The notes below the pieces were generated by a model. The model did not search any database, was not told the origin of the DNA, and saw only the letters and a list, made by a program, of their open reading frames with translations. The translations under genes and the position numbers were made by a program. From Sulfuricurvum sp. (lineage in GTDB: Bacteria > Campylobacterota > Campylobacteria > Campylobacterales > Sulfurimonadaceae), in the NCBI GenBank assembly GCA_030696775.1, contig JAUYRN010000023.1:1-51992 (forward strand): a DNA stretch of 51,992 nucleotides. Direction: 5' to 3'. Each line of letters starts with the position of its first letter. Position 1 is the first letter of the stretch. Positions 1-51,992 of this stretch are shown piece by piece.

Positions 1-166
1 GTACAACATCCGGAGAATACTCTATCAGTGAATGTTCCAGATTCTTCACTGTCCCTGAAATAAAAGAAAGCTGATAACCATAGCAATCAAGAGACTGCTG
101 GAACGATGAAATCTCTGTTTCGTCGTTCCCTAGTATAAGAACGTTCGTGATGCTTAAAATATCCAT
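1..166 (-). CDS. Response-regulator receiver-domain protein, N-terminal fragment
   Basis: This is a leftward reading frame that starts with ATG at 164-166 and runs off the window start, so only 55 residues are visible. The residues show the opening of a CheY-like receiver fold: a hydrophobic first strand (NVLILG), an acidic pair in NDE where the phosphoacceptor pocket acids normally sit, an amphipathic helix, and a strand ending in SPDVV just before the expected phospho-aspartate, which lies outside the window. It is divergent from the TetR gene. Its probable -10 box, TATAAT read leftward at 215-210, abuts the palindromic operator at 215-232, so it may belong to the same regulon. The output domain, and hence the function, cannot be seen. 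Confidence 0.65.
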   Translation of the reverse strand, partial: MDILSITNVLILGNDETEISSFQQSLDCYGYQLSFISGTVKNLEHSLIEYSPDVV

Positions 167-214
167 ACTGCTGTAACCTTGAAAAATGTATTACTAAATC
201 TGATATGAAATTAT

Positions 215-232
215 AATGAATGATCATTCATT
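215..232. promoter_or_regulatory. Palindromic operator, site 1 (divergent tetR / receiver-gene region)
   Basis: The 18-bp perfect palindrome AATGAATGATCATTCATT lies between the leftward receiver gene and tetR. The overlapping ATTATAAT at 210-217 gives a TATAAT box on both strands, so a bound protein would block either promoter. The same core recurs upstream of hydA and of the nickel permease gene. Placement beside a TetR gene, two-fold symmetry and overlap with -10 boxes fit a TetR-type operator. That the neighbouring TetR is the binder is inferred. A second possible tetR -10 box (TAGAAT) lies at 312-317. Confidence 0.75.
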
Positions 233-381
233 TGTCAATGAATCAACCCTATTTATTAGGATTAAATGCGTTTAATTTCATTTTAACGATTATTTTTTAA
301 GAGTAGCAGTATAGAATGTTGTAATGATTTGAAGTGAATATGTGTTCACTCAAAAAGTGATAAATATGTGATAGAAAGCAG

Positions 382-1005
382 ATGCTGAAAATGAAAAATA
401 TTCCAGAAAAACCCGCCACGACAAAAAAAGAAGATCGTAAAACATCCATAATGCAAACCGCATTAAAGCTTTTCTCCACAGAAGGGTTTTATACGACAAC
501 GATGCCCTCTATTGCTAAAACATTAGGGATGAGTGTTGGAAATTTTTATAATTATTTTGCTTCAAAAGATCAGCTGGCAAAAGAGTTAATGCTGTATATC
601 TCAACGGTTTTAGGTGATAAGCTACGAGAAATCAACATGACGGACGTATCGGTAAAAGAAAAAGTCACGATGATTGTCCACATGTATTTCAGTATCGCAC
701 GCGAGCGTCCTGAGCTCATCGAATACTTTTTACGTGTTTTTCTTTCCAATCGTGAAATATTTACGAAAGAGTGTACCGGAATGGTATGCGTCTCCGGTTT
801 TGTAACAGAATTGATGCTCTTTTTCGATGAGGGGGTGCAAAGCGGAGAGTTAAAAGATCAAGATTTCTTTAGCGCCTTGGGTCTTTTTATGGGTTATTTG
901 GGAGGAATGGTGTTTTTAAATGGAGAAGAGGTTCTTACGAAACCATTGAATGAATACGAAACCGCTATAGCAGAGAACATCTACAATGCTCTGCGAAAAC
1001 AATGA
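382..1005 (+). CDS. TetR/AcrR-family transcriptional regulator
   Basis: The product has 207 residues, a normal length for the family. Residues about 22-70 form the TetR helix-turn-helix domain: a helix ending in LFSTEGF, the TTMPSIAKTLGMSVGNFYNY recognition unit, then FASKDQL. The rest is a helical ligand and dimerisation domain of unknown specificity. The stop overlaps the start of the hydrogenase small-subunit gene by 4 nt (ATGA), so the regulator is translationally coupled to that hydrogenase. A perfect palindrome lies upstream at 215-232 and near-copies lie before hydA and the nickel permease gene, so it probably represses the hydrogenase regulon and its own region. A second in-frame ATG at 391 is an alternative start, and neither has a strong ribosome-binding site. 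The inducer is unknown. Confidence 0.85.
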   Translation: MLKMKNIPEKPATTKKEDRKTSIMQTALKLFSTEGFYTTTMPSIAKTLGMSVGNFYNYFASKDQLAKELMLYISTVLGDKLREINMTDVSVKEKVTMIVHMYFSIARERPELIEYFLRVFLSNREIFTKECTGMVCVSGFVTELMLFFDEGVQSGELKDQDFFSALGLFMGYLGGMVFLNGEEVLTKPLNEYETAIAENIYNALRKQ

Positions 1006-1886
1006 AACCACGCTTAAAAGTTTTATGGCTCCAAGGGGTGACCTGTAACGGTAACACCCACTCTTTTCTAAATTATCCTCATCTCTCTTACGTCTTAGAA
1101 ACCTTTGAATTTCTCTACCATTCTCTTTTGCCTTCTACCTATACGCTCGAAGAGATTTCGACCTGTGTGCATGAATGTGATATTCTCATTTTTGAGGGAG
1201 CGTATGACCCTCGTATGGAGCGTGTCGGAACGAGTTTGGAAACATTGGTTAGTTATTATGGCAGCCATGCAAAGTATGTGATAGCAGCGGGGAGTTGTGC
1301 GAGTTTCGGGGGAATGTTTAAGCACAGCGATCCAGAACATATTACGGGACTTGGATTTGATGAAAAAGAGCCAAAAGGTCCTCTCGCCAGCAGTCCAAAG
1401 CTGATTAATCTCTCAGGCTGTCCGATTCATCCGGAGTGGATGGGATATACCCTTCGTATGATTGCCGATAACAAACCCATAGCAGTAGATGAGTTGCGTC
1501 GTCCTAAAGAGCTTTATTCCTATTTGGCGCATCATGGGTGTACCCGAAATGAATATTTTGAGTGGAAGGTCGATTCGGATCATTTTGGTACCAAAGAAGG
1601 ATGTTTGTTTTATAAGCAAGGGTGTCGTGGTCCGATGACGCATGCATCGTGCAATAAAATATTATGGAATGATGTGAGTTCTAAAACACGAGTTGGGACT
1701 CCATGTTTTGGATGCACGGAGCCTGATTTTCCGCGAATCAATATGTTTGAGACTAAAACCAACATGTCGATTCCTCAGGATGTTCCGGTGGGAATTTCCA
1801 AACGAAGTTATTTAACCATGGCGGGTATCGCAAAATCGTTTCACATACCGCGCTTAGAGAAGAGGCTGATCGATGATGACGCGTAA
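1002..1886 (+). CDS. Group-2-like soluble [NiFe] hydrogenase small subunit
   Basis: This 294-residue electron-transfer subunit starts directly with the flavodoxin-like domain and has no Tat signal, so the enzyme should be cytoplasmic. Cluster ligands can be followed: proximal C15, C99 (GSCASFGG) and C140 (SGCPIHPEW); distal H177, C180, C201 and C208; medial C217, C235 and C238. The fourth proximal ligand, normally cysteine in CxGC, is asparagine N18 in TCNGNTHS. The start overlaps tetR by 4 nt and the stop overlaps the large-subunit gene by 14 nt. The family includes H2 sensors (HupU/HoxB type) and cytoplasmic uptake enzymes. Coupling to a regulator favours sensing, but the N-terminal motif is unlike the CGGC motif I associate with HupU, so the subgroup stays open. 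Confidence 0.85.
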   Translation: MKPRLKVLWLQGVTCNGNTHSFLNYPHLSYVLETFEFLYHSLLPSTYTLEEISTCVHECDILIFEGAYDPRMERVGTSLETLVSYYGSHAKYVIAAGSCASFGGMFKHSDPEHITGLGFDEKEPKGPLASSPKLINLSGCPIHPEWMGYTLRMIADNKPIAVDELRRPKELYSYLAHHGCTRNEYFEWKVDSDHFGTKEGCLFYKQGCRGPMTHASCNKILWNDVSSKTRVGTPCFGCTEPDFPRINMFETKTNMSIPQDVPVGISKRSYLTMAGIAKSFHIPRLEKRLIDDDA

Positions 1887-3180
1887 ATGGATTGAACGGA
1901 TCGAAGGAGAAGCTTCGATTGGATTTGAATTTGAAGAAAATAAAGTCTCTTTTTCCAGCATTACTTTTCCCCATTTTCGAGGAATGGAGGCGATTTTACA
2001 GTCAAAACCTGCCATGGATGCATTGGTTATTACTCCTCGTGTCTGTGGGATATGCGGTCATTCGCATTTGTTTGCTGCTGTTAGGGCGATCGAATCGGTC
2101 TATGCCAACAGCGGTTTTCCTCTCGAAATTTCCCCTAAAGCCCAAATCTTGCGAGAACTGACTCTCTCATTAGAGTTGATACAAAATCACTTTAAATGGC
2201 TCTATATGGTCATTTATCCAGAATTATCTCATTTACTTCAACGTCCTATCGCTGATTCGTGTCGTCTTAAAGGAGCGTATGCGGCATCCCTTGCGACCAA
2301 AATACTCGCTATTTTTGCCGGGCAATGGCCTCATTCCTCGTACATGATACCAGGCGGCGTGACGTGTGATCCAACCTATGTCGATACCGTACGTGCAATG
2401 GGAATACTGGATGAGTTGATGCGATGGTTTGAAAAAGAGGTGACCGGTATTTCAATGGAGGAGTATCTTAGTATCTCTTCCGCTAAAGATCTTTCACATG
2501 TGAGCGGAGATATGCGAGACATTGATAAAATGCTTCGTACGGCCAAGATGCATAAACAAGGGTTTTCATATGATCGCTATATGGTGTTAGGAAATCATGG
2601 ATTTTCGAATCCTGCAAAGTATATGCATCGACGGATGGCAAAAGTAAATCCTCAATTGGTCATGTTGGAAGATCCTTATACGGTGAATGAAAAAACCTAC
2701 GCTAAAAATGCTCTCTATCAAAATAACGCCTTTGAAACCGGTCCATTAGCGCGTGCCGTTACCAATGGTGTCCCTTTCATCAAGTACCTGCACCGGTATT
2801 TCCGCGACAGTACCTATACTCGTACTATGGCTAGAAGTTACGAAACAGCACTGCTTTTGAATCATTGTAAAATGCTTTTGAACTCGATAAAGATAGATGA
2901 ACCATCGTTTATCGAGCCGCTTAAAAAAATCACATCTTTGAGTGGAGAGGGCGTGGGCATTGTCGAAGCACCAAGAGGTCCACTGATCCATAAAGTGACG
3001 CTAAACAAGGGGATAATCGATCACTACACGTTGATAACCCCGACACAGTGGAATCTTGCATGCGGTTCCCCTCAAACCCCAGGACCTGCTCAAAAAGCGA
3101 TGATAGGAGCAGATTCTATCGAGACGGCGACGTTCACTTTTCGATCTTTTGATGTCTGTTCGGTGTGTACGACGCATTAA
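1873..3180 (+). CDS. Group-2-like [NiFe] hydrogenase large subunit lacking a C-terminal extension
   Basis: This is the 435-residue catalytic subunit. The nickel ligands are present: C58 and C61 in RVCGICGHSH, C429 and C432 in DVCSVCTTH. The reading frame stops immediately after H435, the residue where most large subunits are cut by a maturation protease, so this subunit would need no proteolytic step. A missing extension is a known trait of H2-sensing HupV/HoxC subunits. The usual DPC is DVC here. The gene overlaps the small-subunit gene by 14 nt, and an ATG one codon later is equally possible. With the TetR gene it forms a three-gene operon, followed by a stem-loop and then hydABC. Confidence 0.87.
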   Translation: MMTRKWIERIEGEASIGFEFEENKVSFSSITFPHFRGMEAILQSKPAMDALVITPRVCGICGHSHLFAAVRAIESVYANSGFPLEISPKAQILRELTLSLELIQNHFKWLYMVIYPELSHLLQRPIADSCRLKGAYAASLATKILAIFAGQWPHSSYMIPGGVTCDPTYVDTVRAMGILDELMRWFEKEVTGISMEEYLSISSAKDLSHVSGDMRDIDKMLRTAKMHKQGFSYDRYMVLGNHGFSNPAKYMHRRMAKVNPQLVMLEDPYTVNEKTYAKNALYQNNAFETGPLARAVTNGVPFIKYLHRYFRDSTYTRTMARSYETALLLNHCKMLLNSIKIDEPSFIEPLKKITSLSGEGVGIVEAPRGPLIHKVTLNKGIIDHYTLITPTQWNLACGSPQTPGPAQKAMIGADSIETATFTFRSFDVCSVCTTH

Positions 3181-3189
3181 AAAAAAGTT

Positions 3190-3232
3190 GACTAAGTTAA
3201 AAGAAATACTTATGTGTATTTTTGACTTAGTC
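3190..3232 (+). terminator. Stem-loop after the tetR-hydrogenase operon
   Basis: GACTAAGT at 3190-3197 can pair with ACTTAGTC at 3225-3232, and the stem extends imperfectly through A/T-rich flanks. It lies 9 nt after the large-subunit stop and well before the hydA promoter region. It may end or attenuate transcription between the two operons. It is not GC-rich, and a T-run follows only about 20 nt later, so it is not a classic intrinsic terminator on the + strand. Confidence 0.35.
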
Positions 3233-3293
3233 CGTCTGTAATTGCCTGTTTTTTATTGTAAATAATATTCGTTTAAGTTATTTCGCCGTACTA

Positions 3294-3311
3294 TATGAAT
3301 GATTATTCATT
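3294..3311. promoter_or_regulatory. Palindromic operator, site 2 (hydABC promoter)
   Basis: TATGAATGATTATTCATT matches the perfect palindrome at 215-232 at 16 of 18 positions and lies 18 nt before the hydA start codon. A -10-like TACTAT at 3289-3294 ends where the site begins, so the palindrome covers the expected transcription start. This fits steric repression of hydABC by the TetR regulator. The binder is inferred from the shared motif. Confidence 0.72.
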
Positions 3312-3329
3312 AATAAGGGGGAAAGGATT

Positions 3330-4568
3330 ATGTCCGATAGAGTAGAAGCGGTTAAAAAACTGTTTACGTCGAAAAGCTCACGTATTGAAACGAACAAAGG
3401 CGATACTTATTATCAGGAGTTGTTTGTTAGATGTGAGGCACGTTTGAACGAATTACGTGCGAATACACCTGCTAATAGACTTGATTTTTCGGATCTTTTA
3501 GAAGAGAACGGAATTGATAGACGAGAATTTATGAAATGGGCGAGTGCAACGACGGCAATGCTGATGCTTCCTCCTATGTTTACCCCTCTTGTTGCAGATG
3601 CTGCAGTGATGATGAATCGTGCACCGGTTATTTGGCTTGAACTTCAAGACTGTGCGGGTAACTCTGAAGCGCTTTTACGTGCAGATGGACCAAAAATCGA
3701 TGAGATCGTACTTGATATCATCTCACTCGAATACCACGAGACATTGCAGGCAGCATCAGGCCATCAAGCTGAAAAACAGCTAGAAGAAGCGATGGAACAC
3801 TTCAAGGGACAATATCTTTTATTCGTAGAAGGTGCTATACCTATGGGGATGGACGGTCAATACGGAACCATCGGCGCAAGCGGTGAAACATTCCATGACC
3901 ATTTAGTTCGTTGTGCTGCTAATGCTGCTGCAGTTGTTGCTGTTGGTAGCTGTGCTACTTTCGGCGGTATTCCTGCTGCTTCTCCAAATCCTACGGGTGC
4001 AGTTGGAGTTATGGATGTTATTAAAAATAAACCACTTATTAACATCCCTGCATGTCCTGCCAATCCTGCCAATATGGTCGGAGTAATTTTACATTATCTT
4101 TTGACTGGACAGGTTCCTGAACTTGATTCTCTTCTTCGTCCTAAGTTTGCATTTGGATACCGTATCCATGACAACTGTGAACGCCGTGCTCACTTCGACG
4201 CGGGTGAATACGTAGAAGAGTGGGGCGATACTGGAGCTCAAAATAATTTCTGTCTTTACAAAATGGGATGTAAAGGTCCTATGACCTTTAACAACTGTTC
4301 CATCGTTCGTTATAACGAAGCGGTCAACTGGCCAATCGGAGTAGGACGTGGTTGTATCGGTTGTTCAGAGCCCGATTTTTGGGACAAATACGCATACGAG
4401 CGCCCTATGGCCAATGCGAAAATCAAAGCACCTACCGGTGGTGTTGAAAAAACCGTTGACGAATTTGGTTTGGGCATGTTAACTGCAGCTGGAATCGGTA
4501 TTGCGATCCATGCAGCAGCAAGCGCCGTAGCCGGTAAACGAGAAAAATCAGGAGAGAGCCATGAGTAA
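3330..4568 (+). CDS. hydA: Periplasmic uptake [NiFe] hydrogenase small subunit HydA
   Basis: The product has 412 residues. A Tat signal (DRREFMKWASATTAMLMLPP, RR at 64-65) directs folded export, preceded by an unusually long N-terminal stretch of about 60 residues. After cleavage near residue 90 the Fe-S subunit begins. The proximal-cluster motif reads DCAGNSE (C108, N111), again with asparagine where CxGC has its second cysteine. Later motifs GSCATFGG, GCKGPMTFNNC and GCIGCSEPDFW are normal. A hydrophobic C-terminal segment (LGMLTAAGIGIAIHAAASAV) anchors the enzyme. An AAGGA ribosome-binding site precedes the ATG. It overlaps hydB by 8 nt. This is the electron-transfer subunit of the Wolinella/Helicobacter-type quinone-reducing hydrogenase. 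Confidence 0.93.
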   Translation: MSDRVEAVKKLFTSKSSRIETNKGDTYYQELFVRCEARLNELRANTPANRLDFSDLLEENGIDRREFMKWASATTAMLMLPPMFTPLVADAAVMMNRAPVIWLELQDCAGNSEALLRADGPKIDEIVLDIISLEYHETLQAASGHQAEKQLEEAMEHFKGQYLLFVEGAIPMGMDGQYGTIGASGETFHDHLVRCAANAAAVVAVGSCATFGGIPAASPNPTGAVGVMDVIKNKPLINIPACPANPANMVGVILHYLLTGQVPELDSLLRPKFAFGYRIHDNCERRAHFDAGEYVEEWGDTGAQNNFCLYKMGCKGPMTFNNCSIVRYNEAVNWPIGVGRGCIGCSEPDFWDKYAYERPMANAKIKAPTGGVEKTVDEFGLGMLTAAGIGIAIHAAASAVAGKREKSGESHE

Positions 4569-6336
4569 GCATATTGTAGTTGACCCTATTACACGTATCG
4601 AAGGGCATTTGCGTATTGAAGCAGTTATTGATGATAATAATACGATCGTAGATGCGTACAGCTCTTCGACGATGTTTCGCGGAATTGAGACCATTTTACA
4701 AGGGCGTGATCCACGTGACTGCGGATTATTGGCAATGCGTATTTGTGGTGTTTGTACAGGTACACACTATCAGCGTTCAATCGAAGCTGTAGAAGATGCG
4801 TTCAAAATCACCATCCCTAAAAATGCACGTCTTGTACGGAATTTGATTCAAGGTGCATTGTATCTTCATGACCACGTGGTTCACTTTTATCACCTTCATG
4901 CGCTTGATTTCGTAGATGTTGTTTCTGCTCTTTCAGCGGATCCTGTGAAAACTGCGGCAGAAGCTCGTAAATGGGCTGCTGTTTCAGGTGAATCACCTTT
5001 TACTGATGGTGAAAGCGAATTTAAAGCGATCCAAGATCGTGTTGCTAAATTTGTAAAACAAGGTCGTTTGGGAATTTTCGGAAATGGATACTGGGGCAAT
5101 CCTCACTATAAATTGACTCCGGAACAAAACCTTATTGGTGTTGCTCACTATTTGCAAGCGTTGGACATTCAACGTAATATGGCAAAAATGCAGGCAATCT
5201 TAGGCGGTAAAAACCCGCATCCACAAAGTATCGTTGTTGGTGGTGTAACGTGTGTTCAGGATATCCAAAATCCTGCACGTCTTGCACTCTTCAAATCATT
5301 GCTTTTAGAGGCGCGTAAATTTATCAAGCAAGCTTATCTTCCAGATGTCTATATGGCAGGAACTATGTATGCTGGTGAAGCTACCGATTCTAAAGCAACC
5401 TTTACTGAGCTTATGGCTGGCAAAGGTGTCGGCGGAACAGGCGGCGGATTGCTCAACTATATGAGTTACGGTGATTTCCGTCTCGATGATACAGGTTTTT
5501 ACAAATCAGCACTTCTCTTCCCAAGCGGAGTTGTTTATGGTGGAGATATCAGCAAAGTAGCAGATATTGATCCGGATAAAATTGCTGAAGACGTTACTCA
5601 CGCATGGTACAAAGGGGATAAACCTCTCCATCCGTATGAGGGACAAACGATTCCTGAATATACAGGGCTTGATAAACGTGAAGACGGAATCGCTTATCTT
5701 AAAACAAAAGAAAAATACAGCTGGATTAAATCTCCGATCTACAATGACACTCGTGTTGAAGTAGGACCGTTGGCACGTATGGTTATCGGTGTTGCACGTA
5801 AAGATGCACGTATTAGTAAATATGTGACTCAGTTTTTAGAGCGCGGAAATTTACCGATTGCAGTGTTGTTTAGTACAGTCGGGCGTACTGCTGCGCGTGC
5901 TATTGAAACTGAATTGATGGCAGATGTAATGGTTGATTGGATCGACGAACTTGCTAAAAATGTTGCATCTGGTGATAAAAGCACATGGACTGAGTTTGAC
6001 TTTGATGCCGTAAGTGTTAGTACTAAAGGTCGCGGTATGGCGGAAGCTCCTCGTGGCGCACTGGGTCACTGGGTTCGTATTGAAAATGGAAAAGTAGCCA
6101 ACTACCAAGCTGTCGTCCCATCAACATGGAACGCCGCTCCGCGTGATCACAAAGGGCGTTTAGGTGCGTATGAAGCAAGTTTGATCGGAACCAAAGTTGC
6201 CAATCCAGAGCAGCCTCTTGAGATTATTCGAACCATTCACAGTTTTGACCCTTGTATTGCTTGTGCCGTACACGTTGTCGATACCAAAGGTAAAGAGCTT
6301 GCTGTTTACAAAGTAGATACTGTTTGCAGTATTTAA
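4561..6336 (+). CDS. hydB: Periplasmic uptake [NiFe] hydrogenase large subunit HydB
   Basis: This 591-residue catalytic subunit oxidises H2 at the NiFe(CN)2CO site. Nickel ligands are C62 and C65 in RICGVCTGTH, and C565 and C568 in DPCIACAVH. Twenty residues follow H571 and should be removed by a maturation protease, in contrast to the large subunit at 1873-3180. It has no signal peptide of its own and is expected to be exported with HydA through Tat. A good AGGAGA ribosome-binding site lies inside the end of hydA, and the two genes overlap by 8 nt. It is followed by repeat R1 and then hydC. Confidence 0.96.
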   Translation: MSKHIVVDPITRIEGHLRIEAVIDDNNTIVDAYSSSTMFRGIETILQGRDPRDCGLLAMRICGVCTGTHYQRSIEAVEDAFKITIPKNARLVRNLIQGALYLHDHVVHFYHLHALDFVDVVSALSADPVKTAAEARKWAAVSGESPFTDGESEFKAIQDRVAKFVKQGRLGIFGNGYWGNPHYKLTPEQNLIGVAHYLQALDIQRNMAKMQAILGGKNPHPQSIVVGGVTCVQDIQNPARLALFKSLLLEARKFIKQAYLPDVYMAGTMYAGEATDSKATFTELMAGKGVGGTGGGLLNYMSYGDFRLDDTGFYKSALLFPSGVVYGGDISKVADIDPDKIAEDVTHAWYKGDKPLHPYEGQTIPEYTGLDKREDGIAYLKTKEKYSWIKSPIYNDTRVEVGPLARMVIGVARKDARISKYVTQFLERGNLPIAVLFSTVGRTAARAIETELMADVMVDWIDELAKNVASGDKSTWTEFDFDAVSVSTKGRGMAEAPRGALGHWVRIENGKVANYQAVVPSTWNAAPRDHKGRLGAYEASLIGTKVANPEQPLEIIRTIHSFDPCIACAVHVVDTKGKELAVYKVDTVCSI

Positions 6337-6355
6337 CTGATGTTACGCACTTTCT

Positions 6356-6433
6356 GGGCAAAGCCCATAAAGTGGCAGGGACAAATGTCCCTACAACCCC
6401 CTAAAGTTACCCGTATCTTTCGAATACGGGAGA
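6356..6433 (+). repeat. Interspersed repeat R1, copy A
   Basis: This 78-nt element between hydB and hydC is repeated in inverted orientation at 13493-13570 with about five mismatches. It contains two hairpins: AGGGACA-AA-TGTCCCT at 6377-6392 and CCCGTAT-7nt-ATACGGG at 6410-6430. It looks like a REP- or MITE-type element. Folded in the transcript, it could set the relative levels of hydAB and hydC. Confidence 0.85.
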
Positions 6434-6446
6434 AAGAGAGAACGCT

Positions 6447-7151
6447 ATGAGTTATAAACAAGTCAAACGTATGACGCCAGCCATGCGTATTATCCATTGG
6501 GTAAATGCGATCTGTATGGTTGGAGCCGTCATCACAGGTCTCTATATTGGGCACCCGTATTATCAAACGTTTATGGCGGATGGTGCGGTCGATAAATATG
6601 TGATGGCGTGGAACCGTTACGGACACTTTATCATTGCGATTATTTTTGATGTAACATCAGTATTGATCGCCTATCTTTATTTTTTCAGTCGTTTTGAGAA
6701 GCCTTATAAGAAGCTCATTCCGAATGCAAAAAATATTACAGAGTTTAAAGCAGTGTTGATCAATCTCTTAACGTTAAATCGTAAAAAAGAGTTTGATTCA
6801 TCTCATGCTGACAGTTTTAATACGGTCTATTTTACAGTTTTTCACCTGCTTCTCGTGTGGATGCTGTTTACGGGTCTACAGCTGTATGTTCATGGATTGG
6901 GATCAGGAATCAGTTCTATTGGATCATGGTGGCCGTGGATGCTTCATCTTGTGACTGACTGGACGATTCCTGTTACAGGCGGAAGTTTGATGGATGTCCG
7001 TATTGCTCACCATATGAGTATGTGGTTTATTGTCTGCTGGGTGGTATTTCATATCTATTACCAAGTATGGAGAACTATTTTCTGGAAAGAGGCGGATATC
7101 GCTATTGTTATCGGCGGATCTAAGTTTGTTAAAGACGATACAGAAAAATAA
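6447..7151 (+). CDS. hydC: Hydrogenase cytochrome b subunit HydC
   Basis: This 234-residue diheme cytochrome b has four predicted membrane helices, at about residues 14-36, 55-78, 125-146 and 182-212. It anchors HydAB to the membrane and passes electrons from H2 to menaquinone. Likely heme-ligand histidines are H17 in IIHWVNAICM, those in YGHFIIAIIF and VFHLLLVWM, and those in the last helix around MWFIVCWVVFHIYYQ. It lies 110 nt after hydB, separated by repeat R1, in the order hydA-hydB-hydC known from Wolinella and Helicobacter. It is followed by a REP-like palindrome. Confidence 0.92.
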   Translation: MSYKQVKRMTPAMRIIHWVNAICMVGAVITGLYIGHPYYQTFMADGAVDKYVMAWNRYGHFIIAIIFDVTSVLIAYLYFFSRFEKPYKKLIPNAKNITEFKAVLINLLTLNRKKEFDSSHADSFNTVYFTVFHLLLVWMLFTGLQLYVHGLGSGISSIGSWWPWMLHLVTDWTIPVTGGSLMDVRIAHHMSMWFIVCWVVFHIYYQVWRTIFWKEADIAIVIGGSKFVKDDTEK

Positions 7152-7164
7152 TAATATTCATTCC

Positions 7165-7190
7165 GTCATTCCCGCGAAAGCGGGTATGAC
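7165..7190. repeat. REP-like palindrome
   Basis: A 26-bp inverted repeat: GTCAT at 7165-7169, CCCG at 7171-7174, loop CGAAAG, CGGG at 7181-7184 and ATGAC at 7186-7190. It resembles the extragenic palindromes of many bacteria built on CCCGCGAAAGCGGG. It lies 13 nt after the hydC stop and may act as a terminator or mRNA 3'-end stabiliser between hydC and hydE. Confidence 0.7.
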
Positions 7191-7240
7191 TAAAACATTA
7201 GCTTTTTTATAATCCTCCGGTGGGAGAGCTATAAAAGAAC

Positions 7241-7246
7241 TATAAT
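7241..7246 (+). promoter_or_regulatory. Probable -10 box for hydE
   Basis: TATAAT lies 23 nt before the hydE ATG, after the REP-like palindrome. No convincing -35 box is seen, as usual for Campylobacterota promoters. It suggests hydE can be transcribed separately from hydABC. No copy of the TGAATGATYATTCA operator is present here. Confidence 0.5.
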
Positions 7247-7269
7247 ATTTTAGTTAACAAAGGGCAGTT

Positions 7270-9189
7270 ATGGCATTTACGTTAGAGGTAATGACCTCTT
7301 TTTCACAACCTATGATTAAAAATTATTTGATTTCTATTATCCGTACATTCGGGATTAAAGCCGTTGTTCATCAACAAAAGACAAAGATTATTTGTGCTTT
7401 TGACAGTAGTAATGAGAAGCTCCAAGAGTGTCTTGAATCGATCGGAACTAATCTTCCTGCATCATGTTTTATGACGAAAAGTGAGTTTTACGATATCGAG
7501 GGAGAACCTGAAACGGTTCCTGATTTTGATATCGAGTATCCGATCGCGTTGGGATTGTGTCCCGGTTGTCAAAAAGAGATGTTCGATCCAGGATCAAAGC
7601 GGTACTATTACCCTTTTACGCACTGTACGCATTGCGGGGGGCAATATGCTTTTTTCGATCATTATCCCTATGTGCGAAGTAATACAGCACTTTCGTATGT
7701 GAAGCCGTGTCCTGCGTGTGAAAAAGAATCCGTCAGTTTTGGGCGACGTGAAAAACAAGTATTGAACTCTTGTCACGAATGCGGAATACCTGTCAAATTG
7801 ATCCATAAAGGCAATGAACGTTATGCCAATGATCCGGGAAGTTTTCGAACCATGTTTGAAGTTGCCGCGAAAGCATTGCGTGACGGTAAAACACTTTTGA
7901 TGAAAACGACGATGGGATATCGGCTCTTTTATCGTACGGATAAACTGGAACAGGGTTCGGTTTTAATGCTGACCAATGCGATGAAAATCACAGAATATTG
8001 TTCACTGATCAATGATGAATTTAATGCACTGCTAAGTATCGAGCGTCCGATTATTCATGCAGCACTCAAAGATGAAACCCTGCGCAGTACGTTTGGCGCA
8101 ACCATTGATGTCAAATATCCGGATGAAGGCTTTTCAATCCTCTTGGGAAAAGAATTGACGCTTTTAGGTCTTGATTTTATTGCATACAGGGCATTAGAGT
8201 CTGCTGTTGAAGCAGATTTTAGTATGGACTTTGATTTAAATATCCATTCGCAAAGTGATATGCGTCTTTTTATCAACAAAGATGTGAAATTTATCACTTC
8301 AGGTGAGCGTGTTTCATTTCCTGCTCGTCTCCCATTTGGTACAGATACTCTTAGTATTGCCCATGGATTGGTAGGTATTAAAGATGAAAAAGGGATGCTG
8401 TTTGATCAGATGGAGCGTTTTTCCTCTGCTTCTACGCTGAAAGTCATTCAGCTCGAAACGGAAGAACCTGCCGTTGAATCTGCCAACTTTCACACGATGG
8501 CAGAAGATGAAGCGTCCTTTATGTCGGTCATCGCGGAGCATAGTAAATTTGGTACAAAAGTGGTCGGAGCTTATTTCGAAGGGGAACCGTCATTTTTGTA
8601 TTATGATGGAAAAAAAGTGATTCGCGTTGTCCCTCCTAAACCGTTTAGCCCTGAGGGACTGTTGGAAAAAATGGCGACGTTGCGAGAGGGATCGGATCGT
8701 TTGGTAGCAAATATGCGAACGAAACTTCCTGAGATGGTTGAAGCATTGTCATCACTAAAAGAGGGTGCGACTCTTTTTGAAGCGACGGCTATCATTTTGG
8801 ATTTGGAAGAGAAAAGTTATGAAGGAGTGATGAAAGAGGCATTGAAATTCGTCGGAAAAGGCGGACTTCAAATCGATACGAAAGTAGAAGATAACCGATT
8901 TAATCATGTTGCTTTTTTATCCAGTATCATTAGCTACCGTCTTGCAGATGTCGATGCCGTCTATTTGAGCTATTCTATTTTTGAATCATTTGGCGATTAT
9001 TTCAGTGAACTTCTCACCGAAATAAAAGGAAAAACCAAAGCATCGGATGTGGTGCTTTGCGGATCGTATTTCGCTGGACAGTCTCTTTTTAGCCGTTTAC
9101 AGAGAAACTTGAAAACAACACCTCCGTTAATGAATGTAAGTTACCCTATTGGGAAAGAAAGCTGTGTCGTTGGCGGAGTCTTTTTATAG
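7270..9189 (+). CDS. hydE: HydE, HypF-like hydrogenase formation protein
   Basis: This 639-residue paralogue of the carbamoyltransferase HypF appears degenerate. Residues about 97-171 carry four CxxC pairs (C97/C100, C119/C122, C147/C150, C168/C171) in HypF-like wording such as DPGSKRYYYPF. Residues about 197-225 resemble the YrdC-like entry (GKTLLMKTTMGYRLFYR against GKIIALKGLGGFHLMCD in HypF). The C-terminus ends like the Kae1-like domain (VVLCGSYFAGQSLFSRL). The N-terminal 90 residues lack the acylphosphatase motif, and the HHxAH metal motif of HypF is reduced to FNHVAF. HydE is known from Wolinella and Helicobacter as needed for hydrogenase formation. The biochemical role here is inferred. 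A full hypF lies downstream. Confidence 0.75.
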   Translation: MAFTLEVMTSFSQPMIKNYLISIIRTFGIKAVVHQQKTKIICAFDSSNEKLQECLESIGTNLPASCFMTKSEFYDIEGEPETVPDFDIEYPIALGLCPGCQKEMFDPGSKRYYYPFTHCTHCGGQYAFFDHYPYVRSNTALSYVKPCPACEKESVSFGRREKQVLNSCHECGIPVKLIHKGNERYANDPGSFRTMFEVAAKALRDGKTLLMKTTMGYRLFYRTDKLEQGSVLMLTNAMKITEYCSLINDEFNALLSIERPIIHAALKDETLRSTFGATIDVKYPDEGFSILLGKELTLLGLDFIAYRALESAVEADFSMDFDLNIHSQSDMRLFINKDVKFITSGERVSFPARLPFGTDTLSIAHGLVGIKDEKGMLFDQMERFSSASTLKVIQLETEEPAVESANFHTMAEDEASFMSVIAEHSKFGTKVVGAYFEGEPSFLYYDGKKVIRVVPPKPFSPEGLLEKMATLREGSDRLVANMRTKLPEMVEALSSLKEGATLFEATAIILDLEEKSYEGVMKEALKFVGKGGLQIDTKVEDNRFNHVAFLSSIISYRLADVDAVYLSYSIFESFGDYFSELLTEIKGKTKASDVVLCGSYFAGQSLFSRLQRNLKTTPPLMNVSYPIGKESCVVGGVFL

Positions 9190-9278
9190 GGTACTTGTGA
9201 CGAAAGTATTTTGAAGATTATTAGCGGTATCACCAAATAAATATGTCTAAATATTCACCATCAATGGTATTGATCTCT

Positions 9279-9287
9279 TGGTATAAT
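9279..9287 (+). promoter_or_regulatory. Extended -10 promoter of the chemoreceptor gene
   Basis: TGGTATAAT at 9279-9287 is an extended -10 element 37 nt upstream of the ATG at 9325. Nothing else stands out in the 135-nt gap after hydE. Confidence 0.55.
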
Positions 9288-9324
9288 ATGTTAACTTTTC
9301 ATGAAATCAAGAGGATAAATACGC

Positions 9325-11151
9325 ATGACAATACAATTTAGATTAATACTTGCAGCAGCACTAAGTTTAATGGTGATGCTAATAATAAGCATTGTCTCAT
9401 ACATGACCACCGAATCGGTTCGAATCAAAGGTGAAACGTACAATAAAATCATCTTATCAAAAGATTTGATCGCGGACATATTACCACCTCCTGCGTATAT
9501 TATTGAGGCACGTCTTGTGACCTATGAGATGGTTGATGCAGAAAATAAAGAAAAATTAGAGCCTTTAGTGACGAAGTTTTCAGGACTTGAAAAAGATTTT
9601 CTTGATCGTCAGAGTTACTGGGCAGCCAGCGAACTCAATGACGAACTAAAAGGGATGATTACATCTGGGGCTAAGTCAGCGGCTTTGGAATATTTCGATA
9701 CCGTTAAGAGTCAATTGATCCCTCTGGTAGAAAATGGTAACAGTACCGAAGCAAGAATTCTTCTTCATGGTAAATTGGAAAAAATCTATATGGAGCATCG
9801 AAATAATATTGATGCGATTGTGGAAAAAGCAACCCTTCAAGCAAAAGCGGATGAAGAAGTTTCGGATGAGCTTCTTTCATCGGGAATGACGCGAATGGTA
9901 TTAAGCGGAATGATCGGTATGATGATTTTGTTTGCCGTATTTTTTCTTACCAGTCGTGCCATCGTTGGACGGATTCGCCAATTTGGTCAGATCGCTTCTG
10001 ATCTTGCATCGGGGGATGCTGATTTGGACAAACGAATGCCCAGTCAAGGTGTTGATGAGATTGATGATGCATCGGCACGCTTTAACCTATTTTTGGACAA
10101 AGTAGCCAACATCGCTCATGATGCCCAGATAGATGCTCATAATGCTCATGTAGCAAACGAAAAAGCCAATAAAAGTTTAGTCCATTCGGATATGATGATT
10201 GACTTATCTAGTCACATGAGCGGAGGCGCAGTGAGTGGAGCTAAAGATTTACAAGAGTCGGCTCAACATGCAGTAAGCAGCCTCACGGAAGTTAATGCTC
10301 TTAATGCATCGACCGCTGAAGTCGTTTTGGAAGTAAAAGACAGTACCGGCGGAATCATTGAGGCGATTAGTCTTATTTCAGAGATGATCAATGAAAACCG
10401 CGATAATGCACAAGAACTCGAAAAAAGCATTGGTGATATCTCACAGGTAATCTCACTGATCAAAGATATATCGGATCAAACCAATTTATTAGCTCTCAAT
10501 GCTGCCATCGAGGCTGCGCGTGCAGGAGAACATGGACGTGGTTTTGCGGTGGTTGCCGATGAGGTACGGAAACTTGCGGAGCGTACTCAAAAAGCAACTT
10601 CTGAGGTTGAATTGACGATTAATATGCTCAAACAAAATGCAGGATCGATGGTTGAGAGCAGTGAAACGACTGAAAAATATGCGGCTGATTCGAGACAAAA
10701 ATTGAACGATTTCACGCAATCATTAAGTGAACTGATCGAAAAATCTGAGATTATTAAACATGATAATGAGTTTATATCGTTTGAGATTTTCGGTATTTTG
10801 GCAAAACTCGATCATTTAGTCTTTAAGCTCAACGCTTACGGATCTGTTTTCGATAATGAGCTAAAAGCACAGTTTGGTGATCATCACGGTTGCCGGTTGG
10901 GCAAATGGTATGAACATGGAGAAGGTAAAACTGCATTTGGAGCTACAGATTCATACCGTCGTCTTGAAGCACCTCATAAAATCGTCCACGAGAATGTCCT
11001 GCGTGCGCTAGAGTGCGTCAAGCGAAACGATTGCGTTGAACGACGCGATGAGATTTCATCTGCCTTTGCTGAAACTGAACGTCAAAGTTCTCTCTTGTTT
11101 GGAATCCTCAATGATATGATTAGTGAGGCTAGAAATAGATCTCATTCATGA
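9325..11151 (+). CDS. Methyl-accepting chemotaxis protein with C-terminal CZB zinc domain
   Basis: This 608-residue transmembrane chemoreceptor has TM1 at about residues 6-28, a helical periplasmic sensor domain of about 160 residues, and TM2 at about 190-212 ([20 protein letters not shown]). A HAMP and coiled-coil region follows, then the conserved signalling tip [19 protein letters not shown] and [14 protein letters not shown]. The last 120 residues form a chemoreceptor zinc-binding (CZB) domain, recognised by the first His in [25 protein letters not shown] and the HKIVHENV helix. The stimulus is unknown. CZB domains elsewhere tie taxis to zinc or oxidants. It sits between hydE and hypF and ends 17 nt before hypF, so energy taxis linked to hydrogen use is possible. 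Confidence 0.9.
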
Positions 11152-11168
11152 ATATTTAGGGAGAGAAA

Positions 11169-13535
11169 GTGTCTGAACAATACGTCCACGTGCACATCAT
11201 AGTACGTGGAATCGTGCAGGGGGTAGGATTTCGCCCTTTTGTCTATCGTGAAGCCAAGACACACGGCTTAAAGGGTTTTGTCATTAATACTGCTGATGGA
11301 GTCGTCATCGAAGCTGAAGGGCTGGAATATGAGGCATTTATCAACGCTTTACGAGAAAATCTTCCCAAACATGCCCGTATCGATTCGATGGAAATTGTTG
11401 AGAGTGAATCCTGCGGTTATACCGATTTTGAAATCCGTGAGAGCACGCTAGGTTTTGGGAGTGTTGCTATACCTTTAGACACAGCATTGTGCAGTGCGTG
11501 TGAAGCAGAGATAGATGATCCTTCCAATCGTCGTTACCATTATCCTTTTATCAACTGCACCGATTGTGGGCCTCGTTACACCATCATTCAAATCCCTCCT
11601 TATGATCGTGTTCGAACGTCAATGAAACATTTTACGATGTGCGATGCCTGTCATACGGAATATACCGATCCTTCTTCTCGCCGTTATCATGCCGAACCGA
11701 TCAGTTGTCCTAACTGCGGACCGCAGTTAACGTTTTATATTAAAACGGCAGATGAGCAAAGACCATCTACCTACGTTAACACTGGGTTTCCCTCAGCGGG
11801 AAGCTCACGAACAGAAGAGACGTGCTTAAAAAACTCACAATTTATTGAAGCGGAAGGTGATCCCATCGCGTTGGCGGTTGAGATGCTCAAAGAGGGAAAA
11901 ATTATCGCGCTCAAAGGATTGGGGGGATTTCATCTGATGTGCGATGCTACATCCGATACTGCTGTGGCTGAATTACGACGTCGAAAACACCGAAAAGCCA
12001 AACCCTTAGCTGTGATGTTTCGCTCACTCGAACAACTCCAAGCGTATGCGGTGGTGAACGAGGAAGAGAGAGCTCATATCATCGGAGCCATCAAACCCAT
12101 AGTGATAGTACATGCCAAAAGCGGGACAAATCTCTCTGAGCACGTCGCCCCTTCGATTGACCGACTGGGAGTATTTCTACCCTATACGCCGCTTCATCGA
12201 CTCCTGTTTCAGAGAGTTGATTTTCCGTTGATTGCTACAAGTGCCAACATCAGTGATGAACCCATCATCGTAAAAGCCGATGAGATTGCCGACAGACTGG
12301 GAAATGTTGTGGATGGGATTTTGACCCATAATCGCACCATAGTTAATGCGCTGGATGATTCCGTTATTCAAATTGTACAGGGGCACGTTGTGATGCTTCG
12401 GATGGGGCGTGGATTTGCACCGCATACGCTTCTTTTGACAAATACCATTGATAAAAACATTTTAGCCCTCGGAGCCCATCAAAAAAGTGCCATAGCACTG
12501 GGCGTCAAAAAAAACATGGTGTTGAGCGGGCATATCGGTGATTTAGGAAGCATCGAATCAGATGGGTATTTTGAAAAGACGATTCAAACGTTTAAGCGAT
12601 TTTATGAGTGTGAACCGACCTTACTTATTAGCGATTTGCACCCTCATTACTCCTCAACACGTTATGCCAAAGAACAAAAAAAAGAACACTATGGTGTTCA
12701 GCACCATTATGCACATATTCTCGCCTGCATGGGAGAATATACGTTGAATGAAAAGGTACTTGGGTTTGCGTTTGACGGTACGGGATACGGTGAAGATGGG
12801 AGTCTATGGGGCGGTGAGGTGATGATTGCCGATACGCATGGATATGAACGAATCGGGTTTTTAAAACCGTTTGCTCTTTTGGGCGGGGATAAAGCGATCA
12901 AAGAACCTCGTCGGATTGCGTTGTCACTGTTGTTTGAGTGTTACGCTTTGGAAGAAGTACTGGTATTGAAATCTCCTACTACGGAATCTTTTTTAGAGTA
13001 CGAAATCCGTCAGCTTCACCACATGTGGACGAAACAGCTCAACGCTCCGCGAAGCAGTTCGATGGGTCGATTGTTTGATGCAGTTGCCTCATTGGGCGGA
13101 TTTATTCAAACACTTGACTATGAGGGGCAGGGAGGGATGATAATGGAATCATTTGTCGATGACTCGATTACGGAACCGTTTGATTTTACTGTGACAGATA
13201 GGGCGGTTGTTTTATCCTCGATGGTTGAACAAATAGTTGCGTTAAGCACTCAAAGCGATGCTAAACGCCTTATTGCCAGCCGATTTATTGCTACAATAGA
13301 AGCAATGATGGAATATTTTGTTAATTTACACCCTGAATTACCCGTTGTCATCGGTGGTGGTGTGTTTCAAAACCATGCTTTGATGAGCCGATTGTACCGA
13401 GGTTTCGGCGAGGGACGATTTTACGCACAACAGCAAACTCCTGTTAATGACGGGGGAATTGCACTTGGACAGTTATACTATGCTTTGTATAATCTCCCGT
13501 ATCCGAAAGATACGGGTAGCTTTAGGGGGTTGTAG
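11169..13535 (+). CDS. hypF: Carbamoyltransferase HypF
   Basis: This 788-residue protein carries out the first steps of cyanide-ligand synthesis for the NiFe site, passing a carbamoyl group from carbamoyl phosphate to HypE. Domains in order are acylphosphatase at about 5-90 (RGIVQGVGFRPFVYREA), paired zinc fingers at about 108-185 (C108, C111, C130, C133 and a second set), YrdC-like at about 225-400 (KGLGGFHLMCDA) and Kae1-like from about 480 (HHYAHILACM, FDGTGYGEDGSLWGGE, VIGGGVFQNHAL). The start is GTG with a GGGAGAGA ribosome-binding site; no ATG fits better. The last 13 residues, from LPYPKDTG onward, and the stop are encoded by repeat R1 copy B, so the natural end was probably near ALGQLYYALYN. 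Confidence 0.95.
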   Translation: MSEQYVHVHIIVRGIVQGVGFRPFVYREAKTHGLKGFVINTADGVVIEAEGLEYEAFINALRENLPKHARIDSMEIVESESCGYTDFEIRESTLGFGSVAIPLDTALCSACEAEIDDPSNRRYHYPFINCTDCGPRYTIIQIPPYDRVRTSMKHFTMCDACHTEYTDPSSRRYHAEPISCPNCGPQLTFYIKTADEQRPSTYVNTGFPSAGSSRTEETCLKNSQFIEAEGDPIALAVEMLKEGKIIALKGLGGFHLMCDATSDTAVAELRRRKHRKAKPLAVMFRSLEQLQAYAVVNEEERAHIIGAIKPIVIVHAKSGTNLSEHVAPSIDRLGVFLPYTPLHRLLFQRVDFPLIATSANISDEPIIVKADEIADRLGNVVDGILTHNRTIVNALDDSVIQIVQGHVVMLRMGRGFAPHTLLLTNTIDKNILALGAHQKSAIALGVKKNMVLSGHIGDLGSIESDGYFEKTIQTFKRFYECEPTLLISDLHPHYSSTRYAKEQKKEHYGVQHHYAHILACMGEYTLNEKVLGFAFDGTGYGEDGSLWGGEVMIADTHGYERIGFLKPFALLGGDKAIKEPRRIALSLLFECYALEEVLVLKSPTTESFLEYEIRQLHHMWTKQLNAPRSSSMGRLFDAVASLGGFIQTLDYEGQGGMIMESFVDDSITEPFDFTVTDRAVVLSSMVEQIVALSTQSDAKRLIASRFIATIEAMMEYFVNLHPELPVVIGGGVFQNHALMSRLYRGFGEGRFYAQQQTPVNDGGIALGQLYYALYNLPYPKDTGSFRGL

Positions 13536-13570
13536 GGACATTTGTCCCTGCCAATTTTTGGGCTTTGCTC
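13493..13570 (-). repeat. Interspersed repeat R1, copy B
   Basis: This is the inverted copy of the element at 6356-6433, identical at about 73 of 78 positions. It overlaps the end of hypF and supplies its last codons and stop. The same two hairpins are present. Together the copies form inverted repeats around a 7-kb block holding hydC, hydE, the chemoreceptor gene and most of hypF. Confidence 0.85.
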
Positions 13571-13603
13571 GAAAATAGTGATATATTAAATAAAAGGATA
13601 AGA

Positions 13604-14161
13604 ATGAACGCTAAAGTCGCATTGATAGGATCAGGAAACGCATTTTTTATGGATGAAGGGATTGGACTGTACGCGGGAAAATACCTCAAAGAAAACTACA
13701 CATTTGAGCCTGAATTGGACATTATCGATGGTGGGACGCTTGGTTTTGGTTTAATGCCTTTGTTGCAAGAATATGAGATTGTGTTGATCGTCAATACCAG
13801 TTCTGATGATGGTAAAATCGTAGGAGATATTGATGTTCTCAGCGGTGACGAGCTCATTGCCAACCAAGGGATCAAAAAAACGGCGAATGAAGTCGAGATT
13901 ACCGAAATGCTTCAAATCTGTTCGATGGCAAACCATTGTGCGCAAACCTCCATGGTGAGTATCGTCCCCGAAGACATTATCAGCGTTCATGTGGGCGTCA
14001 CACCTGCCTTACGCGAAAAATGGCTGGAGTATATCGATGTGATTGTGAGTGAACTGGCAAAATGTGGGATTAACAGTACGCGAAAAGAGTCTGTGATGGG
14101 GCTGGATGAGATACTCGACCAGTTTGCCAATCCCAGTATCGAACACGGTAAGGGATTTTAA
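13604..14161 (+). CDS. HydD/HycI-family maturation-protease paralogue with substituted metal ligands
   Basis: The product has 185 residues from the ATG at 13604, which has an AAAGGATAAG ribosome-binding site. An upstream in-frame TTG at 13565 lies in repeat R1 and is rejected. The fold is recognisable from GSGNAFFMDEGIG at the N-terminus, IIDGGTLGFGL and SIVPEDI. In this family a Glu, an Asp and a His bind nickel and guide cleavage of the large subunit. Here the Glu remains (E18), but the Asp position is N64 in LIVNTSSDD and the His position is N95 in ANEVEITEML. It may therefore be a non-cleaving chaperone or have other specificity. It lies 3 nt before its paralogue. Confidence 0.8.
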   Translation: MNAKVALIGSGNAFFMDEGIGLYAGKYLKENYTFEPELDIIDGGTLGFGLMPLLQEYEIVLIVNTSSDDGKIVGDIDVLSGDELIANQGIKKTANEVEITEMLQICSMANHCAQTSMVSIVPEDIISVHVGVTPALREKWLEYIDVIVSELAKCGINSTRKESVMGLDEILDQFANPSIEHGKGF

Positions 14162-14164
14162 TCC

Positions 14165-14728
14165 ATGTCGATTGTTGTACTGGGTGTCGGGAATGTACTC
14201 GAAGAAGATGACGGAATCGGTATTTATGCGGCAGCATATCTTCGTGCCAATTATACATTGAGTCCTCATGTTCAGGTCATAGACGGCGGAGTGGAGGGGA
14301 TCAATCTTCTCAATCTTTTTTTAGAAAATGACCACATTATCATCCTTGATACGATCAATCTCGATGACAGTGCAGGAAGTATCTACAATATCCCCTCTTA
14401 TGAACTTAGCGGATACGGACTTAACAGCGGCGGTGCGCATGAAGTGGGTGTGATGCAGTGTCTGGATATGATCGAGCTGATGGGGAAACCGCTTCCAAAA
14501 TCGAATGTATTGGGGATTGTCCCTGCCACGATTTCTTTTCGCATGGGACTAAGTCCAGAACTCACGGCTAGGTTTGATAGCTATCTCGGAACGATTATCA
14601 ACTATCTCAAAAGCTGTGATATTGAGGTGGTAAAAAAAGAGATACAGCAAACGCTCGTCGAAATCATCGATGAGTTTAAATATCCTACTAGTCTTGATCC
14701 CGCTTCAAAAACTCCTCAAGCTCTGTAA
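14165..14728 (+). CDS. hydD: Hydrogenase maturation protease (HydD-like)
   Basis: This 187-residue member of the HycI/HyaD endopeptidase family probably removes the 20-residue extension of HydB. Visible motifs are GVGNVLEEDDGIG, VIDGGVEGINLL, the metal-binding D62 in ILDTINLDD and H92 in AHEVGVMQCL, and LGIVPATIS. The Glu of the family (E16 in E. coli HybD) is Asp here (D16), so the ligand set is D/D/H. It follows its paralogue by 3 nt. The last 41 nt overlap the convergent PAS-GGDEF-EAL gene. Assignment to HydB rather than another substrate is inferred, because the other large subunit in this window has no extension. Confidence 0.83.
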   Translation: MSIVVLGVGNVLEEDDGIGIYAAAYLRANYTLSPHVQVIDGGVEGINLLNLFLENDHIIILDTINLDDSAGSIYNIPSYELSGYGLNSGGAHEVGVMQCLDMIELMGKPLPKSNVLGIVPATISFRMGLSPELTARFDSYLGTIINYLKSCDIEVVKKEIQQTLVEIIDEFKYPTSLDPASKTPQAL

Positions 14729-16949
14729 TCGGCAATGGTCGGTTAAACAAATATCCTTGATAGGCCGTGCATCCATTGGCTTCGAGAAATTCTCGTTGAG
14801 CTAGCGTCTCTACACCCTCAGCAATCACATTCATTTCCAGACCTCGCCCCATGGTGATGATGGTTCGGGTGATCATCTCATCGTTTTTTGTTCCAGGGAT
14901 GTTGACTACAAACGATTTATCGATTTTAAGCTGATCAAGCGGAAGTTGTGCCAGATAGGAGAGAGAGGAAAATCCTGTCCCAAAATCATCCATGGAAAAA
15001 GTGATACCAAACTGTTTGAGAGCATTCATTTTTTCGATGGTATCTCTCATGTTTTCAACTACGATACTTTCTGTGATCTCGAGTTTTAAAAGGAGTGGAT
15101 TGATTCCGCTTGCTTTGATAATACGTTCTACTTGTGCTACATAATCCGATTGCCGAAATTCTTTCGCACTGACATTGACGGCTATTTTAAGTGCACTTGT
15201 ATGGGGATGCATTTCCCATTGTTTGAGTTGGGAACAGGCAGTTTCCATGACCCATTTCCCGAGCGTTAAAATTAGTCCCGTCTCTTCGGCAAGGTGGATA
15301 AAATCATCGGGTGCTACGAGACCTCGTTGAGGATGGCTCCACCGTATCAGGGCCTCAAGACTTTTAATGTGCCCTTTTCTATCGACTTGGGGCTGATAAT
15401 AGAGACGGAACTGGTCTTGCGAGATAGCGTCGTTTAGTTCAGACTCTAATGCGGTACGAAGATTGAGTGCCTCTTGCATAGCAGAATCAAAAAAGCGCAG
15501 CGTATTTCGTCCTGCATCTTTGGCTTTATAGAGTGCGAGATCAGCCTGTCTGAGAAGATCATCGATGGTATCCTCTTTGGTGAGCAAGCTAATCCCGATA
15601 CTAATCTTACAATTGTATTCTACGCCATTGAGATTAAAAGGTCTTTCCATCGCCTCACGCAGTTTTTCACCGAGCTGTTGCGACATGGTAGCAGCTTCTG
15701 TCATATCACTGCTTAGATTGTCTAACAGGATAACGAATTCATCGCCTCCTTGACGTCCTACAGTATCAGACTGACGGACACTGGAGCGTAAACGTTGTGC
15801 CACATCCACGAGCAATAAATCGCCCATATTATGACCGCGTGTGTCGTTGAGTGTCTTAAAATGATCCACATCGACAAAAAGGACAGCACCATATGCCCCG
15901 CTTCGATCGGAAGAAGCGATGGCTTGAGTGATCCTGTCTTGCAATAAGCGACGATTGGGCAATCCTGTGAGTGCATCATAGTAGGCGAGACGATGAATGG
16001 CGGCTTCGGACTCTTTGTCTTCGGTGATATCCGAAAAATTACCGACATAATGAGTTGCCCCCAACCCTTCACTTTTTACTGCTGTGATGGTCAGGAGCTC
16101 GGCATAAATCTCTCCATTTTTACGCCTGTTCCATACCTCGCCTTGCCAGCGTCCTTGAGTCTTTAGAGTAGACCACATAAGGTCATAAAACTGTTTATCA
16201 TGGCGTCCTGATTTCACAATGGTAATGGGTTTACCGATCGTGTCTTCAGAGTTAAAGCCTGTGATTCGGCTGAAAGCCTGATTGGTTCGCAGTATAATTC
16301 CCTTAGTATCGGTAATAACGATTCCATTTTGGGATTCGAAGGCAATGGCCGCGATGCTTAAATCGCTTTGCGACTTTTTCCGCTCAGTGATATCGTGAAG
16401 CATCACATTCAAGATTATTTTGTTCTGCTTATTTTTTGATATGGATGAGTTTAATTGTGCCCAAAATTGTGATCCATCGCTCTTCATCATCCGTACCTCA
16501 CACGTTTGTGGCAGATGAGTTGAAAGGAGCTTTTTACGGTTAAAATAGCAGATATCTTGATCATCATGGATGATAAATTTACTGATTAGATGATGGATAA
16601 GAGCACTTTTTGGGGTGCCGAGCAAGATGGTGGCAGTGAGGTTGGCTTGGAGGATTTCACCCTCTTCATTGAGAGTGCAATACCCTACCGGTGCCAGCTC
16701 ATAGAGGTCAAAATAGCGTTCTTTTTCCGCGCTAAGCTCAGCTTTTCTTCCGCGTAATTCCTCATTTTGCATCTCAAGTTCGATTTGATGAATGTGCAAT
16801 TCTTGGAGTTGCTCCTGCATCTTTTCAGGTGAAAGATCTTTGGGTAAAGATGATGTATCCTCAGGCAGCAAGAGTTCAGCTCGTTCACGTAAGATTTGTG
16901 CCTGATCCTCTGCAATTTTGAGATCACTTTTACTTTTTTTAGGTTTCAT
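14688..16949 (-). CDS. PAS-PAS-GGDEF-EAL cyclic-di-GMP signalling protein
   Basis: This 753-residue cytoplasmic protein has no membrane segment. A basic, helical N-terminus with coiled-coil character (residues about 40-80) leads to two PAS domains (about 80-195 and 200-315). A diguanylate cyclase domain follows (about 320-485; LTGLPNRRLLQDRI, RQGGDEFVIL with an intact GGDEF), then an EAL phosphodiesterase domain (about 495-745; LEALIRWSH, MDDFGTGFSSLSYL). Both catalytic signatures look intact, so the net activity cannot be told. Its ATG overlaps the stop of the upstream CheB-CheR gene by 4 nt, so the two are co-transcribed and probably share a signal. The 3' end overlaps the hydD-like gene by 41 nt. 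Confidence 0.93.
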   Translation of the reverse strand: MKPKKSKSDLKIAEDQAQILRERAELLLPEDTSSLPKDLSPEKMQEQLQELHIHQIELEMQNEELRGRKAELSAEKERYFDLYELAPVGYCTLNEEGEILQANLTATILLGTPKSALIHHLISKFIIHDDQDICYFNRKKLLSTHLPQTCEVRMMKSDGSQFWAQLNSSISKNKQNKIILNVMLHDITERKKSQSDLSIAAIAFESQNGIVITDTKGIILRTNQAFSRITGFNSEDTIGKPITIVKSGRHDKQFYDLMWSTLKTQGRWQGEVWNRRKNGEIYAELLTITAVKSEGLGATHYVGNFSDITEDKESEAAIHRLAYYDALTGLPNRRLLQDRITQAIASSDRSGAYGAVLFVDVDHFKTLNDTRGHNMGDLLLVDVAQRLRSSVRQSDTVGRQGGDEFVILLDNLSSDMTEAATMSQQLGEKLREAMERPFNLNGVEYNCKISIGISLLTKEDTIDDLLRQADLALYKAKDAGRNTLRFFDSAMQEALNLRTALESELNDAISQDQFRLYYQPQVDRKGHIKSLEALIRWSHPQRGLVAPDDFIHLAEETGLILTLGKWVMETACSQLKQWEMHPHTSALKIAVNVSAKEFRQSDYVAQVERIIKASGINPLLLKLEITESIVVENMRDTIEKMNALKQFGITFSMDDFGTGFSSLSYLAQLPLDQLKIDKSFVVNIPGTKNDEMITRTIITMGRGLEMNVIAEGVETLAQREFLEANGCTAYQGYLFNRPLPITELEEFLKRDQD

Positions 16950-19558
16950 TTGAAAGCACCGTCAGACGACTCATTTAAGCGTTCTGTTGTCGTGATCGCA
17001 TACATCTTGTTATTATCATCGACCAATGCTGTTGCCGTAATCCAAACTTCTTTGATCGTGCCGTCTTTGCAAAGTCGTTGTGCGAGATAGGGTTTTAAGA
17101 TTTCGTCATGGCTGAGCTGATATATCTTTTCTAGTTCGTTTGCTCGAACTTCTTCAGGAATTCGAGCGCGTACATTCATCATTAGCGCTTCTGCTTCACT
17201 CCATCCGTACATGCGTACGGCACTTCGGTTCCATGCGATGATGTTTCCCTGTAAATCCTGTACTGTGATAGCATCGTACGCATCACGAACAATGGTTGCC
17301 ATGTGACGCAAGGATTCTTGTGCTTTCATGATTTCGGTAATATCGACAAAAGTGATAACTGCACCTTTGACGATATTCTCGAGCGTTCGGTAGGGGATGA
17401 TGTGCATCATGTACCACTGACCTGTCGTTGTGTATACTTTGACCTCTTTTGGAATCAGGGTGTCGAGCACGGTTTGTATATCTGATTGGAGCGTGTGATA
17501 ACCGCTCAGAGTAGATGTTATGTGCCCCACTGGTCGACCGATGTCACTTGGAATGAGGTTGATGAGGAGGCTGGCCGATGGGGTATAGCGTAAAATGCAA
17601 AGATTTTGATCCACAAACAGCGTCGCAATTCCGGTACCTGAGAGAAGATTGTTCATGTCATTGTTGGCTTGGGACAATGCTATTACTTTCGTTTGCAGTT
17701 CAGCGTTGACGGTGGAGAGTTCTTCATTGAGCGACTGCATCTCTTCTTTAGAAGTTTCGAGCTCTTCGTTGGTTGATTGCAACTCTTCATTGGTCGACTG
17801 GAGCTCTTCGTTGACGAGCTGGATCCCATCTGCAGTATTGGTGGGTATTTCGCCAACGTTTAGCGGAAAATTCGCATCACCGTACAAATACAGCATATCC
17901 CCATTAGCACTTACCAGTACGCCCGTAGGATTGTGTTGAGCCAGAGTGTTTTCGGGAATGGGTGATTTTGTTGACACGTGAGTTCCTTTGTATGCAGGGG
18001 GGATGATGGGAATGACATTGTTTATAAATCCGCGTCGTTCGTGTTTGAGGGCTTCACTGCATTCATACAGTTTTGACTTTTCATCCAAACTGGTAAAAAG
18101 ATTATTAAACTCACCAATCCCCTCAGAGGTTCCTAAAAACAGTACACCTTTAGCATTGAGAGCATAATGGAACAAGGGAATGACTTTTTTTTGCAGTACA
18201 GAACCCATATAGATGAGCAGGTTTCGGCAGCTGATCAGATCAAGGTTGGAAAAAGGAGGATCTTTGATCACGTCTTGCTCCGAAAAGATGATCATGTCGC
18301 GAATTTTTTTAGCAATTCGATAGTGTTTTCCATCCGGTTCCAGAGTAAAAAACTTATCAAGCCGTTGGGGAGTGATATTAGCTGCAATGGTGATAGGATA
18401 GAGCCCGGCACGCGCTGTTGCAATCGCTCTAGTATCGATGTCGGTGGCAAATATTTGTACAACATAGGGGGTTTGAAGTTCTTCAATACGCTCTTGCAAG
18501 AGTATGGCTAAGGAATATGGCTCTTCACCGCTGGAGCATCCGCAGGACCAAGCGCGTATGACACTGTTGGCAGGTTTCCCCTCGAAAAGTCTGGGAATGA
18601 CTTTTTCTTCCAATACTTCAAAGGCTTTGGGGTCGCGAAAGAAATTGGTCACTCCAATCAACAAATCGCGGAATAAAGCTTCTACCTCAGTGGGTGAAAT
18701 TTGTAAATATTTGACATATTCTTCTATATTATCAATCTGATGAATCGTCATGCGCCGAGCAATACGGCGATCAATACTGCTGGGTTTGTAGTGTGAAAAA
18801 TCATGTCCTGTCTGATCGCGAAGGAGGAGAAAAATCTTTTGAAGACTATTTTCGTGCTTAGGGAGGATGGCAGACGTTGGAACAGGTACAAGAGACCCCC
18901 ATGTGTGGGCGATGTAGTTCATAAGTACTGGAGCCATCTCTTCCGGTAGCAATTCATAATCGACTAAACCTGTAGAAATGGCACTCGTCGGCATTCCGTC
19001 AAATTGGGCAGAATCAATGTTCTGCACCATCACCATCCCCCCTTCTTTTTTGATTGCTATTATCCCTTGCTTGCCGTCACTGCCAGTGCCTGAGAGGATA
19101 ATAGCGATCGAATGCTCATGCTGATCCACAGCTAAAGAACGAAAAAAGAAATCGATGGGAAGACGCTGACCTCGTGGTTGTGTAGGTTCCAACAGCTGTA
19201 ATGTCCCGTTAATCAGCGCAATATCATGGTTTGGTGGGATAACATAGATGAAATTTGGCTGTACGATCATCCCGTCTTCAGCCTCTAAAACGTGCATTAC
19301 TGTATAGCGTCCGATGATCTCTGAGAGGATACTTTTATGGTCAGGTGAGAGATGTTGAATCAATACAAACGAGCAATCGGGATGGAGACCCATGGGCATA
19401 TTTGAAAAAAAGGATTCAAACGCCGCTAATCCTCCCGCAGATGCGCCGATTCCGATGATAGGGAACGAGGTACTTTTCAGAGGGTGTTTTGTATTTTGTG
19501 ACTGAGCGGTATCGATTTTTTTTGTATTTTTCAAGAATATCTCCTCTTCGAAAGTCAT
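16946..19558 (-). CDS. CheB-CheR-PAS fusion (methylesterase/methyltransferase sensor)
   Basis: The product has 870 residues. A CheB methylesterase domain lies at about 33-220 (IGIGASAGGLAAFES, Ser40 nucleophile; LSGTGSDGKQGI). A CheR methyltransferase domain lies at about 245-505 (DFSHYKPSSIDRRIARRM; SAM site WSCGCSSGEEPYS). A long coiled coil of NEELQSTNEE-type heptads spans about 575-640. Two PAS domains follow (about 640-750 and 755-865). There is no receiver domain. Such fusions usually act as sensory regulators rather than in the core chemotaxis loop. It is followed by the overlapping PAS-GGDEF-EAL gene. Confidence 0.92.
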   Translation of the reverse strand: MTFEEEIFLKNTKKIDTAQSQNTKHPLKSTSFPIIGIGASAGGLAAFESFFSNMPMGLHPDCSFVLIQHLSPDHKSILSEIIGRYTVMHVLEAEDGMIVQPNFIYVIPPNHDIALINGTLQLLEPTQPRGQRLPIDFFFRSLAVDQHEHSIAIILSGTGSDGKQGIIAIKKEGGMVMVQNIDSAQFDGMPTSAISTGLVDYELLPEEMAPVLMNYIAHTWGSLVPVPTSAILPKHENSLQKIFLLLRDQTGHDFSHYKPSSIDRRIARRMTIHQIDNIEEYVKYLQISPTEVEALFRDLLIGVTNFFRDPKAFEVLEEKVIPRLFEGKPANSVIRAWSCGCSSGEEPYSLAILLQERIEELQTPYVVQIFATDIDTRAIATARAGLYPITIAANITPQRLDKFFTLEPDGKHYRIAKKIRDMIIFSEQDVIKDPPFSNLDLISCRNLLIYMGSVLQKKVIPLFHYALNAKGVLFLGTSEGIGEFNNLFTSLDEKSKLYECSEALKHERRGFINNVIPIIPPAYKGTHVSTKSPIPENTLAQHNPTGVLVSANGDMLYLYGDANFPLNVGEIPTNTADGIQLVNEELQSTNEELQSTNEELETSKEEMQSLNEELSTVNAELQTKVIALSQANNDMNNLLSGTGIATLFVDQNLCILRYTPSASLLINLIPSDIGRPVGHITSTLSGYHTLQSDIQTVLDTLIPKEVKVYTTTGQWYMMHIIPYRTLENIVKGAVITFVDITEIMKAQESLRHMATIVRDAYDAITVQDLQGNIIAWNRSAVRMYGWSEAEALMMNVRARIPEEVRANELEKIYQLSHDEILKPYLAQRLCKDGTIKEVWITATALVDDNNKMYAITTTERLNESSDGAFK

Positions 19559-19602
19559 CTCTTGTAAATATAGCCTGATGTTTTTATTATAACATTTATC
19601 GA

Positions 19603-20295
19603 TTAAATATTTTCAATAGAAGGTCGAAAATAAAGTTGTTCAAGAACCTCACTACGCTGCAGCAAGGGTGTGTTGAATTTGAACTCAGCCTCTTTGAGAT
19701 AATAGGGGAAAAATTCAGCGCTTACCCCTTTAAAGGTCATGATAAAGTTTTCAAAATAATACCAAAAACGCTTTATCGCGTTATCGTGTTCGGATATTTT
19801 GATGATTTTACTGCTTCGCATGAATTTCGAAAACTCTTTTGTGTAAACGTCTTCGAGATTGTCCTCTAAAAACTGTTGTTTATAGCCTCCCAAAGAGGGC
19901 ATTAGAATCGTGTAAACGTGTTCACCATACGAAAATGTCAAAAAATTATGGGAGTCGAAAATAGCTTTTTTGTCATGACGTTTTGACTTTTCGAGATAGA
20001 GATATTCTTCGTATTGCGACTCTTGGGTACGATGTAAATGGTATTGTTCTTCACACTGCTGCGCAATGAGTTTACGAAAATTTTGATAATAAGTGAGGGC
20101 AGTAGAATAGCTTGTTTTTGTTAATTTAGACGCACTTAATGCATTCTCATCTGTACAAAACAACTCAATAAGGTGAAGTATTTTGGTGACTTTAGACGGA
20201 CTGTACTTTTTTTTGCACGCCGAGCATTTGACCATTCCATCGTTGAGCGAATAGAGCGTATGGCGACAGTAGATACAAAGATGAGGTTGTTTCAT
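19603..20295 (-). CDS. IS1595/ISXO2-type transposase-derived protein, probably not an active transposase
   Basis: The product is about 230 residues from the ATG at 20293-20295; an upstream in-frame TTG at 20313 is an alternative. The N-terminus is a zinc ribbon (CIYC and CSAC). The C-terminal half recalls the ISXO2-like domain, ending in NAIKRFWYYFENFIMTFKG and YYLKEAEFKFN. The acidic residues expected of the DDE triad are not evident: the last Glu position reads Lys in NAIKRFW. No terminal inverted repeats or target duplication were noticed around the gene. It is best read as a domesticated or decayed transposase, possibly DNA-binding. Confidence 0.6.
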   Translation of the reverse strand: MKQPHLCIYCRHTLYSLNDGMVKCSACKKKYSPSKVTKILHLIELFCTDENALSASKLTKTSYSTALTYYQNFRKLIAQQCEEQYHLHRTQESQYEEYLYLEKSKRHDKKAIFDSHNFLTFSYGEHVYTILMPSLGGYKQQFLEDNLEDVYTKEFSKFMRSSKIIKISEHDNAIKRFWYYFENFIMTFKGVSAEFFPYYLKEAEFKFNTPLLQRSEVLEQLYFRPSIENI

Positions 20296-20338
20296 AAAGT
20301 ATATTGTAGCCAATGGAGATGCAAGGGTGGCGAATACC

Positions 20339-21100
20339 TTAAAAAGTCCAGACTAAACTTGTGATATAGGCTGTATCCACTTTTTTAACCCCTACGGCAG
20401 GATTGCTGTCATAGCCGTATTTTGCTGTCAGACTCAAATTTAATTTGCCATAAATCGGGATGATAAGCTCCGCTGTCTGTGATGAGACATAATCGGACAG
20501 GTCATTGAACTTTGGTTGGAAATAGCCTAGATAATTGAGTTTCGAGGAGTTTGCAAAGCTTTTGGTGTAGGCCAGATAGCTGTTGAGACGACAATTCTCT
20601 TCATTTGGATTGATAGCAGGGTGGGAATAGTTAATCTTTTCGAATAAACCGCCCATGGCGACATACCCTTTGCCCCACTCATCGGAATTAAGAAATCGCC
20701 AACGCAGACCGGTTCCCGCAAGTGAACGGGCATTAATATCTTTAATCTTGTCTTGCTCGGACTGTACAAAGAATTCGCCTATCCAGTTTTTATTCTCATC
20801 TATGGCGTGGATGTAGCGTAAGTGAGCATAACTTTTGTCTTCGTTTTTTGTCCCGCTGGATTTTCCATAATCGTAGGTAAATATTCCCCACGCTAAATAA
20901 TCGATTCCTTGATCGTATTGCAATCGCAGTCCCAGTGAGTATTCATCTTTTTCGGTATTCCCGCTTTTGGAGCTTAGTGCCCCTGAAACATTGCCGCTCA
21001 AGCCGCTATTGGAACCAATATCAACGGGTGCAATACTGACAAGTGCAAACAGAGAGGTAGACGTACATATGAGTAATAAAAATGAAAAAATAAAGCGCAA
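20339..21100 (-). CDS. Outer-membrane beta-barrel protein of unknown function
   Basis: The product has 253 residues. A signal peptide (residues 1-19, ending TSLFA) is followed by alternating aromatic and polar strands typical of an outer-membrane barrel, and the chain ends in VWTF with a C-terminal Phe. The repeated YDYG, YSLGLRLQYDQG and LNLSLTAKYGYD segments recall DUF481-like porins. Function and substrate are unknown. It is the upstream leftward gene in this block and is divergent from the nickel permease gene. The start is the first ATG before the signal peptide. Confidence 0.7.
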   Translation of the reverse strand: MRFIFSFLLLICTSTSLFALVSIAPVDIGSNSGLSGNVSGALSSKSGNTEKDEYSLGLRLQYDQGIDYLAWGIFTYDYGKSSGTKNEDKSYAHLRYIHAIDENKNWIGEFFVQSEQDKIKDINARSLAGTGLRWRFLNSDEWGKGYVAMGGLFEKINYSHPAINPNEENCRLNSYLAYTKSFANSSKLNYLGYFQPKFNDLSDYVSSQTAELIIPIYGKLNLSLTAKYGYDSNPAVGVKKVDTAYITSLVWTF

Positions 21101-21254
21101 TGGATACCTTTGATTAAAATAGTAATCGAATTATAGCGTTTAGAAGGGGATAGGGGGAAAAGATCTATAATACTAGATGTATCAAAAAATAAAATATGAG
21201 TCCTGAAAATAGATAAGAAGATTATTTTTTTAGTTTCTTTTTATTCTATTGTCT

Positions 21255-21260
21255 TATAAT
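21255..21260 (+). promoter_or_regulatory. -10 box of the nickel permease-hyp operon
   Basis: TATAAT lies 39 nt before the permease ATG. It ends 8 nt before the palindromic core at 21269-21282, so transcription should start at about 21267, inside the operator. No clear -35 box is seen; upstream DNA is T-rich. Confidence 0.65.
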
Positions 21261-21266
21261 CGTCCA

Positions 21267-21284
21267 TCTGAATGATTATTCATA
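21267..21284. promoter_or_regulatory. Palindromic operator, site 3 (nickel permease-hyp operon)
   Basis: The core TGAATGATTATTCA (21269-21282) is identical to the core upstream of hydA and differs by one base from the perfect palindrome near tetR. It lies directly downstream of a TATAAT box, where a repressor would block initiation. All downstream genes to 28169 run in the same direction, so this site could control nickel uptake and the whole hypBCDEXA set. Confidence 0.72.
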
Positions 21285-21299
21285 ATAAATGAGGATGCT

Positions 21300-21938
21300 A
21301 TGGAACTGGGTTTAATTGTAATTTTTTGGTACGGTATCTTACACGCGTTCGGTCCCGACCATTTGACCGCTATTGCTGATTTTTCAATCGGTAAAGAGGC
21401 CAAAAAAACATTTTTAATTGTTGGTGCTTTTGCGGTAGGGCATGGAATAATGCTTTTTATGTTTGCAAAAATTCTGCAATATTATACACTGCCTGAAGCG
21501 TTCTTGGCCTATGGTGATGTGATTGCATCGAGTGTGATTCTCTCCATTGGTATCTACCTGCTTTATATGGTTTTTGCCAATAAAATTCATTTAAAAACCC
21601 ATACCCATGAGCATAAAAAACACGTTCATATTTGGTTTGGGAATGAACATCAACATGAATCGTCTACCACTACATCCGCATTTGGGGTAGGTGTGTTGAT
21701 GGGGATTGGCGGTGTACGAGGTATGTTGGTCACGCTTGGCGTGCTCCATGGACAAGCTATCGATTTTAGCATGATACTCGCATTTATAGCGGGAGTCATG
21801 GTGGTGTTCTTTAGTTTCGGTTTGGTTATTTCGTGGATCAATAAAGACATTTTGACCAATATCCAAAATGTGCGACGAGTTTTCGCTACGGTAGGTGTTA
21901 TTTCTGTCCTTGTGGGCGGGAATATGCTTTTGGCGTAA
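21300..21938 (+). CDS. NicO/RcnA-family nickel permease
   Basis: This 212-residue membrane protein has about six helices. The nickel/cobalt transporter signature appears as HAFGPDHLTAIADFSIGK in the first helix and VGHGIMLFMF in the second. A histidine-rich loop (KTHTHEHKKHVHIWFG, then HQHESS) separates helices 3 and 4 and may bind metal. Import of Ni2+ for hydrogenase is inferred from position: the TetR-type operator shared with hydABC precedes it and hypB follows. Related proteins can also be efflux pumps (RcnA), so direction is not proven. Repeat R2 lies between it and hypB. Confidence 0.8.
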   Translation: MELGLIVIFWYGILHAFGPDHLTAIADFSIGKEAKKTFLIVGAFAVGHGIMLFMFAKILQYYTLPEAFLAYGDVIASSVILSIGIYLLYMVFANKIHLKTHTHEHKKHVHIWFGNEHQHESSTTTSAFGVGVLMGIGGVRGMLVTLGVLHGQAIDFSMILAFIAGVMVVFFSFGLVISWINKDILTNIQNVRRVFATVGVISVLVGGNMLLA

Positions 21939-21946
21939 AATAATTA

Positions 21947-22022
21947 TCTGCCTCGCATGAGGCAAGCTTTAGTGCCTTAGCGGCGAGCGTAGCTAAAGGG
22001 ATGTATTCCTTTGGCGTTTAAA
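21947..22022 (+). repeat. Interspersed repeat R2, copy 1
   Basis: An element of about 76 nt begins TCTGCCTC-GCAT-GAGGCAAGC (a hairpin) and ends GGCGTTTAAA. It fills most of the gap between the nickel permease and hypB. Copies lie at 26978-27054 and, inverted and longer, at 37518-37630. Shared wording includes TTTAGTGCC.TAGCGGC.AGCGTAGC with copy 2. Confidence 0.82.
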
Positions 22023-22042
22023 AAATATTAAGGATTTTAACT

Positions 22043-22855
22043 ATGTGTAAAGACTGCGGATGTTCAATTACGGATCACGATCACCACAACCATGACGACC
22101 ACCATCACGATCACGACGGTCATCACCACGATCATGGAGATCATCATTCTCACAGCCATCAGGCGGCGCATGAAACATTGCACCATAATCCACAGCTTAA
22201 CGACAGTAAAACGATTGCAGTAATCAAAAAGATTTTGGACAAAAATGATCAGGAAGCGCACCATAACCGTGAGCATTTTAATGAAAACGGTGTTTTAGCC
22301 ATCAACCTGATGAGTTCACCGGGAAGCGGAAAAACCGCATTGTTAGAAGCAATGGCTGGAATTTCTCCGTTTAAATTTGCTGTAATCGAAGGGGATTTGG
22401 AAACGTCGCGTGATGCGGATCGTCTGATTGCAAAAGGGATCAATGCTGTACAGATTCAAACAGGAAGTGCCTGCCATCTGGATGCGTTTATGGTTCATAA
22501 AGGGCTTCATGATTTACCGATTGCCGATTTGGACGTTTGTTTCATCGAAAATGTAGGTAACCTCGTGTGTCCTGCGAGCTATGACGTGGGATCACATCTC
22601 AATATCGTTTTGGTTTCCATCCCTGAGGGTGAAGACAAAATTGCCAAATATCCGGTGATGTTTCGAGCTGCCGATCTGATCTTGATCACAAAAACCGATT
22701 TACTCCCGTATTTTAAATACGACATGGAACGTGAGAAATCCGAAGCCCGTAAAATCAAACCGAATGTTGATATTTTAGAGGTCAATGTTAACGATGAGGC
22801 TTCCGTTAAAAGAGTGATTGAATGGATTGAATTTAAACGAAAGATGAGAGCTTAA
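22043..22855 (+). CDS. hypB: Hydrogenase nickel-insertion GTPase HypB
   Basis: This 270-residue SIMIBI-class GTPase delivers nickel to the hydrogenase large subunit together with HypA. The N-terminal CKDCGC (residues 2-7) is the high-affinity nickel motif, followed by a His/Asp-rich stretch at about 11-40 likely to store nickel. The P-loop is SPGSGKTALLE at about 92-102; later GTPase motifs include VIEGDLETSRDADR, ENVGNLVCP and TKTDLL. An AAGGA ribosome-binding site lies just after repeat R2. It is followed by hypC with a 2-nt gap. Confidence 0.97.
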   Translation: MCKDCGCSITDHDHHNHDDHHHDHDGHHHDHGDHHSHSHQAAHETLHHNPQLNDSKTIAVIKKILDKNDQEAHHNREHFNENGVLAINLMSSPGSGKTALLEAMAGISPFKFAVIEGDLETSRDADRLIAKGINAVQIQTGSACHLDAFMVHKGLHDLPIADLDVCFIENVGNLVCPASYDVGSHLNIVLVSIPEGEDKIAKYPVMFRAADLILITKTDLLPYFKYDMEREKSEARKIKPNVDILEVNVNDEASVKRVIEWIEFKRKMRA

Positions 22856-22857
22856 TT

Positions 22858-23151
22858 ATGTGTTTATCGATACCTTCAAAAGTGGTCAAAATTGACACAG
22901 AGTTCAATATCGCAACCGTCGATACGATGGGAGTACAGCGAACCGCAAGTTTGGAACTGATGGAGGAGGGCTCAGTTGTGCTTGGCGATTATGTCCTTTT
23001 GCACATCGGTTTTATTATGAACAAAATCGATGAAGAGGATGCTATGGAGTCGTTACGCGTGTATAGGGAGATCCTCGAAGTACTGGATGAAGAAGAACGT
23101 CGGGCCCTTGTTTTAGAAGATGACAATTGTGCCAATCGAGAAGCTCCATGA
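22858..23151 (+). CDS. hypC: Hydrogenase assembly chaperone HypC
   Basis: This 97-residue small chaperone forms a complex with HypD that carries the Fe(CN)2CO unit to the large subunit. The N-terminal MCLSIPSKVV carries Cys2, the residue that binds iron and the large subunit after Met removal. The rest gives the OB-fold (TVDTMGVQRTASLELM, GDYVLLHIGF) and an acidic tail. It overlaps hypD by 4 nt (ATGA). Confidence 0.96.
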   Translation: MCLSIPSKVVKIDTEFNIATVDTMGVQRTASLELMEEGSVVLGDYVLLHIGFIMNKIDEEDAMESLRVYREILEVLDEEERRALVLEDDNCANREAP

Positions 23152-24293
23152 GCTCACTGGAGTTAAAAGATTTATATGACGGATTCAGAGATCCTGAGGT
23201 GATTAAGGGGTTTCAAAAACGTATAGCGCAGGAAGCCCTAAAACTGCCTCGTACCGTCAATATCATGGAAGTGTGCGGAGGGCATACCCATACGATCATG
23301 AAATACGGTCTTAGCCAATTGCTTCCTAAAAATATTAATTTTATTCATGGCCCCGGCTGTCCTGTTTGCATCATGCCTAAAGAACGCATTGATCATGCGT
23401 ATGTTTTGGCACAGCAAAGCGATGTTATTTTGCTTACACTGGGTGATATGATTAAAGTACCTGGAAGTCATGGCTCACTTCAAGACGCACGGGCTAAGGG
23501 GGCGGATGTACGCTATGTTTATTCTCCGATGGACGCGCTTAAAGTTGCCGAAGAAAATCCCGATAAAAAGATTATTTTCTTTGCAATCGGATTTGAGACG
23601 ACCACTCCGATGACGGCCGCGTTGCTCGATGTCGTCATTAAACGAGGGATTAAGAATATCTTTTTTCATATCAATCATGTCACGGTACCCGAAGTGATGA
23701 CAGAGCTCATAGATAGCCGAGATGAACACGTCAACAGTTATGACCACCGTATCGATGCGTTTATCGGACCTTCTCATGTCAGTGTTATCAGCGGATCGAA
23801 AATCTATGAAAAGTTTCCTAAAGAGTATCATATACCTGTCGTCGTAGCGGGATTTGAACCCGTCGATGTGATGGAAGCGATTTACATGATGATCAAACAG
23901 TTTAACGAGGGACGAAGCGATTTGGAAATCCAGTACAAACGACTCGTCACCCCTGAGGGAAATCTAAAAGCACAAGGGCTTATTGAACACTATTTCGAGA
24001 AAGTGGATTTGTTTAAATGGAGAGGGATGGGAAATGTTCCCAACAGCGGGTTGAAACTTCGGGATGAATTTGCACCGTATGATGCGGAGGTATTGTTCAA
24101 AGATATTCTCCCATACGAAGAGATCGACGATCATAAACTCTGTATCTGCGGTGATATCTTACGCGGATTTGCCAAACCTCAGGAATGCAGTGTATTTGGA
24201 ACAGCATGTAAGCCTAGTTCTCCATTGGGAAGCTGTATGGTCAGCAGTGAAGGGGCGTGTGCCGCCTACTATAAATATGGGAATTTACTATGA
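23148..24293 (+). CDS. hypD: Hydrogenase iron-cofactor assembly protein HypD
   Basis: The product has 381 residues from the ATG at 23148, which overlaps the hypC stop by 4 nt. A TTG 21 nt upstream is in frame but less likely. HypD holds a [4Fe-4S] cluster and a thiol-redox site for cyanide transfer to iron. Visible motifs are EVCGGHTHTIMKYGL, HGPGCPVCIMPKERID, FAIGFETTTPMTAALL and, at the C-terminus, cysteines in CICGDILRG, PQECSVFGTACKP and GSCMVSSEGAC. It overlaps hypE by 4 nt. Confidence 0.97.
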   Translation: MSSLELKDLYDGFRDPEVIKGFQKRIAQEALKLPRTVNIMEVCGGHTHTIMKYGLSQLLPKNINFIHGPGCPVCIMPKERIDHAYVLAQQSDVILLTLGDMIKVPGSHGSLQDARAKGADVRYVYSPMDALKVAEENPDKKIIFFAIGFETTTPMTAALLDVVIKRGIKNIFFHINHVTVPEVMTELIDSRDEHVNSYDHRIDAFIGPSHVSVISGSKIYEKFPKEYHIPVVVAGFEPVDVMEAIYMMIKQFNEGRSDLEIQYKRLVTPEGNLKAQGLIEHYFEKVDLFKWRGMGNVPNSGLKLRDEFAPYDAEVLFKDILPYEEIDDHKLCICGDILRGFAKPQECSVFGTACKPSSPLGSCMVSSEGACAAYYKYGNLL

Positions 24294-25288
24294 CAAAAAA
24301 TATTGTACTGGCGCAAGGCAACGGCGGAGAAGAAAATGCCGAACTCATCTCGAAAATATTTTACAAACATTTCAAAAATGAGATTTTAGAAAAAAGCGAA
24401 GATGCGGCGATCATCGACGGGGGAAGATTAGCCTTTACTACGGACAGTTTTACGGTCAGCCCCATCTTTTTTGACGGTGGCGATATCGGAAAACTCAGTA
24501 TCTGCGGAACGTGCAACGATTTGGCGATGATGGGGGCGAAACCTACATATATGACGTGTGCCGTGATCGTTGAAGAGGGATTTCCGGTTGCTGATTTGGA
24601 AAAAATTGTTCGGTCGATGAAAAAAGAGCTCGATATCAATGGAGCTATGATCGTGTGCGGAGATACGAAAGTCGTCCCTCGCGGGGCTGTTGATAAAATC
24701 TTTATCAATACAACAGGAGTTGGCGTCGTTCAGAAAAGCGGGATTTCGTCAAACAATGTCAGTACTTCGGATAGTATTATTATTTCCAATCAAATAGGCA
24801 AGCACGGTGCAACTATTTTTGCCAATCGTGAGGGAATGGAGTTTAGCTCTGCCTTGCAAAGCGATTGTACTTCGCTGTGGCCGTTGGTCGAAAAACTTCT
24901 CGCTGAGGGTATTGCTATTACCGCAATGCGCGATGCAACGCGTGGAGGTGTCGCAGCAGTGCTCAACGAGTGGGCAAAACAATCAAAAGTGTGTATCGAA
25001 GTAAGCGAAGAAACGCTTCCCGTGAGCGATGAGGTAAGAGGAATCTGTGAAATACTAGGATTTGAAGCGTACAATCTTGCCAATGAGGGGACATTTGTCC
25101 TTGCAGTAAAAAGTGAAGATGCTCAAAAAGCAGTAGAGATTTTGCAAGGTTTTGAAGAAGCACATCATGCGGCGATTATCGCTGAAGTAACGCATCAGTA
25201 TGACGGAAGAGTCGTATTATTAAGTGCATGGGGATCGAAACGGTTTATGGATTTACCGACGGGTGAGTTATTGCCTCGGATATGTTAA
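24290..25288 (+). CDS. hypE: Carbamoyl dehydratase HypE
   Basis: This 332-residue PurM-like ATPase dehydrates the carbamoyl group received from HypF on its C-terminal cysteine to a thiocyanate, which is passed to HypCD. The chain ends in the diagnostic PRIC with Cys332 last. ATP-binding motifs include AIIDGGRLAFTTDSF, GDIGKLSICGTCNDLAM, DATRGGVAAVLNEW and ANEGTFVLAV. The start overlaps hypD by 4 nt and the end overlaps hypX by 7 nt. Confidence 0.97.
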   Translation: MTKNIVLAQGNGGEENAELISKIFYKHFKNEILEKSEDAAIIDGGRLAFTTDSFTVSPIFFDGGDIGKLSICGTCNDLAMMGAKPTYMTCAVIVEEGFPVADLEKIVRSMKKELDINGAMIVCGDTKVVPRGAVDKIFINTTGVGVVQKSGISSNNVSTSDSIIISNQIGKHGATIFANREGMEFSSALQSDCTSLWPLVEKLLAEGIAITAMRDATRGGVAAVLNEWAKQSKVCIEVSEETLPVSDEVRGICEILGFEAYNLANEGTFVLAVKSEDAQKAVEILQGFEEAHHAAIIAEVTHQYDGRVVLLSAWGSKRFMDLPTGELLPRIC

Positions 25289-27063
25289 AAGAGCGAAAAA
25301 AGATGCGTATTTTACTGGTGATAAGTGCTTTTAATTCACTTTCCCAGCGTATTTTTTGTGACCTTCGAGATCGGGGTGAAACGGTAGGTGTCACGTTTGA
25401 CATTAATGACGCTCAGCTCATCGAAGAAGTGACTGCCTTTAAACCGGATTTTATCCTATCGCCGTTTTTAAAAAAGCGTATTCCACAAAGCATCTGGAGT
25501 GCTATACCAACCTTTATCGTCCATCCCGGAATCGCTGGAGATCGTGGAGCGCATGCACTCGACTGGGCGATTATGAACGAAGAAAAAAGTTGGGGTGTGA
25601 CGATATTGCGGGCTAATGGCGAATACGATGCAGGGGATATTTATGCCCACGGTACGTTTACGATGCCAAAAGCCACTAAAGCCTCTGCGTATCGTAACGC
25701 GGTGAGTACTCTGGCATCAAAACTGGTGGAAGAATTGTTTGAGTCACTTAACGACTCCACATTTATCCCTATGTCACAGCAAGAACACAGCCTGCACGGT
25801 TCACCACATTTGGTGATGACCCAGCTGGATCGCCGTATCGATTGGGAGAATGATACTACCGATGAGATACTCAAAAAAATTCATGCAGGGGACAGTCATC
25901 CAGGGGTTATTGATACCATTTTAGATTTGGAGTGCTTTTTGTATGGAGCACATCAAGAAGCAACATTGCGCGGCGGGATCAAAGAGATTTTGGCAAAGCG
26001 CGAGGGGGCGATTTGTATCGGAACGAGAGACGGAGCACTTTGGATTACCCATCTCAAAGAGCGGAAGAATAACAGTATTAAGCTCCCTGCAACATACGTT
26101 CTCAAAGATCGGCTAAAAGGAGTGCGAGAAGATCGGTTGCCACTCTTCGTCGATCCGACATTGGTGACATTTAAAGAGATCACTTTTTATCAGCGTGATG
26201 AGGTTGGGTACCTCGGATTTGATTTCCATAATGGCGCGATGGGTGCGCATCAGTGTGTTCGACTGAAGTACGCATTTGATCACCTCAAGCAATCGGGTAT
26301 TAAAGTTCTGGTATTGATGGGAGGATCTGATTTTTTTTCCAACGGGATTCATCTCAATATTATGGAAGATTCCAAAAAATCGGATGAGGACGGATGGTCT
26401 AATATCCATTCGATGAATGAAGTCGTCAAATCTATATTGCTGTGTGATGAGGTCTTGACGGTGAGTTCGCTTCACCGCAATGCCGGAGCAGGAGGAATGT
26501 TTTTGGCCCTAGCCTCTGATTATGTAATCGCACGTGATGGAGTGGTACTCAATCCCCATTATCAGACGCTTGGATTACACGGGAGCGAATACTGGACGTA
26601 TAGTTTGCCGCTGCGTGTTGGAGAATCAAAAGCAGAAGAACTGACAAATACTTGTTTGCCCATTAGTGCCAAGGAAGCGGTTAAAATCGGATTAGCAGAT
26701 GCACTTATGTCTGAAGAAGATGAAAAATATTTTGAAGAACTCCATTTTTATTGTCAGGAATTGTATGCCGATGAAGAAAAATATTATGAGTTCTTAGATA
26801 GCAAACGTGACACCATCAGTAATCCCGATTTTTTGAATGAGATTCAACAGTATCGCGAAAAAGAATTAGAACAGATGCATCCAAGTTTTTACGATCCGAA
26901 CAGTGATTTTAACACTCTTCGTAAAGAATTTGTCTATAAACTTTGTCCGATACAGACACCCCGTTATTTAAGAAAAATCTGCCTCAAAGAGGCAAGCTTT
27001 AGTGCCATAGCGGCTAGCGTAGCCGATCGGGGCTTTGCTTTGAATGGCGTTAAAATTGAGTAA
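25282..27063 (+). CDS. hypX: HypX, CO-ligand-forming hydrogenase maturation protein
   Basis: The product has 593 residues in two domains. An N-terminal formyl-tetrahydrofolate transferase-like domain spans about 8-280 (VHPGIAGDRGAHALDWAI; GVTILRANGEYDAGDIYA). A C-terminal crotonase-like domain spans about 300-560 (GFDFHNGAMGAHQC, LMGGSDFFSNGIHLN, RNAGAGGMFLALASDYVIAR, HGSEYWTYSLPLRVG). HypX makes the active-site CO ligand from a formyl group and is known from hydrogenase producers that work with oxygen. An ATG at 25303 is an alternative start. The last 29 residues or so, after TPRYLR, come from repeat R2 copy 2. Confidence 0.88.
   Translation: MLKERKKMRILLVISAFNSLSQRIFCDLRDRGETVGVTFDINDAQLIEEVTAFKPDFILSPFLKKRIPQSIWSAIPTFIVHPGIAGDRGAHALDWAIMNEEKSWGVTILRANGEYDAGDIYAHGTFTMPKATKASAYRNAVSTLASKLVEELFESLNDSTFIPMSQQEHSLHGSPHLVMTQLDRRIDWENDTTDEILKKIHAGDSHPGVIDTILDLECFLYGAHQEATLRGGIKEILAKREGAICIGTRDGALWITHLKERKNNSIKLPATYVLKDRLKGVREDRLPLFVDPTLVTFKEITFYQRDEVGYLGFDFHNGAMGAHQCVRLKYAFDHLKQSGIKVLVLMGGSDFFSNGIHLNIMEDSKKSDEDGWSNIHSMNEVVKSILLCDEVLTVSSLHRNAGAGGMFLALASDYVIARDGVVLNPHYQTLGLHGSEYWTYSLPLRVGESKAEELTNTCLPISAKEAVKIGLADALMSEEDEKYFEELHFYCQELYADEEKYYEFLDSKRDTISNPDFLNEIQQYREKELEQMHPSFYDPNSDFNTLRKEFVYKLCPIQTPRYLRKICLKEASFSAIAASVADRGFALNGVKIE
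26978..27054 (+). repeat. Interspersed repeat R2, copy 2 (inside the hypX 3' end)
   Basis: This roughly 77-nt element matches copy 1 closely over its first 50 nt (TCTGCCTC-AAA-GAGGCAAGC, then TTTAGTGCCATAGCGGC) and ends TGGCGTTAAA. It lies within the reading frame of hypX, whose stop comes 7 nt after the element ends. Confidence 0.8.
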
Positions 27064-27074
27064 AAGGAGATTTT

Positions 27075-27416
27075 GTGCATGAATATTCGATAGTACAGGC
27101 TTTGTTGACACAATGTGAAGATATAGCACGTGAAAATGAAGCCCAATCGGTTAAAAAAATTATCGTTAAAATCGGTAAGATGAGCGGAGTTGAACCCCAT
27201 CTGCTGGAAATGGCATTTAATACATTTAAAGAGAAAACGGTGTGTGACGGAGCAGATTTTGTGTTGAACGTACAGCCTCTGGTGATCGAATGCAAAGAGT
27301 GCGGAGTACAGACAACACTGGATGAGATTTTTTACAAATGTCCAGCTTGCGAAAGTCTGGATGTCCAAGTGATCGACGGTGAAGATATGTATTTAATGAC
27401 CTTGGAAATGGAGTAG
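27075..27416 (+). CDS. hypA: Hydrogenase nickel chaperone HypA
   Basis: This 113-residue partner of HypB in nickel insertion starts at a GTG at 27075. That start is decided by the mature sequence MHEYSIVQALL: His2 and Glu3 are the conserved nickel ligands, so a later start would destroy the site. A zinc site is formed by CKEC at about 75-78 and CPAC at about 94-97. A strong AAAGGAGA ribosome-binding site follows repeat R2 and the hypX stop. The next gene begins 3 nt downstream. Confidence 0.96.
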   Translation: MHEYSIVQALLTQCEDIARENEAQSVKKIIVKIGKMSGVEPHLLEMAFNTFKEKTVCDGADFVLNVQPLVIECKECGVQTTLDEIFYKCPACESLDVQVIDGEDMYLMTLEME

Positions 27417-27419
27417 AAC

Positions 27420-28169
27420 ATGCAAGAATATTGGGAATTGTATATGAAGACAATCGATGGCAACATCGCGTCGGTTTTAGTGAATGCAGGTGTTTCGGTA
27501 GAGTTGCCAAGTGACGATAAGTATTTTATGGGATTTATCAAGGTTAAAATGAATTCACCGAGCGATAAAGGACTTATTGCAGAAGATGAAGAAGCACAAT
27601 TGAGTTTTATCGAAGATAAAATCGAGATGGAATCACTGCGATATCGTATCGGAACTTATGTCGGGAAAATCGTTTCCAACGGTGAAATGACCTTTATATA
27701 TTACCTTAAGCATGATTTTGAATGGCCGGATATGGTTCAAGCCGCAATGAAAGAGTTTACAACGTACAGCTATGAATACGGTTCTAAAATGGACAGTGAA
27801 TGGGAAATATACCATAAGCTTCTTTTTCCGACTCCCATCGAGTGGCAAATTATTCAAAACCATAAAGTCTGTGATAATCTAAAAGTCCAAGGGGACTCAC
27901 TTCACCTCCCGCGTGCCATCGAGCATAAAGCCTATTTTGAAACCTTGGAGCAACGAGACTCTTTTGCAGAACGAATTGAATCCGAATCCTTTAAAGTAAA
28001 AGAGTTTATAGAAGCAAATGAAAATATTCCGATGATGGGCGTAAGTTTTTACCGTCAGGATAAACCGTTTTACTACGATATTGATGCATTAACCTTGCAT
28101 CTTATTGAACTTTCTCATCAATGCGGCGGTCAATATGACGGTTGGGAAACCAGTGTCGTAAAGATTTAG
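27420..28169 (+). CDS. DUF695/RraB-like two-domain protein
   Basis: The product is 249 residues with no signal peptide. The N-terminal half resembles DUF695 (EYWELYMKTIDGNIASVLVN; later EWPDMVQAAM, MDSEWEIYHKLLFP). The C-terminal third resembles the RNase E inhibitor RraB fold (DIDALTLHLIELSHQ, then CGGQYDGWETSV). It follows hypA by 3 nt and ends the operon, yet no link to hydrogenase assembly is known to me. It could affect stability of the operon's mRNA or simply be a passenger. Confidence 0.65.
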   Translation: MQEYWELYMKTIDGNIASVLVNAGVSVELPSDDKYFMGFIKVKMNSPSDKGLIAEDEEAQLSFIEDKIEMESLRYRIGTYVGKIVSNGEMTFIYYLKHDFEWPDMVQAAMKEFTTYSYEYGSKMDSEWEIYHKLLFPTPIEWQIIQNHKVCDNLKVQGDSLHLPRAIEHKAYFETLEQRDSFAERIESESFKVKEFIEANENIPMMGVSFYRQDKPFYYDIDALTLHLIELSHQCGGQYDGWETSVVKI

Positions 28170-28237
28170 TAGAAAAAAATGAAAATCTATTCACTTTTAA
28201 GAAAGTTTAATGTAATCACGGCGATAATAGCTATATA

Positions 28238-28251
28238 AACGTCTAAACGTT
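28238..28251. promoter_or_regulatory. Inverted repeat upstream of sqr
   Basis: AACGT-CTAA-ACGTT lies 20 nt before the SQR start codon and just ahead of the AGGAG ribosome-binding site. It could be a regulator site or a weak RNA hairpin. No second copy was noticed upstream of the other SQR-like genes. Confidence 0.3.
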
Positions 28252-28271
28252 AAGCTAGCAAGGAGTTGATT

Positions 28272-29702
28272 ATGGATCATCAAGATTTAATGAAAAAGTT
28301 ACGAGCACACGAAGGTCTGTCACGACGTGACGCCCTAAAAATGATGGCACTTTCTCCCGTTGCTGCATCGGTATTGGCAGGAGCGGCTGCTCCAACGACA
28401 TTATCGGCTTCTTCGTCGAATGCTGTGGGTAAAATCGTCATTGTCGGAGGGGGTGCAGGTGCATTGATGGTTCTTTCACGTCTTCGCAGAGCATTTGCTA
28501 AACCGGATATTACGATTATTGCGCCAAATGAAAAACACGTGTATCAACCGGGACAGATTTTCGTCGCTGCGGGTGAATATGCTCCTGAAGATATTATTTT
28601 TGATAACAAAGGCTACATCGGTGATGATGTAACATGGATAAAAGACGAAGCTGCAACGTTTGACCCTGATAACAACAAGCTTACAACCAAAGGTGGCAAA
28701 ATCGTTGACTACGATTATCTCATTGTTGCCACGGGCGTACAATACCATTATGAGCAAATTGCAGGCTTGACCGCTGATATGATCGGTAAAAACGGTATTT
28801 CCAGCGTCTATCTCAGTGATTTGGCAGCTGGAACAGCAGAGGGTGGAACGATTACGCATGAATGGTTTAAAGAACTTCATGAAGCAGCAAAAACTTCCAA
28901 ACCGCGTGTTATTTGTACTCAGCCGTCAACCCCGCTCAAATGTGGCGGAGCTCCTCAAAAAATTCTTTATCTTAGTGATGATTTCCTCAAACGTGATAAA
29001 TTAACGGCTGACTTTACGTTTGCAACTGCCGGGGATAAACTCTTTGGTCTACCAGAGATTGATGCGGCACTTCATAAAGTTCAAGAGGGCTACGGCAATA
29101 TTACCAATAGATTCGGGCATGAACTCATTGCCATTGATGCCGAGAAAAAACTTGCAACGTTCCATCACACCTATGAAGTAAAAGGCGAGTTCGACAAAGA
29201 ACTCAAAGAATACGACATGATTGAAAAAGAAGAAGATATCACGATGGAATACGATTTCATCCATATTACGCCACCAATGGCTGCCGTGGATGCAGTAGCT
29301 AATTCAATGCTCGGATGGCAAAAAGGATCGGCAAAAGGATGGCTCGAAGTCGATCGTGAAACACTCCAGCACCGCCGTTATAAAAACGTCTTTGGAATCG
29401 GCGACGTATGCGGTATTCCTATCGGTAAAACAGGCGGAAGTGCACGCCATCAAGGACCTATTGTTGTGGGAAATCTAATCTCGGTCATGGAGAAAAAAGA
29501 ACCAACATTGAAATTCGACGGCTACACCGTTTGTCCACTCAAAACGTCGTATGGTGAGATCATTATGGCAGAATTCAACTATGACGGTTTGGCTCCTTCG
29601 TTCCCTCTTGATCCGGCACAGCCACGATGGGTATGGTGGGCGTTTGATCTCTACATGCTTCAACCGATGTATCGTTATTTGATGCTGAACGGTTTGATGT
29701 AA
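28272..29702 (+). CDS. sqr: Sulfide:quinone oxidoreductase with a twin-arginine leader
   Basis: The product is about 476 residues from the ATG at 28272, which has an AGGAG site 6 nt upstream; a TTG at 28266 is rejected. The N-terminus carries LSRRDALKMMALSPVAASVL, a Tat-type leader, so the folded flavoprotein would act on the periplasmic side. The FAD-binding motif is KIVIVGGGAGALMVL. Candidate redox cysteines are in STPLKCGGAPQKI and GIGDVCGIPIGKTGG, wording typical of SQR. A C-terminal amphipathic region (YMLQPMYRYLMLNGLM) fits membrane attachment. It oxidises sulfide and reduces quinone. The type (II-like) is my estimate. Confidence 0.85.
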   Translation: MDHQDLMKKLRAHEGLSRRDALKMMALSPVAASVLAGAAAPTTLSASSSNAVGKIVIVGGGAGALMVLSRLRRAFAKPDITIIAPNEKHVYQPGQIFVAAGEYAPEDIIFDNKGYIGDDVTWIKDEAATFDPDNNKLTTKGGKIVDYDYLIVATGVQYHYEQIAGLTADMIGKNGISSVYLSDLAAGTAEGGTITHEWFKELHEAAKTSKPRVICTQPSTPLKCGGAPQKILYLSDDFLKRDKLTADFTFATAGDKLFGLPEIDAALHKVQEGYGNITNRFGHELIAIDAEKKLATFHHTYEVKGEFDKELKEYDMIEKEEDITMEYDFIHITPPMAAVDAVANSMLGWQKGSAKGWLEVDRETLQHRRYKNVFGIGDVCGIPIGKTGGSARHQGPIVVGNLISVMEKKEPTLKFDGYTVCPLKTSYGEIIMAEFNYDGLAPSFPLDPAQPRWVWWAFDLYMLQPMYRYLMLNGLM

Positions 29703-29766
29703 CAAATTTTAGGCAGTCAATTTCATCCTCTTTGCGTTATGATTTCAAAAAGCTAAAAGAGAAGTG

Positions 29767-32367
29767 ATGAAACTGCCTGAACCTATTTATTTTAACGACT
29801 ACAAACCCAGCGATTACACGATTACATCGTGCCTCCTAGAATTTATTATTGACAACGGATCTACGCGTGTTGATAATGTTATGGAAATCAAACGTCAAAA
29901 TCCTGATGCCAAAGAGCTGCGTCTGGATGGAGAGATGATGGACATTGAGCTTTTATGGGTCAATGATGAACTCTTTAGCGAAGAGATGTACGTCAAAGAA
30001 GAAAATTTCATACTCCTCCCTCTCGATGCCAATGAAGCACGAATCCGTGTCATTACCCGCCTTTATCCTGATGACAACACCGCATTAGAAGGATTGTATC
30101 GTTCAGGCGGTATTTGGTGCACTCAAAACGAGCCTGAAGGGTTCCGCCGTATCACCTACTTCATCGACCGACCTGATGTAATGACCCGCTTTACCACCAA
30201 AATCATCGCCAATCAAGCCGTATGTCCGATATTACTGGGAAATGGAAACCTCGTAGGCACGGCAACGCTGGAAAATGGAAAACATCTTGCCATTTGGGAA
30301 GATCCTATCCCTAAACCCTCGTACCTTTTTGCTCTTGTTGCGGGTGATTTAGGGAGCATTCACGATACGTTTATCACAATGAGCGGTAAAAAAGTCGATT
30401 TGGCGATCTATTGTGACCGAGGAAATGAAGATAAATGCCACCATGCGATGCGAAGTTTGAAAAAAGCGATGACATGGGATGAAGAGACATACGGACGGGA
30501 GTATGATTTAAGCGTCTATAACATTGTTGCCGTAGACAGTTTTAACATGGGGGCAATGGAGAACAAGGGGCTAAATATCTTTAACTCCCACTATGTTTTA
30601 GCCGATGAGAACACTGCAACCGACGGGGATTTTATGGGAATTGAGAGTGTCATCGCTCATGAGTATTTTCACAACTGGACGGGAAACCGTATCACGTGCC
30701 GAAACTGGTTTGAGCTGACGCTTAAAGAAGGTCTGACGGTCTTTAGAGACCAATGTTTCAGCGCCGATATGAACTCGCAGCTCATCGGGCGTATCGATGA
30801 TGTTCAATCGCTTCGTGATCGTCAGTTTGTCGAAGATGCGGGTCCCACTGCCCATCCGATCAAGCCCGATCACTTTATCGAGATCAACAACTTTTATACG
30901 GCAACCATTTATGAAAAAGGTGCCGAAGTGATTCGGATGCTGTATACGCTGTTGGGCAGTGAGAAATTTCGCCTGGCAATGGACAGCTATTTTGAGCGTT
31001 TTGATGGTCAAGCGGTGGGAACAGAGGACTTTTTATGGGCGATGCAAACACAAAGCCCTTTTGATTTAACGCAGTTTAAACGATGGTATTCACAAGAGCG
31101 TACTCCAACTCTCAAAATTTCGAGCAGTTATGATGCGATAGCCCAAACTATGACACTGAACATCACGCAAATCATTTCCAAAGACACCCAAGGGCGTGAA
31201 CAACTGCCGTATGCGTTTCCTTTGGCTCTTGGCTTGTTAGACAGTACAGGTGGGGATATACTGCTCAAAAGTAGCAATGCTGTGATGATTCATGAAGGGA
31301 TTGTTTGGATTGACCAAGCAAATACCAGCATTATTTTTGATGAGGTCCGTGAAGCTCCAAAACTCTCTATCAATCGTCATTTTACTACTCCGGTTAAAAT
31401 AGAGTGTGAAGAATTGGATTACCCCTTTTTGATGGCGATGGACAGAGATGGATTTAATCGCTATGAAGCGTCTCAGGTTTTTGGGATGGAGACCATCGAA
31501 AAAATGATGAAGGGCGAAGCTATCGATCCTCAATTTATAAAAGCTTACGGAGTGATCTTGTCTGATGCGTCGTTGGAATCAATGTTTAAAGCACAACTCC
31601 TAGGATTACCCAGTATCAGTACGATGCTGCAGCGTCAAGAGATTTTGGATGTGGATGCGATTCATACGGCGCTTGAAACACTTAAAAAACATTTGGCATC
31701 GCACTACAAAGAGAAACTTGTCCCTCTGATGGAAACACTGTATGAACCGTTTAACGGTGAGATAGACGCACAAAGCATGGCATCACGCGCACTTAAAAAT
31801 CGTTATTTGGGACTTCTCATGAGTCTTGAAGACGAATCTATTTCAAAAATGTGCGCAACGCATTACAAAGAATCGGTCAATATGACGAGCCGTTTAGCTG
31901 CACTGGATTTACTCGAAAATTATGCTCCGCACTTAGCAACTGAGGCGTTAAGTGATTTTTATCACAAACATTCTAATGAAACATTGATCATGAACAAATA
32001 CTTTGCCCTTCTTTCGTCTTCACGACGAGAGGGGACACTGGAGCGTGTTATTGCCTTACAAAACGATACTGCCTACGATATGAAAGTCCCAAATTTAGTA
32101 CGTTCACTCCTCGGAAGCTTTTCGCGAAATGCCGTTGCGTTTCATCATGTTTCAGGAAATGGATATCTCTTTCTTGCGGATAAAGTCATTGAAATAGATG
32201 CCTTCAATCCTCAAATCGCTTCGGGACTTGCAGGGGCGTTTAAAAGTTACGGGAAACTTTCCCCTTTGCAAAAAGCAAAAATGGGGATTGAACTGGAGCG
32301 GATTAAAAATCATCCGAATATTTCCAATAACGTATTTGAAATTGTAAATAAAATTATAAGTATTTAA
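29767..32367 (+). CDS. pepN: Aminopeptidase N
   Basis: This M1-family zinc aminopeptidase has 866 residues from the ATG at 29767; a GTG one codon upstream is also in frame. The substrate-binding motif is GAMENKGLNIF, the zinc site HEYFHNWTGNR (HExxH), with the third ligand Glu in LKEGLTVFRDQ. The catalytic domain is followed by a beta sandwich and a helical C-terminal domain, the usual proteobacterial PepN size. It acts in the cytoplasm on peptide N-termini. It stands between sulfide-oxidation genes with no evident functional link. Confidence 0.95.
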   Translation: MKLPEPIYFNDYKPSDYTITSCLLEFIIDNGSTRVDNVMEIKRQNPDAKELRLDGEMMDIELLWVNDELFSEEMYVKEENFILLPLDANEARIRVITRLYPDDNTALEGLYRSGGIWCTQNEPEGFRRITYFIDRPDVMTRFTTKIIANQAVCPILLGNGNLVGTATLENGKHLAIWEDPIPKPSYLFALVAGDLGSIHDTFITMSGKKVDLAIYCDRGNEDKCHHAMRSLKKAMTWDEETYGREYDLSVYNIVAVDSFNMGAMENKGLNIFNSHYVLADENTATDGDFMGIESVIAHEYFHNWTGNRITCRNWFELTLKEGLTVFRDQCFSADMNSQLIGRIDDVQSLRDRQFVEDAGPTAHPIKPDHFIEINNFYTATIYEKGAEVIRMLYTLLGSEKFRLAMDSYFERFDGQAVGTEDFLWAMQTQSPFDLTQFKRWYSQERTPTLKISSSYDAIAQTMTLNITQIISKDTQGREQLPYAFPLALGLLDSTGGDILLKSSNAVMIHEGIVWIDQANTSIIFDEVREAPKLSINRHFTTPVKIECEELDYPFLMAMDRDGFNRYEASQVFGMETIEKMMKGEAIDPQFIKAYGVILSDASLESMFKAQLLGLPSISTMLQRQEILDVDAIHTALETLKKHLASHYKEKLVPLMETLYEPFNGEIDAQSMASRALKNRYLGLLMSLEDESISKMCATHYKESVNMTSRLAALDLLENYAPHLATEALSDFYHKHSNETLIMNKYFALLSSSRREGTLERVIALQNDTAYDMKVPNLVRSLLGSFSRNAVAFHHVSGNGYLFLADKVIEIDAFNPQIASGLAGAFKSYGKLSPLQKAKMGIELERIKNHPNISNNVFEIVNKIISI

Positions 32368-32390
32368 AGGTAATTTGACGAATAATCTAG

Positions 32391-32396
32391 TATAAT
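32391..32396 (+). promoter_or_regulatory. Probable -10 box for the pentaheme cytochrome gene
   Basis: TATAAT lies 28 nt upstream of the ATG at 32425, followed by an AAGGAT ribosome-binding site. TTGACG at 32375-32380 is only 10 nt away, too close for a standard -35 box. Confidence 0.5.
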
Positions 32397-32424
32397 CATA
32401 TCAATTTTTACGTCAAGGATTTTT

Positions 32425-33507
32425 ATGATTAAGATTTCACCAACGATTTGGATGCTTTTTATCGCATCACTCTCATTGTGGGGAAACTCTTCAAAAGAGT
32501 GTGCTCAATGTCACAGTTCCATCGTAAATGAGTGGGAAACATCGGCTCATGCCATGGCGCACAGCAGTAAAAATGAACTGTATGCCAAAATGGTTGCCGG
32601 TGCTGCAAAAACCAACGGTGTTGAGCCTGCTAAAATAATGGAAAACTGTAATCTTTGTCACGCACCCGCTGAGGATATTAAAGTTAAAGAAGAGGGTGTG
32701 ACCTGCGTTGCGTGTCATAGAATCGATGCGATAGAACATCAAAACAAAAGCAAACCCCCACTAGGTATGAACACCATTCGCTGGATGAAAGAAAACGTTA
32801 TGGCAGGTCCTAGCGGAACAGGTAATTCTCCGTATCATGGGATTGTAAAACGTCCTTTCATGGAAGCAAACAGTGATACATTGTGTCTGGCGTGTCATAA
32901 CGTGATGAAAAACAAGCAAGACATTACTGTGTGCAATACGGGTGATGAACATCGCCGCGGCACAACCCAAAAAACGTGTATCGAATGCCACATGGGTGAA
33001 GCAAAAATGGGACTTGTCTCTTCACTTTCTACCTCTAAAAAGATGATGCGTTCTCATGGATTTCACGGTGCACTTAACAGTGATATTTTGACCAAAGCGG
33101 TTGATTTGAAACTTGCCAAAAAGAATGGTGATTTAACGCTAACGCTTACTAATCTCTCAAGCCACAATTTTCCGACGGGCACAGGCGTACGCATCGCTAC
33201 GGTTGTCAGTGAGTTTTACAAAGGCAATGTAAAAATTTCCACGCAAACCGAAAAACTGGAAGTTATTTTTGCAGCAGCTGATGGCAACATAACCCTCCCT
33301 CCAATGGCAAGTAAAGAACTAAGCGATACCCGTCTCAAGCCTAATGAAGTTCGCATATTGGGCATCGTTATTCCAAAAGGAAGTACACACGCGGTAGTAA
33401 CTATCAATTATAGATTGGCAAAAGAGTCAATCGTCGAGAAATCTCAATTGAGTGACGAGAGGTTCAAAAAAGTTCATCTCGTTGTATCCAAAACTATCAA
33501 GCTGTAA
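32425..33507 (+). CDS. Periplasmic pentaheme cytochrome c
   Basis: The product has 360 residues. A signal peptide (residues 1-20, ending LSLWG) is followed by five CxxCH heme motifs: CAQCH, CNLCH, CVACH, CLACH and CIECH, all in the first 195 residues. The remaining 160 residues have no heme motif and look beta-rich (LTLTLTNLSSHNFPTGTGVR), suggesting a binding or docking domain. The spacing and the HAMAHSS motif recall cytochrome c554-like proteins. Partner and reaction are unknown. Nearby SQR genes suggest electron transfer in sulfur metabolism, which is an inference. Confidence 0.85.
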   Translation: MIKISPTIWMLFIASLSLWGNSSKECAQCHSSIVNEWETSAHAMAHSSKNELYAKMVAGAAKTNGVEPAKIMENCNLCHAPAEDIKVKEEGVTCVACHRIDAIEHQNKSKPPLGMNTIRWMKENVMAGPSGTGNSPYHGIVKRPFMEANSDTLCLACHNVMKNKQDITVCNTGDEHRRGTTQKTCIECHMGEAKMGLVSSLSTSKKMMRSHGFHGALNSDILTKAVDLKLAKKNGDLTLTLTNLSSHNFPTGTGVRIATVVSEFYKGNVKISTQTEKLEVIFAAADGNITLPPMASKELSDTRLKPNEVRILGIVIPKGSTHAVVTINYRLAKESIVEKSQLSDERFKKVHLVVSKTIKL

Positions 33508-33526
33508 CCCTTTAAAAACTAAAGGG
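33508..33526. terminator. Hairpin between convergent genes
   Basis: CCCTTT at 33508-33513 pairs with AAAGGG at 33521-33526, directly after the cytochrome stop. A short T-run follows at 33530-33533. It could end transcription from the + strand. The stem is short and overlaps the end of the convergent gene. Confidence 0.4.
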
Positions 33527-33914
33527 GAGTTTTCCATTGCAATTCTTCGATCAGATGATCGTATACATACTGAATTTTTTGCGCATCGGGTTCACCTTTA
33601 TAATCCATTTGTGCACGTGCGATTGTAGTGTTTTGTTCCTTGAGCGTAATGCGAATATATCCATCAAAGCAAGTTCCAAGGGATCGACTTTGGGCATTGG
33701 TACAATGGGCACTGTGGGTATAGACTTCTAGGTGAAGAAGAGCCTTGGAATCGTTTTTAAAATCGCTCTTGAGGGTACCGCTTAGATCCTCAATATAAAG
33801 TGCTGAGGGAGGATGTGCAATGAAATCAGGCTTTGCAATTTCAGTATAAATCTCTCGTTCCAAACATCCGTTAAGAAAGAGAATACTTAATAGGAGAAAT
33901 AGATTTATCTTCAT
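33519..33914 (-). CDS. Small lipoprotein of unknown function
   Basis: The product has 131 residues. A lipoprotein signal peptide ends in the lipobox LNGC (Cys17). The mature part has no domain I recognise; it contains two further cysteines in AHCTNAQSRSLGTCF that could form a disulfide. It is the last gene of a leftward run after the SQR-like gene and the 129-residue protein, with a 1-nt gap to the latter. The periplasmic side of a membrane is its likely location. Confidence 0.7.
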   Translation of the reverse strand: MKINLFLLLSILFLNGCLEREIYTEIAKPDFIAHPPSALYIEDLSGTLKSDFKNDSKALLHLEVYTHSAHCTNAQSRSLGTCFDGYIRITLKEQNTTIARAQMDYKGEPDAQKIQYVYDHLIEELQWKTPL

Positions 33915-33915
33915 A

Positions 33916-34305
33916 TTATTGATTCATAATTCCTTTAACCCACCCCTCCATCGTTTCATTGATTGCATACATTGGTGCTTCTAAAAAGGTGATAACAAAA
34001 TTCTCACCCATATCACACACACCGATGGAACGAGGACGAGGAGCTAGCATTTCAGGTCGGGGTAGTTTTTGACCGAAACAAAATATGACCATCTTCGCTT
34101 CACTCATGAGAGCATTAATCTCTCCGCCAAGAGAAGTTGTATGGGCGTAATGATCAAACTCTCCGATGTAAGCGACAACTGGATTCGCTGCAATTTGATC
34201 TTTTAAATAGCTGATGATCCCATCGACATTGGAGAAACGAGATTCTTTTTTAGCGATTTCAAGCGTATAGATGGGATATTTTTCCATAAAAGTGGTCTGT
34301 TTCAA
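33916..34305 (-). CDS. Conserved hypothetical protein in the SQR-like operon
   Basis: The product has 129 residues, soluble, with no signal peptide. The TTG start at 34305 is chosen because an AAGGAA site lies about 8 nt upstream; an in-frame ATG at 34287 lacks one. The sequence has an alpha/beta pattern (VVAYIGEFDHYAHT, AKMVIFCFGQKL, ENFVITFLEAPMY) and ends in an amphipathic helix. I do not recognise a characterised family. It lies 40 nt after the SQR-like gene and 1 nt before the lipoprotein gene, so a shared role is likely. Confidence 0.65.
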   Translation of the reverse strand: MKQTTFMEKYPIYTLEIAKKESRFSNVDGIISYLKDQIAANPVVAYIGEFDHYAHTTSLGGEINALMSEAKMVIFCFGQKLPRPEMLAPRPRSIGVCDMGENFVITFLEAPMYAINETMEGWVKGIMNQ

Positions 34306-34345
34306 AACATGTTTCCTTAATTTTGTTAGTTTAGATAAAGCTCTA

Positions 34346-35515
34346 TTACATCCCGGGAATACGAGGAATATAACCCATTTTCGACATTTTGTAATACCAT
34401 CCCCATCCGATTTTCATCCAATGTCCGATAATCGGCATAGGGATGAAGAGTGCTTTTTTATTGTCACGGTAAACAAACCCTGCGCCATTGCCCATATCCA
34501 TTACGCAGAGGATATTGAGGTGATCTTTGTACCCTTTTTTCTCCCCAGATTTGAGACCGACAGATATTGCGCTGTTGTGAGCTGCATTACGTGCCATGAC
34601 TTCGGCGATGTGTCCTTGTTTGGCTTTCCAGTCAGGACCTTCCAGTGCTGCAGCATCTCCGATGGCATACCATCCTTTAACCCCTTCAACTTCACAAAAA
34701 TCATTAATACGGATAAAGTCGGCATCGTTGCGGGGGAGATTACTCTCTTTGATAAGCTGCTGTCCATTACCAGCGGGGATAAACATCGTTAAATCACTCT
34801 CGAGAGTGCTTCCGTCTTCGAATACAATCTTTTCTGATTCAAAACGGGTGATTTTTTTGCCATAACGTTCGCCGAAGTTATTTTTTTTGAACATCATCGC
34901 GATGAGCTTAAAAGCTTTTTCTCCCATACGTGCCCCAGGAGTTGCCATCGGGGCGAAAAAAGTCATCTCGAAATTATCGCGAATTCCCAGTTTTTTGAGT
35001 TTATGATGGAGGTTAAAAAAAAGCTCAAATCCAGGACCGCCTCGTACGCCGCTAGGGTCATTGGGATTGCCGCCAAATCCGAATGCGATTTTTCCCGATC
35101 CTTTTTCGATTAAGGCATCAATTCTTTTTTTGAGTAACCGTGATTGTTCTGGAGCTCCACAAATAGAGAGAGTATGTTCGAGTCCTTCATGCTTCATTTT
35201 GCCCGACCCAAGTGCTATAACGAGGTGATCGACTTGGCATTCACCCTCTTTTTCAAGTGTGATGGTTTTTGTAAGAGCATCGATTGCAATGACACGATCA
35301 AGGGTGAGGACAAAATTGTGACGTTCTGCAAATTTATTTAGGGGTAAAGCAACATCATCAAAGGCATACGTTCCAACGGGAATCCAAATCGAGATAGGGA
35401 AGTTGTACAGATAGTCCCGATCGCTGATCAGCTCGACGTCGAATCCTTCTTTACGGTAAAAAATCGCTGCTTCAAGTCCGGCAATCCCGCCGCCAATGAT
35501 GGTAACATTTTTCAT
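34346..35515 (-). CDS. SQR-like FAD-dependent oxidoreductase
   Basis: This 389-residue flavoprotein has the FAD motif TIIGGGIAGLEAAIFYR at the N-terminus and a second dinucleotide-domain motif around KIAFGFGGNPNDPSG. It ends in FAD-binding GWYAIGDAAALEGPDW and a membrane-associating tail (MKIGWGWYYKMSKMGYIP). Overall wording is that of the sulfide:quinone oxidoreductase/flavocytochrome c family. Only one cysteine (SICGAPEQ) and one in NDFCEVEG look like redox candidates, and the C-terminal GDVC-type cysteine is absent. Sulfide may not be its substrate. It is divergent from the third SQR-like gene across a 323-nt spacer. Confidence 0.7.
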   Translation of the reverse strand: MKNVTIIGGGIAGLEAAIFYRKEGFDVELISDRDYLYNFPISIWIPVGTYAFDDVALPLNKFAERHNFVLTLDRVIAIDALTKTITLEKEGECQVDHLVIALGSGKMKHEGLEHTLSICGAPEQSRLLKKRIDALIEKGSGKIAFGFGGNPNDPSGVRGGPGFELFFNLHHKLKKLGIRDNFEMTFFAPMATPGARMGEKAFKLIAMMFKKNNFGERYGKKITRFESEKIVFEDGSTLESDLTMFIPAGNGQQLIKESNLPRNDADFIRINDFCEVEGVKGWYAIGDAAALEGPDWKAKQGHIAEVMARNAAHNSAISVGLKSGEKKGYKDHLNILCVMDMGNGAGFVYRDNKKALFIPMPIIGHWMKIGWGWYYKMSKMGYIPRIPGM

Positions 35516-35838
35516 AGCAGTAATAACCCTTTTAATAAGTGGATAATGATAACAGTTACTAGATAAAAATAATATAAAGTTAATTAAAAGATTATAAAAA
35601 AGTATAATACTGAATTATAATGTTAAATAGTATTTAATTATAATTTATATGTGAATGTGCATCGACACCAAAGGAGTATGGAATTTTAAAAGATATTGGG
35701 AAAAAAAGTAACATTCGTTGTTGTAATTAAAATTTTAGTCTAAATTATAAGGATTAAATTAAGGATGTGATAGCATTGTGACGTAATAGGATTATAATCG
35801 TCTTTTATGGAATTTGAGTAATTAAGCAGGGAGAAAGT
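35516..35838. other. Divergent intergenic region with promoter
   Basis: This 323-nt, very AT-rich spacer lies between two divergent SQR-like genes. A TATAAT box at 35793-35798 precedes the rightward gene by 40 nt, and GGGAGA at 35830-35835 is its ribosome-binding site. Several other TATAAT-like strings occur, so leftward promoters are likely but cannot be pinpointed. No convincing gene, RNA gene or operator palindrome was found. Confidence 0.55.
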
Positions 35839-37308
35839 ATGGCAAGATTAGTTGTTTTAGGCGGCGGTGTCGCTGGGCACACAGCAGCAACATTCGCAGC
35901 AGATTGGCTTGGAAGTGATCATGAAGTAGTTGTGGTTACTCCAAACGCAAAATGGAATTGGATTCCTTCAAATATTTGGGTTGGCGTCGGTCAAATGTCT
36001 AAAGAAGAGGTCACTTTTGATCTTGATCCTGTTTACAAAAAAGCAGGGATTACGTATAAGCAAGCTAAAGCAGTCAGTCTTAACCCAGAGGGAAATGCTT
36101 CAGGAGACAAACCGTTTGTCACTATTGAGTATACAGGTCAAGGCAAAGCGGGTAAAAGCGAAGAAGTAACCTATGATTACCTTATCAATGCAACAGGACC
36201 AAAACTAAACTTTGGCGCAACTCCTGGTTTGGGTGAGGGTTCGTCATTGGGTGAGCACACTGTTTCAGTATGTACAGCAGATCACGCAGAACATGCATCC
36301 CATGAGCTTATGAAATGCATCGAAAAAATGAAAAAAGGGGAACATCAAAAATTCCTCATTGGTACAGGTCACGGTATGTGTACATGTCAGGGTGCAGCAT
36401 TTGAATACATCTTCAACATTGAACATGAGCTTAACAAAGCCGGTGTTCGTGATATGGCTGAGATCAAATGGATTTCAAACGAAGCATTCCTAGGCGACTT
36501 CGGTATGGGCGGATTGCACATGAAAGTGGGCGGTTACGTTGTAAGTTCACGTATTTTCACTGAGTCATTATTTGCTGAGCGCGGTGTTGATTATATTACC
36601 GGTGCACACGTAAACAAAGTTGAAAAAGGAAAAGTTTCATACGAACTTCTTGATGGAACTATGGGCGAAGAGACATTTGACTTTTCAATGTTGATTCCAC
36701 CATTTGCGGGCGTTGGTCTTAAAGCCTATAATAAAGCTGGTGAAGACATTACTGATACAGTATTTGCTCCAAACGGCTTTATGAAAGTTGATGCGAACTA
36801 TACTCCTAAACCATACGAAGAGTGGAAAGCATCTGACTGGCCTCGTACCTATCAAAATCCTACCTATAAAAATCTTTTTGCAGCGGGAATCGCATTTGCA
36901 CCTCCGCATATCATCTCTAAACCTGCAAAATCACCAAATGGTACTGTGATCAATCCAACTCCTCCACGTACAGGTATGCCAAGTGGTATTATCGGTAAGG
37001 CAGTTGCTCACAGTGTTTGTGATTTGATTAAAAATGGTGAAGGCGCTCATTTACATGAAGCATCTATGGCAGAAATGGGTGCGGCATGTGTTGCATCAGC
37101 AGGTAAAGGCTGGTTAGATGGCCAAGCAGCTGCAATGACAGTATTCCCTGTTGTTCCTGACTTTGAAAAATATCCTGGAACAGGTCGCGATACCGATTAC
37201 ACTTTTGGTGAAATTGGTTTGGCTGGTCACTGGATTAAGCATATTCTTCACTATTTGTTTATGTACAAAGCGAAGCTAAAACCGTTCTGGAAAGTAATTC
37301 CAGAATAA
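35839..37308 (+). CDS. Sulfide:quinone oxidoreductase-family flavoprotein
   Basis: This 489-residue protein has FAD motif LVVLGGGVAGHTAATFAADW at the N-terminus and no signal peptide. Candidate redox cysteines lie in TVSVCTADHAE and in GHGMCTCQGAAFEY, which holds a CxC pair. The C-terminal region has LFAAGIAFAPPHI, GMPSGIIGKAVAHSV and a membrane-associating tail (HWIKHILHYLFMYKAKLK). It is probably one of the divergent SQR types found in sulfur-oxidising Campylobacterota, where several types coexist. A 55-codon gene follows 33 nt later. Substrate and physiological role need biochemical proof. Confidence 0.78.
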   Translation: MARLVVLGGGVAGHTAATFAADWLGSDHEVVVVTPNAKWNWIPSNIWVGVGQMSKEEVTFDLDPVYKKAGITYKQAKAVSLNPEGNASGDKPFVTIEYTGQGKAGKSEEVTYDYLINATGPKLNFGATPGLGEGSSLGEHTVSVCTADHAEHASHELMKCIEKMKKGEHQKFLIGTGHGMCTCQGAAFEYIFNIEHELNKAGVRDMAEIKWISNEAFLGDFGMGGLHMKVGGYVVSSRIFTESLFAERGVDYITGAHVNKVEKGKVSYELLDGTMGEETFDFSMLIPPFAGVGLKAYNKAGEDITDTVFAPNGFMKVDANYTPKPYEEWKASDWPRTYQNPTYKNLFAAGIAFAPPHIISKPAKSPNGTVINPTPPRTGMPSGIIGKAVAHSVCDLIKNGEGAHLHEASMAEMGAACVASAGKGWLDGQAAAMTVFPVVPDFEKYPGTGRDTDYTFGEIGLAGHWIKHILHYLFMYKAKLKPFWKVIPE

Positions 37309-37341
37309 ACCATCTATTTTAAAAATATTAAGGAGATAATT

Positions 37342-37509
37342 ATGGCAGTAAAACCTGAAGAATTTAATTTTGCAAAAAACAATAAATTCAATAATGCAAT
37401 GATCCCAGGAAAATTTGCTCGAGCTATGCGTACCTGCAAAATTTGGCAGTTTATCCGTTTCGTCATCATCAACCTCAAGATGATTATAGTTGTGAGTAAA
37501 AGTCACTAA
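37342..37509 (+). CDS. Small basic membrane-associating protein (55 aa) behind the SQR-like gene
   Basis: A 55-codon frame starts at ATG 37342 with a very strong AAGGAG site at 37330-37335 and ends in TAA. The first half is polar and basic (EEFNFAKNNKFNNA, FARAMR). The second half is hydrophobic (WQFIRFVIINLKMIIVV), fitting a membrane-attached helix. One cysteine is present (RTCK). I recognise no family. Its position 33 nt after the SQR-like gene and its ribosome-binding site argue that it is a real partner or accessory peptide. Confidence 0.65.
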   Translation: MAVKPEEFNFAKNNKFNNAMIPGKFARAMRTCKIWQFIRFVIINLKMIIVVSKSH

Positions 37510-37517
37510 TACTTATT

Positions 37518-37630
37518 TGAACGCCAAAAGGATCTATTCCTTTGGCTACGCTTAAAGCGCATGGCACATGTAGCGAAGCGAAAAGCTTAGCCTTTAGGCG
37601 ACAGCAAACGCTTGCCTCTTTCGAGGCAGA
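37518..37630 (-). repeat. Interspersed repeat R2, copy 3 (inverted, longer)
   Basis: On the minus strand this element begins TCTGCCTC-GAAA-GAGGCAAGC and ends TTTTGGCGTTCAA, as in copies 1 and 2, but has a longer and diverged middle. It fills the gap between the 55-codon gene and the deformylase-like gene. Confidence 0.75.
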
Positions 37631-37648
37631 TTTATTAAAGATCCTCTC

Positions 37649-38455
37649 ATGATTCAACCTCTTATTCAATATCCCGACCCTACAATGCGATTAATATCGG
37701 CTAATGTCCGTTTCTTTAATGATGAACTCACACAATGGATCACCGATATACGTGATACGATGATAGCAAACGATTTGGATGCCCTCAGTGCAATTTTAAT
37801 CGGTATCCAGCAAAGCATTATCGTCATTAAAGAAGGGGAAAATTATATTCCTTATATCAATGCTCGTCTTATCAAGCATTCTGACATTCAAACACATACA
37901 GAGCGAAGTATTTATTATCCGGGTATCAGTGTAGATGTTGATCGGTATAATAAAGTAACGGTTGTCTCTGAAGATGAAAATGCTTCTCCGTTTTATCGAG
38001 ATTTGGAGGGAGAAGCAGCGCGTATTTTTCAGCAACATTTTGATTATTGTTTCGGAAGTACTTTTGTGGACCGTGTTGATCGTGATATGAAGCAGCGCAT
38101 TCATGATCATCTTGAGTTTGGATTGGTAAAAGATGGAGGATCATGCCCGACTATTTTTTATCGTGACTACTTTAAACGTGGAGCACGATACGTTATCCTT
38201 GGGATTGCTGCAACCTTTGCAGTTCCATTTTTTGCTTCAAGTCAGATACAGGAATGGACGTATTTAATAGATAAATATCTCATTGCAGGGGCATTACTGT
38301 TGATGATTGGCTATTTTTTCTATGCACAATATGAATCACAGCAATACAAGCAGTGTACCAGTTGCCAAACAGGGAATATTATTGGTACACTTGCATTTTT
38401 AATGATCCAGCTGGCCGTAGTGGCTCTGGGTGTTTTTCTCTGGGTGGCACCTTAA
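37649..38455 (+). CDS. Catalytically dead peptide-deformylase-like membrane protein
   Basis: This 268-residue protein aligns over residues 1-150 with peptide deformylase (SAILIGIQQSIIVI for the GLAAxQIG motif), but the active site is gone. EGCLSxPG reads ERSIYYPG, so the metal-binding Cys is Ser87. QHExDH reads QQHFDY, so both metal-binding His positions (Gln129, Tyr133) and the catalytic Glu are lost. Residues about 181-266 form about three membrane helices, with a CTSC pair at 236-239. It is a pseudoenzyme tied to the membrane, 35 nt before a hybrid kinase gene. Function is unknown; it may bind formyl-Met chains or a small ligand. Confidence 0.7.
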   Translation: MIQPLIQYPDPTMRLISANVRFFNDELTQWITDIRDTMIANDLDALSAILIGIQQSIIVIKEGENYIPYINARLIKHSDIQTHTERSIYYPGISVDVDRYNKVTVVSEDENASPFYRDLEGEAARIFQQHFDYCFGSTFVDRVDRDMKQRIHDHLEFGLVKDGGSCPTIFYRDYFKRGARYVILGIAATFAVPFFASSQIQEWTYLIDKYLIAGALLLMIGYFFYAQYESQQYKQCTSCQTGNIIGTLAFLMIQLAVVALGVFLWVAP

Positions 38456-38490
38456 ACAACAGTAATTTAATAGCATTGAGGTAGAGTTTT

Positions 38491-40413
38491 ATGAATTTTC
38501 CCAATTTTACGCAGCTTTATGACGCGAAAGATGCCCTTATCAATGCAAAAGAGACCATTTTAAACGAGTGGATTTCGCAGCAGCAATGTTTTTTAATTTT
38601 AGGGAAACATTCGATAAATCCAGAATGGTTTAAAGCCTATTACGCAAGTGCCGTTTTTGATTACTTCATGGGAGTTGTTGCTGGAGATATGGAGCTTGGG
38701 CAATGTCCGGTTATGAAAGAGTTTATTGCTTATCTCAAAAATCAAGAGATTCGTGCCGATGAGCTGTTTATTTTGTGCAGCAATTTTAAACGCTCCGTAC
38801 TCAATGCTACCTATACTTTAGATATCAATTCGCAAAATTTATTTGAAGCTGTCAGTTATCTTTTTGATATGAATTTTGCTGGTGTATTGACGATCTATAC
38901 GGATACGATTTACCAAAAAGAGCAAGAAGCTATCGAAGCGAATAAAGCAAAAGAATATTTTCTTTCCAACATATCACATGAAATACGAACACCTTTGAAT
39001 GCTATTTTAGGATTTGTTAATTTATTACAAGGTGAAAATTTAGGCGAGCGTATAGAAAAATATCTCGATATTATTGCCCAAAGCGGTGAAAACTTACTCC
39101 ATATAATCAATGATATTCTTGACTTTAGCAAACTTCGAAGTGGAGAATTTGCTATTGATCCCCATCCTTTTAATATTCACGATGAAATTACCAATACTTT
39201 GGAACTTTTTATTCCCAGCGCCAATGTGAAATCTATTCCTATTCTCTACTCAATCAATCCAAAAATTCCGCATTGCATTCGTGCTGATTCTTTTAGAATA
39301 CAACAAATACTCGGGAATCTCTTGAGTAATGCAATCAAATTTAGTCCTCTTGGGTCTTCAATAAATGTGAGTGTTGACGTTAATCGTACCGATTCTACTC
39401 TTGTGATTTGTGTTCGTGATTACGGAACAGGTATTGATACTAAAGATCAAGAGCGTATTTTTGATCCTTTTTATCAAGCTGCTGAGGGGATGAAATTTGG
39501 TGGAGGCGGAAGCGGATTGGGTCTTTCGATTTGCAAGCAGCTTGCACTTCAAATGGGTGGAGAAATCACTTTGGACTCCAAAGTAGGCTGGGGAACACTC
39601 TTTGTGGTAACGCTTGCGGTTGAATTTCCTCCTGAAGAATTTTGTGCGATCAAAACGCTGCCAAGTAATAACGAATTTTTTATTGGCAAAGTTTTGGTTG
39701 CAGAAGATAATGAAGCAAATCAGGAGCTTATCCGAATCACTTTGGAGCGTTATGGTGTGGAGGTAACGGTGGTTCCAAACGGTCAAGAAGCATTAGCACA
39801 TGCCTCTTCTCGGCGATATGATTTGATCTTTATGGATGAACAAATGCCTATTATGAATGGACATGAAAGTGTTGCTAAAATTCGAGAGTATGAAAATCTG
39901 CATCGTCTTCGCTCGACGCCGATCGTTGAACTAAGTGCCAATGTTCTTAAAGGTTCACGAGAAAAGGCGATACAGTGGGGATATGATGCCTTTGTCGGTA
40001 AACCATTCGCAAGCCGAGATATAGAAGTTTTATTGGAGAAGTATTTAGACAAAAGTGCAGTCTCTCACCGAAACAGTGTGCATGAAAATACTTCATCGGA
40101 TGAGATGAAACGTCTTGAAAAAGTATTGATGCTCTCTGGCGATCAGGTTCGGCAATTGTTGGATTTATTTCACAAAAATATGGTCAAATTATTGATGGAA
40201 CTAAAAGAGAATATCCAGCAATCCAATTATGAAGAGATTGCTCGTATTGCGCATACTATGAAAGGGTCAAGTGCTAATTTTCGATTTGAAGCATTTGCTC
40301 ATCGTGCAGCAGTTTTGGAAGATACGGCACTGTATAATACAGAGTTGTTTGATTTTAACGAGGCGTACCGTATTTTGGAATGCGAATATGAAAAACTTTA
40401 TTCTTCGAGATAA
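38491..40413 (+). CDS. Hybrid sensor histidine kinase with receiver and Hpt domains
   Basis: This 640-residue protein has no evident membrane helix. Residues 1-150 are a helical globin-sized sensor-like domain. HisKA follows with phospho-His163 in NISHEIRTPLNA, then HATPase_c (GTGIDTKDQERIFDPF; GGGGSGLGLSIC). A receiver domain spans about 392-515 (VLVAEDNEANQEL; phospho-Asp in LIFMDEQMP). A C-terminal Hpt domain spans about 550-635 (IARIAHTMKGSSANFRFE). A complete phosphorelay in one chain suggests a separate receiver output, possibly the convergent regulator at 40398-41147, whose 3' end overlaps by 16 nt. Confidence 0.92.
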   Translation: MNFPNFTQLYDAKDALINAKETILNEWISQQQCFLILGKHSINPEWFKAYYASAVFDYFMGVVAGDMELGQCPVMKEFIAYLKNQEIRADELFILCSNFKRSVLNATYTLDINSQNLFEAVSYLFDMNFAGVLTIYTDTIYQKEQEAIEANKAKEYFLSNISHEIRTPLNAILGFVNLLQGENLGERIEKYLDIIAQSGENLLHIINDILDFSKLRSGEFAIDPHPFNIHDEITNTLELFIPSANVKSIPILYSINPKIPHCIRADSFRIQQILGNLLSNAIKFSPLGSSINVSVDVNRTDSTLVICVRDYGTGIDTKDQERIFDPFYQAAEGMKFGGGGSGLGLSICKQLALQMGGEITLDSKVGWGTLFVVTLAVEFPPEEFCAIKTLPSNNEFFIGKVLVAEDNEANQELIRITLERYGVEVTVVPNGQEALAHASSRRYDLIFMDEQMPIMNGHESVAKIREYENLHRLRSTPIVELSANVLKGSREKAIQWGYDAFVGKPFASRDIEVLLEKYLDKSAVSHRNSVHENTSSDEMKRLEKVLMLSGDQVRQLLDLFHKNMVKLLMELKENIQQSNYEEIARIAHTMKGSSANFRFEAFAHRAAVLEDTALYNTELFDFNEAYRILECEYEKLYSSR

Positions 40414-41147
40414 TAGCCAATCCCCGACGCATTTTTGATAACATCTGTCGGAAGCTTATTTCGTAAGCGCCAGACCAGAGTTCGAACACTGTTGTCACTC
40501 GCTCCTTCTTCTCCCCAGACGTAATCGGTTGCTTGTGCAAAATCGACAACACTTCCTAATTGAGCTATTAAAAGATGGATAAAAGCATTCTCTTTTTTGG
40601 TAAGTTTGATTTTTTGATCTTTGTAAAAAGTTTCTCCCAAAGAGATGTCATGGCGATAGCCATCTCCGAATTCAACAATGGGTTGAGTGGAAAGTTTTTT
40701 TGCATAAAGTAGTTTTTCAAGATTTGCTTTATCTGTTTTAAGGACATCGGCGTTGAGAAGCCGTTTTTTCTCTTCTTCAAACCGATAGAGAGCCATTTGG
40801 ATGGTTGTATGAAGGTTAAGGGGATCAAACGGCTTGACAATATAGCCAAAAGGTTCAGTTTGTTTCGCTTTAGCAAGGATCTCACTGTCAGAATGGGCAG
40901 TTAAAAAGATAAAAGGGCGAGGCATTTTATCTCGAATAAAGTTGGCTACTTCGATCCCTCCATCATGTCGTTTAAGTCCTATATCAATAAGAACAATATC
41001 AGGATTATAAATTTTTATCTTGTTTTGAGCACTGACTTCTTCATTGGCCAATGAAAGAACCTCGTAGCCGAATTTTTCAAGCGACATTTTGAGATTAAGG
41101 GCAGTTACATCATCATCTTCAATAATAAGAACTTTTGTAGTAGTCAT
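40398..41147 (-). CDS. Two-component response regulator with winged-helix output
   Basis: This 249-residue protein has a receiver domain at about 4-122 (VLIIEDDDVTALNLKMSLE, phospho-Asp in IVLIDIGLK). A helical linker and an OmpR/PhoB-type DNA-binding domain follow at about 155-248 (KLTKKENAFIHLLI, NSVRTLVWRLRNKLP, GIGYYLEE). The receiver is of the EDDxxxAxxL type often paired with hybrid kinases. It is convergent with the hybrid kinase gene and shares its last 16 nt, so the two are probably one system. Targets are unknown. Confidence 0.9.
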   Translation of the reverse strand: MTTTKVLIIEDDDVTALNLKMSLEKFGYEVLSLANEEVSAQNKIKIYNPDIVLIDIGLKRHDGGIEVANFIRDKMPRPFIFLTAHSDSEILAKAKQTEPFGYIVKPFDPLNLHTTIQMALYRFEEEKKRLLNADVLKTDKANLEKLLYAKKLSTQPIVEFGDGYRHDISLGETFYKDQKIKLTKKENAFIHLLIAQLGSVVDFAQATDYVWGEEGASDNSVRTLVWRLRNKLPTDVIKNASGIGYYLEE

Positions 41148-41271
41148 CTGTGTACTTCTTGATAATTTTTTGATTATTTTATCACAAATTTCGAAAATAA
41201 AATAAGATATTGTTATTATAACAACTTTGAGCCTAATATGACTGCTTTAGGGCGGTTTCAATCCAAAAGAG

Positions 41272-41277
41272 TATAAT
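41272..41277 (+). promoter_or_regulatory. Probable -10 box for hemN
   Basis: TATAAT in GAGTATAATCGCG lies 32 nt upstream of the hemN start. No -35 box is evident. The rest of the 160-nt gap shows nothing else I can name. Confidence 0.55.
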
Positions 41278-41309
41278 CGCGACACTAAACCCTTTAATGG
41301 ATACTTATA

Positions 41310-42677
41310 ATGCTTGATTTTGATAAATTTACTCGATACTCCAAGCCGGGACCTCGATATACGAGTTACCCAACTGCGCTAGAATTTAATGATACATTTG
41401 GTTACTCATCCTATCTTGAAAAGCTTCATTCACAAGATCCTATGCGCCCTTTGTCGCTTTATTTTCATCTTCCATTTTGTAAAAATGCCTGTTACTTCTG
41501 TGGCTGTAATGTTGTTTTTACGTCCAAAGAGGAGAAAAAAGAGCGTTACATTGACTATTTAACACGTGAACTTCAAATTTTGAGTACCCATGTTGATGTA
41601 AATAGAAGTGTCATTCAGCTTCACTTTGGTGGAGGCACACCAACGTTTTTTGATGCTAAACAGCTTGAACAGATTATCGCAACGATTAAAAGTACGTTTA
41701 AAAACTTTGCAGAAGGCGCTGAGATCAGTTGTGAGATTGATCCTCGGCACATTAATGATGCACAGATGAAAGTGATGAGTGATGCAGGATTTAATCGTGT
41801 AAGTTTTGGGATTCAAGATTTTGACGAAAAAGTTCAAATCGCAGTTCACCGTGTTCAGCCCTATGACATCACTAAAGCAGCGATGGAATTGGCGCGTAAA
41901 TATAACATGGTGAGTGTTAATGTCGATCTTATTTACGGATTGCCGTATCAAAGTTTAGAGACGTTTAAAAAGACCCTTGATTTGGCAATTTCTCTTGATC
42001 CGGATCGTTTTGCCGTATTCAACTATGCGCATGTTCCGTGGCTCAAAAAAACAATGCGTAAAATTGATGAGACGACCTTGCCTCATCCTGCAGAAAAGCT
42101 TGCCATTATGCGCTATACGATTGATTACATGACGGCTAAAGGGTATCGTTTGATCGGTATGGATCACTTCGCTAAACCTGCCGATGAGCTCTTTAAGGCA
42201 ATCGAGAAAGGGGAATTACACCGTAATTTCCAAGGCTACACAACCAAAGGCGGAGCTGATTTGATTGGTGTTGGTTTAACCAGTATCGGCGAGGGAACGG
42301 ATTATTACGCTCAAAATTTCAAAGAGATGGAATTATACGAAGAGGCAATTGATGCCGGAAAACTTCCTTATGAGCGTGGCGTGTCGCTTCATGCAGATGA
42401 TCAAATTCGTCAATACGTCATTATGGAGTTGATGAGTAACTTTAAACTCGATATTAAACGTTTCGAAACGTTGTACAACGTCAAGTTTTCAGAGTATTTT
42501 GCGGATGCAATAGAAGCACTGAAGCCATTTGAAGCGGATGATCTTCTCACCATTACACCAACATCGATTGAATGCTCACCGACAGGAACCTTGCTTATTC
42601 GAAATATTGCAATGCCGTTTGATGCCTACATGAAGCGTCATGCCTGCAGCGATAAAGCGTTTAGTAAGACGGTATAA
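41310..42677 (+). CDS. hemN: Oxygen-independent coproporphyrinogen III oxidase HemN
   Basis: This 455-residue radical-SAM enzyme decarboxylates coproporphyrinogen III to protoporphyrinogen IX in heme synthesis without oxygen. The cluster motif is FCKNACYFCGCN (CxxxCxxCxC). The N-terminal YSKPGPRYTSYPTA and the later HFGGGTPTFF and GIGEGTDYYAQNF wording are typical of true HemN rather than HemW. It starts a four-gene rightward run to lgt, with the Fe-S protein gene 2 nt downstream. The many cytochromes of this organism require it. Confidence 0.96.
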   Translation: MLDFDKFTRYSKPGPRYTSYPTALEFNDTFGYSSYLEKLHSQDPMRPLSLYFHLPFCKNACYFCGCNVVFTSKEEKKERYIDYLTRELQILSTHVDVNRSVIQLHFGGGTPTFFDAKQLEQIIATIKSTFKNFAEGAEISCEIDPRHINDAQMKVMSDAGFNRVSFGIQDFDEKVQIAVHRVQPYDITKAAMELARKYNMVSVNVDLIYGLPYQSLETFKKTLDLAISLDPDRFAVFNYAHVPWLKKTMRKIDETTLPHPAEKLAIMRYTIDYMTAKGYRLIGMDHFAKPADELFKAIEKGELHRNFQGYTTKGGADLIGVGLTSIGEGTDYYAQNFKEMELYEEAIDAGKLPYERGVSLHADDQIRQYVIMELMSNFKLDIKRFETLYNVKFSEYFADAIEALKPFEADDLLTITPTSIECSPTGTLLIRNIAMPFDAYMKRHACSDKAFSKTV

Positions 42678-42679
42678 GG

Positions 42680-43957
42680 ATGCGTGAACTTTTTAATTTT
42701 ACAGAAACATCGGATGCGTGTATTAAATGCGGGAAATGTATTCCTGTTTGTACGATTCATAATGTCAATGCTGATGAAGTAACGTCTCCTCGTGGTTTTA
42801 TTGATTTGCTTGGTGCGTATCAGCGGGGGCAATTGGATCTTGACTTGAATGCCAAAGCGATCTTTGAGAGCTGCTTTTTGTGTACGAATTGTGTCGATGT
42901 CTGCCCAAAAGCACTTCCAACGGATATGATCATCGAACAAGTACGTGCGGATATTGCCGATAAATATGGGATTGCATGGTTTAAGCGGGCATTTTTCTTT
43001 CTTTTACGTCATCGTACAACGATGGATATTTTGTTTAAGCTCGGATACGTATTTCAAACGTGCGGATTTAAGATCAAAGCAGAGCTAAACTCGATGCAGC
43101 CTCGTTTTAATCTTCCCATCATCAAAAAAGATCGTCTTCTACCCTCTATGGGAAAAACTTCTTTTATGAACTCTTATCCCGAAAATATTTCCAATGGCGG
43201 TAAACGCCGTGTTGCAATTTTTATTGGGTGCTTGGCCAATTATAACTATACCGAAATCGGAAAAGGGCTTCTAGAAATTTTGAAAGTTTTGGAAGTGGAT
43301 GCCTTTATTCCAAAAAAACAGCTCTGTTGTGGAGCACCTGCCTATTTTACCGGTGATTTCGCAACCGTTGATCACAATGCCAAAAAGAATATCGAATATT
43401 TCGAGAGTTTTATCGATGACGTTGAAGCGATTATTATCCCGGAAGCAACGTGCAGTGCGATGATTAAAATCGATTATGAACACTTTTTTCATGATCAGCC
43501 TGAGTGGTTAGAACGCGCCAAAAAACTTAAAAGTAAAATTTTTATGGCAACAGAGTGGCTTGAGCAAAAAACTGAGCTTAATGCACTTTTGGCATCAAAG
43601 GGACGCAGTAATTCTGTAGTAACGTACCATGACCCGTGTCATGCGCGCAAAATGCAAGGGGTTTACCAAGAGCCTCGCCGACTGGTGGCACAAAATTACA
43701 CAATCACCGAGATGAGTGATCCAAATGCGTGTTGCGGGTTTGGCGGTGTGACCATGCAAACGGAAAATTTCCATTTTGCTCAAGCTGCAGGACGTCCTAA
43801 AGCTGCCATGATTGCTAAAACCGGTGCACAAATCGTTACCGCCGAGTGCAGTGCATGCCGTATGCAGATCAATAATTCGATGCATGAAGCAAACGTTGAT
43901 GTTGTCTTTAAAAACCCGATCGAATTGATTGCGGAAGCATTAAAGGATAATCGATGA
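42680..43957 (+). CDS. GlpC/GlcF-type iron-sulfur oxidoreductase subunit
   Basis: The product has 425 residues. Two [4Fe-4S] ferredoxin motifs lie in the N-terminus (CIKCGKCIPVC at about 14-24 and CFLCTNCVDVCPK at about 72-84). Two CCG domains follow (QLCCGAPAYFTGDF; PNACCGFGGVTMQ), the pattern of heterodisulfide-reductase HdrB/GlpC/GlcF/LutA proteins. Its redox substrate cannot be told from the sequence. No FAD oxidase partner lies alongside. It sits between hemN (2-nt gap) and the HugZ-like gene (4-nt overlap), so it may serve heme or respiratory metabolism. Confidence 0.82.
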   Translation: MRELFNFTETSDACIKCGKCIPVCTIHNVNADEVTSPRGFIDLLGAYQRGQLDLDLNAKAIFESCFLCTNCVDVCPKALPTDMIIEQVRADIADKYGIAWFKRAFFFLLRHRTTMDILFKLGYVFQTCGFKIKAELNSMQPRFNLPIIKKDRLLPSMGKTSFMNSYPENISNGGKRRVAIFIGCLANYNYTEIGKGLLEILKVLEVDAFIPKKQLCCGAPAYFTGDFATVDHNAKKNIEYFESFIDDVEAIIIPEATCSAMIKIDYEHFFHDQPEWLERAKKLKSKIFMATEWLEQKTELNALLASKGRSNSVVTYHDPCHARKMQGVYQEPRRLVAQNYTITEMSDPNACCGFGGVTMQTENFHFAQAAGRPKAAMIAKTGAQIVTAECSACRMQINNSMHEANVDVVFKNPIELIAEALKDNR

Positions 43958-44442
43958 CGACAGACGAAGTAAAACTTTTTTTAGAAACATTCGAAACGCT
44001 CGTTATGGCGTCAATCACACCTGCAGGTGAGCCTCATGCGAGTACAGCTCCTTATGTACGCTCTGGCAATGATTTTTATATCCTTATTAGCACCGTCGCA
44101 CAACATGGACGTAATCTGTTGGAGTCTGGGAGTGTATCATTGCTTTTTGCTGAAGATGAGTCCAAAACACTGCAGCCATTTGCCCGCAAACGCGCTACCA
44201 TAGAGGCTTCTGTTTCGGAAATACATCGAGAGACCCCCATTTTTTTAGAGGCAATAGAGCAGTTTAAAGCTCATTTTGATTCTGATCTTGTCCAAAGTCT
44301 ATCGGAGATGGGAGATTTTCATCTTTTTAAACTTTCGCCATTAAGCGGAAGTGTTGTGATGGGATTTGGGAAGGCGTACCGTTTGAATGAAAACCTTGAA
44401 GTGCTGACCCACATTAGTGCTGTCCATCAGCATTCGAAATAA
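43954..44442 (+). CDS. HugZ-like FMN/heme split-barrel protein
   Basis: This 162-residue pyridoxamine-phosphate-oxidase-like split barrel shows the start of the fold in TLVMASITPAGEPHASTAPY and the closing VVMGFGKAYRL typical of HugZ-type heme-degrading proteins of Helicobacter and relatives. Histidines near the C-terminus (THISAVHQHSK) could bind heme. It overlaps the Fe-S protein gene by 4 nt and precedes lgt by 9 nt. Heme oxygenase activity is inferred; a flavin reductase role is the alternative. Confidence 0.72.
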   Translation: MTTDEVKLFLETFETLVMASITPAGEPHASTAPYVRSGNDFYILISTVAQHGRNLLESGSVSLLFAEDESKTLQPFARKRATIEASVSEIHRETPIFLEAIEQFKAHFDSDLVQSLSEMGDFHLFKLSPLSGSVVMGFGKAYRLNENLEVLTHISAVHQHSK

Positions 44443-44451
44443 AGGGACTGC

Positions 44452-45276
44452 ATGGAATTCTGGAACCACATATACGAACATTTTAATCCTATAGCATTTA
44501 ATTTATTTTCGATACCCGTTCATTGGTACGGATTGATGTACGTACTCGCTCTTTTATCAGCACTTCTTATCGCTAAATGGATTGTTAAAAAAGATAATAT
44601 TGCTATTTCGAAAGATCAATTGGATGATTATTTTATTTATGCCGAAATAGGGGTTATTTTAGGTGCACGATTAGGGTATGTCCTTTTTTATGATACCCAT
44701 ACGATGTATTATTTGACACAGCCATGGCAGATTTTTAATCCATTTATAGATGGACAGTTTGTCGGAATTCGAGGAATGAGCTTTCACGGAGCCATTGTCG
44801 GTTTTTTGATTGGATCGTATTTGTATTATCGAAAACATGGTATTCCTTTTGGGCTCTTGATGGATTTAGTGGCGGTATCGGTTCCATTGGGGTATGTATT
44901 CGGGCGGATTGGCAACTTTCTCAATCAGGAGCTAGTCGGTAGAGTTACGGATGTGCCGTGGGGAATCTATGTATATGATACACTTCGCCACCCTTCACAG
45001 CTCTATGAAGCGTTTATCGAAGGATTTGTCGTATTTGCGATTATCTATCTTTATCGTAAGCGAAAAGCGTTTGAAGGCGAATTGATTCTGCTCTATGGTG
45101 TGGCGTATGGTTTGGGTCGTGCATTTGTAGAGTTTTATCGTGCTCCTGATGCACAAATCGGTTATTTAATAGGTCAATGGATGACGCTTGGTATGGCACT
45201 AAGTCTTGCAATGGCTATCGTCTCTGCCATTATTTGGATTGTGCTTCGCTCTCAAAACTCTATGCAAAAAGTGTGA
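44452..45276 (+). CDS. lgt: Prolipoprotein diacylglyceryl transferase Lgt
   Basis: This 274-residue inner-membrane enzyme has about seven helices and attaches diacylglycerol to lipobox cysteines. The family signature [20 protein letters not shown] is present, as is the H-G motif [10 protein letters not shown]. It ends the hemN run and its last 25 nt overlap the convergent sensor kinase gene. Several lipoproteins in this window would be substrates. Confidence 0.96.
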
Positions 45277-46457
45277 TTTCCATTTTCATACGTATAGTTT
45301 AGATGAAAATTATGCAATTCACACACCGATTGGGCAATGTAAAGTCCTAATCCTAGTCCTCCATCTCCTCTTTCCGTGACAAAGGCTTGCAGAGCTTCTT
45401 CCACAGGACGCTTAAGCGGTTCTCCACTATTTTTGATACAGATTTTTTCACTGCTATAGGTTATTACTATCGGAAACGTACTTGCATGACGATAGGCATT
45501 ATCGATCAAATTTTGGAGGGCACTGGTGAAGAGGACGGGATCAACCCTTACTATTTCTTCGCCTCCGCAAAGATGTATATTTTCATCCTCCAAAAGTAAG
45601 TTATCCATTGCCAAATTGAGAAGAGTTTTTAGTTTTACTGTTTGAGGTTTCAATGCAAAGGCATGCATTTTCTCAATCTGCGCCATTTGATGAATTAGAT
45701 GTTCCATACGTGAAAAAAGTTTACCAAGCAGTGTTGTATTGCTATTTGGTTCTTGAAGTTCTACAATCAACTTACCCTTGGTAATAGGCGTTTTGAGTTC
45801 ATGCATGATGTTGCGCAAGAAAAGTTCGCGAGATTTTTTAAGGGCATTTTGCCGATGGAGTGCATCGTGCAAAGCATTAGAAATGAGAGCAATTTCATCT
45901 TTTCCATTATTGGGAATATTTAGAATGTCTTCACCTGCTCCATACTGCTGTATTTGTTGATACAAAGATTTAAGCGGTCTAAGATTTTGCCATAACAGAA
46001 GGTAGATACTGACAAGTCCGCCAAAAAGGGTGAAAAATAAAAGCCATACAAAATAATACGTATTGCCCTCCACGGTATCACGATAAAACATGGTGCAGTG
46101 ATTGCGCATAAGGGCATAAATGATCCCTTGGCTATCTTGAAAGATTTGAATATTAAGTTGATTGGATTGAAGCTTTTTTTCCATTGGAGTAGGGAGGTTT
46201 ATCTGTTTTGCATCGGATGACAGATGCGATATCTCTTGAAATCCGGCACGGCCAAGTTCTCGAGTTTGATTCTCACAACTGTGATTTTTTAGCATTTCCA
46301 ATGTTTGAGATAGTTCCATCGAACGATGGGTTAACAGGCGAAATTTTTGATGTTTTTGTTCACCTAATGCGGTGTTAAAGAGTAATACTAAAACAACAAG
46401 TGCAATCAAAAAAAAGGCATGAAGTTTGAAAAAAACGGAGTGATAACGCGAGATCAT
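45252..46457 (-). CDS. Membrane sensor histidine kinase
   Basis: This 401-residue kinase has TM1 at about residues 12-30, a periplasmic sensor of about 110 residues with cysteines in [12 protein letters not shown] and [10 protein letters not shown], and TM2 at about 140-160 ([19 protein letters not shown]). HAMP, HisKA ([14 protein letters not shown]) and HATPase_c ([15 protein letters not shown]) domains follow. It is in an operon with an OmpR-type regulator (4-nt overlap) and a Cys/Met-rich lipoprotein gene, a layout like CpxPRA or copper-sensing systems. The signal is unknown; metals or envelope stress are likely. Confidence 0.9.
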
Positions 46458-47116
46458 TTACTAAACTGATATCCCATTCCACGTATGGAACGGATAAGGA
46501 TAGGATGCTTAGGATTGGACTCAATTTTTTGACGAATTCGGCTGATTAGGACATCAATACTTCGCTCTGAACTTTCCCATCCGATAGATTCAACATTGTT
46601 GGCAATAAAATCACGTGAGATAATTTGACCGCGATGCTTAAGCAGAAGGCTTAAGAGCTCAAACTCTGCACGAGTGAGGGCCAAAAGTTCACCTTCTTTA
46701 TAAATACCATTATCCTCTACTCGAAAAGCTTCATTGGACGTTTGAAGAGAGCTTCCATTAATACGACGAAGCAGGCTTTGAATGCGTGCCACTAATTCAC
46801 GTGGCTCATAGGGTTTAGGGAGGTAATCATCCGCACCCAGTTCAAGTGCGACGACTTTGTCTCCTAAATCACTGCGTGCTGAAGAAATAATGATGGGAAT
46901 GCTGCTTCGTTCACGAAGAATTTTACATACTTCCAAACCATCCATATCTGGAAGAGTCAGGTCAAGTAGTACAAGGTCATAGGATTCAATAGAGAGAGAA
47001 TTTAACGCTGATTTTGGATGAGTATAGCTAATAACCTCCATCTGATAACGGCTCAAATATTGCGTCAGTAAGTCAGCAATTTCGAGGTCGTCTTCGATAA
47101 GGAGGATTTTAATCAT
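46454..47116 (-). CDS. OmpR/PhoB-family response regulator
   Basis: This 220-residue protein has a receiver domain (KILLIEDDLEIADLLTQYL, phospho-Asp in LVLLDLTLPDMDG, Lys in YLPKPYEPREL). A winged-helix output domain follows ([44 protein letters not shown]). It is transcribed with the lipoprotein gene (2-nt gap) and the kinase gene (4-nt overlap), making a complete two-component system. Confidence 0.94.
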   Translation of the reverse strand: MIKILLIEDDLEIADLLTQYLSRYQMEVISYTHPKSALNSLSIESYDLVLLDLTLPDMDGLEVCKILRERSSIPIIISSARSDLGDKVVALELGADDYLPKPYEPRELVARIQSLLRRINGSSLQTSNEAFRVEDNGIYKEGELLALTRAEFELLSLLLKHRGQIISRDFIANNVESIGWESSERSIDVLISRIRQKIESNPKHPILIRSIRGMGYQFSK

Positions 47117-47118
47117 AA

Positions 47119-47484
47119 CTATTTTTTATCGCAGTTTTTGCATCCCATACCGCTTGCAGGCATTTTCATATCGCCTTTTTTTGGACACATTTTAGGTGCG
47201 TTAGCTTCGAATTTTTTGAGTTGATCAGGAGTGAGAACTGCCATCATTTTTTCATGCTGTTGATTATGAAAAGCTTTTCCTTCTTCACGAATTTTTTGAA
47301 CATCCGCTTTTTGTGCATCACTTAAGCCCAATGCTTCGAAAGGTTTTGGAAGTTTTGAAGTATCACATTGGCATTTTTGAGCCATACTACCACACATTGG
47401 ACCATTCTTCATACCGCCTTGCATAGGGCAAGCTAATAGTGCGGTAGCTCCTAGAGCGAGTGCGAGTGCTAAAATCTTTTTCAT
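47119..47484 (-). CDS. Cys/Met-rich periplasmic lipoprotein, Spy/CpxP-like
   Basis: The product has 121 residues. A signal peptide ends LLAC, which fits a lipobox with Cys19. The mature chain is rich in Met and Cys (CPMQGG, MCGSMAQKCQCD, CPKKGDMKMPASGMGCKNC). In the middle are Spy/CpxP-like helices (LGLSDAQKADVQKIREEG, MMAVLTPDQLKKFEA). It is the first gene of the two-component operon, so it may be both sensor partner and metal-binding target, copper being the best guess from Met/Cys content. Confidence 0.75.
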   Translation of the reverse strand: MKKILALALALGATALLACPMQGGMKNGPMCGSMAQKCQCDTSKLPKPFEALGLSDAQKADVQKIREEGKAFHNQQHEKMMAVLTPDQLKKFEANAPKMCPKKGDMKMPASGMGCKNCDKK

Positions 47485-47564
47485 TTGGAATCCTTTTGGT
47501 TTTGATAGTCACATCATAGATGAAATAAGTAAATTATGCAATAACTCAATGTTAACCGTGTTAA

Positions 47565-48569
47565 CTAAAGTAAATGACTTGGCGGATTTCCGAATTTAAG
47601 CAAATCATACGTTTTCGCCGTGGCTATACGTCCGCGGGCTGTTCGCTCTAAGTAGCCATTGGCAAGAAGATAAGGTTCAAGAACATCTTCAATCGTCCCT
47701 TCATCTTCGCTGAGTGCCGCAGCAATAGTACTTAGTCCCATAGCTCGACCTTTGGCTTCCATGAGGAGTTTCAGAAGGCGTATGTCCATCTCGTCAAATC
47801 CATAGGCATTGATTCCCAGCTGATCAAGAGCATATTGGGATCGGGAGTGTAAAATGGAAGTCTCATTCGCAACATCTGCAAAATCACGGACTCTTTTTAG
47901 TAAACGCAATGCAATACGAGGTGTTCCACGGGAGCGCTTGGCAATTTCGTGGGCAGCTTCTTTATCAATGTTTTTCCCCAGTTTTTGAGAAGCTTGTGTG
48001 ACAATAATGCACAGTTCTTCAGGGGTATAAAATTGCATCCTAAAATTCATTCCGAAACGATCTCTCAGCGGATTGGAAAGCATTCCTGCCCGAGTTGTTG
48101 CACCGATAAGGGTAAAACGGGGAAGATCAATTTTGACTGTTTGTGCTGCAGGACCTGAGCCTATGATGATGTCAAGGCGAAAATCTTCCATCGAAGGGTA
48201 GAGAATCTCTTCGACCGCAGGTGAAAGGCGGTGAATTTCGTCGATAAAGAGAATGTCCCCCTCTTCAAGATTGGTGAGGATAGCGGCGAGATCCCCGCTT
48301 TTCTCGATCATTGGGGCAGCGGTAACTTTAATGTTGCTTCCCATCTCATTAGCGATGATAAGAGCAAGAGTCGTTTTGCCCAATCCAGGAGGTCCATAAA
48401 AGAGAACATGATCGAGTGCTTCACGCCGTTTGGAGCTCGCTTCGATAAAAACACCCAGATTTTTTTTGATCTGCTCTTGTCCAATATACCCGTCCCAATT
48501 GTTAGGACGCAAGGAAGTCTCGGTGACCTCTTCAGCAGTAAACTTCTCGATTTCGACGATGCGTTCCAC
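47565..48569 (-). CDS. ruvB: Holliday junction branch-migration ATPase RuvB
   Basis: This 334-residue AAA+ motor drives branch migration with RuvA. Walker A is [13 protein letters not shown], Walker [10 protein letters not shown], sensor and arginine-finger regions include [18 protein letters not shown], and the C-terminal winged helix has [18 protein letters not shown]. It follows panB by 11 nt on the minus strand. The 80-nt gap downstream holds the promoter region of the lipoprotein operon. Confidence 0.98.
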
Positions 48570-48580
48570 GTTAAATATTT

Positions 48581-49369
48581 CTAGTAAACATAATTTTCAT
48601 CTGGGAAAACGCGTGTTTGAACTTCTTGGGTATATGTAGTAACAGCCTCTTTGACTGCCGCCGCACCATTCATGTATTGTTTAACAAATTTAGGGACAAA
48701 TGGCTCATAAAGCCCCAGCATGTCAGAAAAAACCAAGACTTGGCCATCTACGCCATTGCCCGCACCGATACCGATAACGGGGATAGAGACACTTTGTGCA
48801 ACACGAGTAGCAACATCCGCTTTTACCCCTTCGATGACGAGGATAAAGGCGCCTGCTTTTTCGATTATCTGTGCATCACCAATAAGTGAAAGTGCTTCGT
48901 CTTCGGTTTTACCTTTGACTTTATATCCGCCCTCGGCACGAACACTTTGGGGTAAGAGTCCGATATGACCGCACACAGCGATACCGTTGTCAGTTAGATG
49001 TTTAACAAGGTGAGCTTTATCGGCTCCCCCCTCGATTTTAACCGCATCAGCAGGAGTTTCACGGTAGACGCGAATGGCATTAGACAAAGCAGTGGGCTCA
49101 TCTGTATAGGTACCAAACGGCATATCACAAATAACAAACGTATTTTGAGCTCCCTTGCAAACGGCATTCGTGTGATAGATCATCTGATCCATAGTGGCAC
49201 TTAATGTATCGGGATTACCGCCAAAACTCATATTGAGACTGTCACCAACCAGTAAAATATCAGCACTTTCTTCAAAAAGTCGAGCAAAAAGTGCATCGTA
49301 TGCTGTAATCATCATAATAGGTAAAATATTTTTGCGCTTTAAAATAGCGCCAATAGATAGTTTTTTCAT
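48581..49369 (-). CDS. panB: Ketopantoate hydroxymethyltransferase PanB
   Basis: This 262-residue enzyme carries out the first committed step of pantothenate and CoA synthesis, adding a hydroxymethyl group to ketoisovalerate. Motifs include [56 protein letters not shown] and [20 protein letters not shown]. It is followed by ruvB. Confidence 0.97.
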
Positions 49370-49458
49370 GAATAGAAGTTTACCCTAAAATTGTTATGGC
49401 ATCTAAAATATGTCATTTTGTCAGATAAAAGTGGAGATGCTATTTATTTAAAACGCGG

Positions 49459-49464
49459 TATAAT
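49459..49464 (+). promoter_or_regulatory. -10 box of the hpt-trpA operon
   Basis: TATAAT in GCGGTATAATTGCC implies a start at about 49471, giving a leader of about 17 nt with an AGGAGA site before the ATG at 49488. This rules out the in-frame TTG at 49464 as the start. Confidence 0.65.
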
Positions 49465-49487
49465 TGCCTCAAATAGGAGAAGAAATC

Positions 49488-49892
49488 ATGGGTATACGGA
49501 CAGATTTAGAGAACAATTTCGATTTTGAAATTATCGATGAATTTTTAGATCACTATGCCATGATGATTGAAATTATGGAGCCATTGATTATTGATTTAGG
49601 GCATGATGACCGGTATGGACGGAGTGTTGAAGAACTATTTCGTATTTTTCACAATATTAAATCAGCAACAAGCTATTTAAAAGTAGAGCCAATGATTCGT
49701 CTTTCTACTTTTGTGGAAGATGCTCTTGAGCAACTGAGATTACGAGATACGTCCGCCAATGAAGAGACTATATCCTGGCTCATTAGTGTGTCGGATATGT
49801 TTTTACAATGGCAAGAAGATTTCAAAATGGATAATGAACTCTCAAAAATCAATTTTTCTCTCCTAATATTACCCGATATGGAGAAAGCGTGA
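49488..49892 (+). CDS. Stand-alone Hpt phosphotransfer protein
   Basis: This 134-residue helical protein has the Hpt motif RIFHNIKSATSYLKVEP, where the His of FHNIKS is the likely phosphoacceptor. The preceding EIIDEFLDHYAMMIEIM helix is typical. No kinase or receiver domain is attached. It overlaps trpA by 4 nt, so its expression is coupled to tryptophan synthase alpha. Partner proteins are not identifiable here; CheA-P1-like or phosphorelay roles are possible. Confidence 0.75.
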   Translation: MGIRTDLENNFDFEIIDEFLDHYAMMIEIMEPLIIDLGHDDRYGRSVEELFRIFHNIKSATSYLKVEPMIRLSTFVEDALEQLRLRDTSANEETISWLISVSDMFLQWQEDFKMDNELSKINFSLLILPDMEKA

Positions 49893-50629
49893 AGCAACTA
49901 GTAGCTTATATTACCGCAGGATATCCTGATAAAAATTTTACCATTGACCTAGCATTGGCATTGGGTGAAAACGGTGTCGATACCTTGGAACTGGGTGTCC
50001 CTTTTTCTGATCCCGTTGCCGATGGTCCTGTGATTGAAGCAGCAAATCAACATGCTTTAGAATCGGGATTTCGTTTTTCGGATATTTTGGACATATCTGA
50101 AGTAATTGCTCCTAAAATTGACACGTTATGGATGGGGTATTTTAATCCTTTTTATCAATACGGAATGGAAGCATTATTAAACCGAGCTCAGACACTTGGC
50201 GTCAAAGGCCTCATTATCCCTGATGTGCCTTACGAGGAAGCAAAAGCCTATCACAACCTCTTTGAAGAGCGTCAATTGGCAAATATTTCTTTCGTAGCCC
50301 CAACCGATGGAGAAGAGCGAATCGCTATGATTACTGCTCAAGCTCGCAGGTTTATTTATCTCGTTGCCTATGCCGGAATTACAGGCAGCGGTAAGAGTGA
50401 AGATCTGGCGCCGGTACTTGAAATGATTAAACGCCACAGCCAAACCCCTGTTTATGTAGGATTTGGGGTTAATGAGCAGACTGCACGTGAAAAAGTCAAA
50501 GGTGCAGACGGTGTTATTGTCGGTTCCTCTATTGTTAGCGTCCTTTTGGATGATACACTCAACAGTAGCCAAAAAATTGTCAAATGTTGTGAGATTACTC
50601 GGACAATCAAATCACTTATTAACGAATAA
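49889..50629 (+). CDS. trpA: Tryptophan synthase alpha subunit
   Basis: This 246-residue TIM barrel cleaves indole-3-glycerol phosphate to indole. The GTG start overlaps the hpt stop by 4 nt and has a GGAGAAA site. Motifs are ELGVPFSDPVADGPVIE (catalytic Glu), LIIPDVPYEEA (catalytic Asp) and YVGFGVNEQTAREKVKGADG with VGSSIV for phosphate binding. No other trp gene is adjacent. The next gene starts at the base after its stop codon. Confidence 0.97.
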   Translation: MKQLVAYITAGYPDKNFTIDLALALGENGVDTLELGVPFSDPVADGPVIEAANQHALESGFRFSDILDISEVIAPKIDTLWMGYFNPFYQYGMEALLNRAQTLGVKGLIIPDVPYEEAKAYHNLFEERQLANISFVAPTDGEERIAMITAQARRFIYLVAYAGITGSGKSEDLAPVLEMIKRHSQTPVYVGFGVNEQTAREKVKGADGVIVGSSIVSVLLDDTLNSSQKIVKCCEITRTIKSLINE

Positions 50630-51550
50630 ATGGGGTATTGGGCTGTTCTTTTACTTTCAATCGCCATAACCGCTTCTGCAGGCAACTCTCTTTATGATGA
50701 GTTGAAAAAAAATCCTACTTTGAAGCCGGCTCCCTCACTCTCTGACGATGGGTTGAGAGACTCACTCTGGAAATACCCAATAACAGAGAGTTTAGCAGAG
50801 CAGTCTCATCCGATCAATGCCGATGAGGGGAAAGACTACCTGCCAATCTATATCAATGTCAATGAAGAACTTCCTTTCCGTTATAAAAAACTTATTGAGG
50901 ATTCTCTCTATCTCCAACTCCTTATGCTCTCATCCGTTGGATTTTTGACTCTGCTGCCACAGAGTATTACAAGTTGGGATATGGAGGAACTGCAAAAACA
51001 GACGTTGGCTCAGCGCTGGTTTGAAAATGTTTCCACTACCCCGGTTTGGGATAATGATGACTGGACCATCAACTATATCGGACATCCGGTATCGGGTGCG
51101 TTCTACTATACAATGGCACGGAATGATGGGATGTCGATCGGTGAATCGGCAGCTTTTTCCGCCTTGATGTCCACCTTTTTTTGGGAGTACGGCTACGAAA
51201 GTTTTGCCGAGACTCCGTCGATACAAGATCTTATCATTACTCCTTTATTCGGGTCTATTCTGGGGGAAGGGATGATGGTTCTTCAGGGAAAACTAGATCA
51301 AAAGGGCGGGGTGATCTTCGGTTCAAGAAGTTTGGGAAACATAAGCTATTTTTTTCTGGATCCGTTGGGCAATATCGCCCATGGGATGAGAGATGTCCTT
51401 AAAACTTTTCATATTGATCTTGATGTGACTATGACGATACAGACCTATCCGCGAGTGCGCACTGTGCGACAGTTTCCTGTTCTTGATCAAAACGAGGATT
51501 CAATACGTGCACGAGAGCGTGAAATCGGTTTTATTATAACCTTTTGGTAA
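50630..51550 (+). CDS. DUF3943-type envelope protein
   Basis: The product is 306 residues with a signal peptide at about 1-18 (VLLLSIAITASAG). It has a hydrophobic helix around LYLQLLMLSSVGFLTLLP and the motifs NYIGHPVSGAFYYTMARN and FFWEYGYESFAETPSIQDL, followed by ITPLFGSILGE, which I associate with DUF3943. The His and Glu residues in these motifs recall integral-membrane hydrolase-like proteins, but no activity is known to me. It ends in FIITFW. It starts one base after the trpA stop codon, so it is probably in that operon. Confidence 0.7.
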   Translation: MGYWAVLLLSIAITASAGNSLYDELKKNPTLKPAPSLSDDGLRDSLWKYPITESLAEQSHPINADEGKDYLPIYINVNEELPFRYKKLIEDSLYLQLLMLSSVGFLTLLPQSITSWDMEELQKQTLAQRWFENVSTTPVWDNDDWTINYIGHPVSGAFYYTMARNDGMSIGESAAFSALMSTFFWEYGYESFAETPSIQDLIITPLFGSILGEGMMVLQGKLDQKGGVIFGSRSLGNISYFFLDPLGNIAHGMRDVLKTFHIDLDVTMTIQTYPRVRTVRQFPVLDQNEDSIRAREREIGFIITFW

Positions 51551-51588
51551 GAGGTATAAAATCATGATTTCATTTACAAAGCTTTCGG

Positions 51589-51615
51589 TATAATGTTGAA
51601 ATAACTTCGGTTATT
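51589..51615 (+). promoter_or_regulatory. ssrA promoter -10 box and leader hairpin
   Basis: TATAAT at 51589-51594 implies transcription from about 51601. The leader starts with a perfect hairpin, AATAAC-TTCG-GTTATT at 51600-51615, closed by a stable UUCG tetraloop and ending 5 nt before the mature tmRNA 5' end. Confidence 0.6.
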
Positions 51616-51620
51616 CCTGT

Positions 51621-51992
51621 GGGGGCGACATGGCTTCGACTGGATCAAGAAGGTTTAGGTTGCATCGTCGGACTGAGCAATTCCGTTACACGGCTCACAC
51701 TTGCTTAAACGCAAACAATACTAATTACCGTCCTGCTTACGCTGTAGCGTAAGTTTAACTAAACTTTAGGACTGCGCTACCTTCCTATGCTATAACTGGA
51801 AGGGCTTGGCGTATAACCCCTGTGATAGCTATATTCTTGGAATGTCTCGGACTTGAATGAATTTAGAGAATTGAATGCCGTAACTTTGCTCGTTGTGTGA
51901 AGGCGTTTGAAACACAAACAACGAAACTAAGCATGTAGACGCCTTTACAATCTTGGTTTAGGACTCCGGTTCAATCCCGGACGCCTCCACCA
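51621..51992 (+). ncRNA. ssrA: Transfer-messenger RNA
   Basis: The 372-nt RNA begins GGGGGCGACATGGCTTCGAC, a classic tmRNA 5' end, and ends CGCCTCCACCA with an encoded CCA. The 5' GGGGGCG pairs with CGCCTCC at the 3' end as an acceptor stem with one G-U pair, and GGTTCAATCCC forms the T-arm. The tag frame at 51711-51752 reads ANNTNYRPAYAVA and stops with TAA, giving A(ANNTNYRPAYAVA) with the tRNA-borne alanine. The tag style resembles that of other Campylobacterota. It rescues stalled ribosomes with SmpB. Confidence 0.97.

Follow-up and report, generated by a model that had tools for sequence, protein, structure and literature searches.

The window analyzed here, i.e., the whole 51,992-nucleotide stretch of Sulfuricurvum sp. 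DNA, comes from contig C32 of a 2.55-Mb genome that shares its GTDB family with G009. It contains a three-gene module encoding a TetR-family repressor and the two subunits of a cytoplasmic [NiFe]-hydrogenase (Table 1), and the Pfam domains found in the module are TetR_N, the NiFe hydrogenase small-subunit domains, and NiFeSe_Hases. The open reading frames confirm that tetR overlaps the small-subunit gene by 4 nt (ATGA), and that the small- and large-subunit genes overlap by 14 nt. The original prediction, made from this sequence, also described the hydrogenase as an unprocessed, cytoplasmic enzyme, and both features that it named are present: there is no Tat signal in the small subunit, whose start (MKPRLKVLWLQGVTCNG) runs straight into the proximal-cluster motif, and a stop codon directly follows the last active-site motif (DVCSVCTTH) of the large subunit. 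HydA, encoded by the next gene 3′ of the module, does carry a Tat motif (RREFMKW).

Table 1. Genes, promoter elements, and predicted operators of the module and its predicted targets (window coordinates)
Feature	Position	Strand	Remarks
-10-like hexamer TATAAT, tetR-huaSL promoter	212..217	+	Read from sequence; 1-nt overlap with operator
Predicted operator copy 1, TGAATGATCATTCA, tetR promoter	217..230	.	Exact copy; predicted autoregulation
TetR-family repressor gene tetR	382..1005	+	Pfam PF00440, alignment, model pLDDT 91.5
Cytoplasmic [NiFe]-hydrogenase small subunit, HupU/HuaS-like	1002..1886	+	No Tat signal
[NiFe]-hydrogenase large subunit, HupV/HuaL-like, 435 aa	1873..3180	+	Four active-site Cys invariant, no C-terminal extension
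TTTAAGTTATT, resembling the Campylobacter -35 motif TTTAAGTnTT	3272..3282	+	Read from sequence; PMC3824568
-10-like hexamer TACTAT, hydA promoter	3289..3294	+	Read from sequence
Predicted operator copy 2, TGAATGATTATTCA, hydA promoter	3296..3309	.	Conserved in 34/34 loci
hydABC, predicted target: membrane-bound respiratory hydrogenase, Tat signal and cytochrome b	3330..7151	+	
HypF-like protein, MCP, HypF, two maturation proteases	7270..14728	+	Probably same regulated region
-10-like hexamer TATAAT, nickel-permease/hyp promoter	21255..21260	+	Read from sequence
Predicted operator copy 3, TGAATGATTATTCA, nickel-permease/hyp promoter	21269..21282	.	
Predicted target: nickel-permease-like protein, hypB, hypD, hypE, HypX-like	21300..27063	+	

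Comparison of 41 loci showed that the large-subunit C-terminus lies three residues past the last cysteine in every case, and that these proteins therefore have no protease extension; going by established hydrogenase maturation, the large subunit would not need a maturation protease step. The L1 and L2 CxxC pairs and the Fe-S ligands expected of a [NiFe]-hydrogenase are invariant in 41/41 loci with one exception, the second proximal cysteine of the small subunit, which is an asparagine in the window copy. This cysteine is also absent from Huc, the group 2a enzyme of Mycobacterium smegmatis, which is the top PDB sequence match of the small subunit, and the top PDB match of the large subunit by both fold and sequence. 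Unlike the window enzyme, the Huc-type large subunits in the 2a loci that we compared have a C-terminal extension and an accompanying protease gene.

The absence of a Tat signal in the window hydrogenase, and of a large-subunit extension in 41/41 loci, are both group 2b features. For example, HoxBC/HupUV of group 2b (Cupriavidus necator pHG1) is likewise a cytoplasmic, two-subunit enzyme with neither element and, as with the window pair, HoxBC is encoded beside hydrogenase genes. The likeness to HupUV/HoxBC that had been proposed therefore holds for architecture, but not for membership. In a large-subunit tree of 62 rows, with no Aquificota enzymes among them and with labels 2a and 2c assigned by tree position and known members rather than by HydDB, the Campylobacterota proteins form one clade on a long stem (1.77 changes per site), apart from 2a, 2b, and 2c-like enzymes; the 2b and Campylobacterota clades each have 100/100 support, and AU tests of the sister group gave p 0.2 with 2b and p 0.19 with 2a, values at which neither placement is rejected. 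The tree speaks neither for nor against a place of the clade among high-turnover uptake enzymes. A partner kinase, as expected nearby for group 2b, is not found: as originally stated, no histidine kinase adjoins the pair in the window, and HoxJ-like kinases occur in only 3 of the 41 neighborhoods (approximately 17 kb each), at a distance of 3 to 4 kb. On tree position and the missing kinase together we reject HoxBC/HupUV membership. In C. necator pHG1 the HoxBC neighbors are a kinase-like ATP-binding protein and a sigma-54 regulator, whereas the window pair has a TetR within its operon, and the window-type large subunit is approximately 50 residues shorter than that of HoxBC. The pair could still be a HoxBC/HupUV-type sensor signaling to a histidine kinase encoded at a distance, with TetR as a separate layer of control, and the shared lack of a Tat signal and C-terminal extension fits this; given that no kinase neighbor is conserved, and that the large subunit falls outside group 2b in the best tree, although the AU test does not reject a sister relation (p 0.2), we consider it very unlikely.

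Published work places the Campylobacterota enzymes of A. butzleri and Sulfurospirillum in group 2d, and calls the function of this group unresolved and possibly regulatory (PMC12286921, PMC10052474). Among the closest described systems are HuaSL/HupSL of Campylobacterota and Aquifex hydrogenase III, with the 2d label of the window enzyme resting on PMC12286921. We found no description of a TetR partner, an operator, or a regulon in the literature on group 2d, and our single scan for group 2d relatives returned 2a-, 2b-, and 2c-like enzymes from other phyla and none from Aquificota. Sulfurimonadaceae also contain a second, different group 2 (2c-like) hydrogenase (L197 and L217:5000-7500), which in L197 has a C-terminal extension and is adjoined by a protease-like gene, with the start of a GGDEF-type gene also present.

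The pairing of TetR and hydrogenase extends across the phylum. Our survey of 298 Campylobacterota genomes identified the TetR in 69, the large subunit in 68, and both in 67, and in all 67 the two genes are on the same strand. The gap between them is 830-926 bp in 65 of these 67 genomes, which is the length of the small-subunit gene alone. TetR is directly upstream of the hydrogenase in 41/41 neighborhoods, and the spacing between tetR and the small-subunit gene is near zero in nearly all; together with the co-occurrence (Fisher p ~3e-63, uncorrected for phylogeny), this demonstrates a pairing far beyond chance. The sole large subunit without a TetR (G295) is near a contig end, and in G204 the TetR is present as a remnant with a stop codon. 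In G143 the hydrogenase is lost, and the TetR, its cysteines, and the hydA site described below are retained, showing that the TetR can persist alone. Outside the phylum, in a search of non-Aquificota genomes, no member of this TetR subfamily was present at E 1e-25 in 345 genomes (phylum of G388) or in 398 genomes (phylum of G391), or among 35 further genomes that encode group 2 hydrogenases (best score, 74 bits). Two plasmids are worth recording separately. A 49.8-kb plasmid of Sulfurimonas paralvinellae (L208; NZ_CP041407.1) carries the tetR-hydrogenase-hydABC set with hyp genes, and a review states that group II hydrogenases are absent from vent Sulfurimonas; on a Runella slithyformis plasmid (L211:84-1768), a group 2a hydrogenase operon is closely preceded by two TetR genes.

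Many loci with the module also contain an inverted repeat upstream of hydA, of the kind expected at the target promoter of a TetR and predicted to be bound by this one. With no preset motif, each of 9216 spaced 5-bp palindromes was counted in the sequence upstream of hydA in 34 loci, and TGAAT-N4-ATTCA ranked first, with exact copies in 25/34 upstream regions; the runner-up, AATGA (21 loci), is a register-shifted form of the same site, and all others occurred in ≤8. When one mismatch is allowed, a further 9 loci have the site, i.e., 34/34; outside the hydA upstream regions, 675 kb of these loci contain 7 exact copies. The hydA upstream regions of 30 Campylobacterota that lack the module, a control set that, judging from genome size and family, we take to be mostly host-associated lineages, contain 0/30 exact sites and 1/30 with one mismatch. 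Three of these controls are congeneric with genomes that carry the module, and so phylogeny is partly controlled for: G116 has neither module nor site and G163 has both, and likewise G008 and G030 have neither and G291 and G297 have both. Genomes in which hydA and the module lie apart (G288, G191, G010, G131, G225, and G122) retain the site at hydA; it likewise occurs at the nickel permease in G010, G131, and G009, or at hypB in G288, G191, and G060, and, in G225, upstream of a molybdopterin oxidoreductase gene that directly follows the module. In many loci this putative operator directly abuts a -10-like hexamer, meaning that a bound protein would cover the transcription start, and often there is a TTTAAGTtATT element upstream, which matches the published Campylobacter -35 motif TTTAAGTnTT (PMC3824568).

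In the genome under study, a refined form of the site (TGAATRNNYATTCA) has four copies in 2.55 Mb, three of which are in the window (Table 1). The fourth (L138:5404-5417; G000:C18:214403-214416) lies between nikR and a divergent gene for a TonB-dependent receptor, which suggests that nickel uptake may share the regulon. The nickel-permease-like protein encoded behind copy 3 has no Pfam hit, and its family was assigned by reading the sequence only. This genome encodes a second group 1-like hydrogenase on contig C18, and no site within one mismatch is present in its intergenic regions. Near-sites with GGATAT centers occur elsewhere, and may belong to a different regulator.

Further genes in the hydrogenase region also deserve mention. 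The window encodes, at 19603-20313 on the minus strand, a 236-aa protein with a zinc-ribbon-like start (CxxC...CxxC) and no Pfam hit, homologues of which occur near the nickel-permease gene or hypB and the operator in several other genomes (L124, L125, L127, L129, and L141); it is possibly another regulator of the hydrogenase cluster. The product of 7270-9189 (plus strand) is a HypF-like paralogue with a HypF zinc finger and weak Kae1-like similarity, and is conserved beside hydABC in most loci. Within the same cluster, 9325-11151 (plus strand) encodes a chemoreceptor with a CZB zinc-binding domain, possibly a link between H2 metabolism and taxis.

The distribution of the operator also bears on a proposal made for Sulfurospirillum multivorans, where the same gene pair is present, with a TetR-like repressor directly upstream of hupSL, and where this TetR was proposed to repress hupSL (Kruse et al. 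2017, PMC5357620). Under this proposal TetR would act locally, repressing only the hydrogenase operon in which it is encoded, and both the almost silent hupL of S. multivorans (PMC5357620) and the exact site on the tetR promoter of the window are in line with it. However, an exact site is found upstream of tetR in 1/41 loci, i.e., in the window genome only, compared with 25/34 upstream of hydA, and the conserved site thus points to hydABC and hyp. On this distribution we reject a TetR that acts on its own operon only, a reading that appears highly improbable to us.

The TetR itself has the expected DNA-binding domain (TetR_N in 35/35 members) and, in the model, a TetR fold. Its C-terminal domain is unusually conserved, and identity to the window copy is 51-69% for TetR compared with 38-54% for the large subunit. 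Two cysteines, C131 and C136, are invariant in 41/41 loci and present in the further orthologues displayed; the AlphaFold model (mean pLDDT 91.5) places both in a loop of the C-terminal domain between two helices. The folds nearest to the model include Marinobacter Maqu_1417 and Bacillus FadR (3whb and 3whc), and identity to the FadR-type regulators is approximately 20%, with no sign in the window TetR that acyl-CoA is the ligand. The genome encodes two TetR_N proteins, the second of which lies among unrelated genes and does not have the cysteine pair. In G125, G225, G061, and G105 there are divergent TetR paralogues, most of which have a C-x4-C motif in this region too, offset by approximately three residues; they adjoin other genes, and some have a similar palindrome nearby. 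Such motifs are carried by L179:5541-6125, L174:5693-6349, L176:6143-6724, and L177:7891-8493, whose neighbors are nrdD-like, rhodanese-like, molybdenum-transport, or hydrogenase genes, and TGAAT-N4-ATTCA is near most of them. These paralogues may form a broader, thiol-based family of TetR regulators.

Since C-x4-C paralogues are found beside genes unrelated to hydrogenases (nrdD-like, rhodanese-like, and molybdenum-transport genes), the cysteine pair may respond to a cue other than electrons derived from H2. In the main competing explanation, TetR would repress hydABC and hyp on a general redox, thiol, sulfide, or metal cue through its own cysteine pair, and the hydrogenase would only be co-transcribed, as a low-level cytoplasmic enzyme that, e.g., supplies ferredoxin. 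This is consistent with G143, where TetR is retained without the hydrogenase, and with a ferredoxin-linked role proposed in the literature by analogy to Aquifex. However, co-transcription for convenience would not require the near-perfect co-occurrence and fixed gene order seen in 67 genomes; in S. denitrificans, transcript was present but soluble uptake activity was not detected (PMC4584964); and expression in S. multivorans is very low (PMC5357620). We judge this explanation unlikely, but to be taken seriously.

Published RNA-seq of A. butzleri with H2 showed both hynAB sets to be up 2.3- to 6.2-fold and huaSL to be down, in a comparison of H2 with acetate where over half of the genes changed (PMC12286921). 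This fits derepression, although so many genes changed. A genome whose gene order is that described for A. butzleri carries an exact site at one of its two hydA genes and a site with a mismatch at the other. Near-constitutive expression of hydB in S. multivorans (PMC5357620) is at odds with a simple H2 switch in this species.

Taken together, TetR and hydrogenase forming one regulatory unit without a histidine kinase, as originally predicted, is strongly supported by the phylum-wide linkage and by the operator at hydA and hyp. Comparative sequence data directly show linkage, co-occurrence, a conserved operator in its promoter context, invariant cysteines, and an intact active site and Fe-S ligands. 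TetR action at the hydABC and hyp promoters is very probable, with both target and repression strongly inferred from these data. We find it reasonably likely that the paired hydrogenase is the H2-sensing input of this TetR, and we favor, with similar moderate confidence, a TetR and partner hydrogenase that form an H2-responsive one-component switch over hydABC and the maturation genes. In such a switch, tetR and the sensor-like hydrogenase genes would be co-translated, and TetR would bind TGAAT-N4-ATTCA at the -10 box or immediately 3′ of it, blocking transcription from the promoters of hydABC, of the nickel-permease/hyp operon, and, in the window genome, of tetR itself. The cytoplasmic HuaSL-type hydrogenase would react with H2, and its reduced state would make TetR release the DNA, either by electron transfer through the Fe-S relay to the invariant TetR cysteine pair, or by a changed contact within a TetR-hydrogenase complex. 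We infer DNA binding by TetR, H2 as the signal, direct contact, and the cysteine mechanism. The fullest form of this model, in which the hydrogenase passes H2-derived electrons directly to the TetR cysteine switch, as a kinase-free H2 sensor across Campylobacterota controlling hydABC, nickel uptake, and hydrogenase maturation, is tentative, and we put it forward as possible.

The TetR neighbor has been suggested before, as has, separately, a sensing role for this enzyme in vent Epsilonproteobacteria, and no paper that we found brings the TetR together with the hydrogenase, the operator, and the regulon. The arrangement appears to be a bacterial way of switching hydrogen use on and off that has not been described before. 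How Campylobacterota regulate their hydrogenases in response to H2 is an open question in the papers that we found, where the cytoplasmic group 2 enzyme has been suggested to be anything from an H2 sensor to a reducer of ferredoxin. The conserved operator, the defined regulon, and the invariant cysteine pair make this question directly approachable by experiment. If true, our interpretation would provide a compact part for H2 biosensors, and would mean that organisms common in sulfidic and vent habitats use an H2-signaling design without a histidine kinase.
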